A DNA stretch of 64,000 nucleotides, from positions 1 through 64,000 of the forward strand of contig CALVBP010000008.1 in assembly GCA_944325825.1 (NCBI GenBank), read 5' to 3'. The stretch is from Candidatus Gastranaerophilales bacterium (GTDB lineage Bacteria; Cyanobacteriota; Vampirovibrionia; Gastranaerophilales; Gastranaerophilaceae). Positions 1 through 64,000 of this stretch are shown piece after piece. Each line of letters starts with the position of its first letter. Within the stretch, counting starts at the first letter, position 1. The translations under genes were made by a program, and so were the position numbers. The notes beneath the pieces are model-generated. The model had not been told where the DNA came from. It did no database searches and saw only the letters and a list, made by a program, of their open reading frames with translations.

Positions 1-33
1 TGAATTTTTGATTCCAGGCTTAGGTAATAACAC
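1..33 (-). CDS. possible 5' end of a gene running off the left edge
   Basis: On the minus strand a GTG at 33-31 is preceded, at good spacing, by GGGAG (plus-strand ctccc at 41-45) and opens a frame that stays open to the edge, beginning M-L-L-P-K-P-G-I-K-N-S. Only 11 residues are visible, so no function can be given; the start vaguely resembles N-termini of HisC-type aminotransferases, but that is a guess. The alternative is a plus-strand C-terminal tail (frame 2, stop at 68-70). Confidence 0.3.
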   Translation of the reverse strand, partial: MLLPKPGIKNS

Positions 34-307
34 TTTAAAACTCCCTTTAATATGGCAAAAAATAAAATAATTTATTTGGGTACAACCACAATTTGCAAAA
101 AAGATCAAACCATGTGGAACAAATAATCAAACCTTGTGTTCTCTTACAGCAAACGAAGTTTGTGCAAAGAAAATCCGCAATCCCGTTATATGCGAGCTAG
201 ATAATATCATCCTCTTTGAATCAAATCGACATCTTTTCTCTGCCGGTTTTATTATCAGTTTTTAAATCCGAAAATTTTATACAAGTTTACTAATTATCAT
301 TTACCAG
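34..307. other. gene-free stretch at left edge
   Basis: No reading frame here looks coding. It contains one copy of the ggtttga...gtttgat repeat (104-133, described separately) and a short palindrome caaac-gaa-gtttg near 152-164. Nothing else is recognisable. Confidence 0.5.
104..133 (-). repeat. 30-bp repeat, copy 1 (ggtttga...gtttgat)
   Basis: Read on the minus strand this segment begins ggtttgat and ends ggtttgat, and matches 58173-58202 at 23 of 30 ungapped positions. Shortened relatives lie at 62375-62400 and 62264-62280, beside the restriction-modification island. Two directly repeated TTTGAT half-sites around a TTTGTaCATG-like centre suggest a protein-binding or recombination site; its function is unknown. 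Confidence 0.4.
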
Positions 308-538
308 TTACATCAAGGTTTTTATGTACTCAATAATATCCGCAGATTCATACATTTGAATATTCCTATCCGTATCCACAAGAAACGGAACTTGTCTTTT
401 TCCGCCTAACTGAATCAAAGAATCTTCTGAAGCTTTATTTTTAATATCAATTTTTCTGTATTTAATTTTGTTTTCATCCATAAAATTCATCACTTTTTGA
501 CAATACGGACATGTTTCCAAAATAAAGAGTTCTAGCAT
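308..538 (-). CDS. glutaredoxin-like small thioredoxin-fold protein
   Basis: A 76-residue cytosolic thiol-disulfide oxidoreductase. The redox motif CPYC is at residues 10-13, the cis-proline loop VPF at 50-52, and the glutathione-site-like segment ESADIIEYI at about 64-72, so every expected element of a minimal glutaredoxin is present and the length is normal. The ATG follows a strong AAGGAGG at suitable spacing. It stands alone, divergent from panD. The family reduces mixed disulfides with glutathione or thioredoxin-type partners; which reductant this organism uses cannot be read from the sequence. Family call is secure; the physiological substrate is unknown. Confidence 0.88.
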   Translation of the reverse strand: MLELFILETCPYCQKVMNFMDENKIKYRKIDIKNKASEDSLIQLGGKRQVPFLVDTDRNIQMYESADIIEYIKTLM

Positions 539-641
539 TTTATTTCCTCCTTAATTAATTATTTAATCATGATACTTATTTTGTATTAAACACCTCTCTT
601 ATTTTTTTGTGCTAATATATATACGAAAAGAGGATATTATA

Positions 642-1001
642 ATGTTATTTGAGTTTTTACATTCAAAAATACACAGAGCCACTGTAACCGATTCAAACCT
701 TAACTACGTAGGCTCAATTACTATAGATGAAGAGTTTTTAGAAAAAGCTAAGATTAGAGAATATGAAAAGGTTGAAATTCTGGACGTTAACAACGGAGAA
801 CGATTTCAAACCTATGCTATCAAAGGGAAAAGAGGCTCCCGCTGTTTTTGCGTAAATGGTGCTGCTGCAAGGAAAGTTCAACCAGGGGATAAAATTATTA
901 TAGTAACTTACGCTCAAATGTCAGAAGATGAAATTAAAAGCCATAAACCTACTATTGTTCAGGTTGGTGAAAATAACGAAATAATAAGTTATGGAAAATA
1001 A
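642..1001 (+). CDS. panD: aspartate 1-decarboxylase (pyruvoyl enzyme)
   Basis: Makes beta-alanine from L-aspartate for pantothenate and coenzyme A. The 119-residue protein lines up with the known family: K9, Y22, the self-cleavage pair G24-S25 in YVGSIT that yields the pyruvoyl group, T/R in the RFQTYAIKG strand, and the VNGAAA loop near residue 72. I chose the ATG at 642, which has AAGAGGA upstream and starts [13 protein letters not shown] as in other PanD proteins; the longer in-frame start at 609 would add 11 residues with no family match. A 46-codon reading frame overlaps its 3' end. No other pan genes lie nearby. Confidence 0.95.
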
Positions 1002-1131
1002 GCCGAAGAAAAAAAAGAAAAAGAAATTTGTAATTAATACCAAAAACATGGGAATTAATATTGATAAGAATGAATACTATGAAATCATCCTGTCAAATTC
1101 AAATCATCCGGAATATTTCGGCAAAAATTAA
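991..1131 (+). CDS. putative lysine-rich microprotein overlapping panD
   Basis: A 46-codon frame whose ATG lies inside the last codons of panD (11-bp overlap), so it could be translated by coupling. The product begins MENKP followed by seven lysines, then a neutral, Asn/Ile-rich tail ending HPEYFGKN; it has no membrane segment or cysteines. Its stop overlaps the convergent gene at 1128 by four bases. The basic start could bind nucleic acid, but I recognise no family. The frame fills the whole gap between panD and the next gene, which is mild evidence that it is real. Confidence 0.4.
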
Positions 1132-1910
1132 TCTAAAATATGAACCCCGCTGTTAGAGCCGTAGTTGTGACTAAAGTTATTATACCCGCTTCCGAATATT
1201 CCGTTAGAGAAACTCTCGGAGGCATTTCTGGTAAAACCGGGAGTTAAATCCTGCGTTAAAATAGAAGGAGTGCAGCCGGTCATCTGACCGAAGAAATAAT
1301 CACTTATGGATGAAATCAATGATTTTTTCTCATAATTATTTTTTGGTCTTGAAAGTATAGCTGTTTCAACATTTCTGTATCTGGTATCATAATCCCCGCT
1401 CTGTACTGCGCCAAAAGCAAGTTCTTCAAGACGTTCGAGCCTTTTTAAGTCAGCATCTCGCTTATAGGTTTTATTAAATGCATACTCTTCAAGTAAGTTT
1501 AAGTTATTCAAACCGCTTACAGAAGAAGTGTTTCCGCTATTAATTCCTGAAAGAGTTCCAACAGGTATTGGTATTGTGCTTGTTTGATAATCATACTGGT
1601 ATTGTGTGTATGGCATATTAAAACTGTTGTAAGAATTGTAGTTTCTATACCTTCTAAAAGGAGAATATCTCCTGGGCGCCGCATAATATCTTCGGGGGCT
1701 GCGATATCTGTTATAGCCGTATGGGTTATAATAGTTAGGTCTTCTGTATCTGCGGGGATATGTTCTTGTTGTACTGTAAGGAGATGATACATAAGTGGTT
1801 GCAGGAAATGTTGAAAAACTATTTGAAAAAGGAGAGCTTGTTACAAAAGTTCCGGCAAACACAGGAATAAAACTTGTGATTATCAAAAACAAAATTACTA
1901 AACGATACAT
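1128..1910 (-). CDS. secreted Tyr/Arg-rich protein with LExxAF repeats
   Basis: 260 residues, unknown function. A signal peptide is clear (MYRLVILFLIITSFIPVFA, cleavage about residue 19-20). Residues 20-115 are low complexity, rich in Ser, Tyr, Arg and Pro (runs such as RRYRRPNYYNPYGY). Residues about 139-182 hold two tandem copies of a roughly 20-residue unit, L-E-E-Y-A-F-N-K-T-Y... and L-E-E-L-A-F-G-A-V-Q-S-G-D..., a repeat I associate with secreted proteins of Melainabacteria-type genomes. AGGAGG precedes the ATG. The protein is probably exported and surface- or envelope-associated; the basic aromatic half could contact polysaccharide or peptidoglycan. Function remains a guess. Confidence 0.7.
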   Translation of the reverse strand: MYRLVILFLIITSFIPVFAGTFVTSSPFSNSFSTFPATTYVSSPYSTTRTYPRRYRRPNYYNPYGYNRYRSPRRYYAAPRRYSPFRRYRNYNSYNSFNMPYTQYQYDYQTSTIPIPVGTLSGINSGNTSSVSGLNNLNLLEEYAFNKTYKRDADLKRLERLEELAFGAVQSGDYDTRYRNVETAILSRPKNNYEKKSLISSISDYFFGQMTGCTPSILTQDLTPGFTRNASESFSNGIFGSGYNNFSHNYGSNSGVHILD

Positions 1911-2048
1911 TTTAGAATCCTCCTGAATTAAAATTTAATATATTAATACAGGTTTTGAATTCCTCTGGCGGCTACTCTAAGTGTTGATATTTTTTAAGAA
2001 AAATAGTAAAATAAACTAGTTGTTTGATACGTATTGAGAGGTTTATAT

Positions 2049-3374
2049 ATGAAATTATACATGCAAGTATTGATAGCACTTGGTTTAGGGCTAAAAAGGA
2101 ACTGGCACATCTTTGCCGGATTGATTCTTGGGGTTTTGGCAGGTATATGGCTTCACTCCAACCCTAATAGTGTTATTATGACTGCATTTACCTTTATAGG
2201 TCAAGTATTTATAAGACTGATTCAAATGGTGGTTATTCCTCTGGTAATTTCTGCCATAGTAATTGGTATTACAAGTATAAGCGATAGTAAACAAATCGGG
2301 AAACTCGGTACAAAAATGATTTTTTACTATGCGATTATAACAACCATTGCAGTTGTGATTGGTGCTGTACTCGCCTTGCTCCTCAAACCAGGATTGGGAG
2401 CCGCAAGCTATATTAATTCCGATGTTGCAACAGGAATTCAAGCTCAGGTTGCAACCACTATAGAAGCTCAAAAAGGTAATATTTTAAACATTATACTCGG
2501 GTTTATACCTAAAAATCCTCTCTCATCAATAGCAGCAGGGGATATGGTTCCGATAATTGTATTTGCAGTTATTTTTGCCCTTGCTTTAGCTAAAGTCGGA
2601 GATATTAACAGACCATTCGTAAGCTTTTTTGAATCGGTCTTTGCTGCGACAATGAAAATAACTGATTGGATTATGTGCTTTGCTGCACCGGGTGTATTTG
2701 CACTTACAGCAGTTGCAGTATCCTCTTTTGGTATAGATATATTTATGAGTATTTCTAAATATCTGGGGGTTCTGGCTCTCGGCTTTGGATTACAGCTATT
2801 TGTAGTATATCCGTTGTTTTTAAAGATATTCTCAAAAGTACCGGTGCTAATGCTTTATGCTGCTATTGCAGAAGCTATGATGGTGGCATTCGGCACTGCA
2901 AGTTCATCTGCAACCCTGCCTTTAACAATTGCCTGCTGTGAAAAAAGGGGAATTTCTCATAAGGTCACTAGTTTTGTAATTCCGTTGGGCGCAACATTAA
3001 ATATGGACGGAACTGCATTATTACAAGTTGTAGCAGTAATTTTCCTCGCTCAGGCTTACGGTGTAGCATTAACTCCGTTCCTTGTAGTTCAAATTGCATT
3101 ACTGGCTATTGTAGCATCAAGTACATGTGCAGGAATCCCGGGGGCAGGTTTAATTACAATTGCTCTGGTGCTTAACGGTATGGGATTAAGCCCAGAACAA
3201 CTCGTTGCTGGTTTTGCATTCCTATTCACCATAGAAAGAATTACGGATATGATGAGAACCCTTGTCAACGTAACTTCTGATGCAGTTGTAGCAGCAGCTA
3301 TTGCGGATAATGAGAATGAAATAAATTATGATCTTCTCAATAATCCGGAAGAATATAACGATGTAATAAACTAA
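2049..3374 (+). CDS. dicarboxylate/amino acid:cation symporter (DAACS, GltP/DctA type)
   Basis: A 441-residue inner-membrane transporter for anionic amino acids or C4-dicarboxylates, driven by H+ or Na+. Multiple hydrophobic segments, the first hairpin-loop signature AFGTASSSATLP at about 280-291 and NMDGTALLQ at about 317-325 are hallmarks of the family; length is normal. I start at ATG 2049, behind GAGAGG at seven bases; the in-frame TTG at 2034 is less likely. It is monocistronic. Glutamate versus aspartate or succinate cannot be decided from sequence by eye. Confidence 0.9.
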   Translation: MKLYMQVLIALGLGLKRNWHIFAGLILGVLAGIWLHSNPNSVIMTAFTFIGQVFIRLIQMVVIPLVISAIVIGITSISDSKQIGKLGTKMIFYYAIITTIAVVIGAVLALLLKPGLGAASYINSDVATGIQAQVATTIEAQKGNILNIILGFIPKNPLSSIAAGDMVPIIVFAVIFALALAKVGDINRPFVSFFESVFAATMKITDWIMCFAAPGVFALTAVAVSSFGIDIFMSISKYLGVLALGFGLQLFVVYPLFLKIFSKVPVLMLYAAIAEAMMVAFGTASSSATLPLTIACCEKRGISHKVTSFVIPLGATLNMDGTALLQVVAVIFLAQAYGVALTPFLVVQIALLAIVASSTCAGIPGAGLITIALVLNGMGLSPEQLVAGFAFLFTIERITDMMRTLVNVTSDAVVAAAIADNENEINYDLLNNPEEYNDVIN

Positions 3375-3435
3375 AATATACGCAAAAGTCATTGTGAGCA
3401 GAATAAAGTTTTTCTGCTTGGGTAAAATCAAAAAT

Positions 3436-4194
3436 ATGACAAATAAAATAATAGGATTCTGGGGTTACCCCAAACCATCTTTAATTGAAGAAACAAAACA
3501 AAAATATCCCGATTATAAATGGGTCGATTTGGATATTGATTTTGATTACCCGAAAACAAATATTTTACCAGATGCTTATTGTAAAATTATCAGAAATATT
3601 ATAGATAATACATTTTATTTAAAACCCGAAGTAATTTTAGCCCCCATAGGAAAAGATAAATGTGATAGCGGGTGGTTCGCATCTAAAGTTTTGACGGATT
3701 TGGGTTTTAATGTAATTCAGTCAATCTATGAAGACTTAACCCCTAAAAGAGAAATTATTATTTGCGACAGCAATATGCCTCTATATGATAAAGTTCAGAC
3801 AATAACAGCAGGTATAGCCGATGCTTCAATATGGGAAAAAACTGCAGAAAAAATAAAGTCAGGAGAATTTAGCGGAACAAGCTCTATAACATCATTTACA
3901 CCGGGTTTTTGGGGAGTCCCGCCAAATGATTTGGAGATACTAAAACTTTTCCCTGACAGTACAAAAGTCTACGGCTGGATAAGATGCGTAGAAGCCGGTA
4001 CTCCTGCGGATTTAGACTTAGAAATGTATGTCGATGAAAATGTTCCGACCGTATTTTATTCTCAGGCCTTTTGTTCAAAAGCGCAGCTTGCCAAATACCT
4101 CGCTGATAAATACAACGGGTTGTATATTGACATAGATGACTACGCTTCAGGCTCTATAAAGGCGAAAATTGAAGCATTTTTGAGATTACGCTAA
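3436..4194 (+). CDS. conserved-looking hypothetical with duplicated GFWG-P motif
   Basis: About 252 residues, soluble, no signal peptide. The motif GFWG(Y/V)P occurs at the N-terminus (IIGFWGYPKPSL) and again near mid-protein (TPGFWGVPPNDLEIL), suggesting two related halves. Acidic strands such as WVDLDIDFDYP and LYIDIDDYA and two isolated cysteines (DKCDSGW, IRCVEAG) are visible, but I recognise no enzyme signature. The start is uncertain: ATG 3436 has only a weak GGGT upstream, and a GTG at 3394 would add 14 residues. It follows the symporter by about 60 bp and could be read through from it. Function unknown. Confidence 0.7.
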   Translation: MTNKIIGFWGYPKPSLIEETKQKYPDYKWVDLDIDFDYPKTNILPDAYCKIIRNIIDNTFYLKPEVILAPIGKDKCDSGWFASKVLTDLGFNVIQSIYEDLTPKREIIICDSNMPLYDKVQTITAGIADASIWEKTAEKIKSGEFSGTSSITSFTPGFWGVPPNDLEILKLFPDSTKVYGWIRCVEAGTPADLDLEMYVDENVPTVFYSQAFCSKAQLAKYLADKYNGLYIDIDDYASGSIKAKIEAFLRLR

Positions 4195-4197
4195 ACG

Positions 4198-4620
4198 TTA
4201 CCCTTTTATAAATATTTGTAGACCTGCTAATTTAAGTTTATTTTCAACAGAAAGTTTTTCTTTTGTTTTGAGACTACCTGAAACATAATCCAGATATGTT
4301 TTTGCAGTCAAAGGAATTCGTTTAATAACATTTACTATACATTCATAAGTTCTTTCCCGCATATCTTTGGATTCAGGCGCAAAAGTCGGCGGATAATGTT
4401 TGAAATAGCTATTTTCTTTTTTTATTCTTTTAATCTCTTCTTCTGTTTCATCCATAAACGGGTAATAATCCTTAACCGTCTTGCGATACAATTTCCCCAT
4501 TGGAATGTCCTTATCCTTTGCATTGAATGTGTCATCCAAATTGTATTTTCTAATATCACCCCAAATCCCGCCGAAGCGAACATTACCGGCTTGAACCCGG
4601 TTAATCCCTGTAATTTGCAT
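4198..4620 (-). CDS. small hypothetical protein with N-terminal VRFGG tag
   Basis: 140 residues from an ATG at 4620 that has a perfect GGGAGG upstream; an upstream in-frame ATG at 4647 would overlap pyrG and lacks such a site. No signal peptide. The N-terminus MQITGINRVQAGNVRFGG resembles that of the protein at 16550 (MKISAIQP...PSFKG): a short MxI...I leader followed by a F-x-G tag, a style I associate with Gastranaerophilales small proteins. The rest is charged and helical (EEEIKRIKKENSYF). It lies 17 bp downstream of pyrG in the same direction and may share its transcript. Function unknown. Confidence 0.68.
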   Translation of the reverse strand: MQITGINRVQAGNVRFGGIWGDIRKYNLDDTFNAKDKDIPMGKLYRKTVKDYYPFMDETEEEIKRIKKENSYFKHYPPTFAPESKDMRERTYECIVNVIKRIPLTAKTYLDYVSGSLKTKEKLSVENKLKLAGLQIFIKG

Positions 4621-4637
4621 TTTAACCTCCCTAATGT

Positions 4638-6242
4638 CTACACACAACTGTTAACAGCGGCTTGAATAAGACCTTTAAACAACGGATGCGGCCTTTCCGG
4701 TCTTGATTTGAACTCCGGATGGAACTGACAGGCAACAAACCAATCGAGTTCAGGGAGTTCAACTATTTCGGAGAGCATTCCGTCCGGAGACATTCCTGAA
4801 AAGACGAGACCTGCTCTCTTAAGCTGTTCTATATAATCTGTATTAACTTCATAGCGATGTCTATGACGCTCTGATATTTTTGTAGCACCATATACATCAT
4901 ATGCTTTCGTTCCTTTTTTTATGTGGCAATCGTATGCACCCAATCTCATTGAGCCGCCATAACCCTTAATATTTTTCTGTTCCGCCATTAAATCAATTAC
5001 AGGGTAGACACAGTTTTCATCAAACTCGGTTGAATTTGCACCTTTTAATCCTGCTACGTGTCTTGCATACTCTATAACTGCACATTGCATGCCTAAACAT
5101 ATACCCAAAAACGGAATATTATGTTCCCGTACATATTTTATTACGTTTAATTTACCCTCGATTCCCCGTATTCCGAAACCTCCCGGAACAACTACTCCTT
5201 GAACATCTTTAAGTAATTCTTTACATTGTGCATCATCCACACAGTCTTCAGAGTTTATCCATTTAATTTCAGTTTTTGCATCATACTCATAACCGGCATG
5301 TTTAATCGATTCGACAACTGAAATATATGCATCAGAAAGCTTGGTGTATTTTCCTGCAATAGCAATTTTTATTGTTTTTTGCGGATGGTTTATCTTTTCT
5401 ACAAGATTCTTCCAGGCATCCAGATTTGCTTCCCTTTGTTCGCTATAAAGGAGTTTTAAAACGACTTCCGCAAACTTTTGGTCTTCCAGAGCCAGAGGTA
5501 CTTCGTAAATACTTTTCATATCCCGGCATTCAATAACGGCATCTTTGGATACGGAACAGAATAAAGCCAATTTATCTTTTTCTGTTTTAGGAATTGGTTT
5601 TGATGTCCTGCAAACCAGAATTTCCGGTTGGAGGCCATAGCTTCTCAAAACCTGAACACTGTGCTGTGAAGGCTTTGTCTTTAATTCTCCGGAGGTCGGC
5701 AGATAGGGTAATAAAGTACAATGAATATTTATAGCATTACCGATTCCTATTTCGGTTTTAAACTGTCTTATTGATTCAATAAAGGGTAAACTCTCAATGT
5801 CACCTATTGTTCCGCCGATTTCTATAATCTGGAAATCAGGTTTAAAATGCTTCTGGGCTTTAATAATTCTTGATTTAATTTCGTTTGTAATATGAGGAAT
5901 CACCTGAACGGTTGCACCCAAATAATCACCTTTACGTTCCTTTTGTATGACCGTCTGATATACGCTTCCTGATGTAACATTGCTTATCTGTGAAAAATTT
6001 GTGTCAATAAATCTTTCATAATGTCCTAAATCCAAATCTGTTTCGGCACCGTCATCAGTAACAAAGACTTCTCCGTGTTGAAAAGGACTCATTGTCCCGG
6101 GGTCAACATTTATATAAGGATCAAATTTCTGAATTGCAACGGAATATCCTCTTGCTCTTAAGAGCTTACCTAGAGATGCACCAATAATTCCTTTACCTAA
6201 GGAACTAACTACTCCGCCTGTTATAAATATATATTTTGTCAT
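4638..6242 (-). CDS. pyrG: CTP synthase
   Basis: Converts UTP, ATP and glutamine to CTP in the cytosol. The 534-residue protein has the full two-domain layout: N-terminal amidoligase starting [18 protein letters not shown] with the nucleotide-binding SSLGKG loop and the [21 protein letters not shown] segment, and a C-terminal class I glutamine amidotransferase with GICLGMQ (nucleophile Cys) and HPEF (His/Glu of the triad) near the end. Length is normal for the family. GGTGA lies just upstream of the ATG. A 134-bp gap separates it from gatC and may hold a leader. Confidence 0.97.
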
Positions 6243-6376
6243 TTTTTCACCCTATGGTCGGAGCTCAACCCGCACAACTCCCAGCTTTATTATTATCCCC
6301 TTGTACTCTTTCGGAGCGGATTTCCACCGATTAACACCGGCTGGATTTATATTAAAAGAGAACAATCTCTTTTAAG
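6243..6376 (-). promoter_or_regulatory. pyrG leader region with hairpin
   Basis: The gap between gatC and pyrG. A perfect 10-bp stem (6352-6361 with 6366-6375, loop acaa) lies just behind gatC and may end or stabilise its transcript, although no strong T-run follows. Nearer pyrG the minus strand is comparatively GC-rich and could fold (ggag...gctcc). I do not recognise a known riboswitch. Confidence 0.35.
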
Positions 6377-6658
6377 TTAATTAATTTTTGGTACTCTGAA
6401 AAACCCGTTTTCTTCAAACGGTGCATTTTTCATAAGTTCCTCTTTTGTTTGTTCATAAAATACTTTATCTTCTCTCATAACGTTAACAAAATCAATAGCA
6501 TGTGCCATCGGTTCAACATTTGAGGTATCAACTTCATTCATAGCATCAACGTGCTTGAGAACGTCTCCGAGTTGTTTTGTGAATTTTTCTTTTTCTTCTT
6601 CAGTTAATTCTAAACGAGCCAATTTTGCTACGTGTTCGACGTCTTTTACTGTTATCAT
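6377..6658 (-). CDS. gatC: aspartyl/glutamyl-tRNA amidotransferase subunit C
   Basis: The small structural subunit of the GatCAB complex, which amidates Glu-tRNA(Gln), and Asp-tRNA(Asn) in some species, in organisms lacking the direct synthetase. 93 residues with the family pattern: VEHVAKLARLELTEEE at the start, the LKHVDAMNEVDTSNVEPM segment at 34-51, and a C-terminal FRVPKIN. GGAG precedes the ATG. gatA and gatB are not in the window, so the complex is encoded at separate loci. Confidence 0.95.
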   Translation of the reverse strand: MITVKDVEHVAKLARLELTEEEKEKFTKQLGDVLKHVDAMNEVDTSNVEPMAHAIDFVNVMREDKVFYEQTKEELMKNAPFEENGFFRVPKIN

Positions 6659-6898
6659 ATCTTCTTACTCCAATACTTGAAAATGATAACATAAAAGATT
6701 TTTATTTACAATTTAAGTATTTACCAATCTCTCAAAAATAATAAATTATGTGCTGTACTATGCAAAAATATTACATTCCTGCAAATAGGCATCTGTGGAT
6801 ATTTAACCAAATTGTTTACATAACTTAATCTTGAGAGCAACTTTTGTTCTCAAAAATACTTTATATACATGTGAAGTACTAACAAAAGGTGTGTAAAT
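6659..6898. promoter_or_regulatory. upstream region of the 74-aa gene, with hairpin
   Basis: 240 bp between divergent genes. Around 6830-6855 there is a near-perfect 10-bp inverted repeat (ttgagagcaa / ttgttctcaa) just upstream of the small gene, placed where an operator or a leader hairpin would be. No coding frame is seen. Confidence 0.35.
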
Positions 6899-7123
6899 AT
6901 GTTTGGTTACTATTATCCTTACGCTATGATGGGATTGTTGGCTCCTACAATGATGGGGAGTATGTTTAGCCCGAACGCTCCAGGCTACTTTAGGGCAAAA
7001 TACGGATGCGAAGATTGTTTCAGAACACAGCCTTATCCAAGAGAAATGCCGTTAGCTTATACCCCGGGGGCGACAGATTCTGATAAACCTAAAAGAAATT
7101 TATTAGTTAATATTTTAGCATAG
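6899..7123 (+). CDS. small aromatic/Met-rich protein of unknown function
   Basis: 74 residues: MFGYYYPYAMMGLLAPTMMG opens with a tyrosine-rich, weakly hydrophobic stretch without a classical basic signal start, followed by a polar part with a CEDC pair (residues about 38-41) and a lysine/arginine-rich tail. AAAGGTG lies at good spacing upstream and a 12-bp inverted repeat follows the stop. The CxxC pair could bind metal or form a disulfide. I recognise no family. Confidence 0.55.
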   Translation: MFGYYYPYAMMGLLAPTMMGSMFSPNAPGYFRAKYGCEDCFRTQPYPREMPLAYTPGATDSDKPKRNLLVNILA

Positions 7124-7131
7124 CTCTTATT

Positions 7132-7161
7132 TTACTTATTCATGTTATTATGAATAAGTAA
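7132..7161 (+). terminator. 12-bp perfect AT-rich inverted repeat before yajQ
   Basis: ttacttattcat (7132-7143), loop gttatt, atgaataagtaa (7150-7161). It sits between the 74-aa gene and yajQ and is followed by an A/T-rich run but not a clean T-tract, so it may be a weak terminator, an mRNA-stabilising hairpin, or an operator. Confidence 0.4.
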
Positions 7162-7181
7162 TTAAAAATAGGAGTTTTAAT

Positions 7182-7682
7182 ATGGCAAAAGATTGCAGTT
7201 TTGATGTTGTTTCAGAATTTGATAAACAAGAGCTTGTAAACGCTGTTGATCAGGTAAAAAGAGATTTGACATCCCGCTTTGATTTAAAAAATTCTAATTC
7301 TACAATCGATTTAGAAGCTGATAAAACTATCACTATAACAACTAACGATGAAATGAAGTTAAGAAATATCTATGATATTCTTCAAACCAAACTTGTAAAA
7401 AGAGGCTTGAGTATAAAAATTCTCGACCCGCAGTCTATTGAAAACGCTCTGGGCGGAAATGTAAGACAGGTTTATAATCTAAGAAAAGGCTTAACACAGG
7501 AACTGGCTAAAAAAATAGTTGCAGATATTAAGGATTCCAAATTAAAAGTCCAAGCATCTATTCAAGGTGAACAGGTAAGAGTTTCCGGCAAAAGCAAAGA
7601 TGATTTACAGGAAGTAATAAAAATGCTTCGTTCAAATGAGGATAAATATGATTATCCTTTGCAATTTACAAATTACAGATAA
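7182..7682 (+). CDS. yajQ: YajQ family nucleotide-binding protein
   Basis: 166 residues, matching the family from the first strand (MAKDCSFDVVSEFDKQELVNA) through VKRDLTSRFDLKNS and the two ferredoxin-like repeats to the normal length of about 165. YajQ proteins bind nucleotides and RNA, and in Xanthomonas a homologue acts as a cyclic-di-GMP effector; which role applies here cannot be told. GGAG sits eight bases before ATG. mgtE starts 11 bp after its stop, so the two probably form an operon with mtaB. Confidence 0.93.
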   Translation: MAKDCSFDVVSEFDKQELVNAVDQVKRDLTSRFDLKNSNSTIDLEADKTITITTNDEMKLRNIYDILQTKLVKRGLSIKILDPQSIENALGGNVRQVYNLRKGLTQELAKKIVADIKDSKLKVQASIQGEQVRVSGKSKDDLQEVIKMLRSNEDKYDYPLQFTNYR

Positions 7683-7693
7683 CAGGTTAACTG

Positions 7694-9058
7694 ATGACTA
7701 ATATGGAAAATACACTGGATAGAATTCATGAACTGATTGAGTGTGATGCTAATCAGCAGCTTGCTGACGAGCTGAATTCTTACCACTCTGCAGATTTGGC
7801 AGATATTTTCCAGCAGCTTAAACCGGAAGAACGACTTAAGTGCATAACAAAAGTCGAAGAAGAAAAAGCTGCAGATGTCATAGAGTACTTACCGCCTCAA
7901 CTTCAGGTTGAAATATTGGGGGATATTGACGAAGGTCTGGCATCAAGACTTATATCAAAGCTCCCGCATGATGAAGCGGCTGACGTTCTGGGAGATATGG
8001 AAGAGGATGAAACTCAGACTTATCTGGAAAAACTTCCTCAAAAATTCTCTTCTGAAGTTCGAGAACTCCTAACATATAACGAAGATACAGCAGGCGGTAT
8101 TATGACACCGCTTGTCTTGACAGTCGGTTACAGTATGACAGTTAAAGATGCTCTTGATACAATCAGAATTAAGGCTGAAAAAGAGAATCTTGAATTATAT
8201 TACGTTTACGTTGTAGATAAACATAATCATCTTCTGGGAGTTGTGTCATTAAGAACTCTTTTAACCTCTCCTGTTGATTTATTAATCTCAGATATTATGT
8301 CTAGAGATGTTGTAAAAGTTCATGTCGACGATTATCAAGGACATATTGCAGATATTTTCATGAAATATCAATTTAACGCACTGCCTGTAGTTGACCTCTA
8401 CAACCACTTAAAAGGGATTGTAACCTGGGATGATGTTCAGGATATTGTTGAAGAAGAAACAACGGATGAAATCTATACATCTTCCGGTATCGTAACGGAC
8501 TTTGCAGATGACGACGATATACTAACCGGCAGCCTTGCGCATTCAATTAAAGCAAGAGTTCCATGGCTTTTTATTACACTTATAGGTGAATTTATAGCTG
8601 TTACAATTACTAATAAATATGACAAAACATTTACAGCATTACCTATAATTGCAGCATTTATGCCCCTTCTCGCAGGTTTAGGCGGTAATATCGGAACACA
8701 GAGTATTACTCTTATGGTTCGTGGTATGTCAACGGGACAAATTTCTTTGAATAGCGGCTGGCATCAAATATTAAGAGAAACATTGACCGGAGTAAGCATA
8801 GGGTTTATCTTTGGTGTACTGGTAACTCTTGTTACGTGGGGATGGCAGCACAATATTGAACTCGGTTTGATAGTTGGTATTGCAATGTCTCTCAACATGA
8901 CTATTGCAACTCTTATCGGTTCTTGCACTCCGCTTATTCTAAAGAAAATGAAAATTGACCCAGCCGTAGCATCAGGGCCTGTAATTGCAACCACAATTGA
9001 CGTTATAGGGCTTGCTGTATATCTAACCCTGGTCACCTGGTATTTAATTTCTTTATAG
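7694..9058 (+). CDS. mgtE: magnesium transporter MgtE
   Basis: Mg2+-gated, Mg2+-selective inner-membrane channel. All three MgtE parts are visible in 454 residues: the acidic helical N domain (1-130, with the LPxxxAADVLG-type repeat KLPHDEAADVLGDM), a CBS pair (about 134-255, starting AGGIMTPL) that senses cytosolic Mg2+, and a C-terminal membrane domain with five segments from about 285, including GGNIGTQSITLMVRG. Length is normal. It lies between yajQ and mtaB with gaps of about 10 bp, pointing to cotranscription without an obvious functional link. Confidence 0.96.
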   Translation: MTNMENTLDRIHELIECDANQQLADELNSYHSADLADIFQQLKPEERLKCITKVEEEKAADVIEYLPPQLQVEILGDIDEGLASRLISKLPHDEAADVLGDMEEDETQTYLEKLPQKFSSEVRELLTYNEDTAGGIMTPLVLTVGYSMTVKDALDTIRIKAEKENLELYYVYVVDKHNHLLGVVSLRTLLTSPVDLLISDIMSRDVVKVHVDDYQGHIADIFMKYQFNALPVVDLYNHLKGIVTWDDVQDIVEEETTDEIYTSSGIVTDFADDDDILTGSLAHSIKARVPWLFITLIGEFIAVTITNKYDKTFTALPIIAAFMPLLAGLGGNIGTQSITLMVRGMSTGQISLNSGWHQILRETLTGVSIGFIFGVLVTLVTWGWQHNIELGLIVGIAMSLNMTIATLIGSCTPLILKKMKIDPAVASGPVIATTIDVIGLAVYLTLVTWYLISL

Positions 9059-9068
9059 GGTTAATCAG

Positions 9069-10331
9069 ATGAAAAAGTTTTACCTGAAATCAATGGGATG
9101 TAAGTCTAATCAGTTTGAAGGACAAATTGTTGCGCAAAAACTTGTTGAAGCCGGTTTTGAGCAGGTTCGGAACTTCAAAAATGCAGATATTTATATACTA
9201 AATTCCTGTTCGGTTACTCATAAAAGCGACAGCGAAGCAATGTATCTCTTAAGACATGCCCATGGAGAAGGTTTAAAAACGGTTTTAACCGGATGTATCG
9301 CCCAGATTGAAAAAGAAAAGCTTCTTGAAAAAGACTTTATTGACTATGTTTTCGGCAATGAAGATAAGTTCGAAATGCCTATCCACCTTCTAAATGATGA
9401 AAACTATGCAGTGAAGGATTTAATGACTGTAAATCAATTTTATAAAATCAGACTGAATGATACAACGAAAACTCGTGTAAGTCTTAAGATTCAAGACGGA
9501 TGTGATAACCGTTGTTCATACTGCATAATACCATACGGGCGAGGGAAATCCAGAAGTGCAGATTGTGAATTTATAATAAATGAAATTAACAGATATACAG
9601 AAGCCGGCTATAAAGAAGTTGTTTTGACAGGTATTCATATCGGACTTTGGGGGAAAGAGTTCGGGCTGGAACTTCTTGACCTGCTTCGTGAAATAGAGGA
9701 AAAAACAAAAATTCCGAGATACAGGCTAGGCTCTTTAAATCCTCATGAAATCACACCGGAACTTCTTGATTTTTTACAAGAAAGTGAAAAATTCTGTCCG
9801 CATTTTCATCTTTCGCTCCAATCGGCTTGCAATAAGACTTTAAAAAATATGAACAGGCATTATACTGTTGAATATTATTTGGAGCAGATAGAAGACATCG
9901 TTTCCCGATTTGATAAGCCCTTTTTAGGAAGTGATATTATTGCCGGATTTGTCGGCGAAACCGATGAAGATTTTCAAATAACAACAGATAATTTAAAAAA
10001 GTCCAAATTAAGCCAAATTCATACTTTCCCGTATTCAATAAGAAAAGGAACTATAGCAGAAAAAATGAACGGACATTTACCTGATAAAATAAAAGAAGAA
10101 AGGGCTTCCGTAATAAAACAAATATCTTCAGAAAAGTATGAAGATTTCCTCCGCTCAAATATCGGACGGGAAGAAGAGGTTTTGATAGAAAAAAATTTAG
10201 ACAAGAACGGAAAATTCAGGGGTATTACGAGAAATTATATAACCGTAAGACTTGATGACGGTGAATTTAATACGTTAAAAAGAGTTCAATTAGACAGTAA
10301 TAAGATTAATTTAAATAACAAACAGCTGTAA
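9069..10331 (+). CDS. mtaB: tRNA t6A37 methylthiotransferase (MtaB type)
   Basis: Radical-SAM enzyme that adds a methylthio group to t6A37 of tRNAs reading ANN codons. 420 residues with the UPF0004 N domain carrying three cluster cysteines (MGCKSN near 10, NSCSVTH near 47, LTGCIAQ near 78), the radical-SAM core CDNRCSYC at about 144-151, and a C-terminal TRAM-like region. MtaB is preferred over MiaB or RimO because of the KSMGCKSNQFEG start, the SCSVT motif and the length. The start lies 10 bp after mgtE. Confidence 0.9.
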   Translation: MKKFYLKSMGCKSNQFEGQIVAQKLVEAGFEQVRNFKNADIYILNSCSVTHKSDSEAMYLLRHAHGEGLKTVLTGCIAQIEKEKLLEKDFIDYVFGNEDKFEMPIHLLNDENYAVKDLMTVNQFYKIRLNDTTKTRVSLKIQDGCDNRCSYCIIPYGRGKSRSADCEFIINEINRYTEAGYKEVVLTGIHIGLWGKEFGLELLDLLREIEEKTKIPRYRLGSLNPHEITPELLDFLQESEKFCPHFHLSLQSACNKTLKNMNRHYTVEYYLEQIEDIVSRFDKPFLGSDIIAGFVGETDEDFQITTDNLKKSKLSQIHTFPYSIRKGTIAEKMNGHLPDKIKEERASVIKQISSEKYEDFLRSNIGREEEVLIEKNLDKNGKFRGITRNYITVRLDDGEFNTLKRVQLDSNKINLNNKQL

Positions 10332-10389
10332 AAAGCCCACTTGAAGTTTTAAAAAAATAGGTTAAACTGGAAATATAAGGTATAGTTTT

Positions 10390-10752
10390 ATGACATCAAT
10401 TTCATCTATAGATACTTCACTTTACTCCGGCTTGATAGAAGAGATTCAGGCAACAGGCGGCAGAAATAGTTCTGCAAACCCTGTTCAGCCTTCGTATGAC
10501 AGCACTGATATTGAACCGGCGCAGGTTGATTTAAGTAACTATTATTCTGACATCACTCCGGGAGATTTATTAAGAACCGTCGGTGATAATGTAACTAAAG
10601 CGGCCGATGCTTTGGATAATGCTATGGTTTCTGCCCTGCAAAACGGTTATACCGTACAGGATGCAGTTAATATTAAACTTGCAGAAGCTGCATACAAAGC
10701 AAACGCTTATGTAATGAAATCAACTATTGATACATTTGAAATTTTGATTTAG
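10390..10752 (+). CDS. hypothetical protein with flagellar-axial-like C-terminus
   Basis: 120 residues, no signal peptide, serine-rich at the N-terminus. The last 25 residues (AEAAYKANAYVMKSTIDTFEILI) follow the heptad-like AY-x-AN-x-x-V-x-x-T-x-D-x-(F/L) pattern found at the C-termini of rod/hook-type axial flagellar proteins, but the expected N-terminal partner helix is not evident and no other flagellar gene is near. It could be a secreted or assembly-associated relict or an unrelated helix. AAGG precedes the ATG. It meets the next gene tail to tail with a four-base overlap. Confidence 0.6.
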   Translation: MTSISSIDTSLYSGLIEEIQATGGRNSSANPVQPSYDSTDIEPAQVDLSNYYSDITPGDLLRTVGDNVTKAADALDNAMVSALQNGYTVQDAVNIKLAEAAYKANAYVMKSTIDTFEILI

Positions 10753-11363
10753 GTTAGATGGAAATATATTCCGGCCAAAACTGCAAGAATTGCAAGCACT
10801 GTTATTAATGCTACACCCTGCGGAGATTTAAAGCTAAAATAATCGTGTGAATTCATAACACGTTTTGTATAAGTATCAATAAAATGCGACATATAAAGCA
10901 CAGAGAATATAATTATATAGTAAGGATTCAAATCCAGTATTTCCCCATACTTATCCCTTGTATATCTTTGTATGATTTTAAGTACTCTGTATGACAAAGC
11001 AATACCGATAAGATGCTGAATCACTGCAACAATAACAGCAACACCGTGGCTGAATTTTATATCGGAAAGAATATAGCCGATATATCCCAAAAGACTTATA
11101 CCCAGAAGAACAGCAAGCCATTTAAATTTAAGACTGTCTCTTGCATTTACGGTAAGATTATTTATTGCTCTGAAATTAATAAAAAACCAGAGAATTGCAA
11201 AAAGCCCAAATGTCAAAAGCTGCATCGCAAAGAATATTCCAAAATCTTTGAACTTTATTTCTTTAAGCTGAGGTTCAGTGAAATACGCACCACAGCTCAA
11301 ACACCTTTCAGTATCTGAGTCCACAGAATTTTCACAAAACGGACATTTAACTTGTTCTGGCAT
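10749..11363 (-). CDS. membrane protein with N-terminal zinc ribbon
   Basis: About 204 residues. It starts MPEQVKCPFCENSVDSDTERCLSCG: CPFC ... CLSC is a zinc-ribbon type C-x2-C / C-x2-C pair (residues 7-28). Then come about five hydrophobic helices in the style of DUF4234-like proteins (FFAMQLLTFGLFAILWFFINF; LAVLLGISLLGYIGYIL; further helices to a hydrophobic C-terminus). I chose the ATG at 11363 because GGAGA lies upstream; an ATG at 11393 would add ten residues and overlap the nth stop region. Inner-membrane, function unknown. Confidence 0.72.
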   Translation of the reverse strand: MPEQVKCPFCENSVDSDTERCLSCGAYFTEPQLKEIKFKDFGIFFAMQLLTFGLFAILWFFINFRAINNLTVNARDSLKFKWLAVLLGISLLGYIGYILSDIKFSHGVAVIVAVIQHLIGIALSYRVLKIIQRYTRDKYGEILDLNPYYIIIFSVLYMSHFIDTYTKRVMNSHDYFSFKSPQGVALITVLAILAVLAGIYFHLT

Positions 11364-11394
11364 ATAAACTCTCCACTGAGTTAATTCTACCATA

Positions 11395-12027
11395 CTATAT
11401 GTTTTTTACGCAATACTCCGCAATCGGGCAGTGTTCACAATCCGGTTTAAGAGGTTTACAAATGTTTTGCCCGTGGGTTACAAGAAGAGTATTGATATCA
11501 ATCCAGTATTTTACCGGCAATTTTTCACGGAGAGCAAACTCTGTCTCTTCCGGATTTTTAGTTTTAATATAGCCCAAACGGTTAAATATTCGATGAACAT
11601 GTACGTCAACACAGATAGCAGGCTTATGAAAACCTTGCGAAAGCACAAGATTTGCAGTTTTACGGCCAACTCCGTTAAATTTTATTAAATCTTCTATCTC
11701 GTCAGGGACTTTGCCTCCTAATTCTTCATCTATTTGGCGGGAAAGTTCAATAATTTGTTTAGCTTTGTTTTCATAAAATCCGACAGGATAAATTGCCTTA
11801 GCCAAGTCTTTTATCTCTACTTTTTTCATTTGAGCAGGAGTCTTAGCAAGCTCAAGCATTCTTAGAGTTGCGGGGTAAGTAGTTCTATCGTTTGTTCGGA
11901 GACTTAAAATACAAGAGATTAAAACTAAATAAGGGTCTTTAAAAGAATCCATAAGTTTTACAAATTCACTTTTGGGCTGTTCTGCATCTTTAAGAGTTTG
12001 TACAATTTTATCAATGTTTTGTTTCAT
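11395..12027 (-). CDS. nth: endonuclease III (DNA glycosylase/AP lyase)
   Basis: Base-excision repair enzyme removing oxidised pyrimidines. 210 residues. The helix-hairpin-helix FNGVGRKTANLVL carries the catalytic lysine, DVHVHRIFNRL the catalytic aspartate, and the C-terminal 4Fe-4S loop has the exact spacing C190-x6-C197-x2-C200-x5-C206. Residues ILSLRTNDRTT differ from the usual LSAQTTD but hold the same position. Its ATG overlaps the stop of the upstream nucleotidyltransferase (ATGA), so nth is co-translated with a HEPN/MNT pair. Confidence 0.93.
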   Translation of the reverse strand: MKQNIDKIVQTLKDAEQPKSEFVKLMDSFKDPYLVLISCILSLRTNDRTTYPATLRMLELAKTPAQMKKVEIKDLAKAIYPVGFYENKAKQIIELSRQIDEELGGKVPDEIEDLIKFNGVGRKTANLVLSQGFHKPAICVDVHVHRIFNRLGYIKTKNPEETEFALREKLPVKYWIDINTLLVTHGQNICKPLKPDCEHCPIAEYCVKNI

Positions 12028-12323
12028 ATTTTGACTAAATCTTTTTCAATTAGTTTATAAAAATCTTCATCAAGTTCGTATGATAAATTAACTACATATG
12101 GAAGTATACTTTCGTCAAAAGAGTTTTTTATGTTGTCAATATCATTTAAGTCTATGTTATTTTTTGATTTTACAAGGATATCTAAGTCCGAAAGCGGACG
12201 AAAATTTCCTCTGACTCTTGAACCGTAAAAATAAAATTCATACTTATTCTTATACTGCTCTAGAATCGATTTAATAATATTGTATTCTTCTAATGTAATC
12301 CCTTTAATCAATGCAGCTTTCAC
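12024..12323 (-). CDS. MNT-type minimal nucleotidyltransferase (antitoxin-like)
   Basis: 99 residues with the polymerase-beta nucleotidyltransferase signature G34-S-R-V-R-G and S45-D-L-D48, the minimal catalytic site of the MNT family (HI0073/MntA type). The start overlaps the HEPN gene by 20 bp, and the end overlaps nth by four. In characterised HEPN/MNT pairs the nucleotidyltransferase neutralises the HEPN toxin, in some cases by adding AMP to a tyrosine. The short third strand and the acidic C-terminus are normal for the family. Whether this pair is a toxin-antitoxin module or a housekeeping enzyme is not decided by sequence. Confidence 0.85.
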   Translation of the reverse strand: MKAALIKGITLEEYNIIKSILEQYKNKYEFYFYGSRVRGNFRPLSDLDILVKSKNNIDLNDIDNIKNSFDESILPYVVNLSYELDEDFYKLIEKDLVKI

Positions 12324-12708
12324 CTAATTTATCAATAAAATACTTTGTATCTTCCAGAAATTGCGGAATAATTTCAATCAATTTCCTTGATTTCACAAAA
12401 TTGTATTCATGAGCAGTCTCATTTCTTTTTTGATAATACTCTTTCCAGTGTTCCCAGTTCTTGGTGTAGCCATAACCTTGCATTAACCGGAAGATGTTAT
12501 TCATGGTAAGTTCCTGCTCTGTTTTTCCATATTTTTGAATAAAAATCTTTTTAGCAAGTTTCCAAGCTGTTTCTAAAGTATATTCGAATCTTTTTACACA
12601 AGAATCCGCAATATAATCAATGAGCGGAGAATCCAGGTTTTTAAGATAATCATCATGACATTCTTTGAGAGTCCGGTATGCTGTTTCGAGATTTTTTGAT
12701 TCTATCAT
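12304..12708 (-). CDS. HEPN protein, HI0074 family (MNT partner, possible toxin)
   Basis: 134 residues, all-helical. It shows the HI0074-type pattern: SCVKRFEYTLETAWKLAKK at 37-54, the YGYTKNWEHWKEYYQKRNETAHEY region, and the HEPN motif R95-N-E-T-A-H100 (R-x4-6-H), the ribonuclease active site in toxic members. The downstream MNT gene overlaps it by 20 bp. GGAG precedes the ATG. A tyrosine just after the His (HEY) is where AMPylation occurs in some homologous systems; the analogy is inferred. Confidence 0.85.
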   Translation of the reverse strand: MIESKNLETAYRTLKECHDDYLKNLDSPLIDYIADSCVKRFEYTLETAWKLAKKIFIQKYGKTEQELTMNNIFRLMQGYGYTKNWEHWKEYYQKRNETAHEYNFVKSRKLIEIIPQFLEDTKYFIDKLGESCID

Positions 12709-12767
12709 ATTTTCTTCTCCATATCTCTTTTATTTATAGTCCTAAGAGTTTCCGGTTATATTTTTCC

Positions 12768-14501
12768 TTACATCCTTTCAGGCGCAGAAACTGCAAGGAT
12801 ATCAAGCGCATTTTTGAGTGTAATTCTTATAGCTTCCATCAGAGCAAGCCGTGATTTCATAAGCTCTTTGTCCTCTGAAATTACACGGTTTGAGTTGTAG
12901 AATGAATGGAATTCTCCGGCGAGTTCTTGAACATAGCGGCAAATTGTATAAACTGTCCTATTTTGAGCAGAAAGAACTATTACCGACTTGAATTCCTCAA
13001 GCTTAAGAATAAGAGTTTTTGCAGTTTCTATGGTTTTTAAAATCAGGTTTTTATCAAACCTTGAGAAAAGGTCTTTAAGTTCAGCTTCACTCATAGGAGC
13101 CGGAGATTTTTCTCCTGTCTCAGGATTAAGCTTTTCAGAAACCGCATTTCTTAATATTGAGCAGACTCTTGCGTAAGCGTATTGAACGTAAAATACAGGA
13201 TTTTCGTCAGTTGAACGTTTAGCAAGCTCAATATCGAAATCGAGAGTCATATCAATATTTCTCATTTCCATCCAGAAACGGGTTGCATCAACTCCGACTT
13301 CCTCTATCAAGTCATCAAGGGTAACCATATTTTTACGTTTTCCCATCCTGACTTCTTCCCCGTTAATTACGAGATTAACAAGTTGCCCCAGAAGAATTTC
13401 AAGCTTGTTCGGGTCATAGCCGAGAGCTTGAAGAGAAGCTTTTACACGTGCTACATATCCGTGGTGGTCTGCGCCCCAGATATTAATCAACCTGTCATAT
13501 CCCCGGCGAAGCTTATCGGCGTGGTAGGCAATATCTGCTGTTAAATAAGTATTTGAACCATCAGCTTTTTTAATAACTCTATCCTGGTCATCCCCGAATT
13601 CTGAGGACTTAAACCACATTGCGCCGTCTTTTTCATAGAGCATACCTTTTTCCATAAGTTCTTTATAACTTGCTTCGACTTTGCCTGATTTATGCAGGTC
13701 AAGTTCAGAATAGAAATTATCAAAATATACTCTAAAATCTTCTAATAACGCTTTTTGGCAGGCTTCCATTTCAAATTTAGCGAAGTCGCAAAGTTCTTGA
13801 AGTTCGATTTTATCAGCATCTGCAGAAGTTTTAATTTCTGTATTTAGTTCAAGGAACTTTTTAGCTACAGGGATTAAGTAATCTCCCGGATAATAATTTT
13901 TCCTTTCAACTTCGTCGGTCGGGAAATCAATTTTATCTCCGAGTTCCTGTTTAATTCTTATTCTTAAAGAATTACCGAGTTTCTGAATCTGGCTTCCCGC
14001 ATCGTTTATGTAAAATTCCTGATAAACTTCGTGTCCGTAGAATTTTAAGAGATTAGCAAGAGCGCTCCCCATAGCAGCCCAACGCCCGTGCCCTATATGA
14101 AACGGGCCTGTCGGATTAGCTGAAACATATTCAAGAAGGATTTTTTCTGTTTTAACCCCTTCAGGAATACCGTATTTTTCTTTTTTAGATAGGATTTCAG
14201 CTACCGCATTTGAAAGAAGTGAATCAGAGACCTTAAAGTTAATAAATCCGCCTGCAACAGATACAGTATATTTATCCGAATTAAGGTATCCTACGATAGC
14301 ATTTGCAATAATAGGAGGTGCTATCTTTGCTGTTCGGGCAAGAGAAGAAACATTAACTGCAAAATCCCCAAAATCAGGGTTTTTAGGTTTTTCTATTATT
14401 AAAGAACCTTTTGTGTATTCACTTGCCTGACCTAATTTGTTATCTTTAACCGCTTTTAATATTGCGTTTTCAACTTCATTCAAGAAAAAATCTTTTAACA
14501 T
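12768..14501 (-). CDS. argS: arginyl-tRNA synthetase
   Basis: Class I synthetase charging tRNA(Arg). 577 residues: N-terminal Add-1 domain (about 1-100), the HIGH signature in NPTGPFHIGHGRWAAMG near 130-146, the KMSK-equivalent MGKRKNMVTLDDL near 386, and the C-terminal anticodon-binding domain ending ILAVSAPERM. GAGG lies about nine bases before ATG. Length is normal. It probably has its own promoter; the HEPN gene follows 59 bp downstream on the same strand. Confidence 0.97.
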   Translation of the reverse strand: MLKDFFLNEVENAILKAVKDNKLGQASEYTKGSLIIEKPKNPDFGDFAVNVSSLARTAKIAPPIIANAIVGYLNSDKYTVSVAGGFINFKVSDSLLSNAVAEILSKKEKYGIPEGVKTEKILLEYVSANPTGPFHIGHGRWAAMGSALANLLKFYGHEVYQEFYINDAGSQIQKLGNSLRIRIKQELGDKIDFPTDEVERKNYYPGDYLIPVAKKFLELNTEIKTSADADKIELQELCDFAKFEMEACQKALLEDFRVYFDNFYSELDLHKSGKVEASYKELMEKGMLYEKDGAMWFKSSEFGDDQDRVIKKADGSNTYLTADIAYHADKLRRGYDRLINIWGADHHGYVARVKASLQALGYDPNKLEILLGQLVNLVINGEEVRMGKRKNMVTLDDLIEEVGVDATRFWMEMRNIDMTLDFDIELAKRSTDENPVFYVQYAYARVCSILRNAVSEKLNPETGEKSPAPMSEAELKDLFSRFDKNLILKTIETAKTLILKLEEFKSVIVLSAQNRTVYTICRYVQELAGEFHSFYNSNRVISEDKELMKSRLALMEAIRITLKNALDILAVSAPERM

Positions 14502-14534
14502 CTCTTAACCTCATCTATTCCAGTGTTTACTTAA

Positions 14535-15761
14535 TTATAATACAAACATACTGAGTTTATTAAGGAGGTTTTCAACACTGTCTTTGTTTAAAAGTACGGA
14601 CTGTACTGTCTGGTTGATAATGAGATTAATTTCTTTTTGACCTGATTTTTGTCTTAATGCCGGAGTGATTTTATTAAGCTGTTTTGCACTTATTGAACGA
14701 GCTTTATTCTCAAGGGTAGAATAGTCATTATAGAATTTATCATTCAATGCTGTTTTATCCGTCACGATAACATTGGTTAACTTAGCAAGTTTTAGCTGAT
14801 TTTCACTGTTTGTAAGATAAAGACAAAAATCCAGAGCTTCGGGTTTATATTTTGCTCTTAACGGAATAACGAAATTCATCACAGAAAAATCATTCTGTCC
14901 TACAGGTCCTTTGAGCTGTTCCGATACATCGGTTTGAGCATAAATCTTAGGGGCATTTTCTTTAATCATTGTTAAAAAATTTGCTCCGCCCTGATAGAAA
15001 ACAATTTTGCCTGCCATATATTGTTCAAGTGCTTCTCTATGGGTAAGTGTTATTGTTTCAGGCGGAATTAAATCTTCCCGGTACAAATCTTTAAACATAG
15101 TAAAGACTTCTCTGCTGGCGGCATTATTCATATCCTTAAGTTCCGAAACTCCATATTTATTAAGGATTTTTAGCATTGTGTCATTTTCTGTAATTGTAGG
15201 GAGATACGAATAAATTCCGGTATTCTTTTTAATTTGCCTTGAATCAGCAGCAAGTTCAGCATAAGTTTTCGGTAAAGACTTTATTCCGGATTTTTCAAAC
15301 AAAATCTTATTATATATAGTGATTGCGCTTGTTGCATACCAGGGAATTGAATAAATTTTTCCGTTGTATTTTAGTGCATTAACAATTTCAGAATTAAAAG
15401 AATTTAATTTACCGGATGGTATTTCCCATAATGTTCCTTTTTGTGCCAAAAGTGCCGAAAAATCAGGGTTAAGATTAATTAAATCCGGAGGAAAATCCGT
15501 CATAACGGCAGCTAACGTTCTTTTTTCCCCTTCCGAAAAAGGTACATCAATCCATTTTATCTTAATGCCGGGATTAGCTGACTCATAGTTTGAGATAACC
15601 TCTTTTATATAAGGTGCAAAATCGCCCATCTGAAGTGTCCAGAAAGTTACAACTTTTGGAGAATTATTATTAGAGTTCTTCTGCCCGCTGCATCCGGAAA
15701 GAAGCATCACCACGAATAGAAGTAATAAAAATTTTTTAAGTATTTGTTTCATTTTTTCCAT
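14535..15761 (-). CDS. extracellular solute-binding lipoprotein, sugar ABC family
   Basis: About 405-408 residues. A lipoprotein signal is obvious: a basic start, a hydrophobic run LLLLFVVMLLSG and the lipobox LLSGC (Cys near residue 24-27). After it come family-1 solute-binding protein features: VTFWTLQMGDF, INNYE-type segment ISNYESANPGIKIKWIDVPF, and WYATSAITIYNKILFEKSGI. It should capture oligosaccharides or glycerol-phosphate for an ABC importer. No permease or ATPase adjoins it; the nearest permease is at 39810. The second in-frame ATG at 15752 has a better-placed GGA and may be the true start. Confidence 0.88.
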   Translation of the reverse strand: MEKMKQILKKFLLLLFVVMLLSGCSGQKNSNNNSPKVVTFWTLQMGDFAPYIKEVISNYESANPGIKIKWIDVPFSEGEKRTLAAVMTDFPPDLINLNPDFSALLAQKGTLWEIPSGKLNSFNSEIVNALKYNGKIYSIPWYATSAITIYNKILFEKSGIKSLPKTYAELAADSRQIKKNTGIYSYLPTITENDTMLKILNKYGVSELKDMNNAASREVFTMFKDLYREDLIPPETITLTHREALEQYMAGKIVFYQGGANFLTMIKENAPKIYAQTDVSEQLKGPVGQNDFSVMNFVIPLRAKYKPEALDFCLYLTNSENQLKLAKLTNVIVTDKTALNDKFYNDYSTLENKARSISAKQLNKITPALRQKSGQKEINLIINQTVQSVLLNKDSVENLLNKLSMFVL

Positions 15762-16049
15762 CTTATTAGTTTGGTAGTTTACTCAATTTTCGATAAAATC
15801 CCGAAATAAGTTCCACAACTGTCTGGAATAAATCATTTTGTCATGCTGAACTCGTTTCAGCATCTTATTAATTAGGTGACATACTTACTTTCTGGTAAGA
15901 TTCCGAAACTAGTTCGGGATGACACTTTAGTTTATTGTTTTGACAAGATTTTTTGCATAATACCCTATCTTTAATCCTTTTGTTAGTTATATATATAAAT
16001 TTATTTGGACTGTAGCGGAAACGAGTTCATGGTAACCATTAATTTTTAC
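15762..16049. other. intergenic region with a palindromic repeat
   Basis: 288 bp with no coding frame. Most of its centre is the 84-bp inverted repeat described at 15840-15923; a half-element resembling one arm (aatcccgaaataagttc) sits at about 15797-15813. Confidence 0.5.
15840..15923. repeat. 84-bp dispersed-type palindromic element
   Basis: The left arm gtcatgctgaactcgtttc (continuing agcatc) pairs with the right arm gattccgaaactagttcg (continuing ggatgac). This is the 'GTCATGCTGAACT...GTTTCAGCATC' type of intergenic palindrome seen in many bacterial genomes as a dispersed repeat. It probably folds into a long hairpin and could act as an mRNA end or nucleoid-protein site. Only one full copy is seen in the window. 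Confidence 0.6.
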
Positions 16050-16460
16050 CTATACTTTTATATCAGTGTTCAGGTTAATATCTATGTATTTAAAAATATT
16101 GATAATAATTCCCGGCTGAAAGAAATAGATGTTATTACAGGGAGTTATTTTTAAAATAGCATTTGAAGAATCAATCATTCCGATAGTTGCCAAATACTGG
16201 TTATTAGCAGCAGTAAAAACTATATACCCGTTTTCTGTCTGTATTTCATCTACTGTAAATTTATTAGCGGATATTGAGCCTAGAGTAAGATAAAACAATT
16301 TATCTTTATTTGTCGAAAACATTTTTGTACAGTCATCAAATTTTATATTTTGCGGAGTGGTAATTGAAGGCTGCGATTGGGTATTAGCTTGAGAGGCTGT
16401 ATCAGCGAAACAAACTCCGGCAAATAATATTGTTGATAAAAATAAAACCCAAAATTTCAT
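16050..16460 (-). CDS. small secreted protein, unknown function
   Basis: 136 residues with a typical Sec signal peptide (MKFWVLFLSTILFAGVCFA, cleavage before DTASQ). After a Ser/Gln/Thr-rich linker (20-40) the mature part is a beta-rich domain with two lone cysteines (FDDCTKMF, ITPCNNIYF) that could form a disulfide. No Shine-Dalgarno is seen; instead tgtTAGTAT ends six bases before ATG, so the mRNA may be leaderless. It is divergent from the gene at 16550. Function unknown. Confidence 0.65.
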   Translation of the reverse strand: MKFWVLFLSTILFAGVCFADTASQANTQSQPSITTPQNIKFDDCTKMFSTNKDKLFYLTLGSISANKFTVDEIQTENGYIVFTAANNQYLATIGMIDSSNAILKITPCNNIYFFQPGIIINIFKYIDINLNTDIKV

Positions 16461-16496
16461 AGCTCTATACTAACATAATTTTGTAAAGAAAAAAAG

Positions 16497-16525
16497 TTGA
16501 TTATAATACTCTGGCATGATATAAT
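16497..16525 (+). promoter_or_regulatory. sigma-70 type promoter of the 104-aa gene
   Basis: TTGATT (16497-16502), a 17-bp spacer, TATAAT (16520-16525) with an extended TGa. Transcription would begin about 16532, leaving a short leader that carries AAGGAGG. Confidence 0.75.
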
Positions 16526-16549
16526 CGGGGAAATTTTAAGGAGGTATAC

Positions 16550-16864
16550 ATGAAAATTTCTGCTATTCAACCCAAAATGTACAATCACTATTCAACAAAT
16601 TTATCTTGTAAAAGAAATGAACAACCAATTCCGTCTACCGTTCAAAACCCGTCTTTTAAAGGCAGCGGCAAAGGATTTGTTGCAGGCAGCGGAGCCGGTC
16701 TTATCACAACTCTTATTACAATAAGCGCCGGTGCAATTGCAGGAGCTTTTACCCTCCCGTTAATTATCGGCGGTGGTTTGCTGCTTGGAGGAACTGCTGT
16801 GGGGGGATTCCTCGGAGATAAGATTGAAGATAAAATTACCGGGAAGAAAGATTCAAAAGAATAA
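16550..16864 (+). CDS. small glycine-rich membrane protein with PSFKG tag
   Basis: 104 residues. The N-terminus MKISAIQPKMYNHYSTN...NPSFKG is polar and carries the F-K-G tag also hinted at in the protein at 4198. Residues about 41-92 are glycine/alanine-rich and hydrophobic (GSGAGLITTLITISAGAIAGAF; LIIGGGLLLGGTAVGGFLGD), like glycine-zipper hairpins that insert into membranes. The C-terminus is charged (DKIEDKITGKK). A strong promoter, AAGGAGG and a good terminator surround it, so it is a well-expressed single gene. No known family; a membrane-inserting or phasin-like role is possible. Confidence 0.7.
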   Translation: MKISAIQPKMYNHYSTNLSCKRNEQPIPSTVQNPSFKGSGKGFVAGSGAGLITTLITISAGAIAGAFTLPLIIGGGLLLGGTAVGGFLGDKIEDKITGKKDSKE

Positions 16865-16874
16865 ATAGTATAAA

Positions 16875-16906
16875 AAGCGGAAATTGTAATATTTCCGCTT
16901 TTTTTT
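16875..16906 (+). terminator. rho-independent terminator
   Basis: aagcggaaat (16875-16884), loop, atttccgctt (16891-16900), followed by a T-run to 16906. It closes the 104-aa gene. Confidence 0.85.
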
Positions 16907-16960
16907 CTCCTTAAACCATGGTACAATTAAGCAGATAATAAGTACATACGAGGAGAGATT

Positions 16961-19900
16961 ATGCTTCAAGAAGCAACAAGAGCGATTAATTCCGCATTCA
17001 ATAACAGTTTTATAAAAAAATTAAGCCAATATCTTCACGATTGCGTAAGGGAAGAGGTTAAAAGTTCCACTTTCAGGAACCTGAAAGCAGACAGAGATAA
17101 TAAATGGATTTTCTTAAATCAGGATGATACTTTATTCACACAGGGGCTTGAATATCTAAGACTTGAAGGCTCTGACCCTAAACTTACCGAGCTTATGATT
17201 CAGTCAGAAACCAGCCAGAAAGACAAGTATCTTATCTATGGTTATTTATTCCTTGTTGGAAAAACAAAATCCGGTAAAAAAAATGAGTTCTTAACTCCGC
17301 TTTTGTATTCTCCTTGCCGGCTGGAAAGAAACGGAGTGAACATAAACTGTATGTTAACAGATGAGTTTATTTCCCTCAACACAGGTGCTCTTACGGCTTT
17401 AATGAAAAAAAATGATGACGAAGATGAAACAGAACAGCTGCTTGAAGGACTTTTAGATGTAGTTCCTTCCGTTCCTATTACACAGGAAAAAATGGATATC
17501 TTTTTAACTACCCTAAAATCCATTATCCCTGACATTGATATTTCTCTCAATCATGAAATGGATGTTAAAGAAGATAATGTTACAAAAGATTTTTATAATG
17601 AAAAAATTAATGCTGATAATATTGACGAAATTATTGAAGAAGAGGAAGATTCAGTAAAAAAGGTTTCTACAGCCTATGAAAAAATTCACCTTACAAATCA
17701 ATGTGCAATAATTCTCACGAAGCGTCCGTCTGTTACTGCAGGGGTTTTACATGAACTTACCCAGATAGCTGAAAAACCGAGCGGTGTTTATAGAGAAACT
17801 GTTCTTAATCTTATAAATGAAGAGTATACACAATCAAAACCTACAGATACACAGCAAAAAACTCTGGCAGACTTTTTTCCGGTAACACCTCTTTCTCTAT
17901 CGGATGCTCAGCTAAATGTAATAAAAAATGTTGAAAATACAAAATTGGTTTCAGTTTTCGGACCTCCCGGAACAGGCAAGTCTCAAACTATAGTTAACCT
18001 TGCCGCCCATCTTATAGCTAACGGTAAAACTGTTCTTGTAGCTTCCAGAATGGATAAAGCAGTCGATGTTGTAGCAGAAAGGCTTAACGAACTCGGTGCA
18101 CCGTTTTTGGCACTGAGAGCAGGCAGGCTTAATTACCAGAGAGAACTTTCCATGCAGCTTCAAGACCTTCTTGCAGGTAAAGTCGAGCTTGATGAAGGGG
18201 TTGAGAATTCTATACTCTGTGATACTTCCGATATGGAAAATCTTTTAAAGGCTATAAGTGATTTGGAAAGCAAAGCAGAAAAGATTATTAAGCTTGAAGG
18301 TGACTGGAATAGTTTAAATGAAGAAATTAAGCTGCAGGAGCCTATGCATCAAAACCATCAGTTTATTAAAACAAATTTAAAAGCTGATGAAATTAAATCA
18401 ATTGAAGAAATTATAAATACTTTAACTCAAAATCTTGAAAAAGCCGGATTATGGGCAGGAATTAAGAATGGTTCTGCAATCGGCAGGCTCAAAAAAATCT
18501 TAAAAATATCAAATTTTGATGTAAATAACGAAAATCTTATGGTTTTAAAAAATGAACTTGAGTTTGCGAAACTCGTCTGTAAGGCAAGAATGATTGAAAC
18601 TGAAATTCAAACAATCGGAAATGTTCATATTTTATCGGAACAAATAAGGAATATGCGTAAAAAGCAAAAGCGGCTTGCTATCGACATCCTAAAAACCAAA
18701 AGAAGAGAAGCCTTAAAAGGACTCCTGAGAGATTCTGTAAAAAGACAAAGATTATTTGTACATTCAAAATCTCTTGTGGAAAGGAAGAAAAATCTTCAAA
18801 ACAGACTTTTAGAAACAGAGGACTTCCGCCCGCTTCTGGAAGCTTTTCCTTGCTGGTGTGTAACAACTTATGCAGTTTCCGGCTCTCTTCCAATGAAACC
18901 GGGATTGTTTGATGTTGTTATTATTGATGAAGCTTCTCAATGCGATATCGCAAGCTGTTTCCCCGTACTTTTCAGAGCTAAAAAAGCTGTAGTAGTAGGG
19001 GATGACAAGCAGCTTCCGCATCTTTCGTTCTTAGAAAAAGCTAAAGAACAGTCTTTCTTGAGTCAGTACGGGATTTCTGACAGATATCAGCTTATGTGGA
19101 GATTCAGAACAAACTCAATGTTTGATTTGGCAAATTATTATTCTACCCATCCGGTTCTGTTAGATGAGCACTTTAGAAGTTTGCCTCCGGTGATTAATTT
19201 TTCTAACAAAGAATTTTACGGCGGAAGAATTAAGGTTATGAGAAGAAATGACAACTCCTCTAAAGTTCTTGAAGCGATTGTTGTTCCGGACGGAAAAATT
19301 GATATTGATGCAACAAGAAACCTTCCTGAGATTGAAGCTTTGGTAAAAAAACTCCATGAAATAATAATTGAAGATGAAAGAAAAAATCCGGACAATCCGG
19401 TGAGTATCGGGATAATTTCGCCGTTCAGAGCGCAGGTTGAGCAGTTAAAAATTTCCGTATCCAAGGTGCTTTCTGAACACATGATGGAAAAACACCAAAT
19501 AGAAATCGGTACAGCTCACACTTTCCAGGGTGATGAAAGAGATATTATGCTTATATCCTGGGCTTATGCAAACAACAGCTTCCCGCAGAGTCTTGTATTT
19601 TTACAAAAACCAAACCTGTTTAATGTCGCAATAACAAGAGCAAGATATAAATGTATTAACTTTATATCCAAAAATCCGAGAGAACTTCCGGAAGGTCTCT
19701 TAAGAAGCTATTTTGGCTATATTGAAGAATACGGAAACAGATATTCTCTTATAAATTCCGATGACTTTGATGAAAATGTTTATAAAAACTCCTTCGAAAA
19801 AGAAGTAGCTCAGACTTTCAGAGAAATCGGACATAAGGTTGTCTGCGGAGAAGAGATTGCAGGATTGAGCGCCGATTTGCTTGTAGATGACAGATTTATT

Positions 19901-20065
19901 ATTGAATGCGACGGTGTTGAAGATAAAATTCCGTCTAAAATTTCTAATATGAAAAAACAGGCAATTCTTGAACGTACGGGTATGAAGGTCTCAAGAATCT
20001 CCGCAAGAGAATGGAGCTATTCTCCAAAGGCTTGTATTGATAGAATAATTAACAGCAATCTTTAG
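16961..20065 (+). CDS. DNA2/NAM7-like superfamily 1 helicase with C-terminal nuclease-like domain
   Basis: 1034 residues. Helicase motifs in order: Walker A GPPGTGKSQT near 334, DEASQCD (Walker B) near 655, GDDKQLPH near 682, ISPFRAQ near 817, GTAHTFQGDERDI near 850 and VAITRARYKC near 887. A long charged helical insert (about 425-610) separates the first motifs, as in Upf1/DNA2-like proteins. Residues about 945-1034 form a Vsr/DUF559-like restriction-fold domain (FEKEVAQTF..., ADLLVDDRFIIECDG). Probably acts in DNA repair or defence. GAGGAGA precedes the ATG. priA follows at 24 bp. Confidence 0.85.
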   Translation: MLQEATRAINSAFNNSFIKKLSQYLHDCVREEVKSSTFRNLKADRDNKWIFLNQDDTLFTQGLEYLRLEGSDPKLTELMIQSETSQKDKYLIYGYLFLVGKTKSGKKNEFLTPLLYSPCRLERNGVNINCMLTDEFISLNTGALTALMKKNDDEDETEQLLEGLLDVVPSVPITQEKMDIFLTTLKSIIPDIDISLNHEMDVKEDNVTKDFYNEKINADNIDEIIEEEEDSVKKVSTAYEKIHLTNQCAIILTKRPSVTAGVLHELTQIAEKPSGVYRETVLNLINEEYTQSKPTDTQQKTLADFFPVTPLSLSDAQLNVIKNVENTKLVSVFGPPGTGKSQTIVNLAAHLIANGKTVLVASRMDKAVDVVAERLNELGAPFLALRAGRLNYQRELSMQLQDLLAGKVELDEGVENSILCDTSDMENLLKAISDLESKAEKIIKLEGDWNSLNEEIKLQEPMHQNHQFIKTNLKADEIKSIEEIINTLTQNLEKAGLWAGIKNGSAIGRLKKILKISNFDVNNENLMVLKNELEFAKLVCKARMIETEIQTIGNVHILSEQIRNMRKKQKRLAIDILKTKRREALKGLLRDSVKRQRLFVHSKSLVERKKNLQNRLLETEDFRPLLEAFPCWCVTTYAVSGSLPMKPGLFDVVIIDEASQCDIASCFPVLFRAKKAVVVGDDKQLPHLSFLEKAKEQSFLSQYGISDRYQLMWRFRTNSMFDLANYYSTHPVLLDEHFRSLPPVINFSNKEFYGGRIKVMRRNDNSSKVLEAIVVPDGKIDIDATRNLPEIEALVKKLHEIIIEDERKNPDNPVSIGIISPFRAQVEQLKISVSKVLSEHMMEKHQIEIGTAHTFQGDERDIMLISWAYANNSFPQSLVFLQKPNLFNVAITRARYKCINFISKNPRELPEGLLRSYFGYIEEYGNRYSLINSDDFDENVYKNSFEKEVAQTFREIGHKVVCGEEIAGLSADLLVDDRFIIECDGVEDKIPSKISNMKKQAILERTGMKVSRISAREWSYSPKACIDRIINSNL

Positions 20066-20089
20066 GTTTTTAATATATAATATTAACTA

Positions 20090-22294
20090 ATGAAATATGC
20101 GTTGGTTTTAGTAAATATTAAAGGTCTGGGGGTAAAAACATTCAGTTATATTATACCTCCCGAGATGTCCGAAATTATTCAAATCGGGCAGGCTGTACTT
20201 GTTCCGTTTGGAAGACAGGGCTTGATTAATGCTTTTGTTGTCGGGTTTTCAGACTACCTGCCCGAAGAAATTAAGGCTAAAAAAATTAACCGGATTTTAG
20301 ATCCGACACCTTTGTTTTCAATAAAATACCTGAAACTGCTTGAATGGGTTGCAAACTATTACTGCACGGATTTTGTAACTGTATTAAATGCAGCTATTCC
20401 AATGAAACTTATTGAAAAGAATTCTAAAACAGAACAGTCTGTCGCATTGATTAAGGAAGATTTTACCGGATTAACCAAAAGGCAGAAAGAAATTCTTGAA
20501 CTTTTAAAAGAAGAAGGTAAAATATCGCTTACATACTTTGAAGAAAAAGCTAAAACCACAAGAGCCACAATGAAAAAGCTTGCAGATTCAGGTTATGTTA
20601 AATTTGAACTCGAATATATTTACAGAAACCCGCTTACAATTTTTAAAGATGTAAAAATTGAGCCGCTTTATGAATTGTCTCCGGAACAGCAGGAAGTTTA
20701 TGAGGGTATAAAATCAAAAATGCGCTCACAAAACCCGATTCTGCTCCACGGAGTAACAGCTTCCGGGAAAACAGAGGTTTATTTTAAACTCATAAAAGAT
20801 GTTATAGATTCAGGAAAAAACGTTCTGTTTCTTGCGCCCGAAATTGCTCTCGCTTCTCAGTTAACCAAGCGTCTTGCAAGAAAATTCGGAATAAATGATG
20901 TTGCAATCTGGCATAGCAGCATTTCAGACGGTGAAAAATACGACGTATGGCAGCGGCTTTATAATAACGAAATAAAAATTCTTGCAGGCGCCCGTTCAGC
21001 AGTATTTGCACCTTTGCAGAATATAGGGCTGATAATAATAGACGAAGAACATGAAGGAGCTTATAAGCAGACTAACCCGGCTCCCCGCTATGATGCACGG
21101 ATAGTTGCAAGACGACTTGCGCAATTCCATCAGGCACCGCTTCTCCTTGGCTCTGCTACACCTGATGTTTCAACTTATTATTATGCATTGAATAATAACA
21201 ATCTGTTTCAGATGCTCAAGAGATATAATAACGCTCCGCTTGCCAAGCCGGAAGTTATTAACATGCAGGAATACGGGAAAGCTGCATATAGAGGAATTAT
21301 TTCTAAACCTCTGCAAACAGAAATCAAAGCAGCTGTTGAAAACGGAAATCAGGCAATTCTTCTGATGAACAGAAGAGGGTACTCTACTTATACCCAGTGC
21401 AAATCCTGCGGTACTGTTATTGAATGTCCGGATTGTTCGATTCCTATGGTTTGGCATTCCTCAATCAAAAAATTAAAATGCCATTACTGCAGCAAGGAAA
21501 TGAGTTTCCCTGATTATTGTCCGGTATGCGGAAGCGATGCGCTTTCGAATTCAGGAAGCGGCACTCAAAAGATTGAAGTACTGGTTAAAGAGCTCTTCCC
21601 TGAATACAGGGTTGAGCGTATAGACAGCGATATTTTAACTAAGAAAAATGCCCATATAGAACTCTTAAATAAGTTTCAAAAAGGCGAAATAGATGTTCTT
21701 GTCGGCACACAAATGATAGCAAAAGGATTAGATAATCCAAATGTTACTTTAGTCGGTGTAATCAGTGCGGATACCGGATTTTCAGTACCTGATTTTAGAG
21801 CCTCGGAAAGAGGGTTTCAGCTTCTAACTCAGGTTGCGGGAAGAGCCGGAAGAGGAGAATACAAGGGAAAAGTTCTCTTTCAAACATATAATCCGGATTA
21901 CTATGCTTTTCAGACAGCTAAATCCCAAAATTATGAAAAGTTTTTTGAAACAGAAATAAAAGCAAGACAAGAGTTTGATTATCCGCCATTCAGCCAGATA
22001 ATAAGATTGATTTTATCTTCTCTGAATAACTACAGAGCTGAAAAATCAGCAATGGAGATAGCTTTAAGGCTGAATACCATGACTGAAAAATTCGGATTTA
22101 CGGAATATTTGGAAACTTTAGGACCGACTCCTTGTATAATTGCTAAAATTAACGGTTTTTACAGGTTCCAGATTCTTATAAAAAATAAGCTTTCACAAAA
22201 AGGACACGACTTCGTATCAAGATTTTTAGATAAAATTACTCTTCCAAAGGATATAAAACTTGCAATAGATGTAGATCCGCTGGATATTTTATAG
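20090..22294 (+). CDS. priA: primosomal replication-restart helicase
   Basis: 734 residues; restarts stalled replication forks by loading the replicative helicase. It has the N-terminal 3'-DNA-end-binding domain (YALVLVNIKGLGVKTFSY), Walker A GVTASGKTE near 221, DEEH near 318, a zinc-binding insertion with C-x2-C / C-x2-C / C-x2-C / C-x2-C pairs (about 437-480) and AGRAGRGEYKG near 583. No Shine-Dalgarno is evident: the sequence before ATG is tataatattaacta, so initiation may be leaderless or SD-independent. Convergent with purQ. Confidence 0.96.
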   Translation: MKYALVLVNIKGLGVKTFSYIIPPEMSEIIQIGQAVLVPFGRQGLINAFVVGFSDYLPEEIKAKKINRILDPTPLFSIKYLKLLEWVANYYCTDFVTVLNAAIPMKLIEKNSKTEQSVALIKEDFTGLTKRQKEILELLKEEGKISLTYFEEKAKTTRATMKKLADSGYVKFELEYIYRNPLTIFKDVKIEPLYELSPEQQEVYEGIKSKMRSQNPILLHGVTASGKTEVYFKLIKDVIDSGKNVLFLAPEIALASQLTKRLARKFGINDVAIWHSSISDGEKYDVWQRLYNNEIKILAGARSAVFAPLQNIGLIIIDEEHEGAYKQTNPAPRYDARIVARRLAQFHQAPLLLGSATPDVSTYYYALNNNNLFQMLKRYNNAPLAKPEVINMQEYGKAAYRGIISKPLQTEIKAAVENGNQAILLMNRRGYSTYTQCKSCGTVIECPDCSIPMVWHSSIKKLKCHYCSKEMSFPDYCPVCGSDALSNSGSGTQKIEVLVKELFPEYRVERIDSDILTKKNAHIELLNKFQKGEIDVLVGTQMIAKGLDNPNVTLVGVISADTGFSVPDFRASERGFQLLTQVAGRAGRGEYKGKVLFQTYNPDYYAFQTAKSQNYEKFFETEIKARQEFDYPPFSQIIRLILSSLNNYRAEKSAMEIALRLNTMTEKFGFTEYLETLGPTPCIIAKINGFYRFQILIKNKLSQKGHDFVSRFLDKITLPKDIKLAIDVDPLDIL

Positions 22295-22309
22295 CTGCTC
22301 CAAGCTTTA

Positions 22310-22906
22310 TTAAACAATCTGCTCCAGTTCTTTAAAAACCTTACGTCCGTCATGAAGCTTTAGCCCGGAGCCTACAGCCCTTTCCGGATGCGGCATCATA
22401 CCTATCATCTTATTTTTTCTGTCTATTATACCTGCAATTCTGTCGTCAGAACCGTTTACATTATCACAATATCTCATAAAAACTTCTGTTTCGGATGTTT
22501 TTTTATAATTACCCTGATGATGCGCAATAGGAAGGGTTATAATTTGTCCGCCAAATTCCAATTTGACATTTTTGGAAATAAATTTCATATTACTGTTGTG
22601 GGTAAGAACTCCCGGTAAAATTCCCGATTCGCACAATATCTGAAAGCCATTACAAATCCCAACAATTAAAGATTTACCTGTCGGAAGACTTTTAACCGCA
22701 TTAGTTGTTTTTGCGAGCCTTCCGGCAGACACATAATCCCCGTATGAAAACCCGCCCGGAAGAAAAATAATATCATATCTCTTTTTTATTATTTCATCCT
22801 GAAAAATATACTCACTCTCCCATCCCATAAAATCGCAGGCAAGTTTTGTGTCCTTTTCGCAATTTGTACCTAAAAAAACAACTATTCCGGCTTTTATTTT
22901 TCCCAT
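22310..22906 (-). CDS. purQ: phosphoribosylformylglycinamidine synthase subunit PurQ
   Basis: Glutaminase subunit supplying ammonia to PurL in purine synthesis. 198 residues: FLGTNCEKD start, PGGFSYGDYVSAGRLA oxyanion region at 50-65, nucleophile C85 in VGICNGFQIL, and the His-Glu pair in MMPHPERAVGS near 172. It is somewhat shorter than usual (about 220-230) but all catalytic elements are present. The start overlaps purS by 13 bp; purL is not in the window. Confidence 0.94.
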   Translation of the reverse strand: MGKIKAGIVVFLGTNCEKDTKLACDFMGWESEYIFQDEIIKKRYDIIFLPGGFSYGDYVSAGRLAKTTNAVKSLPTGKSLIVGICNGFQILCESGILPGVLTHNSNMKFISKNVKLEFGGQIITLPIAHHQGNYKKTSETEVFMRYCDNVNGSDDRIAGIIDRKNKMIGMMPHPERAVGSGLKLHDGRKVFKELEQIV

Positions 22907-23145
22907 ACTAATTCACTTACTTCCGTTATAGGGTTGCGTAGCAATTCTTCAATAATTTTGTTTACCTTTTTTTTGGCTTCTTCTTTTGTTTCAGCTATCA
23001 GTGAAAATTCGTAAAATTCCCCTGTTCTGAATTTAAAGCTCTCATTAAAAGAACTTTTTATGGATTCTTCAAGAGTAAGCCCGCGTACATCTTTAATACT
23101 GTCCTTAAGCTTAATAATAATATGTCCCTTATACTCTGTACCCAT
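22894..23145 (-). CDS. purS: phosphoribosylformylglycinamidine synthase subunit PurS
   Basis: Small bridging subunit between PurQ and PurL. From the ATG at 23145 (GGAA upstream) it is 83 residues, the usual size: KGHIIIKLKDSIKDVRGLTLEESI, with the FKFRTGEFYEFSL strand and a C-terminal VSELVWEK. An upstream in-frame ATG at 23208 would extend into the preceding gene and is not supported. The three genes yihY-purS-purQ run closely, with 13 bp between the first two. Confidence 0.9.
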   Translation of the reverse strand: MGTEYKGHIIIKLKDSIKDVRGLTLEESIKSSFNESFKFRTGEFYEFSLIAETKEEAKKKVNKIIEELLRNPITEVSELVWEK

Positions 23146-23158
23146 AATACGAGTTTCC

Positions 23159-24031
23159 TTATTTATTTCCGCCGTATCGTTTGGCAATAATTTCTTCTTT
23201 GCGTTCAAGCTTTGTATAGAGCTGGGAATTTATTTCTCCGCCTATAAGTATCAAAATAGAGGTGTAATAAAGCCATACCATCATTACGGCAAAACCTGCA
23301 ATTGTACCGTATACAAAGTTATAAGTATGAAGGTTGTTAATATAGACCGAAAACAGCCAAGAACCCAATAACCAGGAAACACAAAAGAAAATAGATCCCG
23401 GCAGAGCGCTGTGTCTGCGGAGTTTTTCGTTTCCGCTGAAGTCCGGCAGTATGTAATAACTAAGATATGCCATAATAAATAGGGTCAAAAATGCAACCGG
23501 CCAGCGGACAAATAACATTATGTTTGCAAAGTGCTGGGTCATTCCGAGGTATGTAACCAGAAATTTTATTATAACTTTACCGAAAACGATTAAGTTAACG
23601 CTCAAAAACAGTACAAGTATGTTTACAAAAACCATAATTAAGGCAAGAAGTCTTGAACATAGAAAGCTTCTTGTTTCTTTAACTTTGTATGCTCTGTTTA
23701 ATCCTTTGGCAACAATTGCAACGGTATTTGTAGAAAGAAAAAGTGTTATGCAGAACCCTAAGACAGCAATCAGACCTCCTTTTTTAAAGAAAAATACCTC
23801 GTTTAAGACAGTGTTTACTACATTTACGACATCATGAGGCATTATACTCTGCATAAAAACGAATATCGGCTGCATGAAATTTTGTTTTCCTATATATCCA
23901 AAGATGGCAGTAAGGAATAATAAGAACGGGCAGATACCTATACAGAGCATATATCCCATTTCGGATGCCATTCCGAAATAGTCATGTTCAATAACAGATT
24001 CTACTATATTTCTTAGTGTTTTAAATTTCAC
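23159..24031 (-). CDS. YihY/BrkB family inner-membrane protein
   Basis: 290 residues with about six hydrophobic segments, starting MKFKTLRNIVESVIEHD and GMASEMGYMLCIGICPFLLFLTA, and ending with a charged tail after GGEINSQLYTKLERK. The family (formerly annotated 'ribonuclease BN') contains inner-membrane proteins; its biochemical role is unsettled and the RNase name was an error. It overlaps nrnA by 11 bp and precedes purS, so it sits inside an operon-like run. Confidence 0.88.
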   Translation of the reverse strand: MKFKTLRNIVESVIEHDYFGMASEMGYMLCIGICPFLLFLTAIFGYIGKQNFMQPIFVFMQSIMPHDVVNVVNTVLNEVFFFKKGGLIAVLGFCITLFLSTNTVAIVAKGLNRAYKVKETRSFLCSRLLALIMVFVNILVLFLSVNLIVFGKVIIKFLVTYLGMTQHFANIMLFVRWPVAFLTLFIMAYLSYYILPDFSGNEKLRRHSALPGSIFFCVSWLLGSWLFSVYINNLHTYNFVYGTIAGFAVMMVWLYYTSILILIGGEINSQLYTKLERKEEIIAKRYGGNK

Positions 24032-24974
24032 GTTCTATCTCTTTCAATAATTTTTCGGTAGATTCTTTTATACCGTGTTTCATTGTACACCCTGCAGCAA
24101 AAGTATGACCTCCGCCACCGTAAGTTGAACATATTTTAGCACAATCTATATGCTTTGACCTCATAGATACTTTTGTTGTTTTTGAATCCACCTCTTTAAC
24201 CACAAAAGATACTTCCGTTGAATCTATAGCCCTTAATGTTTCTGCTATTCCGTCAGTATAATCGTCTCCTGCAGAAAACTTTTCCAAATCCTTTTTGTAT
24301 ACAGCTGTATACGCAATTTTGTTATCATGTTTAAATTCTGCTTTATTAACACAGTAATTTTGAAAAAGCACCAGATTTTTTGTTTTTGTTTCATAGCACT
24401 GTTTGTAGAGCTGATTCGGATTCACGCCAAGGTCTACAAGTTCAGAAACAGCTCTAAACACGTTGGACGTTGTATTTTCGAATCTGAAATTGCCCGTATC
24501 GGTCATTATTGCCACATAAAGACACTCTGCCGAATCTTTATCAATTTTCCAATTATGTTCTTTAAAATAATCAAATAAAACTTCTCCGGTTGAACTGGCT
24601 TCCGGATTTATAATATTATAATCACCAAAGTTCGGATTTGTTTTATGGTGATCGATATTCACTCTCACTTTTGCTTTATTAAAGAAAATTTCCGAATCTC
24701 TGACTCTTTCTATAGATGCAACATCCAAAGTTATTACCAAATCATATACCAATGACTGATCATAGTATCTTTCAGCCAGATTTATATTAGGCAGAAATTT
24801 GTAGTTGTATGGGATATTTGACACTACATTCATATCAGCTTTAATTTTAAACCTGTTATAAATCATGGAATACATAGCACACATCGAACCCAACGTATCT
24901 CCGTCAGGGTTAACATGGCTTAATAATAATATCTTTTTTGAACTTTTTATGATATCATCAAGATTACAATTCAT
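24021..24974 (-). CDS. nrnA: DHH/DHHA1 phosphoesterase, NrnA-like
   Basis: 317 residues. N-terminal DHH domain: SHVNPDGDTLGS (19-30), VITLDVASIERV with the metal aspartate, and NIDHHKTNPNFG near 107-118. C-terminal DHHA1 with STYGGGGHTFAAGC near 285-298. These are the features of NrnA-type enzymes that degrade nanoRNA and/or 3'-phosphoadenosine 5'-phosphate. No Shine-Dalgarno is visible; tgaTATTAT ends six bases before the ATG, so the message may be leaderless. Divergent from the DciA-like gene, with only a short shared AT-rich segment between. Confidence 0.9.
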   Translation of the reverse strand: MNCNLDDIIKSSKKILLLSHVNPDGDTLGSMCAMYSMIYNRFKIKADMNVVSNIPYNYKFLPNINLAERYYDQSLVYDLVITLDVASIERVRDSEIFFNKAKVRVNIDHHKTNPNFGDYNIINPEASSTGEVLFDYFKEHNWKIDKDSAECLYVAIMTDTGNFRFENTTSNVFRAVSELVDLGVNPNQLYKQCYETKTKNLVLFQNYCVNKAEFKHDNKIAYTAVYKKDLEKFSAGDDYTDGIAETLRAIDSTEVSFVVKEVDSKTTKVSMRSKHIDCAKICSTYGGGGHTFAAGCTMKHGIKESTEKLLKEIEREI

Positions 24975-25015
24975 TGCATTATAATATCACAAAAATGCAA
25001 TCGTTAAGGAATCGT
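24975..25015. promoter_or_regulatory. compact divergent promoter, nrnA / dciA-like gene
   Basis: The palindromic core attataat (24978-24985) supplies a -10 box on both strands: TATAAT at 24980-24985 on the plus strand, and TATTAT or TATAAT on the minus strand. On the plus side an AAGGA and ATG follow at normal leader length; on the minus side the ATG is almost at the start site. Confidence 0.5.
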
Positions 25016-25354
25016 ATGAAAAAAGTTCTCTATACAGATTTTGAAGGGGTGGAATCCGTCATTAGCTCAATGATGGAAAATCCGCAATTAAAAAAAGCTA
25101 TTACAAAAACTAATTTATACAATTTTTGGGATAAGATTCTGCCTGAAAAATTCAAAGGTAAATCAAAGCCTTACAGTATGCTTCCGGGACGAATAATGGT
25201 TGTTGCATGCGAAAATCCGGTTGTCGCTCAGGAACTTAGTCTCCATAAAATTATTCTTATGAAAAAATTTGAACCCTATTTAAAAACTCTTAAAATGAAA
25301 GTTACTGATATGAGATTTGATGCAAAAAAATGGAATCTGACTACAGGTGAGTAA
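25016..25354 (+). CDS. DUF721 / DciA-like protein
   Basis: About 112 residues from the ATG at 25016, chosen because AAGGA lies five bases upstream; earlier ATGs at 24974 and 24995 fall inside the promoter. The pattern LYNFWDKILPEKFKGKSKPYSMLPGRIMVVACENPVVAQELSLHKIILMKKF matches DUF721: the W-x-x-(I/V)(V/L) core, then a G-x-(L/I)-x-V-x-(V/A)-x-(S/N)-x-x-x-A-x-x-L strand-helix. DciA proteins load the replicative helicase in bacteria lacking DnaC/DnaI loaders. Family call fairly good, role inferred. Confidence 0.78.
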   Translation: MKKVLYTDFEGVESVISSMMENPQLKKAITKTNLYNFWDKILPEKFKGKSKPYSMLPGRIMVVACENPVVAQELSLHKIILMKKFEPYLKTLKMKVTDMRFDAKKWNLTTGE

Positions 25355-25394
25355 TGGACATTTCAAGATAAACACTTTAGTAGAGTGGTTACTC

Positions 25395-25423
25395 TTTACC
25401 CTTAAGTATATTCATGTTAACAT
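25395..25423 (+). promoter_or_regulatory. likely secA promoter
   Basis: TTTACC (25395-25400), 17-bp spacer, TAACAT (25418-25423), about 25 bases before the secA start, which carries GGAGAGG. Confidence 0.5.
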
Positions 25424-25447
25424 CTTCATGATTGGAGAGGATATGTA

Positions 25448-28090
25448 ATGATTAGTTTATTATTAAAGCTTATTGGCGACCCAAATGAAAAAAAAGTTAA
25501 AAAGATTCAAGGAGTAATTGACCATATAAACGCTCTGGAGCCAGAGTTTGAAAAACTTACTGACGAAGAGTTAAGAGCAAAAACAGATGAGTTTAAAGAA
25601 ATCCTTGCAAAACGTCCGACTTCTGACAACGAAAAAGCTGACAGAATTTTAGAAAAAGAAGCTCTTGATAAGATTTTGCCGGAAGCTTTTGCCACAGTAA
25701 GAGAAGCCGGTAAAAGAGTACTTAATATGCGCCACTTTGACGTACAGCTGATAGGCGGATATTTTCTCCATAACGGACATATTGCAGAGATGAGAACCGG
25801 TGAAGGTAAAACCCTAGTCGCTACCCTTGCCGCTTACCTTAATGCTCTTACCGGTAAAGGGGTGCACGTTGTTACGGTTAACGATTATCTCGCTAAACGT
25901 GACAGCGAGTGGATGGGGCAGATTTATAAATTCTTAGGACTCTCTGTAGGTGTAATCCTTTCTAACCAGCATGATGCTGAAGAATTTGAAAGAAAAAGGG
26001 CTGCTTACAGATGCGATATTACTTATGGAACAAACAACGAGTTCGGTTTTGATTATTTAAGAGATAATATGGCAACTTCCAAAGAAATGCTTGTCCAGAG
26101 ACCTTTTAACTACGCAATTATAGACGAGGTCGACAGTATTTTAATTGACGAAGCAAGAACTCCGCTTATAATAAGCGGACGGGTAGAAAAATCCGCAGAT
26201 ACGTATACTCTTATGGCAAAAGTTGCACCGCAGCTTGAGAAAAATAAAGATTACGAAGTTGATGAAAAAAACAAAAACGTTATTCTGACAGAAGACGGCA
26301 TTGACCATGCACAGGAAATTATCGGGTGCAAAGATTTGTTTGACATCAACACTCAATATGCACATGATTTATTAAATGCGCTTAAGGCAAAAGAATTATT
26401 TATCAAGGATACAGATTACGTTGTAAAAGACGGTGAAATTATGATTGTAGATGAATTCACCGGGCGTCTCATGCCGGGCAGAAGATGGTCTGACGGATTA
26501 CATCAGGCTATAGAAGCAAAAGAAGGGGTAGAAATCCAGGATGAAACCCAAACTCTTGCCAGTATAACTTTCCAAAACTTATTCAGACTTTATCCTAAGC
26601 TTTCAGGAATGACCGGTACTGCTATGACAGAAGAAGCTGAATTCGGTAAAATTTACAATCTTGAGGTTACTGCAATTCCTACAAACAGAACAGATATAAG
26701 AATAGATTACCCCGATGTTATTTATAAGACTGAACGGGCAAAATATAATGCAGTTGTAAATGATATTATCGAACAAAATAAAACCGGACGACCGGTTCTT
26801 GTAGGCACAATAAGTATTGAAAAATCTGAATACATTTCGGACTTATTAAAGAAAAAAGGTATAAAACATAACGTTCTTAATGCTAAACAGCACGAAAGAG
26901 AAGCATACATTATTGCCCAGGCAGGTCGTATCGGAGCTGTAACAATTGCTACAAATATGGCAGGACGCGGTACAGATATTCTTTTAGGCGGTAATGCCGA
27001 ATACCTTGCCAAAGAAGAACTGGAAAAACATAGAGTTTCTCCTGAAGATAAAAACTATGAAGAAATTAAAAACAATGCACTTACAAGAGCAAGAAAAATT
27101 ACAGAGGAAGAGCACTCAAAAGTTGTTGAGCTGGGCGGGCTTCACGTAATCGGAACAGAAAGACATGAGTCAAGGCGTATTGATAACCAGCTTAGAGGTC
27201 GTGCAGCCAGACAGGGTGACCCGGGTTCCACCAGATTCTTCCTGTCTCTGGAAGACAATCTTATGAGAATTTTCGGCGGAGACAAAATTACCAACTTAAT
27301 GAATATGCTTAATGTAGAAGAAGATATGGCAATAGAATCTTCTCTAATTACAAGACAAATTCAATCAGCACAGAAAAAAGTTGAAACTTATCACTTTGAT
27401 ATTCGTAAAAATGTCCTACAATATGACGATGTTATGAACATTCAAAGAGAAAAATTCTATGCACAACGTAAAAAAGTTCTTGAAGGTAAAAACCTTACAG
27501 AAGATATTCAATATATGATTGATAAAGAACTCGACAGGTTATTAAAGAGTTATATTACGCCGGAAATGAATCCGGAAGAATATGTACCGGAAGATTTAGA
27601 AACTCTTATTAAAGAGCTGCATTCAAATATTCCGCAGCTTTCTTACATCTCTATTGATGATATAAAACCTTATAGATATTCAAGGATTTACGAATCACTG
27701 AAAGATGCCGCACAAAAAGCTTATAAAGACCATGAAGAAGAAATAATAGGTTTCTACAATTCAATAATGGAACAATATAATCCTGATGCAGAAAAACAAA
27801 TTCCGTTCAGCGATAATAACATTATGAGAAGCCTTGAAAGAGATGTTCTTTTGAGGGTCGTTGATAACCAATGGATTGATCACCTGCATAATATTGATAT
27901 GCTTAAAGAAGGTATCGGTCTAAGAGCGTACGGGCAAAAAGACCCGCTAATTGAATACAAAAAAGAAGCATATGATTTATTTAACAAAATGATGTACGAA
28001 ATTCAAAGCAATACAGTAAGATATATTTTCCGTGCAAAATTCGGAATTCAATTTATTTCCGATGACGGAGTAAATGAGATTGCAATGTAA
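25448..28090 (+). CDS. secA: preprotein translocase motor ATPase SecA
   Basis: 880 residues; drives unfolded preproteins through SecYEG. Walker A in [13 protein letters not shown] near 114-126, [19 protein letters not shown] near 226, the QGRAARQGD-type motif ([27 protein letters not shown]) near 582, and the helical scaffold/wing region to about 850 are all present. The C-terminus ends at DDGVNEIAM: the usual zinc-binding SEC-C tail (CxCxSGxxxxxCH) is absent, as in some other lineages. GGAGAGG precedes the ATG. Confidence 0.98.
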
Positions 28091-28174
28091 ACAGAACCAA
28101 TCTGTTACATTTCTTCACACAAAAAGCAACTTTCAAAATTTTCTTGTTTTATATAACCGGAAAGGGTTTGTGTG

Positions 28175-28636
28175 ATGGATTATATATTAGTAAAGCAGCA
28201 TGCAAGCGATGCGTTAAGATTCGCAAGAAATGATGATACAAGGTGCCTTGAATCTCTAAAAAATTATTACAAAATCGGAAAAGAAAGCCCTTCCCTTTCT
28301 AAATTAATATTTAAAGACGAAATTAAAAAGTCTTTGGATTTAACATCTGATTATTTAAAAGAGGATATTTTATTACAAAAAGACAGAACAAGAACTCTTA
28401 TAAAAGAATTCCTTGAAAAGCACCGGACAGGAATACGCAATTTAATTGATGCACATGAGTCTGAAGAAGTTATCCCTGAAGTAATTGAATTTAATACCCG
28501 TATGAAAAATCTTTACCCTAGAACCGAAAAAATAAGGAATGCTTTAATAGAAAAATCCCGAGTTATATTGAACGATGTTACTTCAAAAGCAGGGTTTTTT
28601 GAAAAATTAAGACTTAAAAAATTTCTCATAAAATAA
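28175..28636 (+). CDS. hypothetical charged helical protein
   Basis: 153 residues from ATG 28175 (AAAGGG eight bases upstream); a GTG three bases earlier is less likely. It is soluble and strongly charged, with long predicted helices (EEVIPEVIEFNTRMKNLYPRTEKIRNALIEKSR) and a basic C-terminus (EKLRLKKFLIK). No known motif. It lies 84 bp after secA; a promoter for the next operon follows it. Confidence 0.65.
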   Translation: MDYILVKQHASDALRFARNDDTRCLESLKNYYKIGKESPSLSKLIFKDEIKKSLDLTSDYLKEDILLQKDRTRTLIKEFLEKHRTGIRNLIDAHESEEVIPEVIEFNTRMKNLYPRTEKIRNALIEKSRVILNDVTSKAGFFEKLRLKKFLIK

Positions 28637-28667
28637 ATATTTTATAAGTTTTCAACAAGTTCCCGAC

Positions 28668-28696
28668 TTGATGTCAATATATGTTTATAGTAAAAT
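28668..28696 (+). promoter_or_regulatory. promoter of the purine-phosphorylase operon
   Basis: TTGATG (28668-28673), 17-bp spacer, TAAAAT (28691-28696). The ATG at 28733 follows a leader containing AGGAGAG. Confidence 0.65.
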
Positions 28697-28732
28697 TCCC
28701 TTTGATAGTTATCGTGGGTTTAGGAGAGTATT

Positions 28733-29548
28733 ATGCTGCAAACAACGGTTGATTTTATAAACAAAAAAATTAAAGGCGAGCTCGGAGATTTTGTACCGGA
28801 AATTGGTATCGTACTTGGGTCAGGGCTTGGAGAACTTGCAGATGAGTATTGTTCGCTTGCAATTCCTTATACTGAAATTCCCGGGTTTGAAGCCTCAACG
28901 GTTTCAGGGCACAAGGGCAGACTTGTTTTTGCAGAAATTAACGGGAAAAACGTTGTTATGATGCAGGGAAGATTTCATTTTTATGAAGGTCATCCGATGC
29001 AAAAAGTTGTTTATCCTATTAAAATTATGAAAAAACTCGGAGTAAAAACTCTTATTGTTACAAATGCGGCAGGAGGGGTAAATCCTTCTTTCAACCCTTC
29101 AGATTTAATGGTTATAACAGATCATATAAACATTATGGGAACAAATCCGCTTATCGGACAAAACGATGATATGATGGGAGAAAGATTCCCTGATTTGAGC
29201 AATATTTATACACCGGAACTTGTTGAGTTAACTAAAAAAACGGCAGAAAGACTCGGAATTGATTTACAAGAAGGTGTTTATATAGCTTTTACAGGACCCT
29301 CTTATGAAACTCCGGCTGAAATAAGGATGGCAAAAACCCTCGGTGCTGATGCTGTCGGGATGTCTACTGTTCCGGAAGCTATTATAGCAGCATGGGCAAA
29401 GATGAATGTCATAGGAATTAGCTGCATTTGTAATTCCGCAGCCGGTGTCAGTTCCGCAGTTCTTTCACATTCTGATGTTATACATGCAGCAGGAATTGCC
29501 AAAGACAGATTCAAAGTTCTGGTAAAAGAAATTATCAAAGGATTATAA
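28733..29548 (+). CDS. purine-nucleoside phosphorylase (trimeric, PNP/MTAP family)
   Basis: 271 residues; cleaves inosine/guanosine with phosphate for purine salvage. Family marks: IVLGSGLGELADEY near 26-37 (phosphate loop), VSGHKGRLVFAEINGK with the phosphate His, MQGRFHFYEGH near 82-92, VTNAAGGVNPSF near 113, YIAFTGPSYETPAEIRM near 183-199 and GISCICNSAAGVSS near 227-240 with the base-binding Asn. Typical length. It is followed immediately, without a gap, by the S4-domain gene, then yjbQ-like, bioG and bioC. Confidence 0.94.
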   Translation: MLQTTVDFINKKIKGELGDFVPEIGIVLGSGLGELADEYCSLAIPYTEIPGFEASTVSGHKGRLVFAEINGKNVVMMQGRFHFYEGHPMQKVVYPIKIMKKLGVKTLIVTNAAGGVNPSFNPSDLMVITDHINIMGTNPLIGQNDDMMGERFPDLSNIYTPELVELTKKTAERLGIDLQEGVYIAFTGPSYETPAEIRMAKTLGADAVGMSTVPEAIIAAWAKMNVIGISCICNSAAGVSSAVLSHSDVIHAAGIAKDRFKVLVKEIIKGL

Positions 29549-29794
29549 ATGAGACTGGATAAGTTTTTAAAAGTATCAAGACTTATAAAAAGAAGAACTG
29601 TTGCAAACTCTGTGACAGAAATGGGCAGAGTTTTTGTAAACGGAAATCCGGCAAAACCGGCTAAGCAGCTAAAAGCCGGAGACGTTATTGAAATAGAATA
29701 TGCTTCCGGCACAGAAAAAATTGAAGTTTTAAATGTCCCTACAGGAAACGTAAGCGTACAGGAAGCATCAACACTTTATAGAGTCATAACATAG
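29549..29794 (+). CDS. rqcP: S4-domain RNA-binding protein, RqcP type
   Basis: 81 residues; an S4 fold from the start (MRLDKFLKVSRLIKRRTVANSV, then GRVFVNGNPAKPAKQLKAGDVIEI). Proteins of this size and pattern (YabO/RqcP, Hsp15 relatives) bind rRNA/tRNA on 50S subunits and assist C-terminal alanine tailing with RqcH. The ATG begins right after the stop of the phosphorylase gene. RqcH is not seen in the window. The RqcP assignment over Hsp15 is based on size and lack of a basic tail. Confidence 0.82.
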   Translation: MRLDKFLKVSRLIKRRTVANSVTEMGRVFVNGNPAKPAKQLKAGDVIEIEYASGTEKIEVLNVPTGNVSVQEASTLYRVIT

Positions 29795-29805
29795 GAGCAT
29801 CCATA

Positions 29806-30222
29806 ATGGGAGTTATCAACGAAAAATTTACTATCAACACAAAAGGTAATAACGATATTATTGATATAACAAAACATGTGCAGAATTGTGTTTACCAACA
29901 TGCATTGAAGGATGGTATTGTATGTGTTTCAGTGCAGGGAAGCACCTCTGCAATTACAACTATTGAATACGAAAACGGATTAATACAGGATTTGCAGGAA
30001 GCACTTGAAAGAATAGCCCCGACAGGACAGGAATATCATCATGACGAAATCTGGCACGACGGTAACGGCTATGCCCACGTAAGAGCTGCAATTGTCGGAA
30101 GTTCAGTAAATATTGCTCTTGTGGGAGGTCTGTTGAATCTCGGAACATGGCAGCAAGTTGTTCTGGTAGATTTTGATAACAAACCCCGTTCAAGAAACAT
30201 AACTGTACAAATTCTTTATTAG
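29806..30222 (+). CDS. YjbQ family protein (UPF0047)
   Basis: 138 residues with the invariant segments of the family: VQGSTSAITTIEYE near 46-59, EYHHDEIWHDGNGYAHVRAAIVGSS near 77-101 with clustered His and Asp residues, and the C-terminal GTWQQVVLVDFDNKPRSRNITVQIL. Members are sometimes annotated as 'secondary thiamine-phosphate synthase' because overexpression can rescue thiE mutants; the true role is unclear. AGGAG lies before the ATG. Part of the operon that starts with the purine phosphorylase. Confidence 0.9.
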   Translation: MGVINEKFTINTKGNNDIIDITKHVQNCVYQHALKDGIVCVSVQGSTSAITTIEYENGLIQDLQEALERIAPTGQEYHHDEIWHDGNGYAHVRAAIVGSSVNIALVGGLLNLGTWQQVVLVDFDNKPRSRNITVQILY

Positions 30223-30231
30223 CAGGGAACT

Positions 30232-30837
30232 ATGAAATATAAATGGCTTAATAAAAAGGAAAATACTGAGCTTATTATATTCTTTAACGGCTGGGGAATG
30301 GATGAAGCTGTTATAAAACATCTTAATTTTGAAAATTATGATGTTTTAATGTTTTATGATTACAATTTTCTTGAAACAGACTTTGATTTTTCTTCAATAA
30401 ATAACTATAAAAAGCACCTTGTAGCCTGGTCTATGGGAGTAATGACAGCAACCCTTTTTCCTGTTTCATATCTTTCCGCAACAGCTGTTAACGGAACATT
30501 AAAACCCATTGATAAGGATTTTGGAATAAATCCTAAAATATATGATTTAACGATAAAGGGATTTAATGAAAAAGGAGCTGAGAAATTTATACGGAACATG
30601 TTTGATACTCCGACGGACCTAAATATATCCAGAAGTTTGGAGAACCAGAAAAGCGAACTTTCAGCAATAAAAAATTATCAGGCTGATATGAATTTTAAAT
30701 ATACAAAAATTTTGATAAGCAACAATGATAAAATTATTCCGACAAAAAATCAGGAAAATTATTGGAATAAAAAAGCAGCCCTTAAAAGCGGACACTGCCC
30801 TTTCTTTTTATTTGAAAAATGGAGCGAGCTTCTGTAA
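30232..30837 (+). CDS. bioG: pimeloyl-ACP methyl ester esterase, BioG type
   Basis: 201 residues, DUF452 alpha/beta hydrolase. The nucleophile is S67 in VAWSMGV, H188 in SGHCPFFLFEKW is the likely catalytic His, and D near 163 in ISNNDKIIPTKN completes a triad; IFFNGWGMDE is the typical start. BioG removes the methyl ester from pimeloyl-ACP after BioC-primed fatty-acid elongation. bioC follows with a TAATG overlap, strongly supporting the assignment. AGGGA precedes the ATG. Confidence 0.9.
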   Translation: MKYKWLNKKENTELIIFFNGWGMDEAVIKHLNFENYDVLMFYDYNFLETDFDFSSINNYKKHLVAWSMGVMTATLFPVSYLSATAVNGTLKPIDKDFGINPKIYDLTIKGFNEKGAEKFIRNMFDTPTDLNISRSLENQKSELSAIKNYQADMNFKYTKILISNNDKIIPTKNQENYWNKKAALKSGHCPFFLFEKWSELL

Positions 30838-31562
30838 TGAATAAAGAACTTGTACAAAACCGCTTTAGTAAAATGCTTTCCAGCTATAATGAAAACGCAA
30901 AAATTCAAAAAAAAATGGCAGAAAGACTAATAAAATTTTTAACCGGTACAACTTTTGATAATATACTGGAAATTGGATGCGGAACAGGATTTTTAACGGG
31001 ATTAGCTAACGAGAAATTATGTTACAAAAATTATACGGCACTTGATATTGCAAGCGGTTGTGAAAAATATATAACCCAAATTAATCCTGAAATAAATTTC
31101 ATTAACTCTGATATTGAAAAATTTTTATTAACCGATAAAACAAAATACGACCTGATTTTATCAAATGCTGTTTTTCAATGGATTGAAGATTTTAAGAGCT
31201 TTATAGACAAACTCCTTTCAAGACTTAACTCCGGGGGAATTTTATTATTTTCTACATTCGGAAAGGAAAACTTCCGGGAGATATATCATATTTCACAAAA
31301 TTCACTTAAGTATTACTCTTCTTCTGAAATAAAAGAAATGTTTAAAGATTTTACACCGGTAACAGAAGAAGAAATTCATATAATGGCCTTTAAAACACCT
31401 AAAGATGTCCTCAGACATCTTCAACAAACCGGAGTCAATGCTATTGAATCAAAACAATGGACCAAAAAGAATCTTTTAGAATTTGAAAATAATTATATGA
31501 ATTTATGCAGCCAGAGACCAACCCTGACGTATAATCCTGTTTATGTCATAATACGCAAATAA
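30837..31562 (+). CDS. bioC: malonyl-ACP O-methyltransferase
   Basis: 241 residues; SAM-dependent methylation of malonyl-ACP starts pimeloyl synthesis for biotin. It opens MNKELVQNRFSKMLSSYNENAKIQ, the typical BioC N-terminus; SAM motif I is ILEIGCGTGFLTG at about 43-55, followed by LDIASGCEKYI and LILSNAVFQWIEDF. The start at 30837 overlaps the bioG stop (TAATG). The later biotin genes (bioF, A, D, B) are not in the window. Confidence 0.9.
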   Translation: MNKELVQNRFSKMLSSYNENAKIQKKMAERLIKFLTGTTFDNILEIGCGTGFLTGLANEKLCYKNYTALDIASGCEKYITQINPEINFINSDIEKFLLTDKTKYDLILSNAVFQWIEDFKSFIDKLLSRLNSGGILLFSTFGKENFREIYHISQNSLKYYSSSEIKEMFKDFTPVTEEEIHIMAFKTPKDVLRHLQQTGVNAIESKQWTKKNLLEFENNYMNLCSQRPTLTYNPVYVIIRK

Positions 31563-31657
31563 AATTTCTGTTTAAAAATATAGACAACCGGTTAATACCC
31601 AATGTTTACCTCCATAGTGTAGAATAAAGACAACAAGGTAAATCTTAGGAGACACTT

Positions 31658-33154
31658 TTGGAAAGTATAAAAAATTCCGCCGTTGGTAAGCAAGATTCGA
31701 GTTCATATTACACGAATATTCTAAGTGTTCTTTTTAAAGACTGTCCGGACGGAATTGTTTTTAAAGATAAGGATTCTAAATACCTTGCAGCTAATGAAGC
31801 CTTTTTCAAGTTTTATAAAATAAAAAATCCTGAAGATTTAATAGGAGAAAAGAGTTGTAAGACTCTGTCAAAAGAAAATCTTAAACTTGTTTCCGAAGTA
31901 AATACAGCTGTTGAAGAAGAAAAACAGCCGATTAGCTATATTATGAATATAGAAAATGAAAAGGGTATACAAAAAATCTATAATATCACTACGACACCAA
32001 TTTTAGATAAACTTGAGTTTTTAGGTACAATCTCCATAGTCAAAGATGTAACTCATGAAGAAAGTGTCAAAGAGAGGTTCGTATTAAAACACTTTCAATT
32101 AAAATCACTGCTTGAAAATATCCCTATGCTTATTTATATGCAGGATAAAAATCTCAATTATATTGCAGGTACCAAGCCTTCATTTAATTTTGTAAATGAA
32201 GGTTACGATGCATTTTCAAATATACATATAGATAAAACCCAAAGTAGAATTGAAGATGAAGAAGAAAACAGATTTGTGCTTAAAAATAATAAAATTCTTG
32301 TAAAAGAAAAAGAAGTGATTGATTTTAAAGGTGCACCGCATTGGTACAAAATCTACAAAGTTCCGATAAACGATTTTAACAATGAAGTAACCGGAATAAT
32401 AACGCTTGCAAACAATATTGATGCAGAGAAGCAATTAAATACTCAGCGAGAGACCTTTGTTGCTTCACTCGGACATGACTTAAAAAATCCTACAATTGCA
32501 CAAATCAGAGGGCTTGAACTTTTACTAAAAGGTGAGTTCGGAGATATTTCCCTTTCCCAGAGAGAACTTGTTGAAATGGTACTTGATTCTTGCAGATATA
32601 TGAATGGGATGCTTTCTACACTGCTTGCAACATACAGAAATAATGAAGGACTGACAAAGCTTAATTACAGCGAATTTTCCCTCCCCGATTTGGTAATGGA
32701 ATGTGTTGCGGAGATGATTTATGTAGCAAAAGATAAAGAAGTAGGAATTTCAATAAAATCAACTATTAAGCCGGAAATAGTATGCGCAGACAGAGTTCAG
32801 ATAAAGCGAGTTATTATGAATCTCATCTCAAACGGAATAAAATATGCCTACAAAGGTACCGTACTAAAACTTTCTGTTTATAAAGATACAGGGAAAGCCT
32901 GTTTTGAATTTGAAAATAAAAGTCCATATATACCAGAAGATAAGCAAAAATCCATTTTTGCTCAGTATGTAACCTATGCTTCCGCGCATAAAGAACCTGG
33001 TATAGGTTTAGGTCTATATGCATCTAAAAAGATTATAGAAGCTCATAGAGGCAAAATATTTGTAAAAAGCTTTACTGATAATAAAAATATTTTTGGATTT
33101 AAAATCCCTTTTAAAATCAAAGCTGATTCTGGCAGCAAAAATGCCTGCTTCTAA
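31658..33154 (+). CDS. soluble PAS-domain sensor histidine kinase
   Basis: 498 residues, no transmembrane segment, so a cytosolic sensor. Two PAS folds (about 20-130, FKDCPDGIVFKDKDSKYLAANEAFFKFY; and 145-260, LLENIPMLIYMQDKNLNYIAG) precede a HisKA helix with the phospho-acceptor His near 271 (ASLGHDLKNP) and a HATPase_c domain (N box NLISNGIKYAYKG near 387; G box GIGLGLYASKKI near 449). The start is TTG at 31658, well supported by AGGAGA six bases upstream and by the absence of another start. No response regulator adjoins it. Signal unknown. Confidence 0.9.
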   Translation: MESIKNSAVGKQDSSSYYTNILSVLFKDCPDGIVFKDKDSKYLAANEAFFKFYKIKNPEDLIGEKSCKTLSKENLKLVSEVNTAVEEEKQPISYIMNIENEKGIQKIYNITTTPILDKLEFLGTISIVKDVTHEESVKERFVLKHFQLKSLLENIPMLIYMQDKNLNYIAGTKPSFNFVNEGYDAFSNIHIDKTQSRIEDEEENRFVLKNNKILVKEKEVIDFKGAPHWYKIYKVPINDFNNEVTGIITLANNIDAEKQLNTQRETFVASLGHDLKNPTIAQIRGLELLLKGEFGDISLSQRELVEMVLDSCRYMNGMLSTLLATYRNNEGLTKLNYSEFSLPDLVMECVAEMIYVAKDKEVGISIKSTIKPEIVCADRVQIKRVIMNLISNGIKYAYKGTVLKLSVYKDTGKACFEFENKSPYIPEDKQKSIFAQYVTYASAHKEPGIGLGLYASKKIIEAHRGKIFVKSFTDNKNIFGFKIPFKIKADSGSKNACF

Positions 33155-34629
33155 ACATTAACAGCATTCTTCTTAATAATTTCCAACAGCTCATTGACCA
33201 TAAGTTCTTCATATCTTTGAGCTGTCTCTTTATTATCTGCTTCAAACCGCAAAGTAAATACAGGCTCTGTATTACTTTGTCTTATAAGAGCAAACCCGCC
33301 GTTTTCAAAAACAATTCTCATTCCGTCAAGGGTTATAATATCTTTTATTTTTGAACCAAAGAAATTCGGATTATCTTTTACAACTTTCTCAAATGATTCA
33401 AGAGTAGTCTTTTTTAAAGAATTCGGGCAGGATAATCTTACTTCACTTGAAGAATATACTGAATTGAAAACTTCAAGCATATCAGAAATTTTGAAATTCG
33501 GATTGTATTTCTTTTTCTCTGCGAGTATTTCTATAATTCTGCATCCGGCATAAATTGCATCATCAAAGCCGTAATATCTGTCTTTAAAGAAAGTATGCCC
33601 GCTCATTTCACCTGCAAGAACAGCGCCGACTTCTTTCATTTTAGATTTAATATATCCGTGTCCGGTTTTACACATTACTGAGATACCGCCTAGTTTATCT
33701 ATCGTATCATAAAGCACCTGTGAACATTTTACTTCTGATACAATAAAAGGCTTAATGCCTTTGGCATTATAATCTTTTATAATTCCCTGAGCATAAATTA
33801 AAAGGAGTTTATCCCCTGTTAAAGAATTTCCTTCAGAATCTATTACTCCTATTCTGTCACTGTCACCGTCAAAAGCTATACCTAAATCGGCTTTGTTTTC
33901 AATAACAGATTTTTTTATATCATTAAGGGTTTTCTCATCACTCGGATTCGGATGATGATGCGGGAATCTTCCGTCCGGAACAGAATATAGTTCAATAACC
34001 TCACACCCCATAGCACGATATAATTTTGGTGCAACAACCCCGCCTGTTGCATTAGCGCTGTCTACTACAACTTTTATTCCTTCACCAATTCTTCCGAAAT
34101 TGTTCTTCATCGCTTCTATATAGTCAGGAATCAAATCATATTCTCTGTAAACACCTTTTGGAGAAGCCGGCATCTGTAAATTATATTCTTTCTCCGTGAA
34201 AGCCTTAACTTCTTGTATTTGTTCTTCATTGAGTGATTGTTTTGCATATGTCATTTTCAAGCCGTTATACTGGCTGGGATTATGGCTTGCAGTAATGATT
34301 AATGCTCCTGTTACCGGATTATAATTGGTTATAAAAGGAGGTAACCCTACCACCTCTGAATAATAACCCAGAGGAGTCGGAGCTAAACCTAAATCTACTG
34401 CATTCGCTCCGATTGATAATATACCTTCAATAAGTGCCTTGGAAAGTGCCGGTGAATGGAGCCTTGCATCACGACATACACTTATCCAAATATGACCGTA
34501 ATCATTACCTGTTTTTTCGGCAAGGTATTTAACAAAGCCCCTTCCTGTATAATAGAAAAGTTCCTCTGTAATGTTTTCTCCAAAGATTCCTCTTATATCA
34601 TTCTTTCCAAAAGCTGTTAAATCCAACAT
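33151..34629 (-). CDS. phosphomannomutase/phosphoglucomutase
   Basis: 492 residues; interconverts hexose 6- and 1-phosphates for sugar-nucleotide and glycan synthesis. The alpha-D-phosphohexomutase signatures are present: phosphoserine loop IITASHNPSQYNG near 105-117, metal loop DGDSDRIG near 255-262, sugar loop GEMSGHTFF near 340, and the phosphate-binding RQSNTEPVFTLRFE near 458. Length and motif types suit the ManB/AlgC class, so substrate breadth is likely. GGGAG precedes the ATG. It lies next to the surface-modification genes on the same strand and may feed them. Confidence 0.92.
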   Translation of the reverse strand: MLDLTAFGKNDIRGIFGENITEELFYYTGRGFVKYLAEKTGNDYGHIWISVCRDARLHSPALSKALIEGILSIGANAVDLGLAPTPLGYYSEVVGLPPFITNYNPVTGALIITASHNPSQYNGLKMTYAKQSLNEEQIQEVKAFTEKEYNLQMPASPKGVYREYDLIPDYIEAMKNNFGRIGEGIKVVVDSANATGGVVAPKLYRAMGCEVIELYSVPDGRFPHHHPNPSDEKTLNDIKKSVIENKADLGIAFDGDSDRIGVIDSEGNSLTGDKLLLIYAQGIIKDYNAKGIKPFIVSEVKCSQVLYDTIDKLGGISVMCKTGHGYIKSKMKEVGAVLAGEMSGHTFFKDRYYGFDDAIYAGCRIIEILAEKKKYNPNFKISDMLEVFNSVYSSSEVRLSCPNSLKKTTLESFEKVVKDNPNFFGSKIKDIITLDGMRIVFENGGFALIRQSNTEPVFTLRFEADNKETAQRYEELMVNELLEIIKKNAVNV

Positions 34630-34675
34630 ATTATTTACTCCCTACTTAAATAAAATAATAGCATAGAAATATTTT

Positions 34676-36331
34676 TTATTGTACCCGAAAATGAGTTACT
34701 TCTTTAAACATATCCGGTGAATAATAATTATTATAGAATTTCTTATCTTCCAGCTCCTGCAAACTTGTTCCGAAAACATCGTTGATAAATACTCTAAAAA
34801 AATTAACTAAACTCTTTACCTTAGCTTTTTCAGCTCTATCCGGATTGTAGTACGCTAAAAAAGTATTAAAATAAATATTCAAAATATCTTTATCATCGGA
34901 GATGATTTTTTCCCCGTTATCAGAATATTTTCTTCTAATCCCATGATCGCCAAAAATCACAATAATCGGCTTATCAGAAGAAGATTTCCAAATACTGTCA
35001 ACTAAATCCAAAGTATATTTATTTGCATATTTTAAATACCCCAAATAAGATTTTGAGTTCAAAATATGCTTGCCGGAATAACTAAAGTCCGAAAGAGCCT
35101 GGCTTTGATTTGGGTTTCCGTTTTCATCATACAAATAAGGCTCGTGAGGCATCAAAAGATGCAAAAATATAAGTTTTTTCCCCTTAATTTTCAAAGTCTC
35201 TCCGATAAACCTATCTTTTCCCGAATCTTCCGGAAGTGCTTTTATGGAGATTAAATTCTCTAAAACAGAACCCTTTACAAACGCCGATAAAGAATTAAAA
35301 ACTACTACTTTGTCACTATTGTATATTTTGTAATAATACTCCGGTTTCAAATTCAATTGAGAAGGCCAGGAATTTAGGTAACATATTTTATATCCGTTTT
35401 TTCGCGCTAAATTAAACATAAGGCTTCTGTCTATTGAATCAGACGGTGTTGAAGCAGGGATATTTTCTATATAGTCCCCGTTTAAAACCGATGGAATTGA
35501 AAAAGTTGTCTTATTATAATTACTGCTAAAGTTTTCATGAACCTCAAAACCCCTTTCCTTTAAAGAGGTATAAAATTCTGAATTGTCAAAATTCAATGAA
35601 TCTAAAGTATCTTTTCCTGAGTACATATCAAGAAGTATAAAGTAAATATCTCTAACCGGAATCTTATCCGATTTTAGATTTATACTTTTTCCGAATTCAA
35701 AAAAACCTCCAAACCTATATTTAAATAAATCTGAAATTAAATTGAAACAAGAGAATATAAACAGTATAACAATAACTCTTTTGGAAAAGTCCAGAACTTT
35801 TGAAATATCAACGGTTTTGATTAATAAAGCCACACACAATACTGCTGCTATCAGAATATAATAATCAATATTTAAAATCTCAAAAACTTTTATCTGCGAA
35901 GCCGAAAACAGACTAAAATGCAAAAAGAATAAGAGGATTATTGAAATAAATATACTCACGTTTCTTTTTCGAATAAAAAATTTAAGTAAATAATAATACA
36001 GAAAAAATAAAGCAATCCCCGCAGTTAATACCGGTAAAAAAATATAAAAAGGGATTTCTCTAATATTATTAACGTATAAATATATAATCTTATAATTTGC
36101 CAGTAATGAAAATAAAAACATACTTATAATACTATATTTTCTATCTTCAAACTGTTTTTTTAATTTACATTTATATAATAAAAAAAACATTCCAAGAACA
36201 AATACAAGTTCTATGACCTTTAATAATATTGAAAACTTACCCGGGGCAAAATAGATATTTATTACCCCTGCAAAAATAACTATTTCAAAAAATATAAGAA
36301 AACTTATTATCAATTTCTTATGACCGGTCAT
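34676..36331 (-). CDS. membrane sulfatase-fold protein (phosphoryl/sulfo-transferase-like), copy 1
   Basis: 551 residues. Residues 1 to about 205 form five or more transmembrane helices; the C-terminal part is an alkaline-phosphatase/sulfatase-type domain facing the periplasm. Metal and active-site elements: ILLDMYSGKDTLD near 233, SSNYNKTTFSIPS near 268 (its Thr the likely nucleophile), HLLMPHEPYLYDENGN near 395 and IFGDHGIRRKY near 463. Similar architecture is found in lipoteichoic acid synthase and phosphoethanolamine transferases, so transfer of a phosphoryl-alcohol or removal of a sulfate on an envelope glycan is plausible. Paralogue of the next gene. Substrate unknown. Confidence 0.85.
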   Translation of the reverse strand: MTGHKKLIISFLIFFEIVIFAGVINIYFAPGKFSILLKVIELVFVLGMFFLLYKCKLKKQFEDRKYSIISMFLFSLLANYKIIYLYVNNIREIPFYIFLPVLTAGIALFFLYYYLLKFFIRKRNVSIFISIILLFFLHFSLFSASQIKVFEILNIDYYILIAAVLCVALLIKTVDISKVLDFSKRVIVILFIFSCFNLISDLFKYRFGGFFEFGKSINLKSDKIPVRDIYFILLDMYSGKDTLDSLNFDNSEFYTSLKERGFEVHENFSSNYNKTTFSIPSVLNGDYIENIPASTPSDSIDRSLMFNLARKNGYKICYLNSWPSQLNLKPEYYYKIYNSDKVVVFNSLSAFVKGSVLENLISIKALPEDSGKDRFIGETLKIKGKKLIFLHLLMPHEPYLYDENGNPNQSQALSDFSYSGKHILNSKSYLGYLKYANKYTLDLVDSIWKSSSDKPIIVIFGDHGIRRKYSDNGEKIISDDKDILNIYFNTFLAYYNPDRAEKAKVKSLVNFFRVFINDVFGTSLQELEDKKFYNNYYSPDMFKEVTHFRVQ

Positions 36332-36437
36332 ATATTTGCCTCAACTTTTAAAGTCTTTCCATTAAATACAATATTCTCCTGGTGTTTTGAGATTTTTCTT
36401 CCTTTTATATATAATACATAGAATAGCATAATACACC

Positions 36438-38117
36438 CTAGTGTAGCCATAATCCGCTAAGAGTATTGTAGTAAAAGAAAAAGCGTTTGTTTTCAAGTTC
36501 CGGATATGTTGTCCCAAAAATCTTATTTGAAAAATCTCTATAAAAATTTACAAGTGATTTATAATCTTTTTTAACCAATTTTTCATCCGGATTATAGTAC
36601 GCTAAAAAAGTATTAAATTGGTCTTCAATTACATTTGGTTCATTTTTTAGCTTATCAATGTGCTTTTGCTCATCACGGAAATAATATTTTCTTCTGATTC
36701 CATGGTCACCAAAAAGGATAATAACAGGTTCCTTTTCTTTTAAAGATATGATTTTATCCGCTAAATTTAAAATATATTTATTCGTATACTTAAGATATGA
36801 AATGTATGAATCCTTATTTAATTCCCTGCTGCCGTCAGGATTAATCCGGTCAAAAGACCCATTTATCTCGTTACCGTTTTCATCAAAATAATACGGCCAG
36901 TGAGGCATCATCAAATGAAAAAATACAAATTTTTTGTTTTTATTATCTTCAAGTGTTTTAGCTATAAAATCCTCTTTCCCGCCTGTAAATATAGGTGAAA
37001 AATATTTTCTTAAATTATAAAACATACTGCCAGAATACAAGCAAGAGAAGCTGTTATTGTACATAGCATCCATATCGGAATACAATTTGTAATAATATTT
37101 AGGATTCTGCTTAAGCCCTGAAAGTTCAGAATTCAAATAATATACCTTATATCCCGATTCCCTTGCCAGATAAAACATCAGACTTTTATCTACAGCTTCC
37201 GTTACATTGTCATACGGAACCTTATCGTAATAATTAAAATTAAATATTGAAACAAGAGTTCCCAAAGTTTTGTTATAATTGCTTGATATATCAGGATAAA
37301 CACTAAACCCTCTCCCTTGCAATTCTTCATAAAAGTTTGTATTATCAAATCCCAATTTATTCAGAGTTTTTTCGCCTGAATACATATCAAGCAAAATAAT
37401 ATAGATATCTCTATCATACTTTTTAGCCGGAACAAAAGCCGTCTGCCTTTCAATTCCTGAATAAGTTTGTTTGCAAAATATAGCATATTTAAATAACGCA
37501 GAAATTGCACTAAAAATTAATAATATAACAATTAAATTTTTTAAAAACTTAAACAACTTATCCATATTAAAAATAAAAGGCAATAATACAATTACACCCA
37601 GAATAGTAAATGCTGCCCAAATATCAACCAAGGCAAAATCTAATAAAGTTCCTGTTGTTGTTACAGATTTAAATTCAATACAGTAGAGCATAATATTAAA
37701 ACATAAACTGATAAAAAGCCCCCGCTGTTCGTTTTTAAAAAGAACTTTCAGTAGATAAAATAACAGCAAAAATATCGCAAGCCCTGCGGACAATGCGTAA
37801 ATAAAAAACACAAAACCGAATTCCGGTACATTAGAACAATAAACATGAATTACTTTATAATTTGCAAGCAGCCCGTATAATATAATTTCACCAAACTTAT
37901 AATGAGTTTCGCTCGGTTTACGTTGTTTAGAATTAATTATTTTGAAAATTGAAAAACACAAAAGGAAGAAAGAAAGTACTTCTGTAACTTTTAGTACCAA
38001 ACAAACATTTTTTCCTGCTATAATATCAAAACAACTGATATAGTTTAATGCAATATTAACTAAAAAAATTAACTCAATTAGTACTACAAAAAGAATCAAA
38101 TATTTTTTAAAATTCAT
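36438..38117 (-). CDS. membrane sulfatase-fold protein, copy 2
   Basis: 559 residues, same design as the gene at 34676 with conserved blocks in the same order: DIYIILLDMYSGEKTLN, SSNYNKTLGTLVS, HLMMPHWPYYFDENGN, LFGDHGIRRKY, and the C-terminal FGTTYPELENKRFF. The membrane half has diverged more than the catalytic half. The gene overlaps the methyltransferase fusion upstream by 11 bp and is about 106 bp from copy 1, so tandem duplication within an operon is likely. Divergence between the pair may mean different acceptors. Confidence 0.85.
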   Translation of the reverse strand: MNFKKYLILFVVLIELIFLVNIALNYISCFDIIAGKNVCLVLKVTEVLSFFLLCFSIFKIINSKQRKPSETHYKFGEIILYGLLANYKVIHVYCSNVPEFGFVFFIYALSAGLAIFLLLFYLLKVLFKNEQRGLFISLCFNIMLYCIEFKSVTTTGTLLDFALVDIWAAFTILGVIVLLPFIFNMDKLFKFLKNLIVILLIFSAISALFKYAIFCKQTYSGIERQTAFVPAKKYDRDIYIILLDMYSGEKTLNKLGFDNTNFYEELQGRGFSVYPDISSNYNKTLGTLVSIFNFNYYDKVPYDNVTEAVDKSLMFYLARESGYKVYYLNSELSGLKQNPKYYYKLYSDMDAMYNNSFSCLYSGSMFYNLRKYFSPIFTGGKEDFIAKTLEDNKNKKFVFFHLMMPHWPYYFDENGNEINGSFDRINPDGSRELNKDSYISYLKYTNKYILNLADKIISLKEKEPVIILFGDHGIRRKYYFRDEQKHIDKLKNEPNVIEDQFNTFLAYYNPDEKLVKKDYKSLVNFYRDFSNKIFGTTYPELENKRFFFYYNTLSGLWLH

Positions 38118-39489
38118 TACTCAAACACTCCATTAAATATAAAACTCTTTGAGTATCTTGAATTTTTTCTTTTCTTAGAATTTTATAATATTTTGCAAAA
38201 CTTCTTTCAAAACTTTCCGGAGAATAGTCGTTAAAAACATCTTTTCTGTTCAACAACATTTGCTGGACTTTAGAATCTTCTTTGCAAACATATTCTATTA
38301 TTAAATACTTTCCGTAAGAACTAAAAAATTCAGCCTGTTTTTCAAACGGAATGTTCCCGGTAATCCGCAGGTGATGAATAAGAGCCAGCGCTAAAACAAG
38401 ATTAACTCTGCCTGTTCTTGTTCTTAAATCTGTTCTCTCTTTATTTTCAAAACCTACATTAGGAGAAGGGTTAAAAATATCATAAACAAGCGGAATTATA
38501 TTTTTTTCATTATTTTGCTTTGCCTGCTGATAATTGTACTCAACAGCAGACTCGTCAATATCAAGGGAATATACCATTTTGGAACCGTTATTTCTTATAA
38601 CTCTGGAAAACATTCCGTTATTTGCACCAAAATCAATTACTGATTCAGGACTCAATTCTGCACAAAAACTTTTTATAAGTTCTTTTTTCTTTTCAAAACT
38701 TTCATCAGAATAATTTGTAAATGTGTAATATTCTCCCCACTCTGTTTCAGAAAGCGGCGGCTTTATTTCGTTCGTCACATTGTACAAATTATCTATAAAT
38801 ATTTTAAGCTGTTCTTTCGAAATCCTTTGCGCAGATATTTTTTTTCTGCTTTCTGAATATTTATTTTGGAATTTGGAATGCATATGTATGTGCATAAATA
38901 TCCCGGGATTAAAACGAGTTTTTATAGGCAGCAGTTTTGATGTCAAATCTAAGGGTATTCCATCCAGATTTGTCGTAATCAAATTCTTCAATCTAATGTC
39001 TACCTTAGACATCAGAAGTAAAACAGTGAGAAAATTTTCACAAAACTGCCTGTATGCACACCAGGGCTCACCTTCTTGATACTCTTCAAAAGAAGCGGTA
39101 TCAATTAAGACAGGCTTATTATCCTTGAATTGAATATTAAAGAAATTTGCATCTTTTAAAGTCATATTGTATTCAAGAGCAATTTTTTGTATCTCTAAAG
39201 TTGCAAGGGCAGCATCTTTAATTTGAGAAAAACACCACTCCCAGGGATAGCTGATAAATATTTTCTCCGGCTTGATTATAATACAATTCTCTGTTTTTTC
39301 AACTTCTTTATGAGGAATTAAAAGGTCTTTGTTTACCAGATGTTCATATAAACCTGAATCCATAAGTTTTGTATAATTATTCTTATAAGACTCAAAAATT
39401 TTTCGGTAAACTTCTTCTCCTTCTGTAAAAACCTGCGCATCAATATCTTTAAAAGAAGAAAACTCTGAAATACTATTTGTCAGAACCAT
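38107..39489 (-). CDS. kinase-like / SAM methyltransferase fusion protein
   Basis: 460 residues. The C-terminal half is a class I methyltransferase (VIDFGANNGMFSRVIRN near 275, LDIDESAVEYN, LVLALALIHHLRITGNIPF). The N-terminal half carries a small-molecule-kinase-like catalytic patch, LKDANFFNIQF...PVLIDTASF (D113, N118, D130; compare H-x-D-x-x-x-x-N ... I-D of aminoglycoside/LPS kinases), with IIKPEKIFIS as a possible nucleotide-lysine strand. Such proteins occur beside sulfatase-fold and DPGTGS genes, as here. I infer modification of an envelope glycan; neither activity is proven. Confidence 0.75.
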   Translation of the reverse strand: MVLTNSISEFSSFKDIDAQVFTEGEEVYRKIFESYKNNYTKLMDSGLYEHLVNKDLLIPHKEVEKTENCIIIKPEKIFISYPWEWCFSQIKDAALATLEIQKIALEYNMTLKDANFFNIQFKDNKPVLIDTASFEEYQEGEPWCAYRQFCENFLTVLLLMSKVDIRLKNLITTNLDGIPLDLTSKLLPIKTRFNPGIFMHIHMHSKFQNKYSESRKKISAQRISKEQLKIFIDNLYNVTNEIKPPLSETEWGEYYTFTNYSDESFEKKKELIKSFCAELSPESVIDFGANNGMFSRVIRNNGSKMVYSLDIDESAVEYNYQQAKQNNEKNIIPLVYDIFNPSPNVGFENKERTDLRTRTGRVNLVLALALIHHLRITGNIPFEKQAEFFSSYGKYLIIEYVCKEDSKVQQMLLNRKDVFNDYSPESFERSFAKYYKILRKEKIQDTQRVLYLMECLSNEF

Positions 39490-39691
39490 CCTTTTTATGA
39501 CCTTTAAATACTAAATCCTTGAATTTTTGAAACCAAGCTCGAAAAGTTATACCGAGCCCGAGAATAGAGGCTGCTATAATTTGAAGCACCATACTTCCGG
39601 TCCCCGGATCAATATACGCATAAACTGCAGCTGGGGCTATAATATTGAATATTATCAAAACTAACAAAATTTTATACAAATATTTTCTCAT
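39473..39691 (-). CDS. small membrane protein with IDPGTGS motif
   Basis: 72 residues: an N-terminal hydrophobic helix or signal (KILLVLIIFNIIAPAAVYA), then YIDPGTGSMVLQIIAASILGLGITF, then a basic tail (FKGHKKDGSDK). The (A/Y)YIDPGTGS-(M/L)-x-LQ motif defines a widespread tiny-protein family that neighbours surface-polysaccharide, sulfatase and methyltransferase genes. GGAG lies eight bases before the ATG; the end overlaps the fusion gene by 17 bp, making it the first gene of that operon. Molecular role unknown. Confidence 0.82.
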   Translation of the reverse strand: MRKYLYKILLVLIIFNIIAPAAVYAYIDPGTGSMVLQIIAASILGLGITFRAWFQKFKDLVFKGHKKDGSDK

Positions 39692-39774
39692 TTACCAGCT
39701 CCCGAAATCATCAATCTTACTCTTATTCTATCCCAATAAAAGCCCCGTTGTCAATTAATTTAAGCCAAAACAGA

Positions 39775-39803
39775 TTGATAGGAAGGATAAATTTTATTAT
39801 AAT
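39775..39803 (+). promoter_or_regulatory. near-consensus promoter giving a leaderless permease mRNA
   Basis: TTGATA (39775-39780), exactly 17 bp, TATAAT (39798-39803). The ATG at 39810 is six bases after the -10 box, so transcription should begin at or within a base or two of the start codon. No Shine-Dalgarno lies in the six intervening bases. Confidence 0.75.
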
Positions 39804-39809
39804 TAACTT

Positions 39810-40658
39810 ATGAAAACAAACGGAAAACTTTTAAATTCATACGGGATTCTCTTTATCCTTCCGTCAATTGTTGGTACATTTATTTTTATTATAATACCGA
39901 TATTATGTTCATTCCTGCTGAGTTTTACTAATTGGGACTTATTAGGAAATATTACTTATGCCGGAATAAATAATTATAAAGAAATATTTATAGAACCGAT
40001 TTTTGTACAAATACTTATTAATACTGTTGTTTACGCCCTATCCGTTACTTTTTTTGCAGTAATTATTCCTCTTGCCACTGCAGCTGTAATAAACGAAAAA
40101 ATACGGGGAGCCGAGTGGTTTAAGACTATTTACTTCATTCCTTTTATAACACCTGCCGTTGTTATAGCAATAGTCTGGAGCTGGATTTTTGACCCTAATA
40201 TTGGAGGAGTAAATATACTTTTTCATACGCATTATACCTGGTTATTTGATACACAGCTAGCCATGCCGGTTCTTATTTTTGTTTCGGTCTGGAAACTTGT
40301 CGGATACAATGTAGTTTTATTTTTGACAGGATTTTCAACCATAAATCCCAATATTTATGAAGCCGCAAAAATTGACGGCGCCTGCGGAATAAACATATTC
40401 AAAAATATTACGCTTCCGCTTTTAAAACCGACACTGTACTTTGTAACTCTTGTGACAGCTATTTCATCATTTCAGGTATTTGATTTAATTTACGTTATGA
40501 CATCCGGAGGGCCTAAAGATTCTACAAATGTAATAGTTTATTCAATATACAAATACGCATTTGAATATTTTGATATCGGAAAATCATGCGCACTTGCGTA
40601 TATTCTATTTGCCGTCATTCTTGTACTTGCTCTATTACAAAGAAAGTTCAGCAAATAA
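39810..40658 (+). CDS. sugar ABC transporter permease (MalF/UgpA type)
   Basis: 282 residues, six transmembrane helices, with the ABC-permease EAA loop EAAKIDGACGINIFKNITLP near 190-209 that docks the ATPase. The start GILFILPSIVGTFIFIIIPILCSFLLSFTNW is typical of first permeases in CUT1 sugar importers. The second permease, ATPase and binding protein are not adjacent; a matching binding lipoprotein lies at 14535. It is a single gene convergent with aroA (24-bp overlap), with its own promoter. It probably works with components encoded elsewhere. Confidence 0.88.
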   Translation: MKTNGKLLNSYGILFILPSIVGTFIFIIIPILCSFLLSFTNWDLLGNITYAGINNYKEIFIEPIFVQILINTVVYALSVTFFAVIIPLATAAVINEKIRGAEWFKTIYFIPFITPAVVIAIVWSWIFDPNIGGVNILFHTHYTWLFDTQLAMPVLIFVSVWKLVGYNVVLFLTGFSTINPNIYEAAKIDGACGINIFKNITLPLLKPTLYFVTLVTAISSFQVFDLIYVMTSGGPKDSTNVIVYSIYKYAFEYFDIGKSCALAYILFAVILVLALLQRKFSK

Positions 40659-41924
40659 TTTTTCAAACTCCGGAAAAGAAATATTTGTCCATTCAAACCC
40701 GTTAATTAGAATCTCTTCTTTGCAAATAAGTCCCGCCACATAAAAACTCATTGCGAGTCTATGATCGTGATAAGTTTCTAATTCCACTCCTCCCCGAAGG
40801 ATATTTTTACCCCTTACAATAAATCCGTCCGGAGTCTCATCAATGTCTATACCGACTTTTCTCAATTCCTTCACCAGACAAAAGATTCTGTCAGACTCTT
40901 TATTTCTTAAATCTGCAGCATCGGAAACAAAAGTTTCACCTTCGGCTTGTGATGCCAAAACAGCAATTACAGGAAGTTCGTCAATCAATTTTGGAATATC
41001 TGCACCGCTAATGGTACAAGATTTAAGGTTTTCTGTATACCGGACTCTCAAATCCGCCCTCTCTTCTCCTGAAAGGATTCTGGAATCCAAAATTTCTACA
41101 TTACCGCCCATTCTTTTTACTATATCAATAATTCCTGTTCTTGTAGGATTAATTCCGACATTTTTTATAACAAAATCCGAACCCTTCACTATCAAGCCTG
41201 CTACAATAAAGAATGCCGCAGAAGAAATATCTCCAGGAATTTCAATTTCTTTAGGAATAAGCCCGGATTTTTTTACAGAAACCCTTCTGCCTTCAGCTTT
41301 AATATCCGCACCCATATATTTAAGCATCCTTTCAGTATGATCTCGGGATAAAACGGGCTCTTCAAAAGTCGTAACTCCGGATGCATTTATCCCTGCCAGC
41401 AATACACAGGATTTAACCTGCGCACTTGATAAAGGTGAAATATAATCTATTCCGGCAAGAGATTTACCTCTAATTGTAAGAGGGGCATGCCCTTCCACAG
41501 AATCTATCAGCCCGCCCATAAGAGAAAGCGGTTTAATTATTCTGCCCATAGGACGTTTTGAAAGGCTCTCGTCTCCTATTAAAACAGAATCAAATTTTTG
41601 TCCGGCAAGAATTCCGGCCGTAAGTCTCATTGTAGTCCCGGAATTTCCGCAGGGGTAAATATTATCTGTATTAGGAATTAATTTCCCGCTTGAAATTATC
41701 TTGAGAGTTTTTGCATCTGTAAATTTGGCTTCTATACCAAGAGCTTTAAACACATTTAGTGTAGATTGGCAGTCAGTACCTGATGAAAAGTTTTTAATAA
41801 CACTTTTACCTTTAGCCAGAGAGGCAAGCATAACCGCACGATGAGAAATTGATTTATCAGCAGGAATAGTGACAGAACCTTTTAATGGTTCAAATACTCT
41901 CGCAACCTTTTTAGGTACGCTCAT
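40635..41924 (-). CDS. aroA: 3-phosphoshikimate 1-carboxyvinyltransferase (EPSP synthase)
   Basis: 429 residues; sixth step of the shikimate pathway, joining shikimate-3-phosphate and PEP. Motifs in order: PADKSISHRAVMLASLAKG near 19-37, PCGNSGTTMRLTAG near 90-103, SSAQVKSCVLLAG near 166, GDISSAAFF near 235, RNKESDRI near 345 and YHDHRLAMSF near 387. The ATG abuts the kdsA stop. The 3' end overlaps the convergent permease gene by 24 bp. Its closeness to the aryl-polyene cluster is notable, since that pigment needs an aromatic starter. Confidence 0.96.
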   Translation of the reverse strand: MSVPKKVARVFEPLKGSVTIPADKSISHRAVMLASLAKGKSVIKNFSSGTDCQSTLNVFKALGIEAKFTDAKTLKIISSGKLIPNTDNIYPCGNSGTTMRLTAGILAGQKFDSVLIGDESLSKRPMGRIIKPLSLMGGLIDSVEGHAPLTIRGKSLAGIDYISPLSSAQVKSCVLLAGINASGVTTFEEPVLSRDHTERMLKYMGADIKAEGRRVSVKKSGLIPKEIEIPGDISSAAFFIVAGLIVKGSDFVIKNVGINPTRTGIIDIVKRMGGNVEILDSRILSGEERADLRVRYTENLKSCTISGADIPKLIDELPVIAVLASQAEGETFVSDAADLRNKESDRIFCLVKELRKVGIDIDETPDGFIVRGKNILRGGVELETYHDHRLAMSFYVAGLICKEEILINGFEWTNISFPEFEKLFAELSL

Positions 41925-42746
41925 CTACTCTTCCTCATTTTTTATAATATCAAAAATAGCCTTGCAGGTTGTAAAAACTCTTTCTGCATCCTTCAAGAAC
42001 AACATATTAGGACCGTCACAAAGCGCACAATCCGGATTTGGATGAATTTCAAAGAATAGGCAGTCTGCTCCTGCGGCCATTGCTGCTTTTGCAAGCACCG
42101 GAACGAATCTTCTGTCACCGCCTGTAGAATCTCCGTTAGAGCCGGGCATTTGAACACTGTGAGTTGCATCAAATACAACCGGATAACCAAATTCTTTCAT
42201 AATAGGAATAGCTCTGAAATCTGAAACAAGATTATTATACCCGAATGTCACGCCTCTATCCGTCAACATAATTTGATGATTTCCACTATCCTCCACTTTT
42301 TTTACAAGAGATTTCATCTGCTGCGGCGCAAGGAACTGACCTTTTTTAATATTAACAATTTTTCCTGTTTTAGCTGCCGCAACTAGCAAATCTGTCTGAC
42401 GGCAAAGGAATGCCGGAATCTGGAGAATATCCGCAACTTCTGCAGCAATTGCCGCATGTTCCGGAAGATGAATATCTGTAACTATCGGAAGATTAAATTC
42501 TTTTTTTATTTGAGCCAGATATTCAAGCCCCTTTTCCATTCCTAAACCTCTGTAAGAGTTAATAGACGAACGGTTTGCTTTATCATAAGAACACTTAAAA
42601 ATATAATTAATATCAAGCTTTTCACAAACCCTCTTTAGCCCTTCCGCAGTCTGGCGCATGATATCAAGACTTTCCACAGCACAAGGACCTGCAAGAATTG
42701 TTAATTTGTCTTTGCCTATTTCAAAATCTCTTAATTTGATAGTCAT
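41925..42746 (-). CDS. kdsA: 3-deoxy-8-phosphooctulonate synthase
   Basis: Makes Kdo-8-phosphate from arabinose-5-phosphate and PEP for LPS core. 273 residues: LAGPCAVESLDIMRQTAEGL near 18-37, FKCSYDKANRSSINSYRGLGMEKGL near 50-74, PIVTDIHLPEHA, ILQIPAFLCRQTDL, and GGDRRFVPVLAKAAMAAGADCLFFEIHPNPD near 207-238. The N, S and K of the KANRSS loop mark KdsA rather than DAHP synthase. Cys11-type metal-site status cannot be settled by eye, although C22 follows GP as in metal-dependent forms. Good evidence for an LPS-bearing outer membrane. AGGAG upstream. Confidence 0.95.
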   Translation of the reverse strand: MTIKLRDFEIGKDKLTILAGPCAVESLDIMRQTAEGLKRVCEKLDINYIFKCSYDKANRSSINSYRGLGMEKGLEYLAQIKKEFNLPIVTDIHLPEHAAIAAEVADILQIPAFLCRQTDLLVAAAKTGKIVNIKKGQFLAPQQMKSLVKKVEDSGNHQIMLTDRGVTFGYNNLVSDFRAIPIMKEFGYPVVFDATHSVQMPGSNGDSTGGDRRFVPVLAKAAMAAGADCLFFEIHPNPDCALCDGPNMLFLKDAERVFTTCKAIFDIIKNEEE

Positions 42747-42767
42747 AATAACTCCTACATTTACCCC

Positions 42768-43772
42768 CTAGGCGATATCCCATCTTCCGCATGTACCGCC
42801 CCAGCGTGCAATAATATTTCCTTTAATATCACCGATTTTTTCTACATGCCCGACGGGTTCTGCGCCTTCTAAAATAGTAATAACCTCACAGTTATTAGAA
42901 CATCCCGTGCACTGGCAAGTTACTGACTGGAAGTTCATATTACCGACTTCCCATCCTTTAAATTTGGTAGGAACTTCCGTATATTGATGATTTTCCATCG
43001 CAAGAAGCGCTGCACCTATCGCTCCCATCGTCTGGTGATTTTGCGGAACAACAATTTTTGTATTCAAAGCTTCTTCAAAAGCTTTTACCATACCGGAATT
43101 CGTCGCAACGCCGCCCTGGAATGATATTGTAGGAAGGAGCTCTTTTCCTAAAGCAAGGTTACTCAAATAATTTCTTACAAGAGCCTGGCATAAACCGTAT
43201 AGAAGGTCTTCTACAGGATATCCCAGCTGCTGTTTATGAATAAGGTCAGATTCTGCAAAAACTCCGCATCTTCCTGCAATACGTGCAGGGTTTTCGGATT
43301 TAAGAGCCGTTTCTCCGAACTTTTCAATAGGAACATTTAACCTTTGCGCCTGATGGTCTAAAAAGCTTCCTGTTCCTGCCGCACAAACAGTATTCATGGC
43401 AAAATCGGTTACAATACCGTCACGCAGAATAATAATTTTACTATCCTGTCCGCCGATTTCAAGAATTGTTTGAACTCCCGGAATATTAGTACTTGCCGCA
43501 ACAGCATGAGCAGTAATTTCGTTTTTAATAACATCCGCTCCAACAAGTGCGCCTGCAAGGTTTCTTCCGGAACCCGTAGTCCCGACACCCTGAACATTGT
43601 ATTCGCATAAAGCCTGTTTAATAATCTGCTGCAAACCATGTTGAACAGCATCAACAGGTTTCCCTGCCGTTTTTAGCATATAAGAATCTATATATTTACC
43701 TTTCTCATCAACTAACGCTAATTTTGTGGTAACAGACCCGACATCAATACCTAAATATACATCTAAACTCAT
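42768..43772 (-). CDS. acyl-CoA dehydratase activase (BadF/HgdC ATPase family)
   Basis: 334 residues. ASKHA-fold ATPase: GIDVGSVTTKLALVD near 7-21, EIGGQDSKIIIL near 92-103 and the second lobe SFQGGVATNSGMVKAFE. The two 4Fe-4S ligands of the dimer interface are NTVCAAGTGSFLDHQ near 118-132 and AGRCGVFAESD near 152-162. Such activases fire electrons into 2-hydroxyacyl-CoA dehydratases or benzoyl-CoA reductases. A C-terminal tail with CQCTGCSNNC and GGTCGRW is an extra, probably metal-binding part. No dehydratase lies nearby. GGAAGG upstream; kdsA follows at 21 bp. Confidence 0.88.
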   Translation of the reverse strand: MSLDVYLGIDVGSVTTKLALVDEKGKYIDSYMLKTAGKPVDAVQHGLQQIIKQALCEYNVQGVGTTGSGRNLAGALVGADVIKNEITAHAVAASTNIPGVQTILEIGGQDSKIIILRDGIVTDFAMNTVCAAGTGSFLDHQAQRLNVPIEKFGETALKSENPARIAGRCGVFAESDLIHKQQLGYPVEDLLYGLCQALVRNYLSNLALGKELLPTISFQGGVATNSGMVKAFEEALNTKIVVPQNHQTMGAIGAALLAMENHQYTEVPTKFKGWEVGNMNFQSVTCQCTGCSNNCEVITILEGAEPVGHVEKIGDIKGNIIARWGGTCGRWDIA

Positions 43773-43819
43773 CTTTTTTTCCTTCCCTATGACGACTCTA
43801 TTATATCACAAAAGTGCTT

Positions 43820-44446
43820 TTATGATTCTCTCAGGTGTTTGAAATGTTTATAAATATATAAGATTCCTAAGATACCAAACACTAAGACAATGAGTATATC
43901 AAACTTATGCCAGAGGTGTTTGAACATCTCCATATTTTCACCGAATTTTACACCCACATACACAAGAACATAACTCCACACAAGAGAACCTAAAAAAGTC
44001 AGGGTAAAAAATATTCTTTTTCGTGCTCTTAAGATTCCGGCAGGAAGAGATATAAATGTTCTTATGACAGGCAGCATCCGGCATAAAAAGAATGCCCAAT
44101 CTCCGTATTTATCTACCCACCTATCCGCATCATCCAAATCTTTTCTTGATACAAGAAAATATTTTCCATATTTTTCGATAAACTTACGTCCGCCGAAATA
44201 GCCTAAATAATAAGAGGGGATTGAGCCCAAAACACATCCGAAAGCTCCTGCCCAGGCTGCCAGATGGAAATTCATTTCTCCCTTACTCACAATATAACCC
44301 GCAAAAGGAAGGATTGCTTCACTCGGCAGAGGAATGTTACAGGATTCAATTGCCATTAATAATGCAATTCCCCAGGGGCCCATATGCGTGATGACATGTT
44401 CAATAAAACTTATTAAATGTGAAAGAATCAGATTTATAACTTCCAT
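43820..44446 (-). CDS. DedA family inner-membrane protein
   Basis: 208 residues from the ATG at 44446, behind GGAGGG; a TTG four codons earlier is not needed. DedA signatures: MAIESCNIPLPSEAILPFAGYI near 35-56 (the E-x-x-x-x-x-P-x-E element) and the C-terminal FFLCRMLPVIRTFISLPAGILR (F-x-x-R-x-x-P-x-x-R-x-x-x-x-x-x-A-G) near 125-146. DedA proteins act as proton-coupled lipid scramblases, e.g. for undecaprenyl phosphate or phospholipids. It lies downstream of the pigment operon and upstream of the activase. Confidence 0.93.
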   Translation of the reverse strand: MEVINLILSHLISFIEHVITHMGPWGIALLMAIESCNIPLPSEAILPFAGYIVSKGEMNFHLAAWAGAFGCVLGSIPSYYLGYFGGRKFIEKYGKYFLVSRKDLDDADRWVDKYGDWAFFLCRMLPVIRTFISLPAGILRARKRIFFTLTFLGSLVWSYVLVYVGVKFGENMEMFKHLWHKFDILIVLVFGILGILYIYKHFKHLRES

Positions 44447-44516
44447 AATGCCCTCCAATGTTTTTGTATAATACCAAAAACATTACAGGAAGTGAATAGG
44501 ATTCGCAATACTTTAC

Positions 44517-44951
44517 CTAATCAATATGATATTCTTTCATTTTACATTTTTTTAAAAGTTTTTCGTAATATTGCTTTTGCTCATCAGCCGGAAGTTTTTC
44601 GGCTTCTTCTAATCCTTCAAAAAAGCGGTCTTTTTTATTTGCATAAGAAATATTTTTCAGTTTTGTTGTACTGTGACAAATCATAGGAATACCGATGGGA
44701 CAGGTTATAATCAAATCCGTAAGAACAATCCCTGCGACAAGCTCAGCAATAGAAGAACCCCTTGAAAAGTCAGTTCTTGGGTTTTCATATTTTTTAGGGA
44801 CATAATCCGTCCAGCGAGGAGCATTTACAGGCTCTTCCGGCTGAACACGATTATCTCTTAAATGTTCGGAATTTTCTTCACTTAACGCAAACGCAGGTAA
44901 ACTATACCCCATAAACAGCACCAGTAAACATACAGCAATAAAGTTTTTCAT
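44517..44951 (-). CDS. secreted hypothetical protein with one membrane segment
   Basis: 144 residues. Signal peptide MKNFIAVCLLVLFMGYSLPAFA (cleavage before LSEEN). Then a polar region rich in Pro, Glu and Asn, a hydrophobic segment SIAELVAGIVLTDLIITCPIGIPMICHST near 66-94 with two cysteines, and a lysine-rich helical tail (KKDRFFEGLEEAEKLPADEQKQYYEKLLKKCKMKEYHID). AGGAG precedes the ATG. It sits 35 bp behind the last gene of the pigment operon on the same strand and could be its final member, but no aryl-polyene family counterpart is recognised. Confidence 0.65.
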   Translation of the reverse strand: MKNFIAVCLLVLFMGYSLPAFALSEENSEHLRDNRVQPEEPVNAPRWTDYVPKKYENPRTDFSRGSSIAELVAGIVLTDLIITCPIGIPMICHSTTKLKNISYANKKDRFFEGLEEAEKLPADEQKQYYEKLLKKCKMKEYHID

Positions 44952-44986
44952 AACAACTCCTATTTATAATTCCATACCAATATATT

Positions 44987-45889
44987 TTACATAAATATAT
45001 CATAAAAATGATAAAATTGATAAGGGGCTATTTGGACCATTTTTTCGAGGAAATTTGTAAAGTTTTTCTGTAACACATTTGCAGAATTGTCCGACTGTTC
45101 TTCCAGATATACATCATATTTATGTTTATTTCTTATACAACTTATAAAATATGTTTTATAGTTTAAAATTTCTGCAAGTTTAAATGTTCCCACGGGCAAA
45201 TGTATTCTTTTATTCATAAAATCTGCTTCTATGCACCTATCAGGGTTATTGGAAGCAATCCTATCCCCGGCAATAAAAGCAATACCTCCGTCTTTTAAAT
45301 TATCGTCCAGTTCAGAAATTGTTGTTACGTCGAATTCTTCTATTGGATAAATTCTTAGATTTTCTTTTTTTGTTTCAAGAGAATTTATAAAGTTATTGAA
45401 AGTTTTACAGTGTTCTTTTTGCAGAAAGACAGAAACCGTACTCGGTCGTGAATGATTGTAATCCGAAAGAAAGGCTTTCATTATATCAATATTTCCTATA
45501 TGGTTACAAATAAAGAGCAATCCTTCTTTATCTTTCATTTGATTAAAAAATTTTTGACCGGCTTCTTCCTCTGGAAAACAAATATCATCAACATTATACG
45601 TTCCGGCAAAAGCCTCCATTTTATAAACAAGAGATTCCGCATAAGATAACACATGCCGTAATGAATTCAGAAAGGAAGGTTTATATTTTTTTTCACCCGT
45701 ATAAGAATATAGAGCCTCAAAATATTTACCGGAATATGTTCTTAAATCCCGATTTGTTAAAAGAGTTATAAGAGTAACAAAAAAAGCTATTAATAATAAA
45801 ACTCTTGTCCCTAATACTTTATAAAGATACCAGGAAATTAATAATCTTTTTTCACCTGCAGATTTTTCTTTAATATTAAACCATTCCAT
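44987..45889 (-). CDS. LpxL/HtrB-type acyltransferase of the aryl-polyene cluster
   Basis: 300 residues with a transmembrane start (LLLIAFFVTLITLL near 31-44) and a lysophospholipid-acyltransferase domain. The catalytic H-x4-D is H130-IGNI-D135 in LFICNHIGNIDIMK; GGIAFIAGDRI near 206-216 and FMNKRIHLPVGTFKLAEI near 225-242 match the substrate pocket of late lipid A acyltransferases. Proteobacterial aryl-polyene clusters carry this domain fused to a glycosyltransferase (ApeJ); here only the acyltransferase half exists. Likely joins the polyene to a lipid carrier. Overlaps the methyltransferase gene by 14 bp. Confidence 0.82.
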   Translation of the reverse strand: MEWFNIKEKSAGEKRLLISWYLYKVLGTRVLLLIAFFVTLITLLTNRDLRTYSGKYFEALYSYTGEKKYKPSFLNSLRHVLSYAESLVYKMEAFAGTYNVDDICFPEEEAGQKFFNQMKDKEGLLFICNHIGNIDIMKAFLSDYNHSRPSTVSVFLQKEHCKTFNNFINSLETKKENLRIYPIEEFDVTTISELDDNLKDGGIAFIAGDRIASNNPDRCIEADFMNKRIHLPVGTFKLAEILNYKTYFISCIRNKHKYDVYLEEQSDNSANVLQKNFTNFLEKMVQIAPYQFYHFYDIFM

Positions 45890-46937
45890 TTTTTCCGCAT
45901 TCCAATAATGTGTAATCGAACGGCCCGATATTATTATATACTCTTACAAGTTTCAGCCCGGCATTATTAATAAGCTCAACCATTTCATTCTGCTCATACA
46001 TCTTGCTGACCCCGTTTGCCATACAGGTAAAATATAATGAAATATGCACCAGTGCATATTTTGCCGCATCAAAAACCTGATTGTCCGTAAAAGGTTCCAG
46101 AATAAAAATTCGAGAAACATTATCCATGTTATTTTTAAGGTCGGTTAATATTTTAAGTATTTGTTCTTTTGAAAAACAATCCAGAAACTGGCTCATTAAA
46201 ATCGCACAATTATTCATCTTCGGATAAACTACATTATTATCAAGCACATTGACCGGATAAAAGTTACATCCGTTCAACGACGGCTCATTTAATCTTGCCG
46301 AGATGTTTTCTTTCAAATCCAGCATAGTAATATCAATATCGGGATTTTTAAGACAGATTTTTTCAAATTTACCTGTATTTCCGCCTATATCAAAAATTTT
46401 CTTAAAATCAGAAGAAATTATTTCAAAAACCTTATCAAAACAATTATCCGAATACAGGTTATCAAACTTGTACCAGCTTGACCTCGCAGGTTCCGGTAAT
46501 TTCGGCACCAGAGGATAAATTGTCTCTTCTTTATTAGAAATAAACTTCTTTAATCCTTCCGGTTTTTTATTAATAAAAGATTGAGTTAACTCACTCGCCC
46601 CAAGATAGCAGATATCTTTTACAAAATTAAAATTTGCAATAGTCATATCATCATATAAAAAAGCTTCACCTTTTGGAGTAAGCTTATATTTTCCGTCATC
46701 ATATTCTACTATATCAATTACTTCTGCTACTTGAATCAAAGTTTTTACCGTATAGCTGTCAAGATTGAGTTTTGATGCTATATCAGCTAAACTTGAAGGA
46801 TTTTTATTTAAAAATTTTAATATGTTTAAATCCAGCATTGCCGAAATCGTCTGAAAACTAAGAGGGGCAAAAGCAAGTTCCTGCGCCTTTGAAAGAGCGG
46901 TTATTCTGGTTTGTTTACGTTCACTATTCTTTTTCAT
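45876..46937 (-). CDS. O-methyltransferase-like enzyme of the aryl-polyene cluster
   Basis: 353 residues. Residues about 15-100 are a winged-helix dimerisation domain (LAFAPLSFQTISAMLDLNILKFL, SLADIASKLNLDSYTVKTLIQ, KYKLTPKGEAFLYDD), as in caffeate/hydroxyneurosporene O-methyltransferases. The SAM site is FDIGGNTGKFEKI near 181-193, MLDLKENIS, then ILMSQFLDCFS near 236. In aryl polyenes such an enzyme methylates the aryl head or hydroxyl group. No Shine-Dalgarno: tgaTATAAT ends six bases before the ATG, inside the 19-bp gap after the exporter gene, so it may also have its own leaderless transcript. Confidence 0.82.
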   Translation of the reverse strand: MKKNSERKQTRITALSKAQELAFAPLSFQTISAMLDLNILKFLNKNPSSLADIASKLNLDSYTVKTLIQVAEVIDIVEYDDGKYKLTPKGEAFLYDDMTIANFNFVKDICYLGASELTQSFINKKPEGLKKFISNKEETIYPLVPKLPEPARSSWYKFDNLYSDNCFDKVFEIISSDFKKIFDIGGNTGKFEKICLKNPDIDITMLDLKENISARLNEPSLNGCNFYPVNVLDNNVVYPKMNNCAILMSQFLDCFSKEQILKILTDLKNNMDNVSRIFILEPFTDNQVFDAAKYALVHISLYFTCMANGVSKMYEQNEMVELINNAGLKLVRVYNNIGPFDYTLLECGKNGMV

Positions 46938-46956
46938 AAAAAGATTATATCATATA

Positions 46957-49062
46957 TTATTCTCTGTCTGTAAAAACTTTAATCAAAATATAATTAAATA
47001 TAACCCCCAGAGAAGTTGTAAGAGCAAGAGTACTAATAAGTTTAAATGTTGTAAAAGACAAAAGCAGGAAGGAAAGTGCTGTCGTGATACAGGCGAGAAA
47101 AATTGCTGTCTCATTTTTAACAAGATTCTTCCTTCCAAAAATAGAATAATCTACAGTAAAACCGAGCGCTAACAACAGTCCCAGAAGATTAAAGAGATTT
47201 AAATCTATCCCAATAAGGCTTACAAATGCAATAACAAAGACCGATGAAATCAATAACGGCAGAAACATTTTCAGAGCTTGTTTATATCCGTATGATAAAA
47301 CCAGAATAAAGTACAATAAAAAATATATAACAGGAAGTATTTTTAAAAATCCGATTCTATATTCTCTTAAGTATTTAGATACTGTCCCCTGAAAATCAAC
47401 AATTTCAATATTTTTATTAACCTCCGGAATAAAATCCGAAAATGAAATAATAATTGAAGTATTATTATTCAACAATAAATCTTTAAAGAAAGAGAAATCC
47501 TCTATTTCTATACCTTGTGGTTTGTAAACTTCATTTATAAGCAGGTTTATTTGTTTATCAGATAAAATCCCTTTATAGTCTTTCAAATTATTCTCATACA
47601 ATAATTTTGTCAAAGTTTCATTCTCTTCCTGACGTTTAATTGACGGAATAAACTTTGATATACAAAGATAATTTATCCCTTTTTTATCAAGTAATGATGT
47701 CACAGACTCTTCATTCTCAAGAATTTTTTGTAAGGATTCGCCTTTTACAGCTAATATTACACTTTTTCCCCCTTCCAGATTCGAGATTTTATTAAAAAGT
47801 TTTTCTGCCTTTAATAAATTTTTTGCCGGAGTATAAAGAGAGGTCAAAGAATCATCAAAGTTTACTTTTAACAATCCTGTAATTATGCTGAAAATCACAA
47901 AAATTATTACTGATATTTTAATTTTTTTATTAAATTGAAACTTAAAAAAACGAACCGATTTTGGAAATTTTATGCATGGATAAATTGTTAATATAAAAAT
48001 ATATATAGCCGCTAAGCCGGCATTTGTAAACGTAGCAATTTGATTCAGTATATCAATTTTTAAGAAATACAGCAGAGAAAATGCCATCATTGTCGATAAA
48101 AGACTCAATGTTAAATCCTTAACAAAACTTTTATCAAAGTTTTCCGAAAAAATATAGTGATATGAATAATCAATACCTATACCGATAAGTGTTGTTCCGA
48201 AGAGGAACGTTATTATATGAAATGTGCTAAATATCGTTTTTGATATCGCAAAACCGGCAAGAAAACCAAACGCTATGTTTAGTGCTATAGGGAGGAGTAT
48301 TTTAAAGCTCCTGAAATAATAATAAGTCAAAAATATAATTAAAACCGTAATTAAAAAGCAGATTATATTTATGGATACAGAACTTGAAATACTCGTCTGA
48401 TATGTATGTACCGGTGTACCTGCAAGATATATATTATTTTTACCATCGGAATATTTGTTCTTGAGCTTTATAAGATTAGCTATAGCCGGACTCTGCATAT
48501 CTTGAGCGGCATTTAGTTTAAAAATTTCACTATCATAATATTTTCCGTCTATATAATAATTTTTGCTTCCGAGATTATTTGATAACAGAAAATCCGTCAG
48601 CAATAAAAAAGGATCTTTACTTACTTCAACCAATGGAATTCCTGCCGGATTATAAAGTCTTGCCAGACTCTGCTCATAAACCGCATTGTAATTTTTCTCT
48701 AATAAAAGCGCCCTTGTCTGCGGAGAAATAAAATTGACCGGAGAGTTGCTATACCAATCTAATAACCGTAAAAAATCTAAATTTGCCGGCAAAAAGTTTT
48801 TTTTATCAACCTCATCTACAAAATTTTGTTTTAATTCTTCCAGACTATTTTCATCATCAGATTCAAATATAACTTTTACAGATTTAGACTGCATGTCAGC
48901 AACGTCAATTATTCTGCTATTTTTGACAATATTTTCCGGAAGAATTGACTTTGCAAGATTTGTTTCAATCCCGCCAAAATTTCTTAACAGCAATATGAGA
49001 AATATAGCCGTTAAAATCGTTATAAAAAATATTCTTAATACCGTTATTCTATTGAAAACCAT
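46957..49062 (-). CDS. MMPL/RND-type exporter of the aryl-polyene cluster
   Basis: 701 residues, twelve-helix RND layout: TM1 near the N-terminus, a periplasmic loop (about 30-225), a helix block (about 228-370, ITVLIIFLTYYYF; IGIGIDYSYHYIF with the conserved GxDY), a second loop and a second helix block (about 555-700, LLLALGFTVDYSIF with the D-Y again). It should move the finished polyene lipid across the inner membrane. Corresponds to the exporter next to the LolA gene in known clusters (ApeM, as I recall). It overlaps the LolA-like gene by 19 bp, which implies translational coupling. Confidence 0.87.
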   Translation of the reverse strand: MVFNRITVLRIFFITILTAIFLILLLRNFGGIETNLAKSILPENIVKNSRIIDVADMQSKSVKVIFESDDENSLEELKQNFVDEVDKKNFLPANLDFLRLLDWYSNSPVNFISPQTRALLLEKNYNAVYEQSLARLYNPAGIPLVEVSKDPFLLLTDFLLSNNLGSKNYYIDGKYYDSEIFKLNAAQDMQSPAIANLIKLKNKYSDGKNNIYLAGTPVHTYQTSISSSVSINIICFLITVLIIFLTYYYFRSFKILLPIALNIAFGFLAGFAISKTIFSTFHIITFLFGTTLIGIGIDYSYHYIFSENFDKSFVKDLTLSLLSTMMAFSLLYFLKIDILNQIATFTNAGLAAIYIFILTIYPCIKFPKSVRFFKFQFNKKIKISVIIFVIFSIITGLLKVNFDDSLTSLYTPAKNLLKAEKLFNKISNLEGGKSVILAVKGESLQKILENEESVTSLLDKKGINYLCISKFIPSIKRQEENETLTKLLYENNLKDYKGILSDKQINLLINEVYKPQGIEIEDFSFFKDLLLNNNTSIIISFSDFIPEVNKNIEIVDFQGTVSKYLREYRIGFLKILPVIYFLLYFILVLSYGYKQALKMFLPLLISSVFVIAFVSLIGIDLNLFNLLGLLLALGFTVDYSIFGRKNLVKNETAIFLACITTALSFLLLSFTTFKLISTLALTTSLGVIFNYILIKVFTDRE

Positions 49063-49565
49063 TGAGTTGTTTTACTTCCGTCTTTCAGAGATATCACTAT
49101 TTTGTTTATATAATCAATTCCTTCGATTGTTATGGAATCAATATATTTATCCAACCCGCTTTTTACCTTGGGTTTTAATCCCAATGCCCAAGTATTGCCT
49201 GTTTTTTTGTAATAAAAGTCAAACGTATTGTCCAGTTTTGCATATTTTTTGTTTGAAATTGCAAGGATTATATCATTAATTTGTTCACAATCTTTATTCG
49301 TGTATGATGTTGTAATCCTGACAGGATAGGTTGTTTCAAAGAAAATACCCTGCTTTTTATCAAACCTGAAATTACCGCCGGAAACCAAAGGTTTATCAAT
49401 ATTTTTCAGAATCTTCTCCTGTTTAAATTTACATTCAATATTATTGAATTCCGGCAAGACTCCGGTCAAATCTTTCGCCGTAGTTTTATTTTCATATAAA
49501 GATGCACGACATGTTAGTATTGTCATAAACAAACAAATAAATAAATATATCAATTTATTTTTCAT
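49044..49565 (-). CDS. LolA-like periplasmic lipid carrier of the cluster
   Basis: 173 residues with a signal peptide (MKNKLIYLFICLFMTILTCRA, cleavage near 21). The mature part has the LolA half-barrel feel: FNNIECKFKQEKILKNIDKPLVSGGNFRFDKKQGIFFETTYPV (compare F-x-Q-x-x-L...L-x-x-P-x-x-S-G-x-L-x-F) and ALGLKPKVKSGLDKYIDSITIEG. Probably ferries the polyene lipid from the MMPL protein to the outer membrane. Counterpart of the LolA-like gene between thioesterase and exporter in classical clusters. Overlaps the thioesterase by 11 bp. Confidence 0.82.
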   Translation of the reverse strand: MKNKLIYLFICLFMTILTCRASLYENKTTAKDLTGVLPEFNNIECKFKQEKILKNIDKPLVSGGNFRFDKKQGIFFETTYPVRITTSYTNKDCEQINDIILAISNKKYAKLDNTFDFYYKKTGNTWALGLKPKVKSGLDKYIDSITIEGIDYINKIVISLKDGSKTTQWFSIE

Positions 49566-49968
49566 TATAAATACCTAATGTTTGTAATAATTTTTCAGGA
49601 GCATTATAAACACTTTCTCCTGTTTTGATATTGATACCTATTTGCATAGATTCTGCTTCAAAAACAATATCTACACCATTAAAAATTTTATATTTAATTA
49701 TAATAGCAGGCTCTATTTCAATAAGAGAGGTTTTAATCAAAATCTTCTGATTAAAACTTAGCGGTTTCACATATTTCATACTCATTTTAGCTATAGGATA
49801 AATGTAATTATCATCTTTCATATCATAATAGGTGTATCCTATTTTATCAAACATATCACAGCGAGACTGTTCCAGATATTTTACATAATTCCCATGCCAG
49901 ACGACATTCATCGGATCAAGGTCATGAAACGGGACTTTTATCTCTAATTCCGATTCAAATAAACTCAT
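49555..49968 (-). CDS. hot-dog thioesterase (4-hydroxybenzoyl-CoA thioesterase type)
   Basis: 137 residues. The family signature F-x-D-x-D-x-x-x-x-V-x-(W/H)-x-N-Y-x-x-Y is F14-HDLDPMNVVWHGNYVKYLEQSR with D18 the likely catalytic acid and H25 beside it. Single hot-dog fold, no signal peptide. In aryl-polyene clusters the thioesterase (ApeK) edits or releases acyl thioesters. The start overlaps the ligase stop by four bases and GAAGGAG is present upstream. Confidence 0.85.
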   Translation of the reverse strand: MSLFESELEIKVPFHDLDPMNVVWHGNYVKYLEQSRCDMFDKIGYTYYDMKDDNYIYPIAKMSMKYVKPLSFNQKILIKTSLIEIEPAIIIKYKIFNGVDIVFEAESMQIGINIKTGESVYNAPEKLLQTLGIYNEK

Positions 49969-51572
49969 TGAAGAACTCCTTCAAAAACATTTTCACATGA
50001 AAATACCCCCGAGGAAAGATTATTTTCATCATTATAATACTCAAAATTTATACTCTTTTCTTTATGAGTAAGTTTAAGATAAACAATTTCTCCCGAATGG
50101 ATTATATTACTGAACTTAATCCTACGAATCTGCCCGTCGCTTAGAGTTTTACTAAAGCAACGTTCTCCTAGAAAAGAAGCTAAATACAATTGGACAACCC
50201 CGGGTGTAATCGGATAATCCGGAAAATGTCCTGAATAAAAATTACAATTTTTATGAAAAAACAGTTTATAAATTACTGTATTATCACTACTTTCCCTGTC
50301 AAGCACCACAGGGAAAGTTAAATTTATTTCAAAAAGATGTTGAATATAAAGCTTATCAATTTTTCCGGCTCTTGTCCTCGGAATTATATCCGTAAATTTC
50401 CATCTCTGAGGAATAACGTCATATTTTAATTTACAAAAAGCTTTCAGATTTTTTATCAATTCTATTATTCCGTTTTTAAGTAAAAAATCTCTGCCAGTAT
50501 TTGTTAGAGCACACAAGCAGGCAATTTTATCATTATATTTAAAACAGAAGCTTTCCGAAACAAAGTCATTATCATTTAAAAAATTTTCCATATCCTCAGC
50601 AGAAACTCGTTTTTCCTGTATTTTTAAAAGTCTGTCTGTTCGATTTTTTAAAACAATTTTATTATTTACAATTTCAATCCTGTCACAAATTTCCACCTCA
50701 TTTTCCAGAGCATAAGGTGTTTTTACCATAACTGAATTTTCAAAAGGAAATATATTAACATTTTCAAACAAAGTCATATCTTTATGATTGGAATCTGTCC
50801 GGTATGCGATTACCCCTGTTTCCGTACTACCGTATATTTCTATAACTTTACAAAAACTTTCAAGATATTTATAGGTTTCATCTTTGAGTTTAGAACCCGC
50901 AGACGCTATGTATTTAGCACCGTTTAAAACCGCTCTGTTCTTTCTTGCCGAATCTAAAAAAGAGGGGGTTGATACAAAAAGACTGTTTTCTATATTATAC
51001 CTGTCAGGATACTCAATTACGTTCGCATAAATCGTTCTGTGTGTACACAAAGGAAAAGCAAAGGCCATCGTTAGACCGAAAAGATGGGCACATGTTGTTG
51101 ATGATGTTATAACAAGCTCTTCTTCTTTACTAAAATCGAATGTTTTATTAATATCAAGAGCCTCATTAATCAAATTGGTAAGATTTTTTTTTATACATTT
51201 ATTCTTCCCGCTGCTCCCTGAGGTCAATAGGTTAACATAACAATCTTCTTCTTTAATCACAGGAAAGTTGTTTACACTTATATTAAAATCAAACTCGCAT
51301 TTGTTTATAATATCAAAGTCAAAATCCAAATTTCTTATCTTATTAATATCATCAACAAGATAAATATTTTTACCCGTAAATATCGAGGCGAAAAAATTTA
51401 TTGTAAAAACAATAATGTCATCCGGAATTAATAAGACATTTTTCTTTTTTGTTTTTAAAACAGGTATATTAGCAAAAACATGCCCTTTTAATTCTTTATA
51501 GCTAACCTCTTTATTGCTGTTCTTCAAAACAATCCGGCTATCAAATTTATCGCTGTAAAAAGGTTTTAACAT
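49965..51572 (-). CDS. AMP-ligase fused to a FabZ-like dehydratase domain
   Basis: 535 residues, two enzymes in one chain. Residues 1 to about 410 are an adenylate-forming ligase: P-loop LLTSGSSGKNK at 115-125, EIYGSTETGVIAY near 243, PRTRAGKIDKLY near 406 with the terminal catalytic Lys. It should activate an aromatic acid and load it on an ACP. Residues about 425-535 are a hot-dog dehydratase, FYSGHFPDYPITPGVVQLYLASF near 447-469 holding the FabA/Z-type His. These correspond to ApeH and ApeI, separate in many clusters. The ligase half is shorter than free-standing relatives. TAATG coupling with the gene upstream. Confidence 0.87.
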   Translation of the reverse strand: MLKPFYSDKFDSRIVLKNSNKEVSYKELKGHVFANIPVLKTKKKNVLLIPDDIIVFTINFFASIFTGKNIYLVDDINKIRNLDFDFDIINKCEFDFNISVNNFPVIKEEDCYVNLLTSGSSGKNKCIKKNLTNLINEALDINKTFDFSKEEELVITSSTTCAHLFGLTMAFAFPLCTHRTIYANVIEYPDRYNIENSLFVSTPSFLDSARKNRAVLNGAKYIASAGSKLKDETYKYLESFCKVIEIYGSTETGVIAYRTDSNHKDMTLFENVNIFPFENSVMVKTPYALENEVEICDRIEIVNNKIVLKNRTDRLLKIQEKRVSAEDMENFLNDNDFVSESFCFKYNDKIACLCALTNTGRDFLLKNGIIELIKNLKAFCKLKYDVIPQRWKFTDIIPRTRAGKIDKLYIQHLFEINLTFPVVLDRESSDNTVIYKLFFHKNCNFYSGHFPDYPITPGVVQLYLASFLGERCFSKTLSDGQIRRIKFSNIIHSGEIVYLKLTHKEKSINFEYYNDENNLSSGVFSCENVFEGVLQ

Positions 51573-51964
51573 TACAGATTATGCCTCTTTCTGAAAATAA
51601 TTCTTACAATATATTCTATTATAAATATAGTACCGACCAAAAAATAAGAGAAAAAACAGTTATAAAACATCCATACTGTATCATTCAGAAAAATCGTTAT
51701 AACCGATACAACAAAATTAAGGAACAAAAATACACACCACACATAAGTAAGTTTTTTTGTATACTCAAGCTCAAGGGGATGAAGATTTTTACTCCACATT
51801 CTTGCAAATTTTTGTATAATAGTTTCTCGGGTAAATAAAGAACTGAAAAAAATTAAAAATATTGTAAAATTCATTACCGGAGGGTAAAAACGTATTACAA
51901 AAAACCTTTTAAAATAAAAGAGTACAAATAAACATATCGTAAATATAAAAGGTAAAAATCTCAT
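51572..51964 (-). CDS. small integral membrane protein of the aryl-polyene cluster
   Basis: 130 residues, four hydrophobic stretches (FIFTICLFVLFYF; MNFTIFLIFFSSLF; VWCVFLFLNFVVSVITIFL; YFLVGTIFIIEYIV) and the RETIIQKFARMW element between the second and third. Size, topology and position between ACP and ligase match the COG4648-type membrane protein of other clusters (ApeG). Its role is unknown; it may anchor the synthase at the membrane. No Shine-Dalgarno; starts one base after the ACP stop, so translation is probably coupled. Confidence 0.8.
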   Translation of the reverse strand: MRFLPFIFTICLFVLFYFKRFFVIRFYPPVMNFTIFLIFFSSLFTRETIIQKFARMWSKNLHPLELEYTKKLTYVWCVFLFLNFVVSVITIFLNDTVWMFYNCFFSYFLVGTIFIIEYIVRIIFRKRHNL

Positions 51965-51965
51965 C

Positions 51966-52217
51966 TTAAATTAAGTCATAGATTGCATTAACAACATCAT
52001 CTACTGTGCGTATTTGTTTAAACTCCTCAGGAGAGATTTTCTTGTCAGTAAACTGTTGAAGCCTGACAGCTAAATCAACCGCATCAATACTGTCAAATCC
52101 TAAATCAGTAAACAAATTTGCCTCGTTTGAAATATCATTGCTGTCAACTTCAAAATCATTGATAAGGATTTCTGCTAATTTATTTTTTATTTCTTCTTTA
52201 GAATAAGGCTTAGCCAT
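51966..52217 (-). CDS. acyl carrier protein (second in operon)
   Basis: 83 residues. The phosphopantetheine serine lies in LGFDSIDAVDLAVRLQ near 43, preceded by ANLFTDL and followed by a C-terminal helix ending VNAIYDLI. Acidic overall. One of a tandem pair, as in known aryl-polyene clusters, where the two ACPs divide starter loading and chain extension. AAGGAG lies upstream; it overlaps the other ACP gene by eight bases. Confidence 0.92.
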   Translation of the reverse strand: MAKPYSKEEIKNKLAEILINDFEVDSNDISNEANLFTDLGFDSIDAVDLAVRLQQFTDKKISPEEFKQIRTVDDVVNAIYDLI

Positions 52218-52467
52218 TTTTCTGACTCCTTATTAAATCTGCCAGCGTGTTAACTGAATAGAAATGCTTTACATTTTCTTCTTTATTGGAACTCAAAGTT
52301 AAGTTAAAATGCCTTTTCAATGCCATTCCTAACTCCAGCGCATCAATAGAATCAAGCCCTAATCCTTCTCCGAATAAAGCTTCGTCGTTTTTTATATCAG
52401 CAATTGTTATGTCTTCCAAATCTAAAGATTTTATAATTAAATCTTTTATTTCATCTTCTAATATCAT
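52210..52467 (-). CDS. acyl carrier protein (first in operon)
   Basis: 85 residues with the phosphopantetheine site GLGLDSIDALELGMALKRHF near 40 and the helix-1 start EDEIKDLIIKSLDLEDITI. The GLGLDSID variant differs from the LGFDSID of its partner, suggesting that the two ACPs have separate clients. The C-terminal part HFYSVNTLADLIRSQK includes an unusual VKHFYS strand typical of aryl-polyene ACPs. AGGA at nine bases. Follows the PlsC gene by 29 bp. Confidence 0.92.
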   Translation of the reverse strand: MILEDEIKDLIIKSLDLEDITIADIKNDEALFGEGLGLDSIDALELGMALKRHFNLTLSSNKEENVKHFYSVNTLADLIRSQKNG

Positions 52468-52496
52468 AATAAAATCCTAACATACTAAATCTTTTT

Positions 52497-53240
52497 TTAC
52501 AATTCATAGAGAGCTTTTTTTATTTCGTTTGTTAAATCCCTTTTCTGTAAAACCTCGTCTTGATATTCCATAAATTTTTCTATCTCAATGATTTTCCCTG
52601 CTCTAATAGTGTAGGCTACCGGCTTTTCGCCCGCATCGTAGAAAGGCTGTCCTATTTGAAGAAAATCAAAATCAGTCGACATAATGACAGGCACAATGTC
52701 TTTTTTTGAATTTATTGCCGTTAATGCGGCTCCTTTATGTATTTTAGGGTATTCATTCTTTCTGTGTCTTATTCCTGCCGGGAAAATCAATATATTGAAA
52801 CCGTAATCAAACATCTTTTTAGTATCCTCTTTCAATTCTTCTAAAGACTTGCCGGATATTAAAAACATAGATTCAACAATCCGTTTAAAAAATTTGTTGC
52901 GGGTGAGCTTTGGAGCAACAAAGCAGGTGGTTTTAGGAATAAGAGCGAGTAATATCAATACATCTATATAGCTCGGGTGGGTTGAAACTATAATTGAATT
53001 TTTTATTGTTTTTAATTTTTCAATATTGCCAATATCAAGCTTAATTATTTTAATAAACCTTATGAAATTAACAAATACACGCCAGGATGAATGTACAACT
53101 GATGAATATATATCCATTCTTTTATCCTGATTTTTGAAAAACAATCGTATAAGCGGAAAAATTAACATCCCGACAAGTAGGGAGCCGATACCGAAAATTG
53201 AAAAACTTATAACCATTAAAAAACTTCTTAAAGCCTTCAT
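52497..53240 (-). CDS. PlsC-type 1-acyl-glycerol-phosphate acyltransferase of the cluster
   Basis: 247 residues with an N-terminal membrane helix (FLMVISFSIFGIGSLLVGMLIFPLI) and the LPLAT catalytic H-x4-D in VSTHPSYIDVLILLAL near 86-91; the glycerol-phosphate-type site is FPAGIRHRKNEYP near 150, and the KGAALTAINSKKDIVPV strand follows. In classical clusters the gene sits between the chain-length factor and the ACPs (ApeD), exactly as here. It probably esterifies the polyene or its lipid anchor. Overlaps the chain-length factor by four bases (ATGA). Confidence 0.85.
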   Translation of the reverse strand: MKALRSFLMVISFSIFGIGSLLVGMLIFPLIRLFFKNQDKRMDIYSSVVHSSWRVFVNFIRFIKIIKLDIGNIEKLKTIKNSIIVSTHPSYIDVLILLALIPKTTCFVAPKLTRNKFFKRIVESMFLISGKSLEELKEDTKKMFDYGFNILIFPAGIRHRKNEYPKIHKGAALTAINSKKDIVPVIMSTDFDFLQIGQPFYDAGEKPVAYTIRAGKIIEIEKFMEYQDEVLQKRDLTNEIKKALYEL

Positions 53241-53836
53241 CTATCTGCTCTTTCTAGGATAAACCCGCTGCATTTTATACTGAAGCATTTTTTGTCAAAG
53301 AGTTTTACTAAATCGTTGATACATATATTACTATCTTTAAATTTTTCTTCTTTCAAGATGTATTTTTCTTTACCCGCTGTTTTAATACAAAAGGACATTC
53401 CAAAAATACCTTCTTCCGCATCATCAGCATAGCAATATATCACATTATTATGACCTGATGTAATTGCCGTAATAAGACCGCTTATAAAAGTTTCCTCGCC
53501 TGCTGCGGTCGAAACGGTAGGAATTGTTCTTTTTTTCAATATAGATAGTTGACCGAGAGGATAGTTATGCACTGATGCCGAAAACATCATCGGGGAAACT
53601 TCATTATCTTCTTTATATTGAGCTATAAGTTTTACAAGTCTGTCGAATTCCCCATACCTTGATGCCAAAACTATATTTTCCGTACCATCTTCAAGAGAAT
53701 GATTTAACAAATATAAAACATGCCGGTCAAAAGTATTTAATCTGCGTCTTATGTTTGAAGGAATAAAACTTAAATCCAGCTCTTCATCTTTGCTTGTGTA
53801 AATAAATTTATCAATGTAAAAGGACAGACTATTCAT
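53237..53836 (-). CDS. beta-ketoacyl synthase chain-length factor (KS-like, no active Cys)
   Basis: 199 residues from the ATG at 53836. Matches the ketoacyl-synthase chain-length-factor family: LNTFDRHVLYLLNHSL, IVLASRYGEFDRLVKLI, SPMMFSASVHNYPLGQLSI, and TVSTAAGEETFISGL, where the usual active-site Cys is replaced in the AAGEE motif. In characterised clusters this subunit (ApeC) pairs with ApeO to set chain length. It is a little short for the family (about 240). The ATG is six bases from a perfect TATAAT with no Shine-Dalgarno; an extended reading to 54034 would run into the divergent gene and is rejected. Confidence 0.85.
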   Translation of the reverse strand: MNSLSFYIDKFIYTSKDEELDLSFIPSNIRRRLNTFDRHVLYLLNHSLEDGTENIVLASRYGEFDRLVKLIAQYKEDNEVSPMMFSASVHNYPLGQLSILKKRTIPTVSTAAGEETFISGLITAITSGHNNVIYCYADDAEEGIFGMSFCIKTAGKEKYILKEEKFKDSNICINDLVKLFDKKCFSIKCSGFILERADR

Positions 53837-53866
53837 GCTAATATTATAGTATAAACAGGAAATGAT
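53837..53866. promoter_or_regulatory. 30-bp divergent promoter of the two aryl-polyene operons
   Basis: Only 30 bp separate the two start codons. On the minus strand TATAAT (plus 53843-53848) ends six bases before the ATG of the chain-length factor. On the plus strand tatagt-like boxes overlap the same bases and AGGA precedes the KS start at 53867. Both operons must share this segment, so they are likely co-regulated. Confidence 0.6.
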
Positions 53867-55003
53867 ATGGGAATAAAAATAACCGCTTACGAAGCAATAT
53901 GCAATATGGGATTGAATATTGATGAAATTTTTCATCGTGCAATAGCCGGTGAAAATAATCATTTTGTTCTTGAAAAAAATCTTATTAAAGATTACTCCTT
54001 TCGTCTGGGGAAAATTGACACAGAATTGGAACAAATAGAAGACCCCGACTTTAATACCCGCTGCAACCGCCTGATTTTATACGTTCTTAAATTATTAAAC
54101 CCGCAAATTACCGAACTATTTAATAAATATTCAAAAGAGGAAATCTCAATAATAGCAGCATCGACGAATTGCGGAGTCGAAGAATATGAAAAAAGCGGAC
54201 TAAAAACGCATTCTGAACTCGGAAATCCTGCAATGTTTGTAAAAAAGCATTTGGGGTTAAATAATACCGCAATTACGATTTCAACAGCATGCTCTTCCGG
54301 TGCAAAAGCTTTTTCAATAGCTAAAAACTACCTGGAAGCAGGTATTTCAAAAGCTGCTTTAGTAATCGGAGTTGATTCTTTAACGAAACTTCCTCTTTAC
54401 GGATTCAGTTCTTTAGAAATATTAAGCCCTGAACCAACAAACCCTTTCAGTAAAAATTATACAGGCATAAATATAGGAGAGGCCTGTACAATTTTTGTTC
54501 TGGAAGATACTAATAATAGCGGTATAAAACTACTGGGAACAGGTGAAAGTTCTGATATTTTTCACAGTACAACTCCCGACCCCGAAGCAAAAGAAGTTAA
54601 AAATGCCATTCTTCAAGCTTTACATAATTCCGGAATAAAGCCGGAAGAAGTTAATTATATAAACCTCCACGGTACCGGAACTTTAGCTAATGACATGATG
54701 GAGGCTGAAGCTGTAAACACTATTTTCGGCACACATACTCCGGCAAGCTCTACAAAACCATTAACCGGACATTGTCTTGGCGCCGCAGCGAGTATTGAAA
54801 CTGCTCTTTGCTGCCATCTGCTTAACAATTTTTCCGGGAAACTATTCCCGCACATATACGATTCAGAATACAATCCTTCATTGAAACCAATAAATCTGAT
54901 AAAAACACAAAACTTGTATGACAAATGCAATATTTGCATTTCCAACTCTTTTGGTTTTGGAGGAACAAATGCTATTATTGTATTAGGAAAAGATAATGGA
55001 TAA
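53867..55003 (+). CDS. beta-ketoacyl-ACP synthase of the aryl-polyene cluster (ApeO-like)
   Basis: 378 residues with a complete Cys-His-His triad: Cys in ISTACSSGAKAF near 142, His in LHGTGTLANDMMEAEAV near 268 and His in KPLTGHCLGAAAS near 304; SFGFGGTNAIIV closes the fold. By position (first of the KS-DH-KR-KS operon) and by the divergent non-catalytic partner next door, it matches the KS that forms a heterodimer with the chain-length factor. AGGA at seven bases. It is shorter than FabF (about 410). The following DH overlaps it by eight bases. Confidence 0.9.
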   Translation: MGIKITAYEAICNMGLNIDEIFHRAIAGENNHFVLEKNLIKDYSFRLGKIDTELEQIEDPDFNTRCNRLILYVLKLLNPQITELFNKYSKEEISIIAASTNCGVEEYEKSGLKTHSELGNPAMFVKKHLGLNNTAITISTACSSGAKAFSIAKNYLEAGISKAALVIGVDSLTKLPLYGFSSLEILSPEPTNPFSKNYTGINIGEACTIFVLEDTNNSGIKLLGTGESSDIFHSTTPDPEAKEVKNAILQALHNSGIKPEEVNYINLHGTGTLANDMMEAEAVNTIFGTHTPASSTKPLTGHCLGAAASIETALCCHLLNNFSGKLFPHIYDSEYNPSLKPINLIKTQNLYDKCNICISNSFGFGGTNAIIVLGKDNG

Positions 55004-55442
55004 CAAAGATTATTTAGAAAAAATACTTCCGCACAAAAAACCTATGATATTAATAGATGACATCCTCGGATACTCTATTAAAGAGGGCTGGCTTAGGAGT
55101 GTGGTTACTATAAATAATAACAGCTTATTTTTTGATAAAACTCTCGGCGGCATTTCTTCCGTTGCCGGAATTGAATACATGGCACAAACCATTGGTTGTT
55201 ATGCCTTTTTAAAATCAGGGCGGGAAGAACCTCAAATAGGCTTTCTTCTCGGAACAAGGCTTTATAATAACAAGCTTTCATTATTTAAAGAAAATGAAAC
55301 TTTTGAAATACTGGTAAAAGAAGTATTTTCCGGGAATGATATAGTCTCTTTTGACTGTTTCATTTATAATCATAATGAAGAGGTTGCAAGCGCCACAGTT
55401 AATGTTTACCAAAACGAAGAAACAGGGGTCTTAAATGTCTAA
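54996..55442 (+). CDS. hot-dog 3-hydroxyacyl-ACP dehydratase (ApeP-like)
   Basis: 148 residues. EKILPHKKPMILIDDILGY near 5-23 is the conserved start of the ApeP/FabZ-like family (L-P-H-x-x-P-M-x-L-(I/L)-D), and AGIEYMAQTIGCYAFLKSG near 56-74 the long central helix with its Glu/Gln pair. The FabZ His is in the LPH element. In characterised systems ApeP pairs with ApeI to dehydrate chain intermediates; here the ApeI partner is the C-terminal domain of the ligase fusion. Overlaps the genes on both sides by eight bases. Confidence 0.86.
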   Translation: MDNKDYLEKILPHKKPMILIDDILGYSIKEGWLRSVVTINNNSLFFDKTLGGISSVAGIEYMAQTIGCYAFLKSGREEPQIGFLLGTRLYNNKLSLFKENETFEILVKEVFSGNDIVSFDCFIYNHNEEVASATVNVYQNEETGVLNV

Positions 55443-56160
55443 AACAGTTTTAATAACGGGAGCAAGCAGGGGAATTGGTAAAGAAACCGCTTTGTATCTG
55501 GCAAAACACGGATATTCTTTAGTTCTTCATTGTAATAAAAATATTCAAAAGCTTGAAGAAGTCCAAAAAGAAATTACTCAACTCGGCTCGGAATCAAGAC
55601 TGATTCAGTTCGACATTTCTGACAGAAAAGCTTGTAATGAAAAATTACTAAAAGATGTAGAAGAAAACGGAACATACTATGGTATTGTATTAAATGCCGG
55701 AATCGCTAAAGATAATCCGTTCCCCGGAATGGAAGATTCTGACTGGGATGAGGTAATTAATACAAACCTAAACGGTTTTTATAATGTATTAAGACCTGTT
55801 ATCCTTTCCATGATACAAAACAGAAAAGGGCGAATCATAGCCCTTTCATCAGTGTCCGGTCTTGCCGGAAACAGAGGTCAGGTCAACTATAGCGCATCTA
55901 AAGCCGGTATAATAGGTGCAGTTAAAGCCCTTAGTCTTGAAGTTGCCAAACGCAAAATAACTGTAAACTGTGTTGCTCCGGGTATTATTGAAACAGATAT
56001 GACAACCGGATTACCCGATGAAATGATAAAAGAATATGTTCCGATGAAAAGAGCCGGCTCTGCAAAAGAAGTTGCCAGCCTTATTAACTATTTGATGAGC
56101 GAAGATGCCGGTTATATAACCGGACAGGTTATTTCCGTAAATGGGGGTATGTACTTATGA
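55435..56160 (+). CDS. 3-ketoacyl-ACP reductase (ApeQ-like SDR)
   Basis: 241 residues, classical short-chain dehydrogenase: nucleotide loop ITGASRGIGKETA at 6-18, NAGIAKD near 86-92, catalytic S in SSVSGLAGNRG near 139, Y152-x3-K156-type YSASKAG, and the C-terminal GQVISVNGGMYL. A FabG-type reductase for the polyene chain. AGGGG precedes the ATG; its stop overlaps the next KS (ATGA). Confidence 0.93.
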   Translation: MSKTVLITGASRGIGKETALYLAKHGYSLVLHCNKNIQKLEEVQKEITQLGSESRLIQFDISDRKACNEKLLKDVEENGTYYGIVLNAGIAKDNPFPGMEDSDWDEVINTNLNGFYNVLRPVILSMIQNRKGRIIALSSVSGLAGNRGQVNYSASKAGIIGAVKALSLEVAKRKITVNCVAPGIIETDMTTGLPDEMIKEYVPMKRAGSAKEVASLINYLMSEDAGYITGQVISVNGGMYL

Positions 56161-57389
56161 CATCAAAAAGAGTCGTTGTAACAGGAATGGCACTCACAAG
56201 CCCTCTCGGGTCTTCCGTAAAATCCGCCTTTAACAGACTGCATCAGTACGAAAACTGCATTGAATACGACACAAAACTTGACGCATACGAAAATTTGTAC
56301 ACAAGACTCTCTGCAAGGGTTAAAGATTTTAAACAGCCTGATTGTTTTAACAGAAAAGTTACCCGCACAATGGGAGATGTTGCAATTATGGCAGTTACAA
56401 CGGCAAGAGAAGCCCTCCTGGATGCCGGTCTGCTGGACAATTCAATTATAAGCAGCAGTGAAACAGGAGTCAGCTATGGCTCCTCAAGCGGCTCTTTAGA
56501 TGCAATACTGGATTTTTATTCAATGCATATAGACAAAAAAGTCCGTAATTTAAATTCAGGTTCATATATAAAAATGATGCCTCAGACCACTGCCGTAAAT
56601 ATCTCTTTGTATTTTAAAACCCATGGACGTCTGGTAAACGCTTCGACGGCCTGCACATCAGGTGCTGTTGGAATAGGTTCTGCTTATGAACTTATTAAAA
56701 ACGGAATACAAACCGTTATGATATCAGGAGGGGCTGAAGAATTCCACCCGACACAGGTAGGAATTTTCGATACCCTATATGCAACAAGCACAAAAAACGA
56801 TACCCCTAAACTTACGCCATCTCCGTTTGATGTTTCAAGAGACGGGCTTGTTATAGGAGAAGGCGCCGGAACTTTAATTTTGGAAGAATACGAACATGCG
56901 ACTGCCCGTGGGGCAAAGATTTATGCGGAAATTATAGGATATTCAACTAACACCGACGGAACCCATATTACAAACCCTAATTCAGAAACAATGGGAATTG
57001 TAATGCAACAAGCCCTTGATGCTGCAAAGCTGCCGGCAAAAGAAATCGGTTACATAAACGCTCACGGCACCGGAACAAAATACGGAGATATTGCGGAGAC
57101 AAAGGCTACCGAATTTGTACTGGGAAATAATACTCCGATAAGCTCCCTAAAGAGTTATACAGGACATACTCTTGGGGCTTGCGGCGCTATTGAAGCAATT
57201 TTATCGATTGAGATGATGAATAATAATTGGTTTTGTCCGACATTGAATCTGAAAGAGGTTGACCAAGATTGCGGACAGCTCGATTATATAAAAGACGGCG
57301 GACGGAATCTTGAAATTGAATATTTTATGACAAACAACTTTGCATTCGGCGGAATCAATACTTCTTTAATATTTAAACGCATGCAATAA
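56157..57389 (+). CDS. beta-ketoacyl-ACP synthase, FabF-like (ApeR-like)
   Basis: 410 residues with a full triad: Cys in NASTACTSGAVGIGSAYE near 164, His in NAHGTGTKYGDIAETKA near 301, His in KSYTGHTLGACGAIE near 338, and NNFAFGGINTSLIF at the end. In known aryl-polyene clusters this last KS of the operon (ApeR) acts as an independent homodimer, probably for early extension steps. It ends the operon; the next gene has its own promoter. Confidence 0.92.
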   Translation: MTSKRVVVTGMALTSPLGSSVKSAFNRLHQYENCIEYDTKLDAYENLYTRLSARVKDFKQPDCFNRKVTRTMGDVAIMAVTTAREALLDAGLLDNSIISSSETGVSYGSSSGSLDAILDFYSMHIDKKVRNLNSGSYIKMMPQTTAVNISLYFKTHGRLVNASTACTSGAVGIGSAYELIKNGIQTVMISGGAEEFHPTQVGIFDTLYATSTKNDTPKLTPSPFDVSRDGLVIGEGAGTLILEEYEHATARGAKIYAEIIGYSTNTDGTHITNPNSETMGIVMQQALDAAKLPAKEIGYINAHGTGTKYGDIAETKATEFVLGNNTPISSLKSYTGHTLGACGAIEAILSIEMMNNNWFCPTLNLKEVDQDCGQLDYIKDGGRNLEIEYFMTNNFAFGGINTSLIFKRMQ

Positions 57390-57394
57390 AAGTA

Positions 57395-57403
57395 TGCTAT
57401 AAT
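57395..57403 (+). promoter_or_regulatory. extended -10 promoter
   Basis: TGcTATAAT at 57395-57403, just after the KS gene; start site would be near 57410, giving a short leader with GGAG for the gene at 57436. Confidence 0.6.
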
Positions 57404-57435
57404 TAACATTGTTTATTATTTTATGGAGTATTTTT

Positions 57436-57951
57436 ATGAAAAAGCTGATTGTTATGGTTTTTAGCATCTCATTGTTTGCTAACACCGCCTATGCTAAAAC
57501 TGATTTAACCTGTCCTGATGAAATTCTTAAAAAAACGGAATTAACAGTCTTAACAAAGGGAGAGCCTTTTTCTTACCCGTTGCCTGATGGTGCTATTATA
57601 GAATGCTATGCTAAAAGACTGGATGGCAGCATTGATGAATTTGAAGAATATAATGACTACTTTCTAATGCGAGACGGTCATCTTTATTCAAACACAATGC
57701 ATAAGCTGTATAAGCCTGATAAAATTGCAAAACTCAAAAAAGTTGACCGTGCATCTATGTTGGGAGACAAAAAGACTCTGAGGCTTTATGACCCGCTCTG
57801 GGAATGGTCAATCCGCCACCACATGAGAACAATAAAAATCAATACAAAAACGGGAGAATATTTCATGACCGGAACTCAAGACAACTGGATGTGGTACAGA
57901 AACATTACGACATCCGGATATTGTAGAGTTATATATCCGAAAAAGAAGTGA
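57436..57951 (+). CDS. secreted protein of unknown function
   Basis: 171 residues from ATG 57436 (GGAG upstream; an earlier ATG at 57409 is not needed). Signal peptide MKKLIVMVFSISLFANTAYA, cleaved before KTD. The mature domain holds C-x-D...ECYAKR cysteines (DLTCPDEILKK and IIECYAKR) plus a late one (SGYCRVIYP), and many aromatic residues (WEWSIRHHMRTI, NWMWYRNITT). Probably periplasmic. It follows the pigment operon but has its own promoter; any link to the pigment is uncertain. Confidence 0.65.
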   Translation: MKKLIVMVFSISLFANTAYAKTDLTCPDEILKKTELTVLTKGEPFSYPLPDGAIIECYAKRLDGSIDEFEEYNDYFLMRDGHLYSNTMHKLYKPDKIAKLKKVDRASMLGDKKTLRLYDPLWEWSIRHHMRTIKINTKTGEYFMTGTQDNWMWYRNITTSGYCRVIYPKKK

Positions 57952-58117
57952 TTAAGTTATTAAATCCGGTGTCCATTGCCGGTTAAGCATACTTCGTTTT
58001 AACCCGGTAAGTTCCGCTTATACTTGTGGTGGGTACCTATATATTCGTCCATACTCACAGATTAACCCTGAAGCCTGTAGGTCAAACAATGCGTAAAACT
58101 ACAGCTTGTTTGAGTTA

Positions 58118-58142
58118 GTAGGTCAGGCTTTGCCTGACCTAC
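58118..58142. repeat. perfect 11-bp palindrome (gtaggtcaggc-ttt-gcctgacctac)
   Basis: A hairpin with three-base loop (gtaggtcaggc / gcctgacctac). Sequences of this 'TAGGTCAGGC' type occur as dispersed intergenic palindromes in many genomes. No T-run follows, so it is not a normal terminator for the gene at 57436. Confidence 0.6.
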
Positions 58143-58172
58143 AGACTTTGAGGCAAGTGTAAAATAACATTT

Positions 58173-58202
58173 GGTTTGACTATTTTGTACATGTAGTTTG
58201 AT
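58173..58202 (+). repeat. 30-bp repeat, copy 2
   Basis: Begins ggtttgac and ends gtttgat with ttttgtacatg in the centre; 23 of 30 positions match the copy at 104-133. It directly abuts the tRNA-like segment, so it may have served integration. Confidence 0.45.
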
Positions 58203-58203
58203 A

Positions 58204-58226
58204 CGGGAAGGGTGGGATCCGAACCC
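58204..58226 (-). repeat. tRNA-Ser 3'-end-like remnant (putative attachment site)
   Basis: This 23-bp segment matches the 3' end of the tRNA-Ser gene (62557-62579) at 20 positions, in the same orientation. Only the T-arm and acceptor 3' half are present; no tRNA body lies beside it. Direct repeats of a tRNA 3' end bounding DNA are the usual footprint of site-specific integration. Confidence 0.6.
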
Positions 58227-58401
58227 TTTCGTTTTTAATGATAACTCATTTCTTTAGAATATCAAGTCTATTTCATAAATTGTCCGAAACAGGACAAGAA
58301 TTTTTTTTAATTTCACATGTTTTATATAGTTTTTCTAATATATTTATAGGGCACTTTATTAACAATGTACACCATTAGCTTGATTTACATTTCTTAATAT
58401 T

Positions 58402-58430
58402 TTGAGAAAATTATTTTGGTTAGTTATAAT
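58402..58430 (+). promoter_or_regulatory. promoter of the R-M gene
   Basis: TTGAGA (58402-58407), 17-bp spacer, TATAAT (58425-58430); the ATG follows at 58451 with GAGAGAG. Confidence 0.75.
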
Positions 58431-58450
58431 CAAAATCAAGAGAGAGTAAG

Positions 58451-61400
58451 ATGAGTGATATTATAAAATCAGGAATTATAGCTTTAGGATTTAAGCCTAA
58501 AGATGGGTGTTGCAATGTTTATTTCAAGAAATTTGGAGCTTATGAAATAAATATCAATTATAATGAAAATAATCCTGAAAAATCTAATATTGATTATGGC
58601 AAAGATATAAAATGTGGAAGAAAAACAACAAGTAATTTTTCTCAAAATGAATCTTTTGTTGTTTTAGAATGTGTGAATAGATTATTAGAAAAAGGGTACA
58701 ATCCAAACAGTATAGTATTGGAACAACCATATAAAGCTGGGCATAAGGATTGTTATCTTGACATATTAGTGAAAGATCTTGATAATAAATCATTTTTGAT
58801 GATTGAATGCAAAACTTGGGGAAAGGAATACGAAAAAGAAAAAAATCAAATTTTTAAAGATGGGGGGCAATTATTAAGTTATTTCAACCAAGATAAGAAT
58901 AGTAAAGCTTTGTGTTTATACGCATCTCATATTGAAAATAATGAAATTTCATACAGAAATGACATTATAGACACAAAAGAACTAAGCGGAAATAATGTAC
59001 AAGAATTGTTTGATAGTTGGGATAATACTTTTTATCAAAAAGGTATTTTCGAAAAGCAAATAAACGCTTATGATTACAAGAATATTGGCTTAACTTATGA
59101 TGATTTACAAGATTTAAAAGATACGGATGGCGGAACAATATTTAATCATTTTGCAGAAATTTTAAGAAAACACATTGTTTCTGATAAAACAAATGCTTTT
59201 AATAAAATGTTTAATCTTTTTATTTGCAAAATCCAAGATGAAGATGATAATTATGATAAAGACGCTGATTTAAAGTTTCAATTTAAATGCAATGACACTT
59301 ATGAAAGTTTTTTTGATAGATTAAATAACTTATACAAAAGAGGCAATAAAAATTACATTGATATTGATTTACCAGATATAAGCCAAGATGATTTTGATAA
59401 ATTATTAAAGCTTGCTGATGGAAAAGATGAGCATTTAAGAAAAACTTTTAATGAATTGAGATATTATAGAAGTTCTCAAGAGTTTTCTTTTAAGGAGGTT
59501 TATAATAAAGAAACTTTTGAAGAAAATGCTGAAATTGTAAAAGAAATAGTTAAACTTTTGCAAGGATATAAAATTAAATATTCTCAAAAACATCAATATT
59601 TAGGCGATTTTTTTGAATTATTGTTAAATACAGGTATCAAACAAGAAGCAGGACAATTTTTCACTCCAATACCACTTACAAGATTTATTTGTAAGTCAAT
59701 TCCGATAAAAGAAATTATAGAGGACAAAAATAATAAAAAAAATGACAATTTCTTACCTTATGTTATTGATTATGCCTGTGGTAGCGGACATTTCTTAACT
59801 GAAATTATGGATGAAATTGACACATACGTTAAAGATTTCAAAGCAGAAGACATTAAAGGTTCCAGAATTGCAAAAGAAAACTTTGAGTCACTAAGAAATA
59901 ATTTAAAATGGTCAAAAGAATATGTATATGGAATTGAAAAAGATTATAGACTGGTAAAAACATCTAAAGTGAGCTCATTTTTAAATGGTGATGGCGATGC
60001 AAACGTAATGGCAGCTGATGGATTAGCGCCATTTAATGATAAAAAATACAAAGGGATATTAAGAACAGAGGAATTACAAAAAAATAATTCCAAATTTGAT
60101 ATTTTAGTTGCAAATCCACCATATTCAATAAGTGGTTTTAGAACGACATTAAAAGAAGGTAAAAAATGTTTTGATTTGTATAAAAGATTAACGGACAACA
60201 GTTCTGAAATTGAATGTTTATTTGTGGAACGTGCCATTCAATTATTAAAAGAAGGTGGTGTTGCAGGAATAGTGCTTCCCGTATCGATTTTAACAAATGG
60301 CGGAATTTATGAAAAAACAAGAGAATTAATTCTAAAAAACTTTGATATTGTTGCTATTCAAAAGCTCGGCGATAACGCCTTTATGGCAACCGGAACTAAA
60401 ACAATTATTCTTTTTATGAGAAGAAAGAGTAATTTAGCATATTCTAATATAGAAAAATTGGTTGATAAATTTTTAAATGATTTTAAAGATGTTACAATTA
60501 ATGGAATTGAACATGCTTTTTCTACCTATGTTAATAATGTATTTGAAGATATATCATTTGAGGATTACATAAGCATATTACAAGATAATCCAACTGAAAA
60601 AGCAAAAAAAAGTGAAATTTTGGGCGAATATAAAGATTACCCTATTGAAAAAATACTTGAAACCGAGAAAGAAAAATTAGTCTATTTTATAATTTCATAT
60701 TCTCAAAAAATTATTTTAAGCGACTCATTAGAAAAAGATATTGAAAAAGAATTTTATGGCTATGAATTTTCTAATAGAAAAGGTCATGAAGGAATTCATA
60801 TATATAAAGATGAAGATGGAGTTTTGCAAAGCAAACTTTATAATCCTGAAAATCTTTATGATGAAGAAAAGGCTAACTTCTATATTTTAAATAATTTTAA
60901 TGGATTGAATTCAGAAAAAATAATTAATGAAATAAAACAATCAGAAGACCATCCACTGAGAAATCATATTGATTATATCAACCTATCTGATTTAATGTCA
61001 TTTGATTTAAAAACATTTGATAAACAAATTAATCTTAACTTTAAAAAAAAACTAAAAATTGAGAGTAAGTATCCAGTATATAAAATTGCACAAATAAAAA
61101 GTTTAGAAGTGCAAAAAGGAACCAGTATAACAGCAAAGGAAACTCAAGATGGAGATATACCAGTAATAGCGGGAGGAATTAAGCCTGCTTATTTTCATAA
61201 CGTTGCTAATAGAGGTGTAAATACAATAACCATAAGTGCTTCTGGGGCGAATGCGGGTTATATTAATTTTTTTGAAATCCCAATATGGGCTTCTGATTGT
61301 TCGACAATAATTTCTTTAAACGAAAATAATATTAAGATCAAATATGTTTATGAATTATTAAAATCGATTCAAAAACAGATATATTTATATCAAAAGGGTA

Positions 61401-62158
61401 AGGGGCAACCTCATGTTTATCCTGAAGATATCAACAACATAAAACTCCCACTTCCTCCAATGAATATTCAAGAAGAAATTGTTAAAGAAATAGAAGCTCA
61501 AGATAATATTGAATTAAAAAATATTTATCAAATTAATCTGCTCAATAATCAAATAACAAAAGAAATAGAAAAGATTGACGGCAAGCAAGATACCATTGGC
61601 AATATTGCAATAAAAGTTACTGATGGGTCTCACAATCCTCCTAAAAAAGTATATTCAAAAGATTATTATATGTTAAGTGCAATTAATATTACAAATTCTG
61701 GCATTGATTTATCGGCTGGATGTCGTTATATTAGCCAAAAAGATTATGAGCAAGAAAATAAAAGAACACAAATTCAAGAAAATGATATACTATTGTCAAT
61801 CGTTGGAACTATTGGAAAATCGTTACTAGTAAATAGTAATATTGGTAATATTACAGTACAAAGAAGTGTTGCTGTAATAAGACCAAATACAAAAGTCATT
61901 GATCCTAAATACTTGCTATTATATGTAAGAAGCAGTGCCTTTCAGAACATACTAACTGAGCTAGCCCATGGTTCACAACAACAAGGAGTATATTTAGATC
62001 AATTAAAAAGTATTAAAATAAAAGTCCCATCAATACAGGAGCAAAAAAGAATTGTTACTGAAATTATGCCAATAGAAGAAGAAATAGAAAAATTACAAAG
62101 AGAAATTGATGAAATACCAACTAAAAAACAGGCAATTCTCGATAAATATTTAATATAA
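58451..62158 (+). CDS. single-chain restriction-modification-specificity protein
   Basis: 1235 residues combining all type I functions. N-terminal nuclease domain of the HsdR_N kind: D-I-L near 103 and ECK near 119 in YLDILVKDLDNKSFLMIECK, plus QLLSYF near 141 (PD-(D/E)XK...Q). Middle N6-adenine methylase: SAM motif DYACGSGHFLTEI near 439 and catalytic NPPY near 556. C-terminal HsdS-like half with two target-recognition domains (about 870-1040 and 1055-1235), each ending in a coiled helix. No helicase motor, so it is closest to type IIG/type I-like single-chain systems. Visibly AT-richer than its neighbours, as for acquired DNA. It forms the whole cargo of the island. Confidence 0.88.
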   Translation: MSDIIKSGIIALGFKPKDGCCNVYFKKFGAYEININYNENNPEKSNIDYGKDIKCGRKTTSNFSQNESFVVLECVNRLLEKGYNPNSIVLEQPYKAGHKDCYLDILVKDLDNKSFLMIECKTWGKEYEKEKNQIFKDGGQLLSYFNQDKNSKALCLYASHIENNEISYRNDIIDTKELSGNNVQELFDSWDNTFYQKGIFEKQINAYDYKNIGLTYDDLQDLKDTDGGTIFNHFAEILRKHIVSDKTNAFNKMFNLFICKIQDEDDNYDKDADLKFQFKCNDTYESFFDRLNNLYKRGNKNYIDIDLPDISQDDFDKLLKLADGKDEHLRKTFNELRYYRSSQEFSFKEVYNKETFEENAEIVKEIVKLLQGYKIKYSQKHQYLGDFFELLLNTGIKQEAGQFFTPIPLTRFICKSIPIKEIIEDKNNKKNDNFLPYVIDYACGSGHFLTEIMDEIDTYVKDFKAEDIKGSRIAKENFESLRNNLKWSKEYVYGIEKDYRLVKTSKVSSFLNGDGDANVMAADGLAPFNDKKYKGILRTEELQKNNSKFDILVANPPYSISGFRTTLKEGKKCFDLYKRLTDNSSEIECLFVERAIQLLKEGGVAGIVLPVSILTNGGIYEKTRELILKNFDIVAIQKLGDNAFMATGTKTIILFMRRKSNLAYSNIEKLVDKFLNDFKDVTINGIEHAFSTYVNNVFEDISFEDYISILQDNPTEKAKKSEILGEYKDYPIEKILETEKEKLVYFIISYSQKIILSDSLEKDIEKEFYGYEFSNRKGHEGIHIYKDEDGVLQSKLYNPENLYDEEKANFYILNNFNGLNSEKIINEIKQSEDHPLRNHIDYINLSDLMSFDLKTFDKQINLNFKKKLKIESKYPVYKIAQIKSLEVQKGTSITAKETQDGDIPVIAGGIKPAYFHNVANRGVNTITISASGANAGYINFFEIPIWASDCSTIISLNENNIKIKYVYELLKSIQKQIYLYQKGKGQPHVYPEDINNIKLPLPPMNIQEEIVKEIEAQDNIELKNIYQINLLNNQITKEIEKIDGKQDTIGNIAIKVTDGSHNPPKKVYSKDYYMLSAINITNSGIDLSAGCRYISQKDYEQENKRTQIQENDILLSIVGTIGKSLLVNSNIGNITVQRSVAVIRPNTKVIDPKYLLLYVRSSAFQNILTELAHGSQQQGVYLDQLKSIKIKVPSIQEQKRIVTEIMPIEEEIEKLQREIDEIPTKKQAILDKYLI

Positions 62159-62258
62159 GTATGCTTGTAAATTTTTAATATTAACGAAACTGGACTTTAC
62201 CAAAATAATCATTTTATCAGTACACTTCAAAATCGGTGTGTAATCCAGCTATATTAAG

Positions 62259-62317
62259 AAAAAATCAAACTATCCGTACAGTCCCCCAAAAGTCCATTTC
62301 GGCAGTTTGATTTTTTT
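62259..62317 (+). terminator. inverted repeat with T-run behind the R-M gene
   Basis: aaaaaatcaaact (62259-62271) pairs with agtttgatttttt (62304-62316). The plus strand ends in seven T, so it can terminate R-M transcription; the minus strand ends in a T-run too. The loop is long (32 bases), so it may instead be paired protein-binding sites. Confidence 0.45.
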
Positions 62318-62374
62318 GGTAAACTTAATTTTCCGACCTGAAAACGCCCTCACAGAGCGGGCTGTCCAAAATAA

Positions 62375-62400
62375 TCAAAGTATCCGTACAAATCAAACCG
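62375..62400 (-). repeat. shortened relative of the 30-bp repeat
   Basis: On the minus strand: ggtttga-tttgtac-ggatac-tttgat, matching copy 2 with four bases missing. A partial form (tgtacggatagtttgat) lies at 62264-62280. Confidence 0.4.
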
Positions 62401-62556
62401 GTCGTTAAATTACAGCAAGTTCCCCTTTTTTGTATTGTCTTGTTTCTTTACAATTTGATTTTCTACCTAATCGGACTAAAAAATACACCCGACAAGCTAC
62501 GCTTGTGGTGAGTTCTCATCCCTTATGTGCCATATTATTTAAACTTCGTTAAAAAA

Positions 62557-62643
62557 CGGAGAGGGTGGGATTCGAACCCACGGAAGGTGTTACCCTTCAC
62601 AGACTTTCGAGGTCCGCACCTTAAACCACTCGGACACCTCTCC
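62557..62643 (-). tRNA. tRNA-Ser(CGA)
   Basis: An 87-nt class II tRNA: acceptor arms GGAGAGG / CCTCTCC plus discriminator G, D-arm GTCCGAGTGG, anticodon loop CTCGAAA with anticodon CGA (reads UCG), a long variable arm, and T-arm GTGGGTTCGAATCCCAC. The G discriminator and variable arm fix the serine identity. The 3' CCA is not encoded. Its 3' end forms the right border of the R-M island. A tgaTATAAT promoter box lies nine bases upstream of the 5' end. Confidence 0.95.
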
Positions 62644-62652
62644 TTATTCCTG

Positions 62653-62661
62653 ATTATATCA
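62653..62661 (-). promoter_or_regulatory. tRNA-Ser promoter -10 box
   Basis: On the minus strand tgaTATAAT ends ten bases before the tRNA 5' end; the -35 region would overlap the terminator stem of the next gene. Confidence 0.55.
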
Positions 62662-62663
62662 AA

Positions 62664-62701
62664 AGATAATGCGGCGCAAAAGAATTTACACCGCATTATC
62701 T
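62664..62701 (-). terminator. terminator of the phosphofructokinase gene
   Basis: agataatgcgg (62664-62674) and ccgcattatct (62691-62701) form an 11-bp stem; on the minus strand it is followed by a short T-run, 13 bases past the stop codon. Confidence 0.75.
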
Positions 62702-62713
62702 GTTATAAATTAA

Positions 62714-64000
62714 CTATCTTACAGCACCTGCAAGCTTTGCTTCACTTTCAAGCTGCAATGTTACTGTCGTTATGTCACAAACTGAAGACGGTCCAAAATA
62801 CTGAATAGCACCCGGGAATAAATATCTGTCATTCATTGCCCAGTCTTCTCTATTTTCTTCCAGTTTCTTAAACACCGGTCCATCAAGTTCCACAAGGGCT
62901 TTCTTAATAACCGGTTTCATTTCACCGTGTCTTCTTTCCATATTCATCATCATAGTAAGAGGAACTCCGCCTGCAATCCAGTCAGAAGCCGGCTCCGTCA
63001 GATTCCTTACAGAAGAAAGATAGCCTGTTAAACCAAAATTAATTAAAGCAAATGCATTATACCCTAGTGAATAACAATAATCCGCATCAAAGTTTGACGG
63101 GAACGCACATCTTCCCTCATACCCGAAGAAATGTGATTGTGCTGAGAATTTACCGATATAAGACCCCTGTAATTTAAGCTCATTCAAGCGCTCTGTAATC
63201 ATTTCAATTAAAAGTTTTTCTGTTTCAATTTTTGATACCTGTACATTACCATGCGGGTCTCTATCTGCAAGTAATTGTCCCTTGATTAATGCCGGAAGAG
63301 ATGAATAAACTTTAGCATTTTCCGAGTCAAGCCTGTTTTCTACAATATCAAATTTTTCTCTGATAGTTGTTGCTCCCAAAAAGCTTGGATCTGTTTCCAA
63401 TGAAGCCATAATATCATTTAAGTTAGCTATCATAGATTTCATTTCAGGAATAAATTCAATCAAACCTTCCGGTATTACGGCTATACCAAAGTTTTTCCCG
63501 ATATCCGCACGTTTTACAATAATATCAGTCATATAGTTTACTACCTGTTCTAATGACATCTTTCTTTGTTCAACTTCTTCTGATATCATTGTGATATTCG
63601 GCTGAGTCTGAAGAGCAGCTTCCAATGCAACATGAGAAGCACTTCTTCCCATAATTTTAACAAAGTGCCAATATTTTTTAGCTGAATTTGCATCCCTTTC
63701 AATATTTCCAATAAGTTCTGCATATGTTTTCGTTGCAGTATCAAAACCGAAGGAAATCTCAATCTGCTCATTTTTCAAATCGCCATCAATAGTTTTCGGG
63801 CAGCCGATTACCTGAATACCGGCATTATGAGCGACAAACCATTCTGCAAGCATTGCAGCATTTGTATTTGAATCATCACCGCCGATTATTACAACAGCAG
63901 ATATATTGAGTTTTTGGCAGGTTGCAAGAGCATCCCTGAACTGTTCTTCTGTTTCCAGCTTGGTTCTGCCGGAACCAATTATATCAAAACCGCCGGTATT
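62714..64000 (-). CDS. PPi-type 6-phosphofructokinase (partial, runs off right edge)
   Basis: The frame is open from the window edge to a stop at 62714-62716, so at least 428 residues are seen and the N-terminus is missing. Motifs: [32 protein letters not shown] (nucleotide/PPi site; the [10 protein letters not shown] form, in place of GGDGS, marks PPi-dependent members), [12 protein letters not shown] with the catalytic Asp, and [15 protein letters not shown]. Reversibly phosphorylates fructose 6-phosphate with pyrophosphate; usual in anaerobes. The C-terminal part ([21 protein letters not shown]) matches long PfpB-like proteins. Its terminator precedes tRNA-Ser. Confidence 0.92.

Follow-up and report, generated by a model that had tools for sequence, protein, structure and literature searches.

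A NoeA/NoeB-type gene set with a conserved DPGTGS microprotein, a possible two-sided glycan decoration module, in a gut Gastranaerophilales-type bacterium

Introduction

Plant-symbiosis genetics has treated noeA and noeB as host-range nodulation genes since 1995, and a truncated noeA coincides with nodulation failure on 17 of 27 Medicago truncatula genotypes (PMC4053727). In 2022, kinase-methyltransferases of the NoeA/Lani_1194 type were described together with their AP-fold NoeB neighbors (PMC9758233). Lani_1194 of Legionella anisa, a predicted effector, has Lani_1193 and Lani_1195 as neighbors in a conserved same-strand neighborhood; Lani_1193 is present in 65% of the neighborhoods of the Lani_1194 family (PMC9758233). 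Our literature search returned no biochemistry for NoeA, NoeB, or the microprotein described below.

Two further groups of proteins resemble parts of this gene set. WbdD, the chain terminator of Escherichia coli O9a, is a kinase-methyltransferase that caps a glycan with phosphate and then methyl, and its domains run in the order methyltransferase, kinase, and coiled coil (PMC3482155). The EptA/EptC/MCR and LtaS/LtaP families combine a membrane anchor with a periplasmic domain of the AP fold, with a Thr at the nucleophile position and a D-H metal motif. Here, we compare these systems with a four-gene locus of a gut Gastranaerophilales-type bacterium, found in a stretch of 64,000 nucleotides (the window).

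Results

The ORF reading placed four genes, all on the minus strand, at positions 34676 to 39691 of the window. The first gene of the operon (39473..39691) encodes a 72-residue DPGTGS microprotein and is followed by a NoeA-type kinase-like/methyltransferase fusion of 460 residues (38107..39489), which was recognized by sequence homology, Pfam matches, and residue conservation. Two AP-fold membrane proteins complete the operon: copy 2 (559 residues; 36438..38117), identified by Pfam, motifs, and paralogy with copy 1, and copy 1 itself (551 residues; 34676..36331), identified by Pfam, orthology, and structure matches. The microprotein and fusion genes overlap by 17 bp (39473-39489) and the fusion and copy 2 genes overlap by 11 bp (38107-38117), in agreement with the tight packing reported in the first-pass annotation. 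A gap of 106 bp separates copy 2 from copy 1, so the copy 1 gene is near but does not overlap. The flanking genes, which lie outside the module, encode a phosphoglucomutase/phosphomannomutase (33151..34629, minus strand) and a sugar-type ABC permease (39810..40658, plus strand). These border genes are direct neighbors in 19 congeners; the whole operon is inserted between them as a unit, an observation new here, and comparison of congeners showed that it occurs or is missing as a block at this one site.

The fusion was compared with Sinorhizobium NoeA, to which it is 31% identical over 97% of its length (E 9e-65; BLASTP E 7e-79). By sequence homology, the fusion is a member of the NoeA/Lani_1194 family. 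The family shares its domain order, its active-site pattern with Arg in place of Lys, and a same-strand AP-fold neighbor with the locus described here. The possible "undescribed pathway" of the first-pass annotation is only partly right: the word "undescribed" is not supported, since the family is that of NoeA/Lani_1194 with NoeB/Lani_1195, whose conserved neighborhood is published (PMC9758233). A search of the fusion against a phage collection gave no match, and a scan of genome contigs with one sequence yielded two close relatives.

The N-terminal kinase-like domain (residues 1 to 245; 38755..39489, minus strand) was recognized by invariant or near-invariant residues and by model matches to viral Ser/Thr kinases. 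R29 (codon 39403-39405), D113 (39151-39153), N118 (39136-39138), and D130 (39100-39102), all on the minus strand, are the conserved equivalents of PKA K72 (with Arg for Lys), D166, N171, and D184. D113, N118, and D130 were invariant in 21/21 homologues; widening the set to 40 left N118 and D130 invariant and D113 at least 90% conserved. The kinase-like pattern first noticed at these three positions is therefore kept across nearly the whole family. Viral Ser/Thr kinases matched the AlphaFold model with a Foldseek probability of 1.00 (E ~1e-5), and with the conserved key residues and the concurring description in PMC9758233, this bears out the earlier assignment of a kinase-like N-domain. Sequence methods gave fainter signals. 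An hhalign comparison with one Ser/Thr kinase placed the motif in the correct register with a weak, nonsignificant score, and a comparison with one APH protein was not significant. Pfam profiles gave weak, scattered matches to the domain (APH in 2 of 37 members, E 0.001), and a profile search against PDB sequences gave no match. A search for PF06293 (Kdo/WaaP) in a cyanobacterial family found no close relative, and the matches inspected were Ser/Thr kinases. Structure searches of the PDB with the whole fusion were dominated by methyltransferases and hardly tested the N-domain.

These data bear on whether the domain is an active kinase. In Lani_1194, as here (R29), an Arg (R38) stands in for the Lys, and no ion-pair Glu was found (PMC9758233); kinase activity is thus not assured. 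Together with the weak link of the sequence profiles to kinases, this leaves room for a pseudokinase, or for other ATP chemistry such as AMPylation, in which case the fusion would effectively be a methyltransferase whose other domain regulates it or binds the substrate. We consider this reading unlikely, though it is the leading alternative: pseudokinases usually lose the catalytic Asp, the Asn, and the metal Asp, which are preserved almost everywhere in this family.

The C-terminal class I SAM methyltransferase domain (residues ~262 to 455; 38125..38706, minus strand), with the SAM loop D286-G288-N290-G292, was defined by Pfam, conservation, and structure matches, which corroborates the SAM site proposed earlier. 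Methyltransferase families matched residues ~270 to 432, with PF13489 above the cutoff, and structures matched at Z values of 17 to 18. Its many structural relatives, with tied Z values, include NodS, the MePCE/BCDIN3D phosphate methyltransferases, and WbdD; WbdD structure 4ax8 aligned to it at Z 16.8. Although the fusion combines kinase-like and methyltransferase domains as WbdD does, its order is kinase-like and then methyltransferase, it ends at residue 460 without a coiled-coil tail, and its genome is without Wzt_C. Membership in the WbdD family was rejected because of the opposite domain order.

Both membrane proteins matched the Pfam Sulfatase family PF00884 above the cutoff (40.2 and 39.7 bits), consistent with their initial description as two membrane sulfatase-fold enzymes. 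They are paralogues (39% identity), and copy 1 is orthologous (84%) to the one AP-fold gene that the nearest relative has; copy 2 is a diverged tandem paralogue that has kept the nucleophile and metal-site motifs. In copy 1, membrane helices occupy residues 1 to 210 and a periplasmic-type AP domain begins at ~225. T275 of the SNYNKT motif (codon 35507..35509, minus strand), invariant in 32/32, is the predicted nucleophile on the basis of its role in the EptA and LtaS families, and D462-H463 (34943..34948, minus strand) belong to the GDHG metal-binding motif. A formylglycine-dependent sulfatase was rejected: the [C/S]-x-P-x-R signature is absent, the corresponding sequences read NKTTFSIPSV (copy 1) and NKTLGTLVSI (copy 2) without Arg, and Thr 275 is invariant.

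The AP-fold structural neighbors were EptC, MCR, EptA, LtaS, and PbgA, so that a comparison with phosphoethanolamine (PE) transferases, suggested at the outset, found its nearest likeness in PE transferases, LTA synthases, and PbgA. In structure comparison, similarity of the AP-fold domains to sulfatases almost equals that to transferases. The proteins most resemble EptA/MCR/LtaS-type transferases rather than ordinary sulfatases, but identity to those families is only 8 to 17%. An EptA-type N-terminal domain was absent, and PF00884 was the only Pfam family detected at E ≤1.

Thr nucleophiles are also found in AP-superfamily diesterases. The AP-fold proteins could accordingly be periplasmic phosphodiesterases or phosphatases that trim, after export, a methyl-phosphate-type cap that the fusion adds in the cytosol, for which WbdD is a precedent as a kinase-methyltransferase that caps glycans (PMC3482155). 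In two cyanobacterial-phylum genomes with distant homologues (L036 and L112), the fusion gene directly follows those for Wzm and Wzt (Wzt_C). However, Foldseek ranks transferases and LTA synthases as the nearest AP structures, and the Wzt_C domain was not detected in this genome (95% complete), so WbdD-type O-antigen capping is not directly indicated here. We rank this explanation next and regard it, too, as improbable.

The microprotein sequence includes AYIDPGTGSMVLQ. It comprises a hydrophobic N terminus ending in A-x-A, the segment Y-I-D-P-G-T-G-S, a further hydrophobic segment, and a basic C terminus; the DPGTGS motif covers residues 28 to 33 (39593..39610, minus strand), and A25, Y26, P29, and Q37 are invariant across 19 members. 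No Pfam or NCBIfam family covers it, and a literature search for "DPGTGS" returned no relevant paper and one unrelated match. In 39/40 homologous loci, the microprotein gene lies directly upstream of the fusion gene, the exception being cut by a contig end, and an AP-fold gene adjoins the fusion in 38/40. The order microprotein, fusion, AP-fold occurs in almost every family homologue, with gene ends mostly overlapping or nearly so. Neither outcome that the first-pass annotation had named as refuting its reading was seen, the N-domain being kinase-like and the genes being conserved together: about 39 distinct loci carry the set, which extends to Alphaproteobacteria, a deltaproteobacterium, Planctomycetota, and Gemmatimonadota. 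All 13 free-standing microproteins found in 244 genomes were in fusion-bearing genomes. One subclade (L105 to L108) has the fusion without a microprotein or AP-fold gene, suggesting that the fusion can work alone.

A DPGTGS microprotein was also found in the classic operon. In S. meliloti, the order is nodL-[71-residue DPGTGS ORF]-noeA-noeB, and about 61 Sinorhizobium/Rhizobium/Ensifer plasmids carry a DPGTGS ORF, mostly unannotated, in the nodL-noeA interval. As in our locus, the microprotein precedes noeA, which is homologous to the fusion over its full length, and AP-fold NoeB follows. The locus described here differs in host, in the absence of nodL, and in having two AP-fold genes rather than one. 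The AP-fold proteins are only distantly similar to NoeB (24% over 125 residues, E 3e-6 for a single comparison). NoeB and copy 1 share the T-x-x-S-x-P and GDHG motifs and are both encoded after a noeA-type gene. The microprotein is thus a fixed, largely unannotated third component of the noeA-noeB gene set, which is new.

The nodulation genetics of noeA and noeB, including the M. truncatula failure associated with truncated noeA (PMC4053727), and the predicted effector status of Lani_1194 (PMC9758233) would fit a module that modifies a secreted signal or protein, such as a Nod-factor-like signal or an effector-like substrate, in place of an envelope glycan. We find this quite improbable, since the family occurs in nonsymbiotic, free-living, and gut bacteria, polysaccharide export genes adjoin it in cyanobacterial-phylum genomes, and membrane AP-fold partners suit envelope work. 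A chance neighborhood of unrelated genes has a negligible probability and is ruled out by the microprotein and AP-fold conservation counts, with the confinement of free-standing microproteins to fusion-bearing genomes and the all-or-none occurrence of the operon at one site also against it.

In five relatives, the DPGTGS module forms the N terminus of a single protein whose C-terminal part is a PF04464 CDP-glycerol glycerophosphotransferase, and the next gene encodes a YidC/60KD_IMP-AP-fold protein. As Rosetta-stone evidence, and since enzymes of the PF04464 family work in the cytosol with CDP-glycerol, this would place the C terminus of the module inside and tie the module to phospho-decoration. 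This pairing is a second architecture, new here.

Discussion

We computed gene content, NoeA homology, operon conservation, kinase and methyltransferase folds, and an AP fold with its Thr/Asp/His motif; the locus most likely serves to decorate an exported glycan with phosphoryl and methyl groups on both sides of the membrane. We give an even chance to the proposal that the locus works as a membrane-associated module of the NoeA/NoeB type for two-sided glycan decoration. In its favor are the NoeA homology, the recurring gene order, the DPGTGS-PF04464 proteins, the transferase-like AP-fold neighbors, the likeness of the methyltransferase domain to NodS, MePCE/BCDIN3D, and WbdD, the block occurrence of the operon, and the position of the fusion after Wzm and Wzt in two cyanobacterial-phylum genomes and next to GT2 glycosyltransferases in others. 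The Arg in place of the catalytic Lys, the Wzt_C-free genome, the subclade with a lone fusion, and the nearly equal structural similarity to sulfatases speak against it. The arrangement that follows is inferred as to its topology, its complex, its glycan substrate, and the reaction at each step. At the inner membrane, the target of the cytosolic fusion would be a glycan, either lipid-linked or a precursor, that it would phosphorylate (kinase-like domain) and/or methylate (SAM domain). The microprotein would cross the membrane, its DPGTGS segment outside and its basic tail inside the cytosol, and would keep the fusion at the membrane beside the AP-fold protein. The AP-fold proteins, with a periplasmic catalytic domain and a Thr nucleophile, would then act on the exported glycan to transfer or remodel one of its phospho-substituents.

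More tentatively, and at slightly less than even probability, the DPGTGS microprotein may be a general, previously unrecognized membrane adaptor: in systems that decorate glycans from both sides of the membrane, it would link a group-transfer enzyme of the cytosol to an AP-fold enzyme of the membrane. NoeA/NoeB would then have in it their missing third component, and it would turn up again at the N terminus of proteins of the CDP-glycerol glycerophosphotransferase type, whose partners are YidC-AP-fold proteins. The latter architecture points to glycan phospho-decoration. NoeA and NoeB have apparently had no biochemistry assigned to them since they were described in 1995, and this comparison adds a third conserved gene to a classic operon. 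Both the microprotein in the noeA-noeB set and the second architecture are directly testable in a tractable plant symbiont.

A NoeA-type fusion within a four-gene operon

The four minus-strand genes of the operon lie exactly where the first-pass annotation had placed them: the DPGTGS microprotein (39473-39691), the kinase-like/methyltransferase fusion (38107-39489), and two alkaline-phosphatase-fold (AP-fold) genes, copy 2 (36438-38117) and copy 1 (34676-36331), joined in that order by a 17-bp overlap, an 11-bp overlap, and a 106-bp gap. The operon is AT rich (GC of 0.295 versus 0.341 for the window), near the bottom of the range seen across the window. The source genome (1.85 Mb in 57 contigs; a congener of genome G479) has a single copy each of the microprotein and fusion genes and two AP-fold genes of the operon type.

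A tblastn search of plasmids with the fusion recovered 65 records, 61 of them from Sinorhizobium, Rhizobium, or Ensifer. Several rhizobial matches carry the annotation noeA, at 31% identity and 97% coverage (E of 9e-65), and the top matches (42-45%) were from a deltaproteobacterium, Singulisphaera, and Gemmatirosa. The family description, founded on Legionella anisa Lani_1194, covers about two thousand homologues with an N-terminal kinase-like domain, in which Arg replaces the catalytic Lys, and a C-terminal methyltransferase domain; the neighbors are Lani_1193 (65%) and Lani_1195 (38%; an AP-fold homologue of NoeB) (PMC9758233). The window fusion has each described sequence feature. R29, D113, N118, and D130 were unchanged across 21 homologues, and R29, N118, and D130 were still invariant across a wider set (n = 40). 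Judged by sequence, the window fusion is a NoeA, and the pathway initially proposed as possibly undescribed belongs to a family already in the literature (NoeA/Lani_1194; PMC9758233). Some homologous fusions contain in-frame stops (five in G442, C79:1948-3333; one in G069, C60:8843-9751), suggesting gene decay in a few genomes.

The AlphaFold model of the fusion had a mean pLDDT of 92.9 and a pTM of 0.93. With the whole-fusion model as the query, viral Ser/Thr kinases matched the N-terminal half (probability of 1.00, E of 1.3e-5 to 5.4e-5), and a kinase-like fold is supported for this half of the model. The C-terminal half matched many SAM methyltransferases, the highest-ranked of which, tied in Z score, included NodS and phosphate-capping MePCE/BCDIN3D. 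A 409-aa Mimivirus LCMiAC01 protein (A0A481Z196, BFVD) covered nearly the whole model (E of 1.7e-18, TM of 0.72 by target), suggesting that a giant virus may encode a NoeA-like kinase-methyltransferase.

The microprotein is a fixed component of the module

Forty family loci with a full fusion were compared, 39 of them distinct (L082 and L021 denote one contig). The microprotein was directly upstream of the fusion in 39/40 loci, the exception (L086) having just 40 bp of contig remaining. An AP-fold gene was adjacent in 38/40, downstream of the fusion in 35 and upstream in L094, L098, and L103; L101 had none, and the L022 contig stops 664 bp downstream. Among 244 phylum genomes, all 13 free-standing microproteins were in fusion-bearing genomes (Fisher p of 8e-20, ignoring relatedness). 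The first-pass grouping of microprotein, fusion, and AP-fold gene was correct, and the NoeA/NoeB-type module is conserved with the microprotein as a fixed component. The ends of the microprotein and fusion genes frequently overlap, which suggests translational coupling. In one subclade (L105-L108, genus g124), the fusion occurs with neither a microprotein nor an AP-fold gene and immediately follows a UPF0047 gene; the window, too, encodes a UPF0047-like protein (29806-30222).

The association extends to noeA plasmids. In Sinorhizobium meliloti pSymA (CP140953.1, L037:4748-4963), a 71-aa ORF with AYLDPGTGSM separates nodL from noeA and shares 23 bp with the latter. A DPGTGS query recovered this ORF as a conserved feature of the noeA-carrying Sinorhizobium, Rhizobium, and Ensifer plasmids, mostly labeled hypothetical or unannotated in the feature table used. 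Variant motifs (YLDPGSGS and YIDPAAGS forms) adjoin the fusion in Singulisphaera and Gemmatirosa.

AP-fold proteins

The AP-fold model (mean pLDDT of 80.4) was led in Foldseek by ICR, MCR-1, EptC, and LtaP, with sulfatases interleaved, and VIA-align placed PbgA/YejM, EptC, and MCR at Z of 19-21 versus 18-19 for sulfatases. T275 was invariant in 32/32 sequences, D235, H391, H396, D462, and H463 were conserved in the same alignment (n = 32), and the formylglycine signature was absent; transferase and sulfatase likeness is better discriminated by sequence than by structure. Copy 2 retains equivalents of these residues and joins copy 1 on a long branch (support of 100/98), and it is therefore a diverged tandem paralogue.

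Genomic context and a second DPGTGS architecture

The two genes bordering the operon, for a phosphoglucomutase and an ABC permease, directly adjoin each other in 19 congeners. The operon lies between them in the window and G776 only (in that search), plus G479/L021, and was therefore acquired or lost as a single unit. Distant cyanobacterial-phylum fusion homologues follow Wzm and a Wzt with Wzt_C (L036, L112) or adjoin GT2 glycosyltransferases (L110, L111); no Wzt_C domain was found in the source genome. Elsewhere in the window, 44987-57389 resembles by eye an aryl-polyene/fatty-acid-type cluster (acyltransferase, two small acyl-carrier-like proteins, ketosynthase-like, reductase-like, and large exporter-like protein), Pfam having been run on the 44987 acyltransferase only, with a marginal match. 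Two overlapping genes at 30232-31562 look by eye like bioG and bioC (pimeloyl-ACP esterase and malonyl-ACP methyltransferase).

In five phylum-sample genomes lacking the operon, the DPGTGS module forms the N terminus of 426- to 455-aa proteins with PF04464, CDP-glycerol glycerophosphotransferase, as the C-terminal part (two tested: E of 1.3e-8 and 3.8e-12). The next gene in each case encodes an 851- to 914-aa protein with YidC/60KD_IMP and AP-fold domains (Pfam on three, the AP part being below the cutoff in one; the other two are full-length homologues). These pairs are at L136:4289-8337, L137:3586-7610, L138:4138-8129, L139:4306-8283 (DPGTGS-PF04464 ORF broken), and L140:4435-8273; a CTP_transf_like gene lies near the L136 pair (8881-9318). 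The common theme of both architectures is a DPGTGS module, a predicted cytosolic group-transfer enzyme, and a membrane AP-fold enzyme, which supports, but does not prove, a role for the DPGTGS module as an anchor or coupler in phospho-decoration.

Predicted function

The function first proposed for the gene set is sensible. NoeA/NoeB genetics, the polysaccharide neighbors, the AP-fold similarity to transferases, and the glycerophosphotransferase fusion strongly suggest that the module carries out membrane-associated phosphoryl/methyl decoration of a glycan.

Follow-up and report, generated by a model that had tools for sequence, protein, structure and literature searches.

The stretch analysed here (the window: 64,000 nucleotides of contig CALVBP010000008.1, from a 57-contig draft genome of a Candidatus Gastranaerophilales bacterium) carries 15 tightly packed genes at positions 44987-57389, each of which has a match in the aryl-polyene (Ape) clusters of Proteobacteria. 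The minus-strand genes are listed first, in the order in which they run from the chain-length factor to the LpxL-like acyltransferase; the ketosynthase (KS), dehydratase, ketoreductase and second ketosynthase genes diverge from them on the plus strand. Every gene named in the original prediction was present there, with an open reading frame and in the order given.

53237..53836, minus strand: chain-length factor (CLF), ApeC-like; PF13723 87 bits, cut-off 25
52497..53240, minus strand: PlsC-type acyltransferase, ApeD-like; PF01553 47.6 bits
52210..52467, minus strand: acyl carrier protein (ACP) 1; PF00550 31.4 bits
51966..52217, minus strand: acyl carrier protein 2; PF00550 52.5 bits
51572..51964, minus strand: small membrane protein, ApeG-like by its position; profile matches at the corresponding position in other Ape clusters
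49965..51572, minus strand: acyl-ACP ligase fused to an ApeI-like dehydratase (ApeH-ApeI); PF00501 48.4 bits, PF22818 26.5 bits (below the cut-off of 28.5)
49555..49968, minus strand: 4HBT-type thioesterase, ApeK-like; PF13279 43.6 bits
49044..49565, minus strand: LolA-like carrier, ApeL-like; NF053544 43.8 bits (below the cut-off of 125), modelled LolA fold
46957..49062, minus strand: MMPL/RND-type transporter, ApeM-like; PF03176 21.6 bits, cut-off 20.5
45876..46937, minus strand: methyltransferase, ApeB/FlxJ-like; PF00891 26.9 bits, NF053543 313.6 bits (below the cut-off of 560)
44987..45889, minus strand: LpxL-like acyltransferase (acyltransferase part of ApeJ); PF03279 (Lip_A_acyltrans) 21.7 bits (below the cut-off of 22.3)
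53837..53866, no strand: gap of 30 bases between the two divergent starts; identical 30 bases in locus L002
53867..55003, plus strand: elongating ketosynthase, ApeO-like; best PDB match 6qsp_A 237 bits, and tree
54996..55442, plus strand: dehydratase, ApeP-like; PF22817 41.9 bits, cut-off 27
55435..56160, plus strand: ketoreductase, ApeQ/FabG-like; PF00106 182 bits, FabG2 TIGR01831 340 bits, cut-off 338.85
56157..57389, plus strand: ketosynthase, ApeR-like; PRK09116 615 bits, cut-off 470, best PDB match 7f27_A 479 bits
40635..42746, minus strand: flank, outside the cluster, AroA (EPSP synthase) and KdsA (KDO-8-P synthase); TIGR01356 409 bits and TIGR01362 389 bits, both above cut-off

The core synthesis genes comprise the two ACPs, FabG-like ketoreductase and two dehydratases of the Ape-cluster set, and no enoyl reductase was found in the cluster. 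In the alignment columns, the Cys-His-His residues are kept in 35 of 35 sequences of the ApeO-like ketosynthase and 34 of 34 of the ApeR-like one, the ketoreductase Tyr and Lys in all 34 sequences, and the carrier serine of each ACP in all 29. The best PDB match of the dehydratase part of the fusion is 6qsr_A, which, like 6qsp_A and 7f27_A, we take to be an Ape enzyme. The machine-called start of the CLF, at 54034, is too early and falls inside the ketosynthase gene; the start kept in relatives is 53836. The motif SPxxFxxSVHN occurs in the CLF of all 34 loci of the order compared, and the Moellerella counterpart of this protein has the solved homologues 6qsp_B and 7f28_A. The idea of a truncated CLF was set aside, since 7f28_A is itself a 204-residue CLF of this kind.

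The LolA, MMPL and acyltransferase genes of the set for outer-membrane attachment are likewise present. The LolA-like protein had no Pfam match, and its model (pLDDT 78.8) aligned with LolA 8t5j over 131 residues (Z 16.0, rmsd 2.1), which supports the predicted LolA fold. The small membrane protein had no Pfam or NCBIfam match and is recognised only from its position and from profile hits in other clusters. By inspection, as opposed to profile search, neither a glycosyltransferase nor DUF3261 (ApeN) was seen in this cluster or in the other loci of the order. The flanking AroA and KdsA genes give context for the shikimate pathway and lipopolysaccharide, respectively; KdsA, together with the lipid A genes that PMC4040986 reports for this group, is compatible with an outer membrane.

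In the ketosynthase tree, the two window ketosynthases group with the ApeO and ApeR enzymes of Proteobacteria, as opposed to falling outside the aryl-polyene and flexirubin enzymes. The ApeO-like enzyme groups with seven reference ApeO rows (SH-aLRT 90) and the ApeR-like enzyme with five of six reference ApeR rows (support 99), FabF lying outside, and the sampled sequences of the order form their own clades. This phylogeny supports the class proposed in the original prediction. Most likely, this gut Gastranaerophilales genome carries an aryl-polyene-type cluster like the ApeB-R clusters of Proteobacteria. The sequences themselves show which genes are present, their catalytic residues, their phylogeny and their conservation.

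By analogy with known Ape clusters, the ligase would charge an ACP with an aromatic acid, the ApeR-type ketosynthase would start the chain with malonyl-ACP, and ApeO with the chain-length factor would extend it. The ketoreductase and two dehydratases would leave one double bond per round, because the cluster contains no enoyl reductase. The thioesterase would then release the polyene, the methyltransferase, where present, would modify the head group, and the two acyltransferases would join the polyene to lipid. The LolA- and MMPL-type proteins would deliver the polyene to the outer membrane, and there it would serve as an antioxidant.

The "polyene" part of this product is well supported and the "aryl" part is inferred, because a search that covered three starter-making families found none of them. 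Chorismate lyase (PF04345) and chorismatase (TIGR04444) were each absent from all 37 searched genomes of the order that carry the cluster (and from all 38 genomes searched in total), and aromatic ammonia-lyase (PF00221) was found in none of the 125 genomes of the order carrying CLF. The same absences raise the alternative of a conjugated polyene with no aryl head, built by the same machine from an aliphatic or other acid primer. The ligase itself contributes to this doubt. Its motifs are present in the alignment and the model of the fusion has a pLDDT of 88.3; the ligase model is closest to aryl-acid ligases but tied with others, including the D-alanine ligase DltA, which Foldseek ranked first; moreover, the methyltransferase is absent from nine otherwise complete loci of the 34. 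Against this, the ketosynthases of both types, ApeR and ApeO, fall in the tree with the enzymes of aryl-polyene clusters, and the neighbouring AroA gene suggests that a shikimate pathway is present. The E. coli ape cluster likewise contains no starter gene and relies on UbiC encoded elsewhere, according to PMC8253772. We consider a product of this non-aryl type unlikely.

For an aryl polyene, the starter may be scavenged in the gut or come from an unrecognised route, since no known starter enzyme was found. One tentative reading, which we hold to be possible but doubtful, is that the machine passes between genera of a lineage with no carotenoid synthase and is primed by phenolic acids from diet or neighbours, or by a starter of an unknown enzyme, so that the antioxidant depends on gut phenolics. 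A BadF-type activase (42768-43772), considered as feeding the cluster through an aryl-acrylate-making dehydratase, was rejected as unlinked because its neighbours are AroA and KdsA and because it is retained in genome G550, which has no cluster genes over the 6 kb examined at this position.

Acquisition of a flexirubin-type cluster from Bacteroidota would account for the matches to the FlxJ, FlxB and LolA2 families, but all three fall below the curated cut-offs (313.6 of 560, 284 of 340 and 43.8 of 125 bits). The methyltransferase is as close to its E. coli and Moellerella counterparts (36-38% identity) as to that of Persicobacter (35%). The flexirubin-type cluster on Persicobacter psychrovividus plasmid pPP6 (L081) shares CLF, ketosynthases, ketoreductase, ACPs, LpxL-like acyltransferase, FlxJ-like methyltransferase, thioesterase and LolA with the window; its gene set and order are nonetheless different, it is much more divergent, and it has an aromatic ammonia-lyase. 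Its ketosynthases lie outside the Ape clades, on long branches and from one Bacteroidota genome. We regard such an origin as highly improbable.

The cluster was not confined to this genome, and the single-genome view of the original prediction was too narrow. CLF was found in 126 of 382 genomes of the class and the ligase-dehydratase in 127, with both in 125, so that about a third of the sampled class genomes carry the cluster. Among the 34 order loci compared, chosen for carrying CLF (L002, L039-L058, L060-L072), 15 contained all 15 genes and nine more missed the methyltransferase alone; the gene grouping is thus not due to chance. The cluster tree conflicts with the RpoB tree (AU test p values under the single model LG+G4), so that, judged from these trees, the cluster moves horizontally. 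PPTase-like genes, picked by eye, adjoin the cluster in L045, L047, L062 and L063; of the two tested by profile, L062 scored 21.6 bits (cut-off 27) and L045 gave no match.

No SSU rRNA was found in the draft genome for 16S placement. The lineage inferred in the original prediction is correct, the nearest named record being a contig assigned to Candidatus Gastranaerophilales that shares both the cluster and its flank. A binning or assembly artefact bringing in another gut bacterium's cluster, suggested by the 57 contigs and the proteobacterial resemblance, is largely refuted and barely credible, given same-contig flanks matching that record (BadF 98%, VTT 94%), the recurrence of CLF in 125 genomes of the order and the order's own ketosynthase clades.

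The locus thus represents a known class of pigment cluster in a lineage for which no report of an aryl polyene was found in the open literature, among the matches listed; antiSMASH tables may well list such clusters. The consulted passages of PMC6594340, PMC6784870, PMC13055281, PMC12918008 and PMC11376411 report none, and a term search of PMC9029806 gave no match. Neither of the findings that would have refuted the original prediction was made, although aryl-polyene clusters are already reported from more phyla than it had named (PMC8863827, PMC9769736). With this cluster, one of the major classes of membrane pigment in bacteria is extended to a gut lineage among the non-photosynthetic members of the cyanobacterial phylum: nearly all the genes for a yellow membrane pigment known elsewhere are present, and the usual enzymes for its first building block were not found. 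Among genomes of the order that carry the cluster, none of 37 had a match to carotenoid/squalene synthase (PF00494). The proposal of a polyene in place of carotenoids is partly supported, as regards the cluster class and the missing synthase, the aryl head being the part left to inference. These results raise the questions of why the cluster moves among genera without a carotenoid synthase and where the aromatic starter comes from; were it scavenged, both the pigment and fitness under oxidative stress would hinge on phenolics supplied by the diet or by microbes.

Comparison with known systems places the cluster closest to proteobacterial ones. Within the class, a genome of another family (G017, locus L059) has an Ape-like cluster that shares CLF, PlsC, ACPs, membrane protein, ligase, dehydratase and thioesterase on a 9 kb contig, the KS genes not being on it. 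Unlike the window cluster, it has a glycosyltransferase and an aromatic ammonia-lyase, and its genome has PF00494, unlike the cluster-bearing order genomes searched. The proteobacterial references were E. coli apeA-apeR (the cluster on CP061233) and relatives (L034, L082-L085, L087). These share with the window CLF, PlsC, two ACPs, membrane protein, ligase, dehydratase, LpxL-like acyltransferase, thioesterase, LolA, MMPL and the KS, dehydratase, ketoreductase and KS genes, with the methyltransferase in two references. The E. coli and Moellerella clusters contain counterparts of all 15 window genes, and those of Cupriavidus, Acinetobacter, Pseudoalteromonas and Burkholderia counterparts of 14, the methyltransferase excepted. 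By inspection, the window cluster differs in having no glycosyltransferase part, DUF3261 (ApeN) or ApeA gene, the first two of which E. coli and Moellerella do have. The original prediction had likened the gene order to both proteobacterial and Bacteroidota clusters; the likeness to the latter was not supported by the one Bacteroidota cluster compared, that of Persicobacter, which is much more divergent and differently ordered. The proteobacterial order fits, with the KS-dehydratase-ketoreductase-KS block inverted and the methyltransferase and LpxL-like genes relocated to the end, and in Cupriavidus and Acinetobacter the ligase and dehydratase matches lie within one open frame, as in the window.

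All 15 aryl-polyene (Ape)-type genes of the cluster were found as open, tightly packed frames with family matches, bearing out the gene content of the original prediction. They form two divergent groups.

Ape cluster genes in the window, from open reading frames (ORFs) and family matches
53836 down to 44987, minus strand, 11 cluster genes
53867 to 57389, plus strand, 4 cluster genes

The divergent starts are spaced by only 30 bases (53837-53866), as they also are in locus L002 of the order, and the promoters must therefore overlap coding sequence. Elsewhere in the window, a low-GC stretch (58451-62158) encodes a 1235-aa fused restriction-modification-like protein with N6_Mtase and Eco57I domains, two Methylase_S stretches and a weak HSDR_N match, and two sulfatase-domain proteins lie side by side at 34676-38117.

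The best PDB match of the elongating ketosynthase (KS) was 6qsp_A at 237 bits, with the runner-up at 183; that of the second KS was 7f27_A (479 bits, then 460, with FabF chains from 266 downwards) and that of the dehydratase domain was 6qsr_A (30 bits), all three being entries that we take to be Ape enzymes. Chain B of 6qsp matched the Moellerella chain-length factor (CLF, PF13723) at 250 bits. Family profiles were built from the order loci, the E. coli cluster (L034) and the Ape-like cluster L059 of G017, a genome from another family of the class. They found all 15 families in E. coli, itself part of the profiles, and in Moellerella (L082), and 14 in each of Cupriavidus, Acinetobacter, Pseudoalteromonas and Burkholderia, with a gene order common to these six clusters; Roseomonas and the flexirubin-type cluster of Persicobacter psychrovividus gave partial matches only.

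A KS tree of 50 rows, built by a quick method from the window, a sample of 15 among the 34 order loci, and a set of references (plasmid-borne clusters, with the Persicobacter rows on long branches), placed the 16 order rows, window included, in a single clade for ApeO and again for ApeR (SH-aLRT 99 each). The ApeO clade adjoins seven reference ApeO rows (SH-aLRT 97), their union reaching 90 and not starred. The ApeR clade is nested in a group with five of six reference ApeR rows (SH-aLRT 99), with FabF outside, one of the two FabF rows being an unannotated L066 protein that we labelled; the Burkholderia ApeR row falls outside the ApeR group. That outlier counts against the placement, as do the quick method, the plasmid-borne references, the long Persicobacter branches and our own FabF label. 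The catalytic Cys-His-His was kept in the aligned sequences of 35/35 ApeO-type and 34/34 ApeR-type KSs, the ketoreductase Tyr and Lys in 34/34, the carrier serine in 29/29 for each of ACP 1 and ACP 2, and the ligase C-terminal lysine in 29/29.

The lineage originally predicted, probable Vampirovibrionia (Melainabacteria), was confirmed by the one relative from a CLF scan of named genomes (63% identity), a Candidatus Gastranaerophilales bacterium contig carrying the whole cluster and the same left flank; NCBI places Gastranaerophilales in Candidatus Melainabacteria. Cluster proteins compared between window and contig share 62-85% identity, below the flank proteins VTT (94%) and BadF (98%; 172/334 residues, cut by the locus end). 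No 16S was found in the window's draft genome; RpoB places it among three congeners, at 98% identity to G297, the genus, family and order codes of comparison genomes being tool-assigned.

In the RpoB tree the window genome sits with its own genus (support 99); when five cluster proteins are concatenated instead, it groups with G304, G166, G355, G357 and G365 of other genera (support 100). This conflict between the trees indicates that the cluster has moved horizontally. Under LG+G4 only, a constraint keeping the genus together on the cluster proteins was rejected (p-AU 0.0018), as was one separating the family from the two genomes that belong to other families (p-AU 0.0004). In G551, cluster genes adjoin the same flank as at the window's site; G550 keeps that flank (BadF 99.7%, VTT 93%), with no cluster genes at the site in the 6 kb read.

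The original prediction had viewed the cluster in a single genome; the cluster is in fact common, with CLF in 126 of 382 class genomes and 26 of 97 genera. A ligase-dehydratase profile matched 127 of the 382, and comparison of the two lists gave 125 with both (CLF alone in G147, ligase-dehydratase alone in G149 and G243). The window's order accounts for 125 of the 126 CLF genomes, the exception being G017. Within a phylum sample, 72 of 309 genomes matched, all from the window's family, the number of the 309 outside the class not being given. Carriage is patchy, since CLF is missing from at least 16 genomes in the window's own genus.

Among the 34 order loci, 15 have all 15 genes, nine lack only the methyltransferase, six lack the ligase half and four are rearranged or incomplete in other ways, in some cases where a contig ends. 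Other genes adjoin the KS-CLF part in G297, G219, G156, G362 and G333, where the ligase is sited elsewhere in the genome, and the cluster is therefore split in these five; in G168 the ligase half is missing where the contig ends. Loci with the two parts apart are L040, L041, L052, L058 and L068. Ligase frames without approximately the first 90-100 residues were seen in L042, L043, L039, G004 and G240, and some genomes have stop codons in the matched stretch. In L042, L043, L052, L065 and L070 the ApeO-like KS frame is ~500-547 aa long and ApeP has no frame of its own, which, judging by length only, suggests ApeO-ApeP fusions.

Starter and pigment searches covered 38 genomes with the cluster: G017 and 37 from the order, the latter chosen for genus breadth. 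Chorismate lyase (PF04345; E. coli control positive) was found in 0/38, as was chorismatase (TIGR04444), a search of unsure sensitivity because its sole control match fell below cut-off. Carotenoid/squalene synthase (PF00494; Synechococcus control positive) was found in one of the 38, G017, and in none of the 37 of the order. Aromatic ammonia-lyase (PF00221) was present in 68 of the 382 class genomes searched, none of the window's order and just one, G017, with CLF. L059 (G017:C81, 1-9047) differs in combining an Ape-like cluster with a glycosyltransferase and the ammonia-lyase, in a genome that also has PF00494, and may be contamination. As judged from sequence, no known starter enzyme was found in the cluster genomes searched, a point beyond the reach of the original prediction. 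Since the neighbouring AroA gene suggests that a shikimate pathway is present, the aryl starter could possibly come from an unrecognised chorismate-using route. Comparisons of the ligase model (pLDDT 88.3) do not settle its substrate: VIA-align gave a tie between feruloyl-CoA synthetase, listed first (Z 30.4, rmsd 10.4, 384 aligned), and MenE, benzoate ligase and DltA, and Foldseek ranked DltA first.

Assembly and attachment of the predicted aryl polyene probably follow a mechanism that we propose by analogy with E. coli deletions and X. doucetiae in vitro work on Ape clusters, as described in PMC8253772. An outer membrane fits the cluster's host: lipid A genes have been described in the group to which it belongs (PMC4040986), and KdsA is encoded in the window. 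ApeN and glycosyltransferase parts were not seen in the cluster, which suggests that a different lipid anchor or receptor is used.

PMC6594340 lists, as negatively correlated with BMI, gene clusters whose best matches are Gastranaerophilaceae MH_37 and Zag_1; their type is not named in the passages on them, and they might be this Ape cluster. The cluster is of a known class, with modest content differences, in a lineage for which our searches found no literature report. PMC8863827 describes aryl-polyene clusters in gut assemblies of Treponema, Victivallis and Prevotella, and PMC9769736 reports them from Bacteroidetes, Lentisphaerae and Verrucomicrobia. Because they are already reported across several phyla, one more phylum is an extension and not a new kind.
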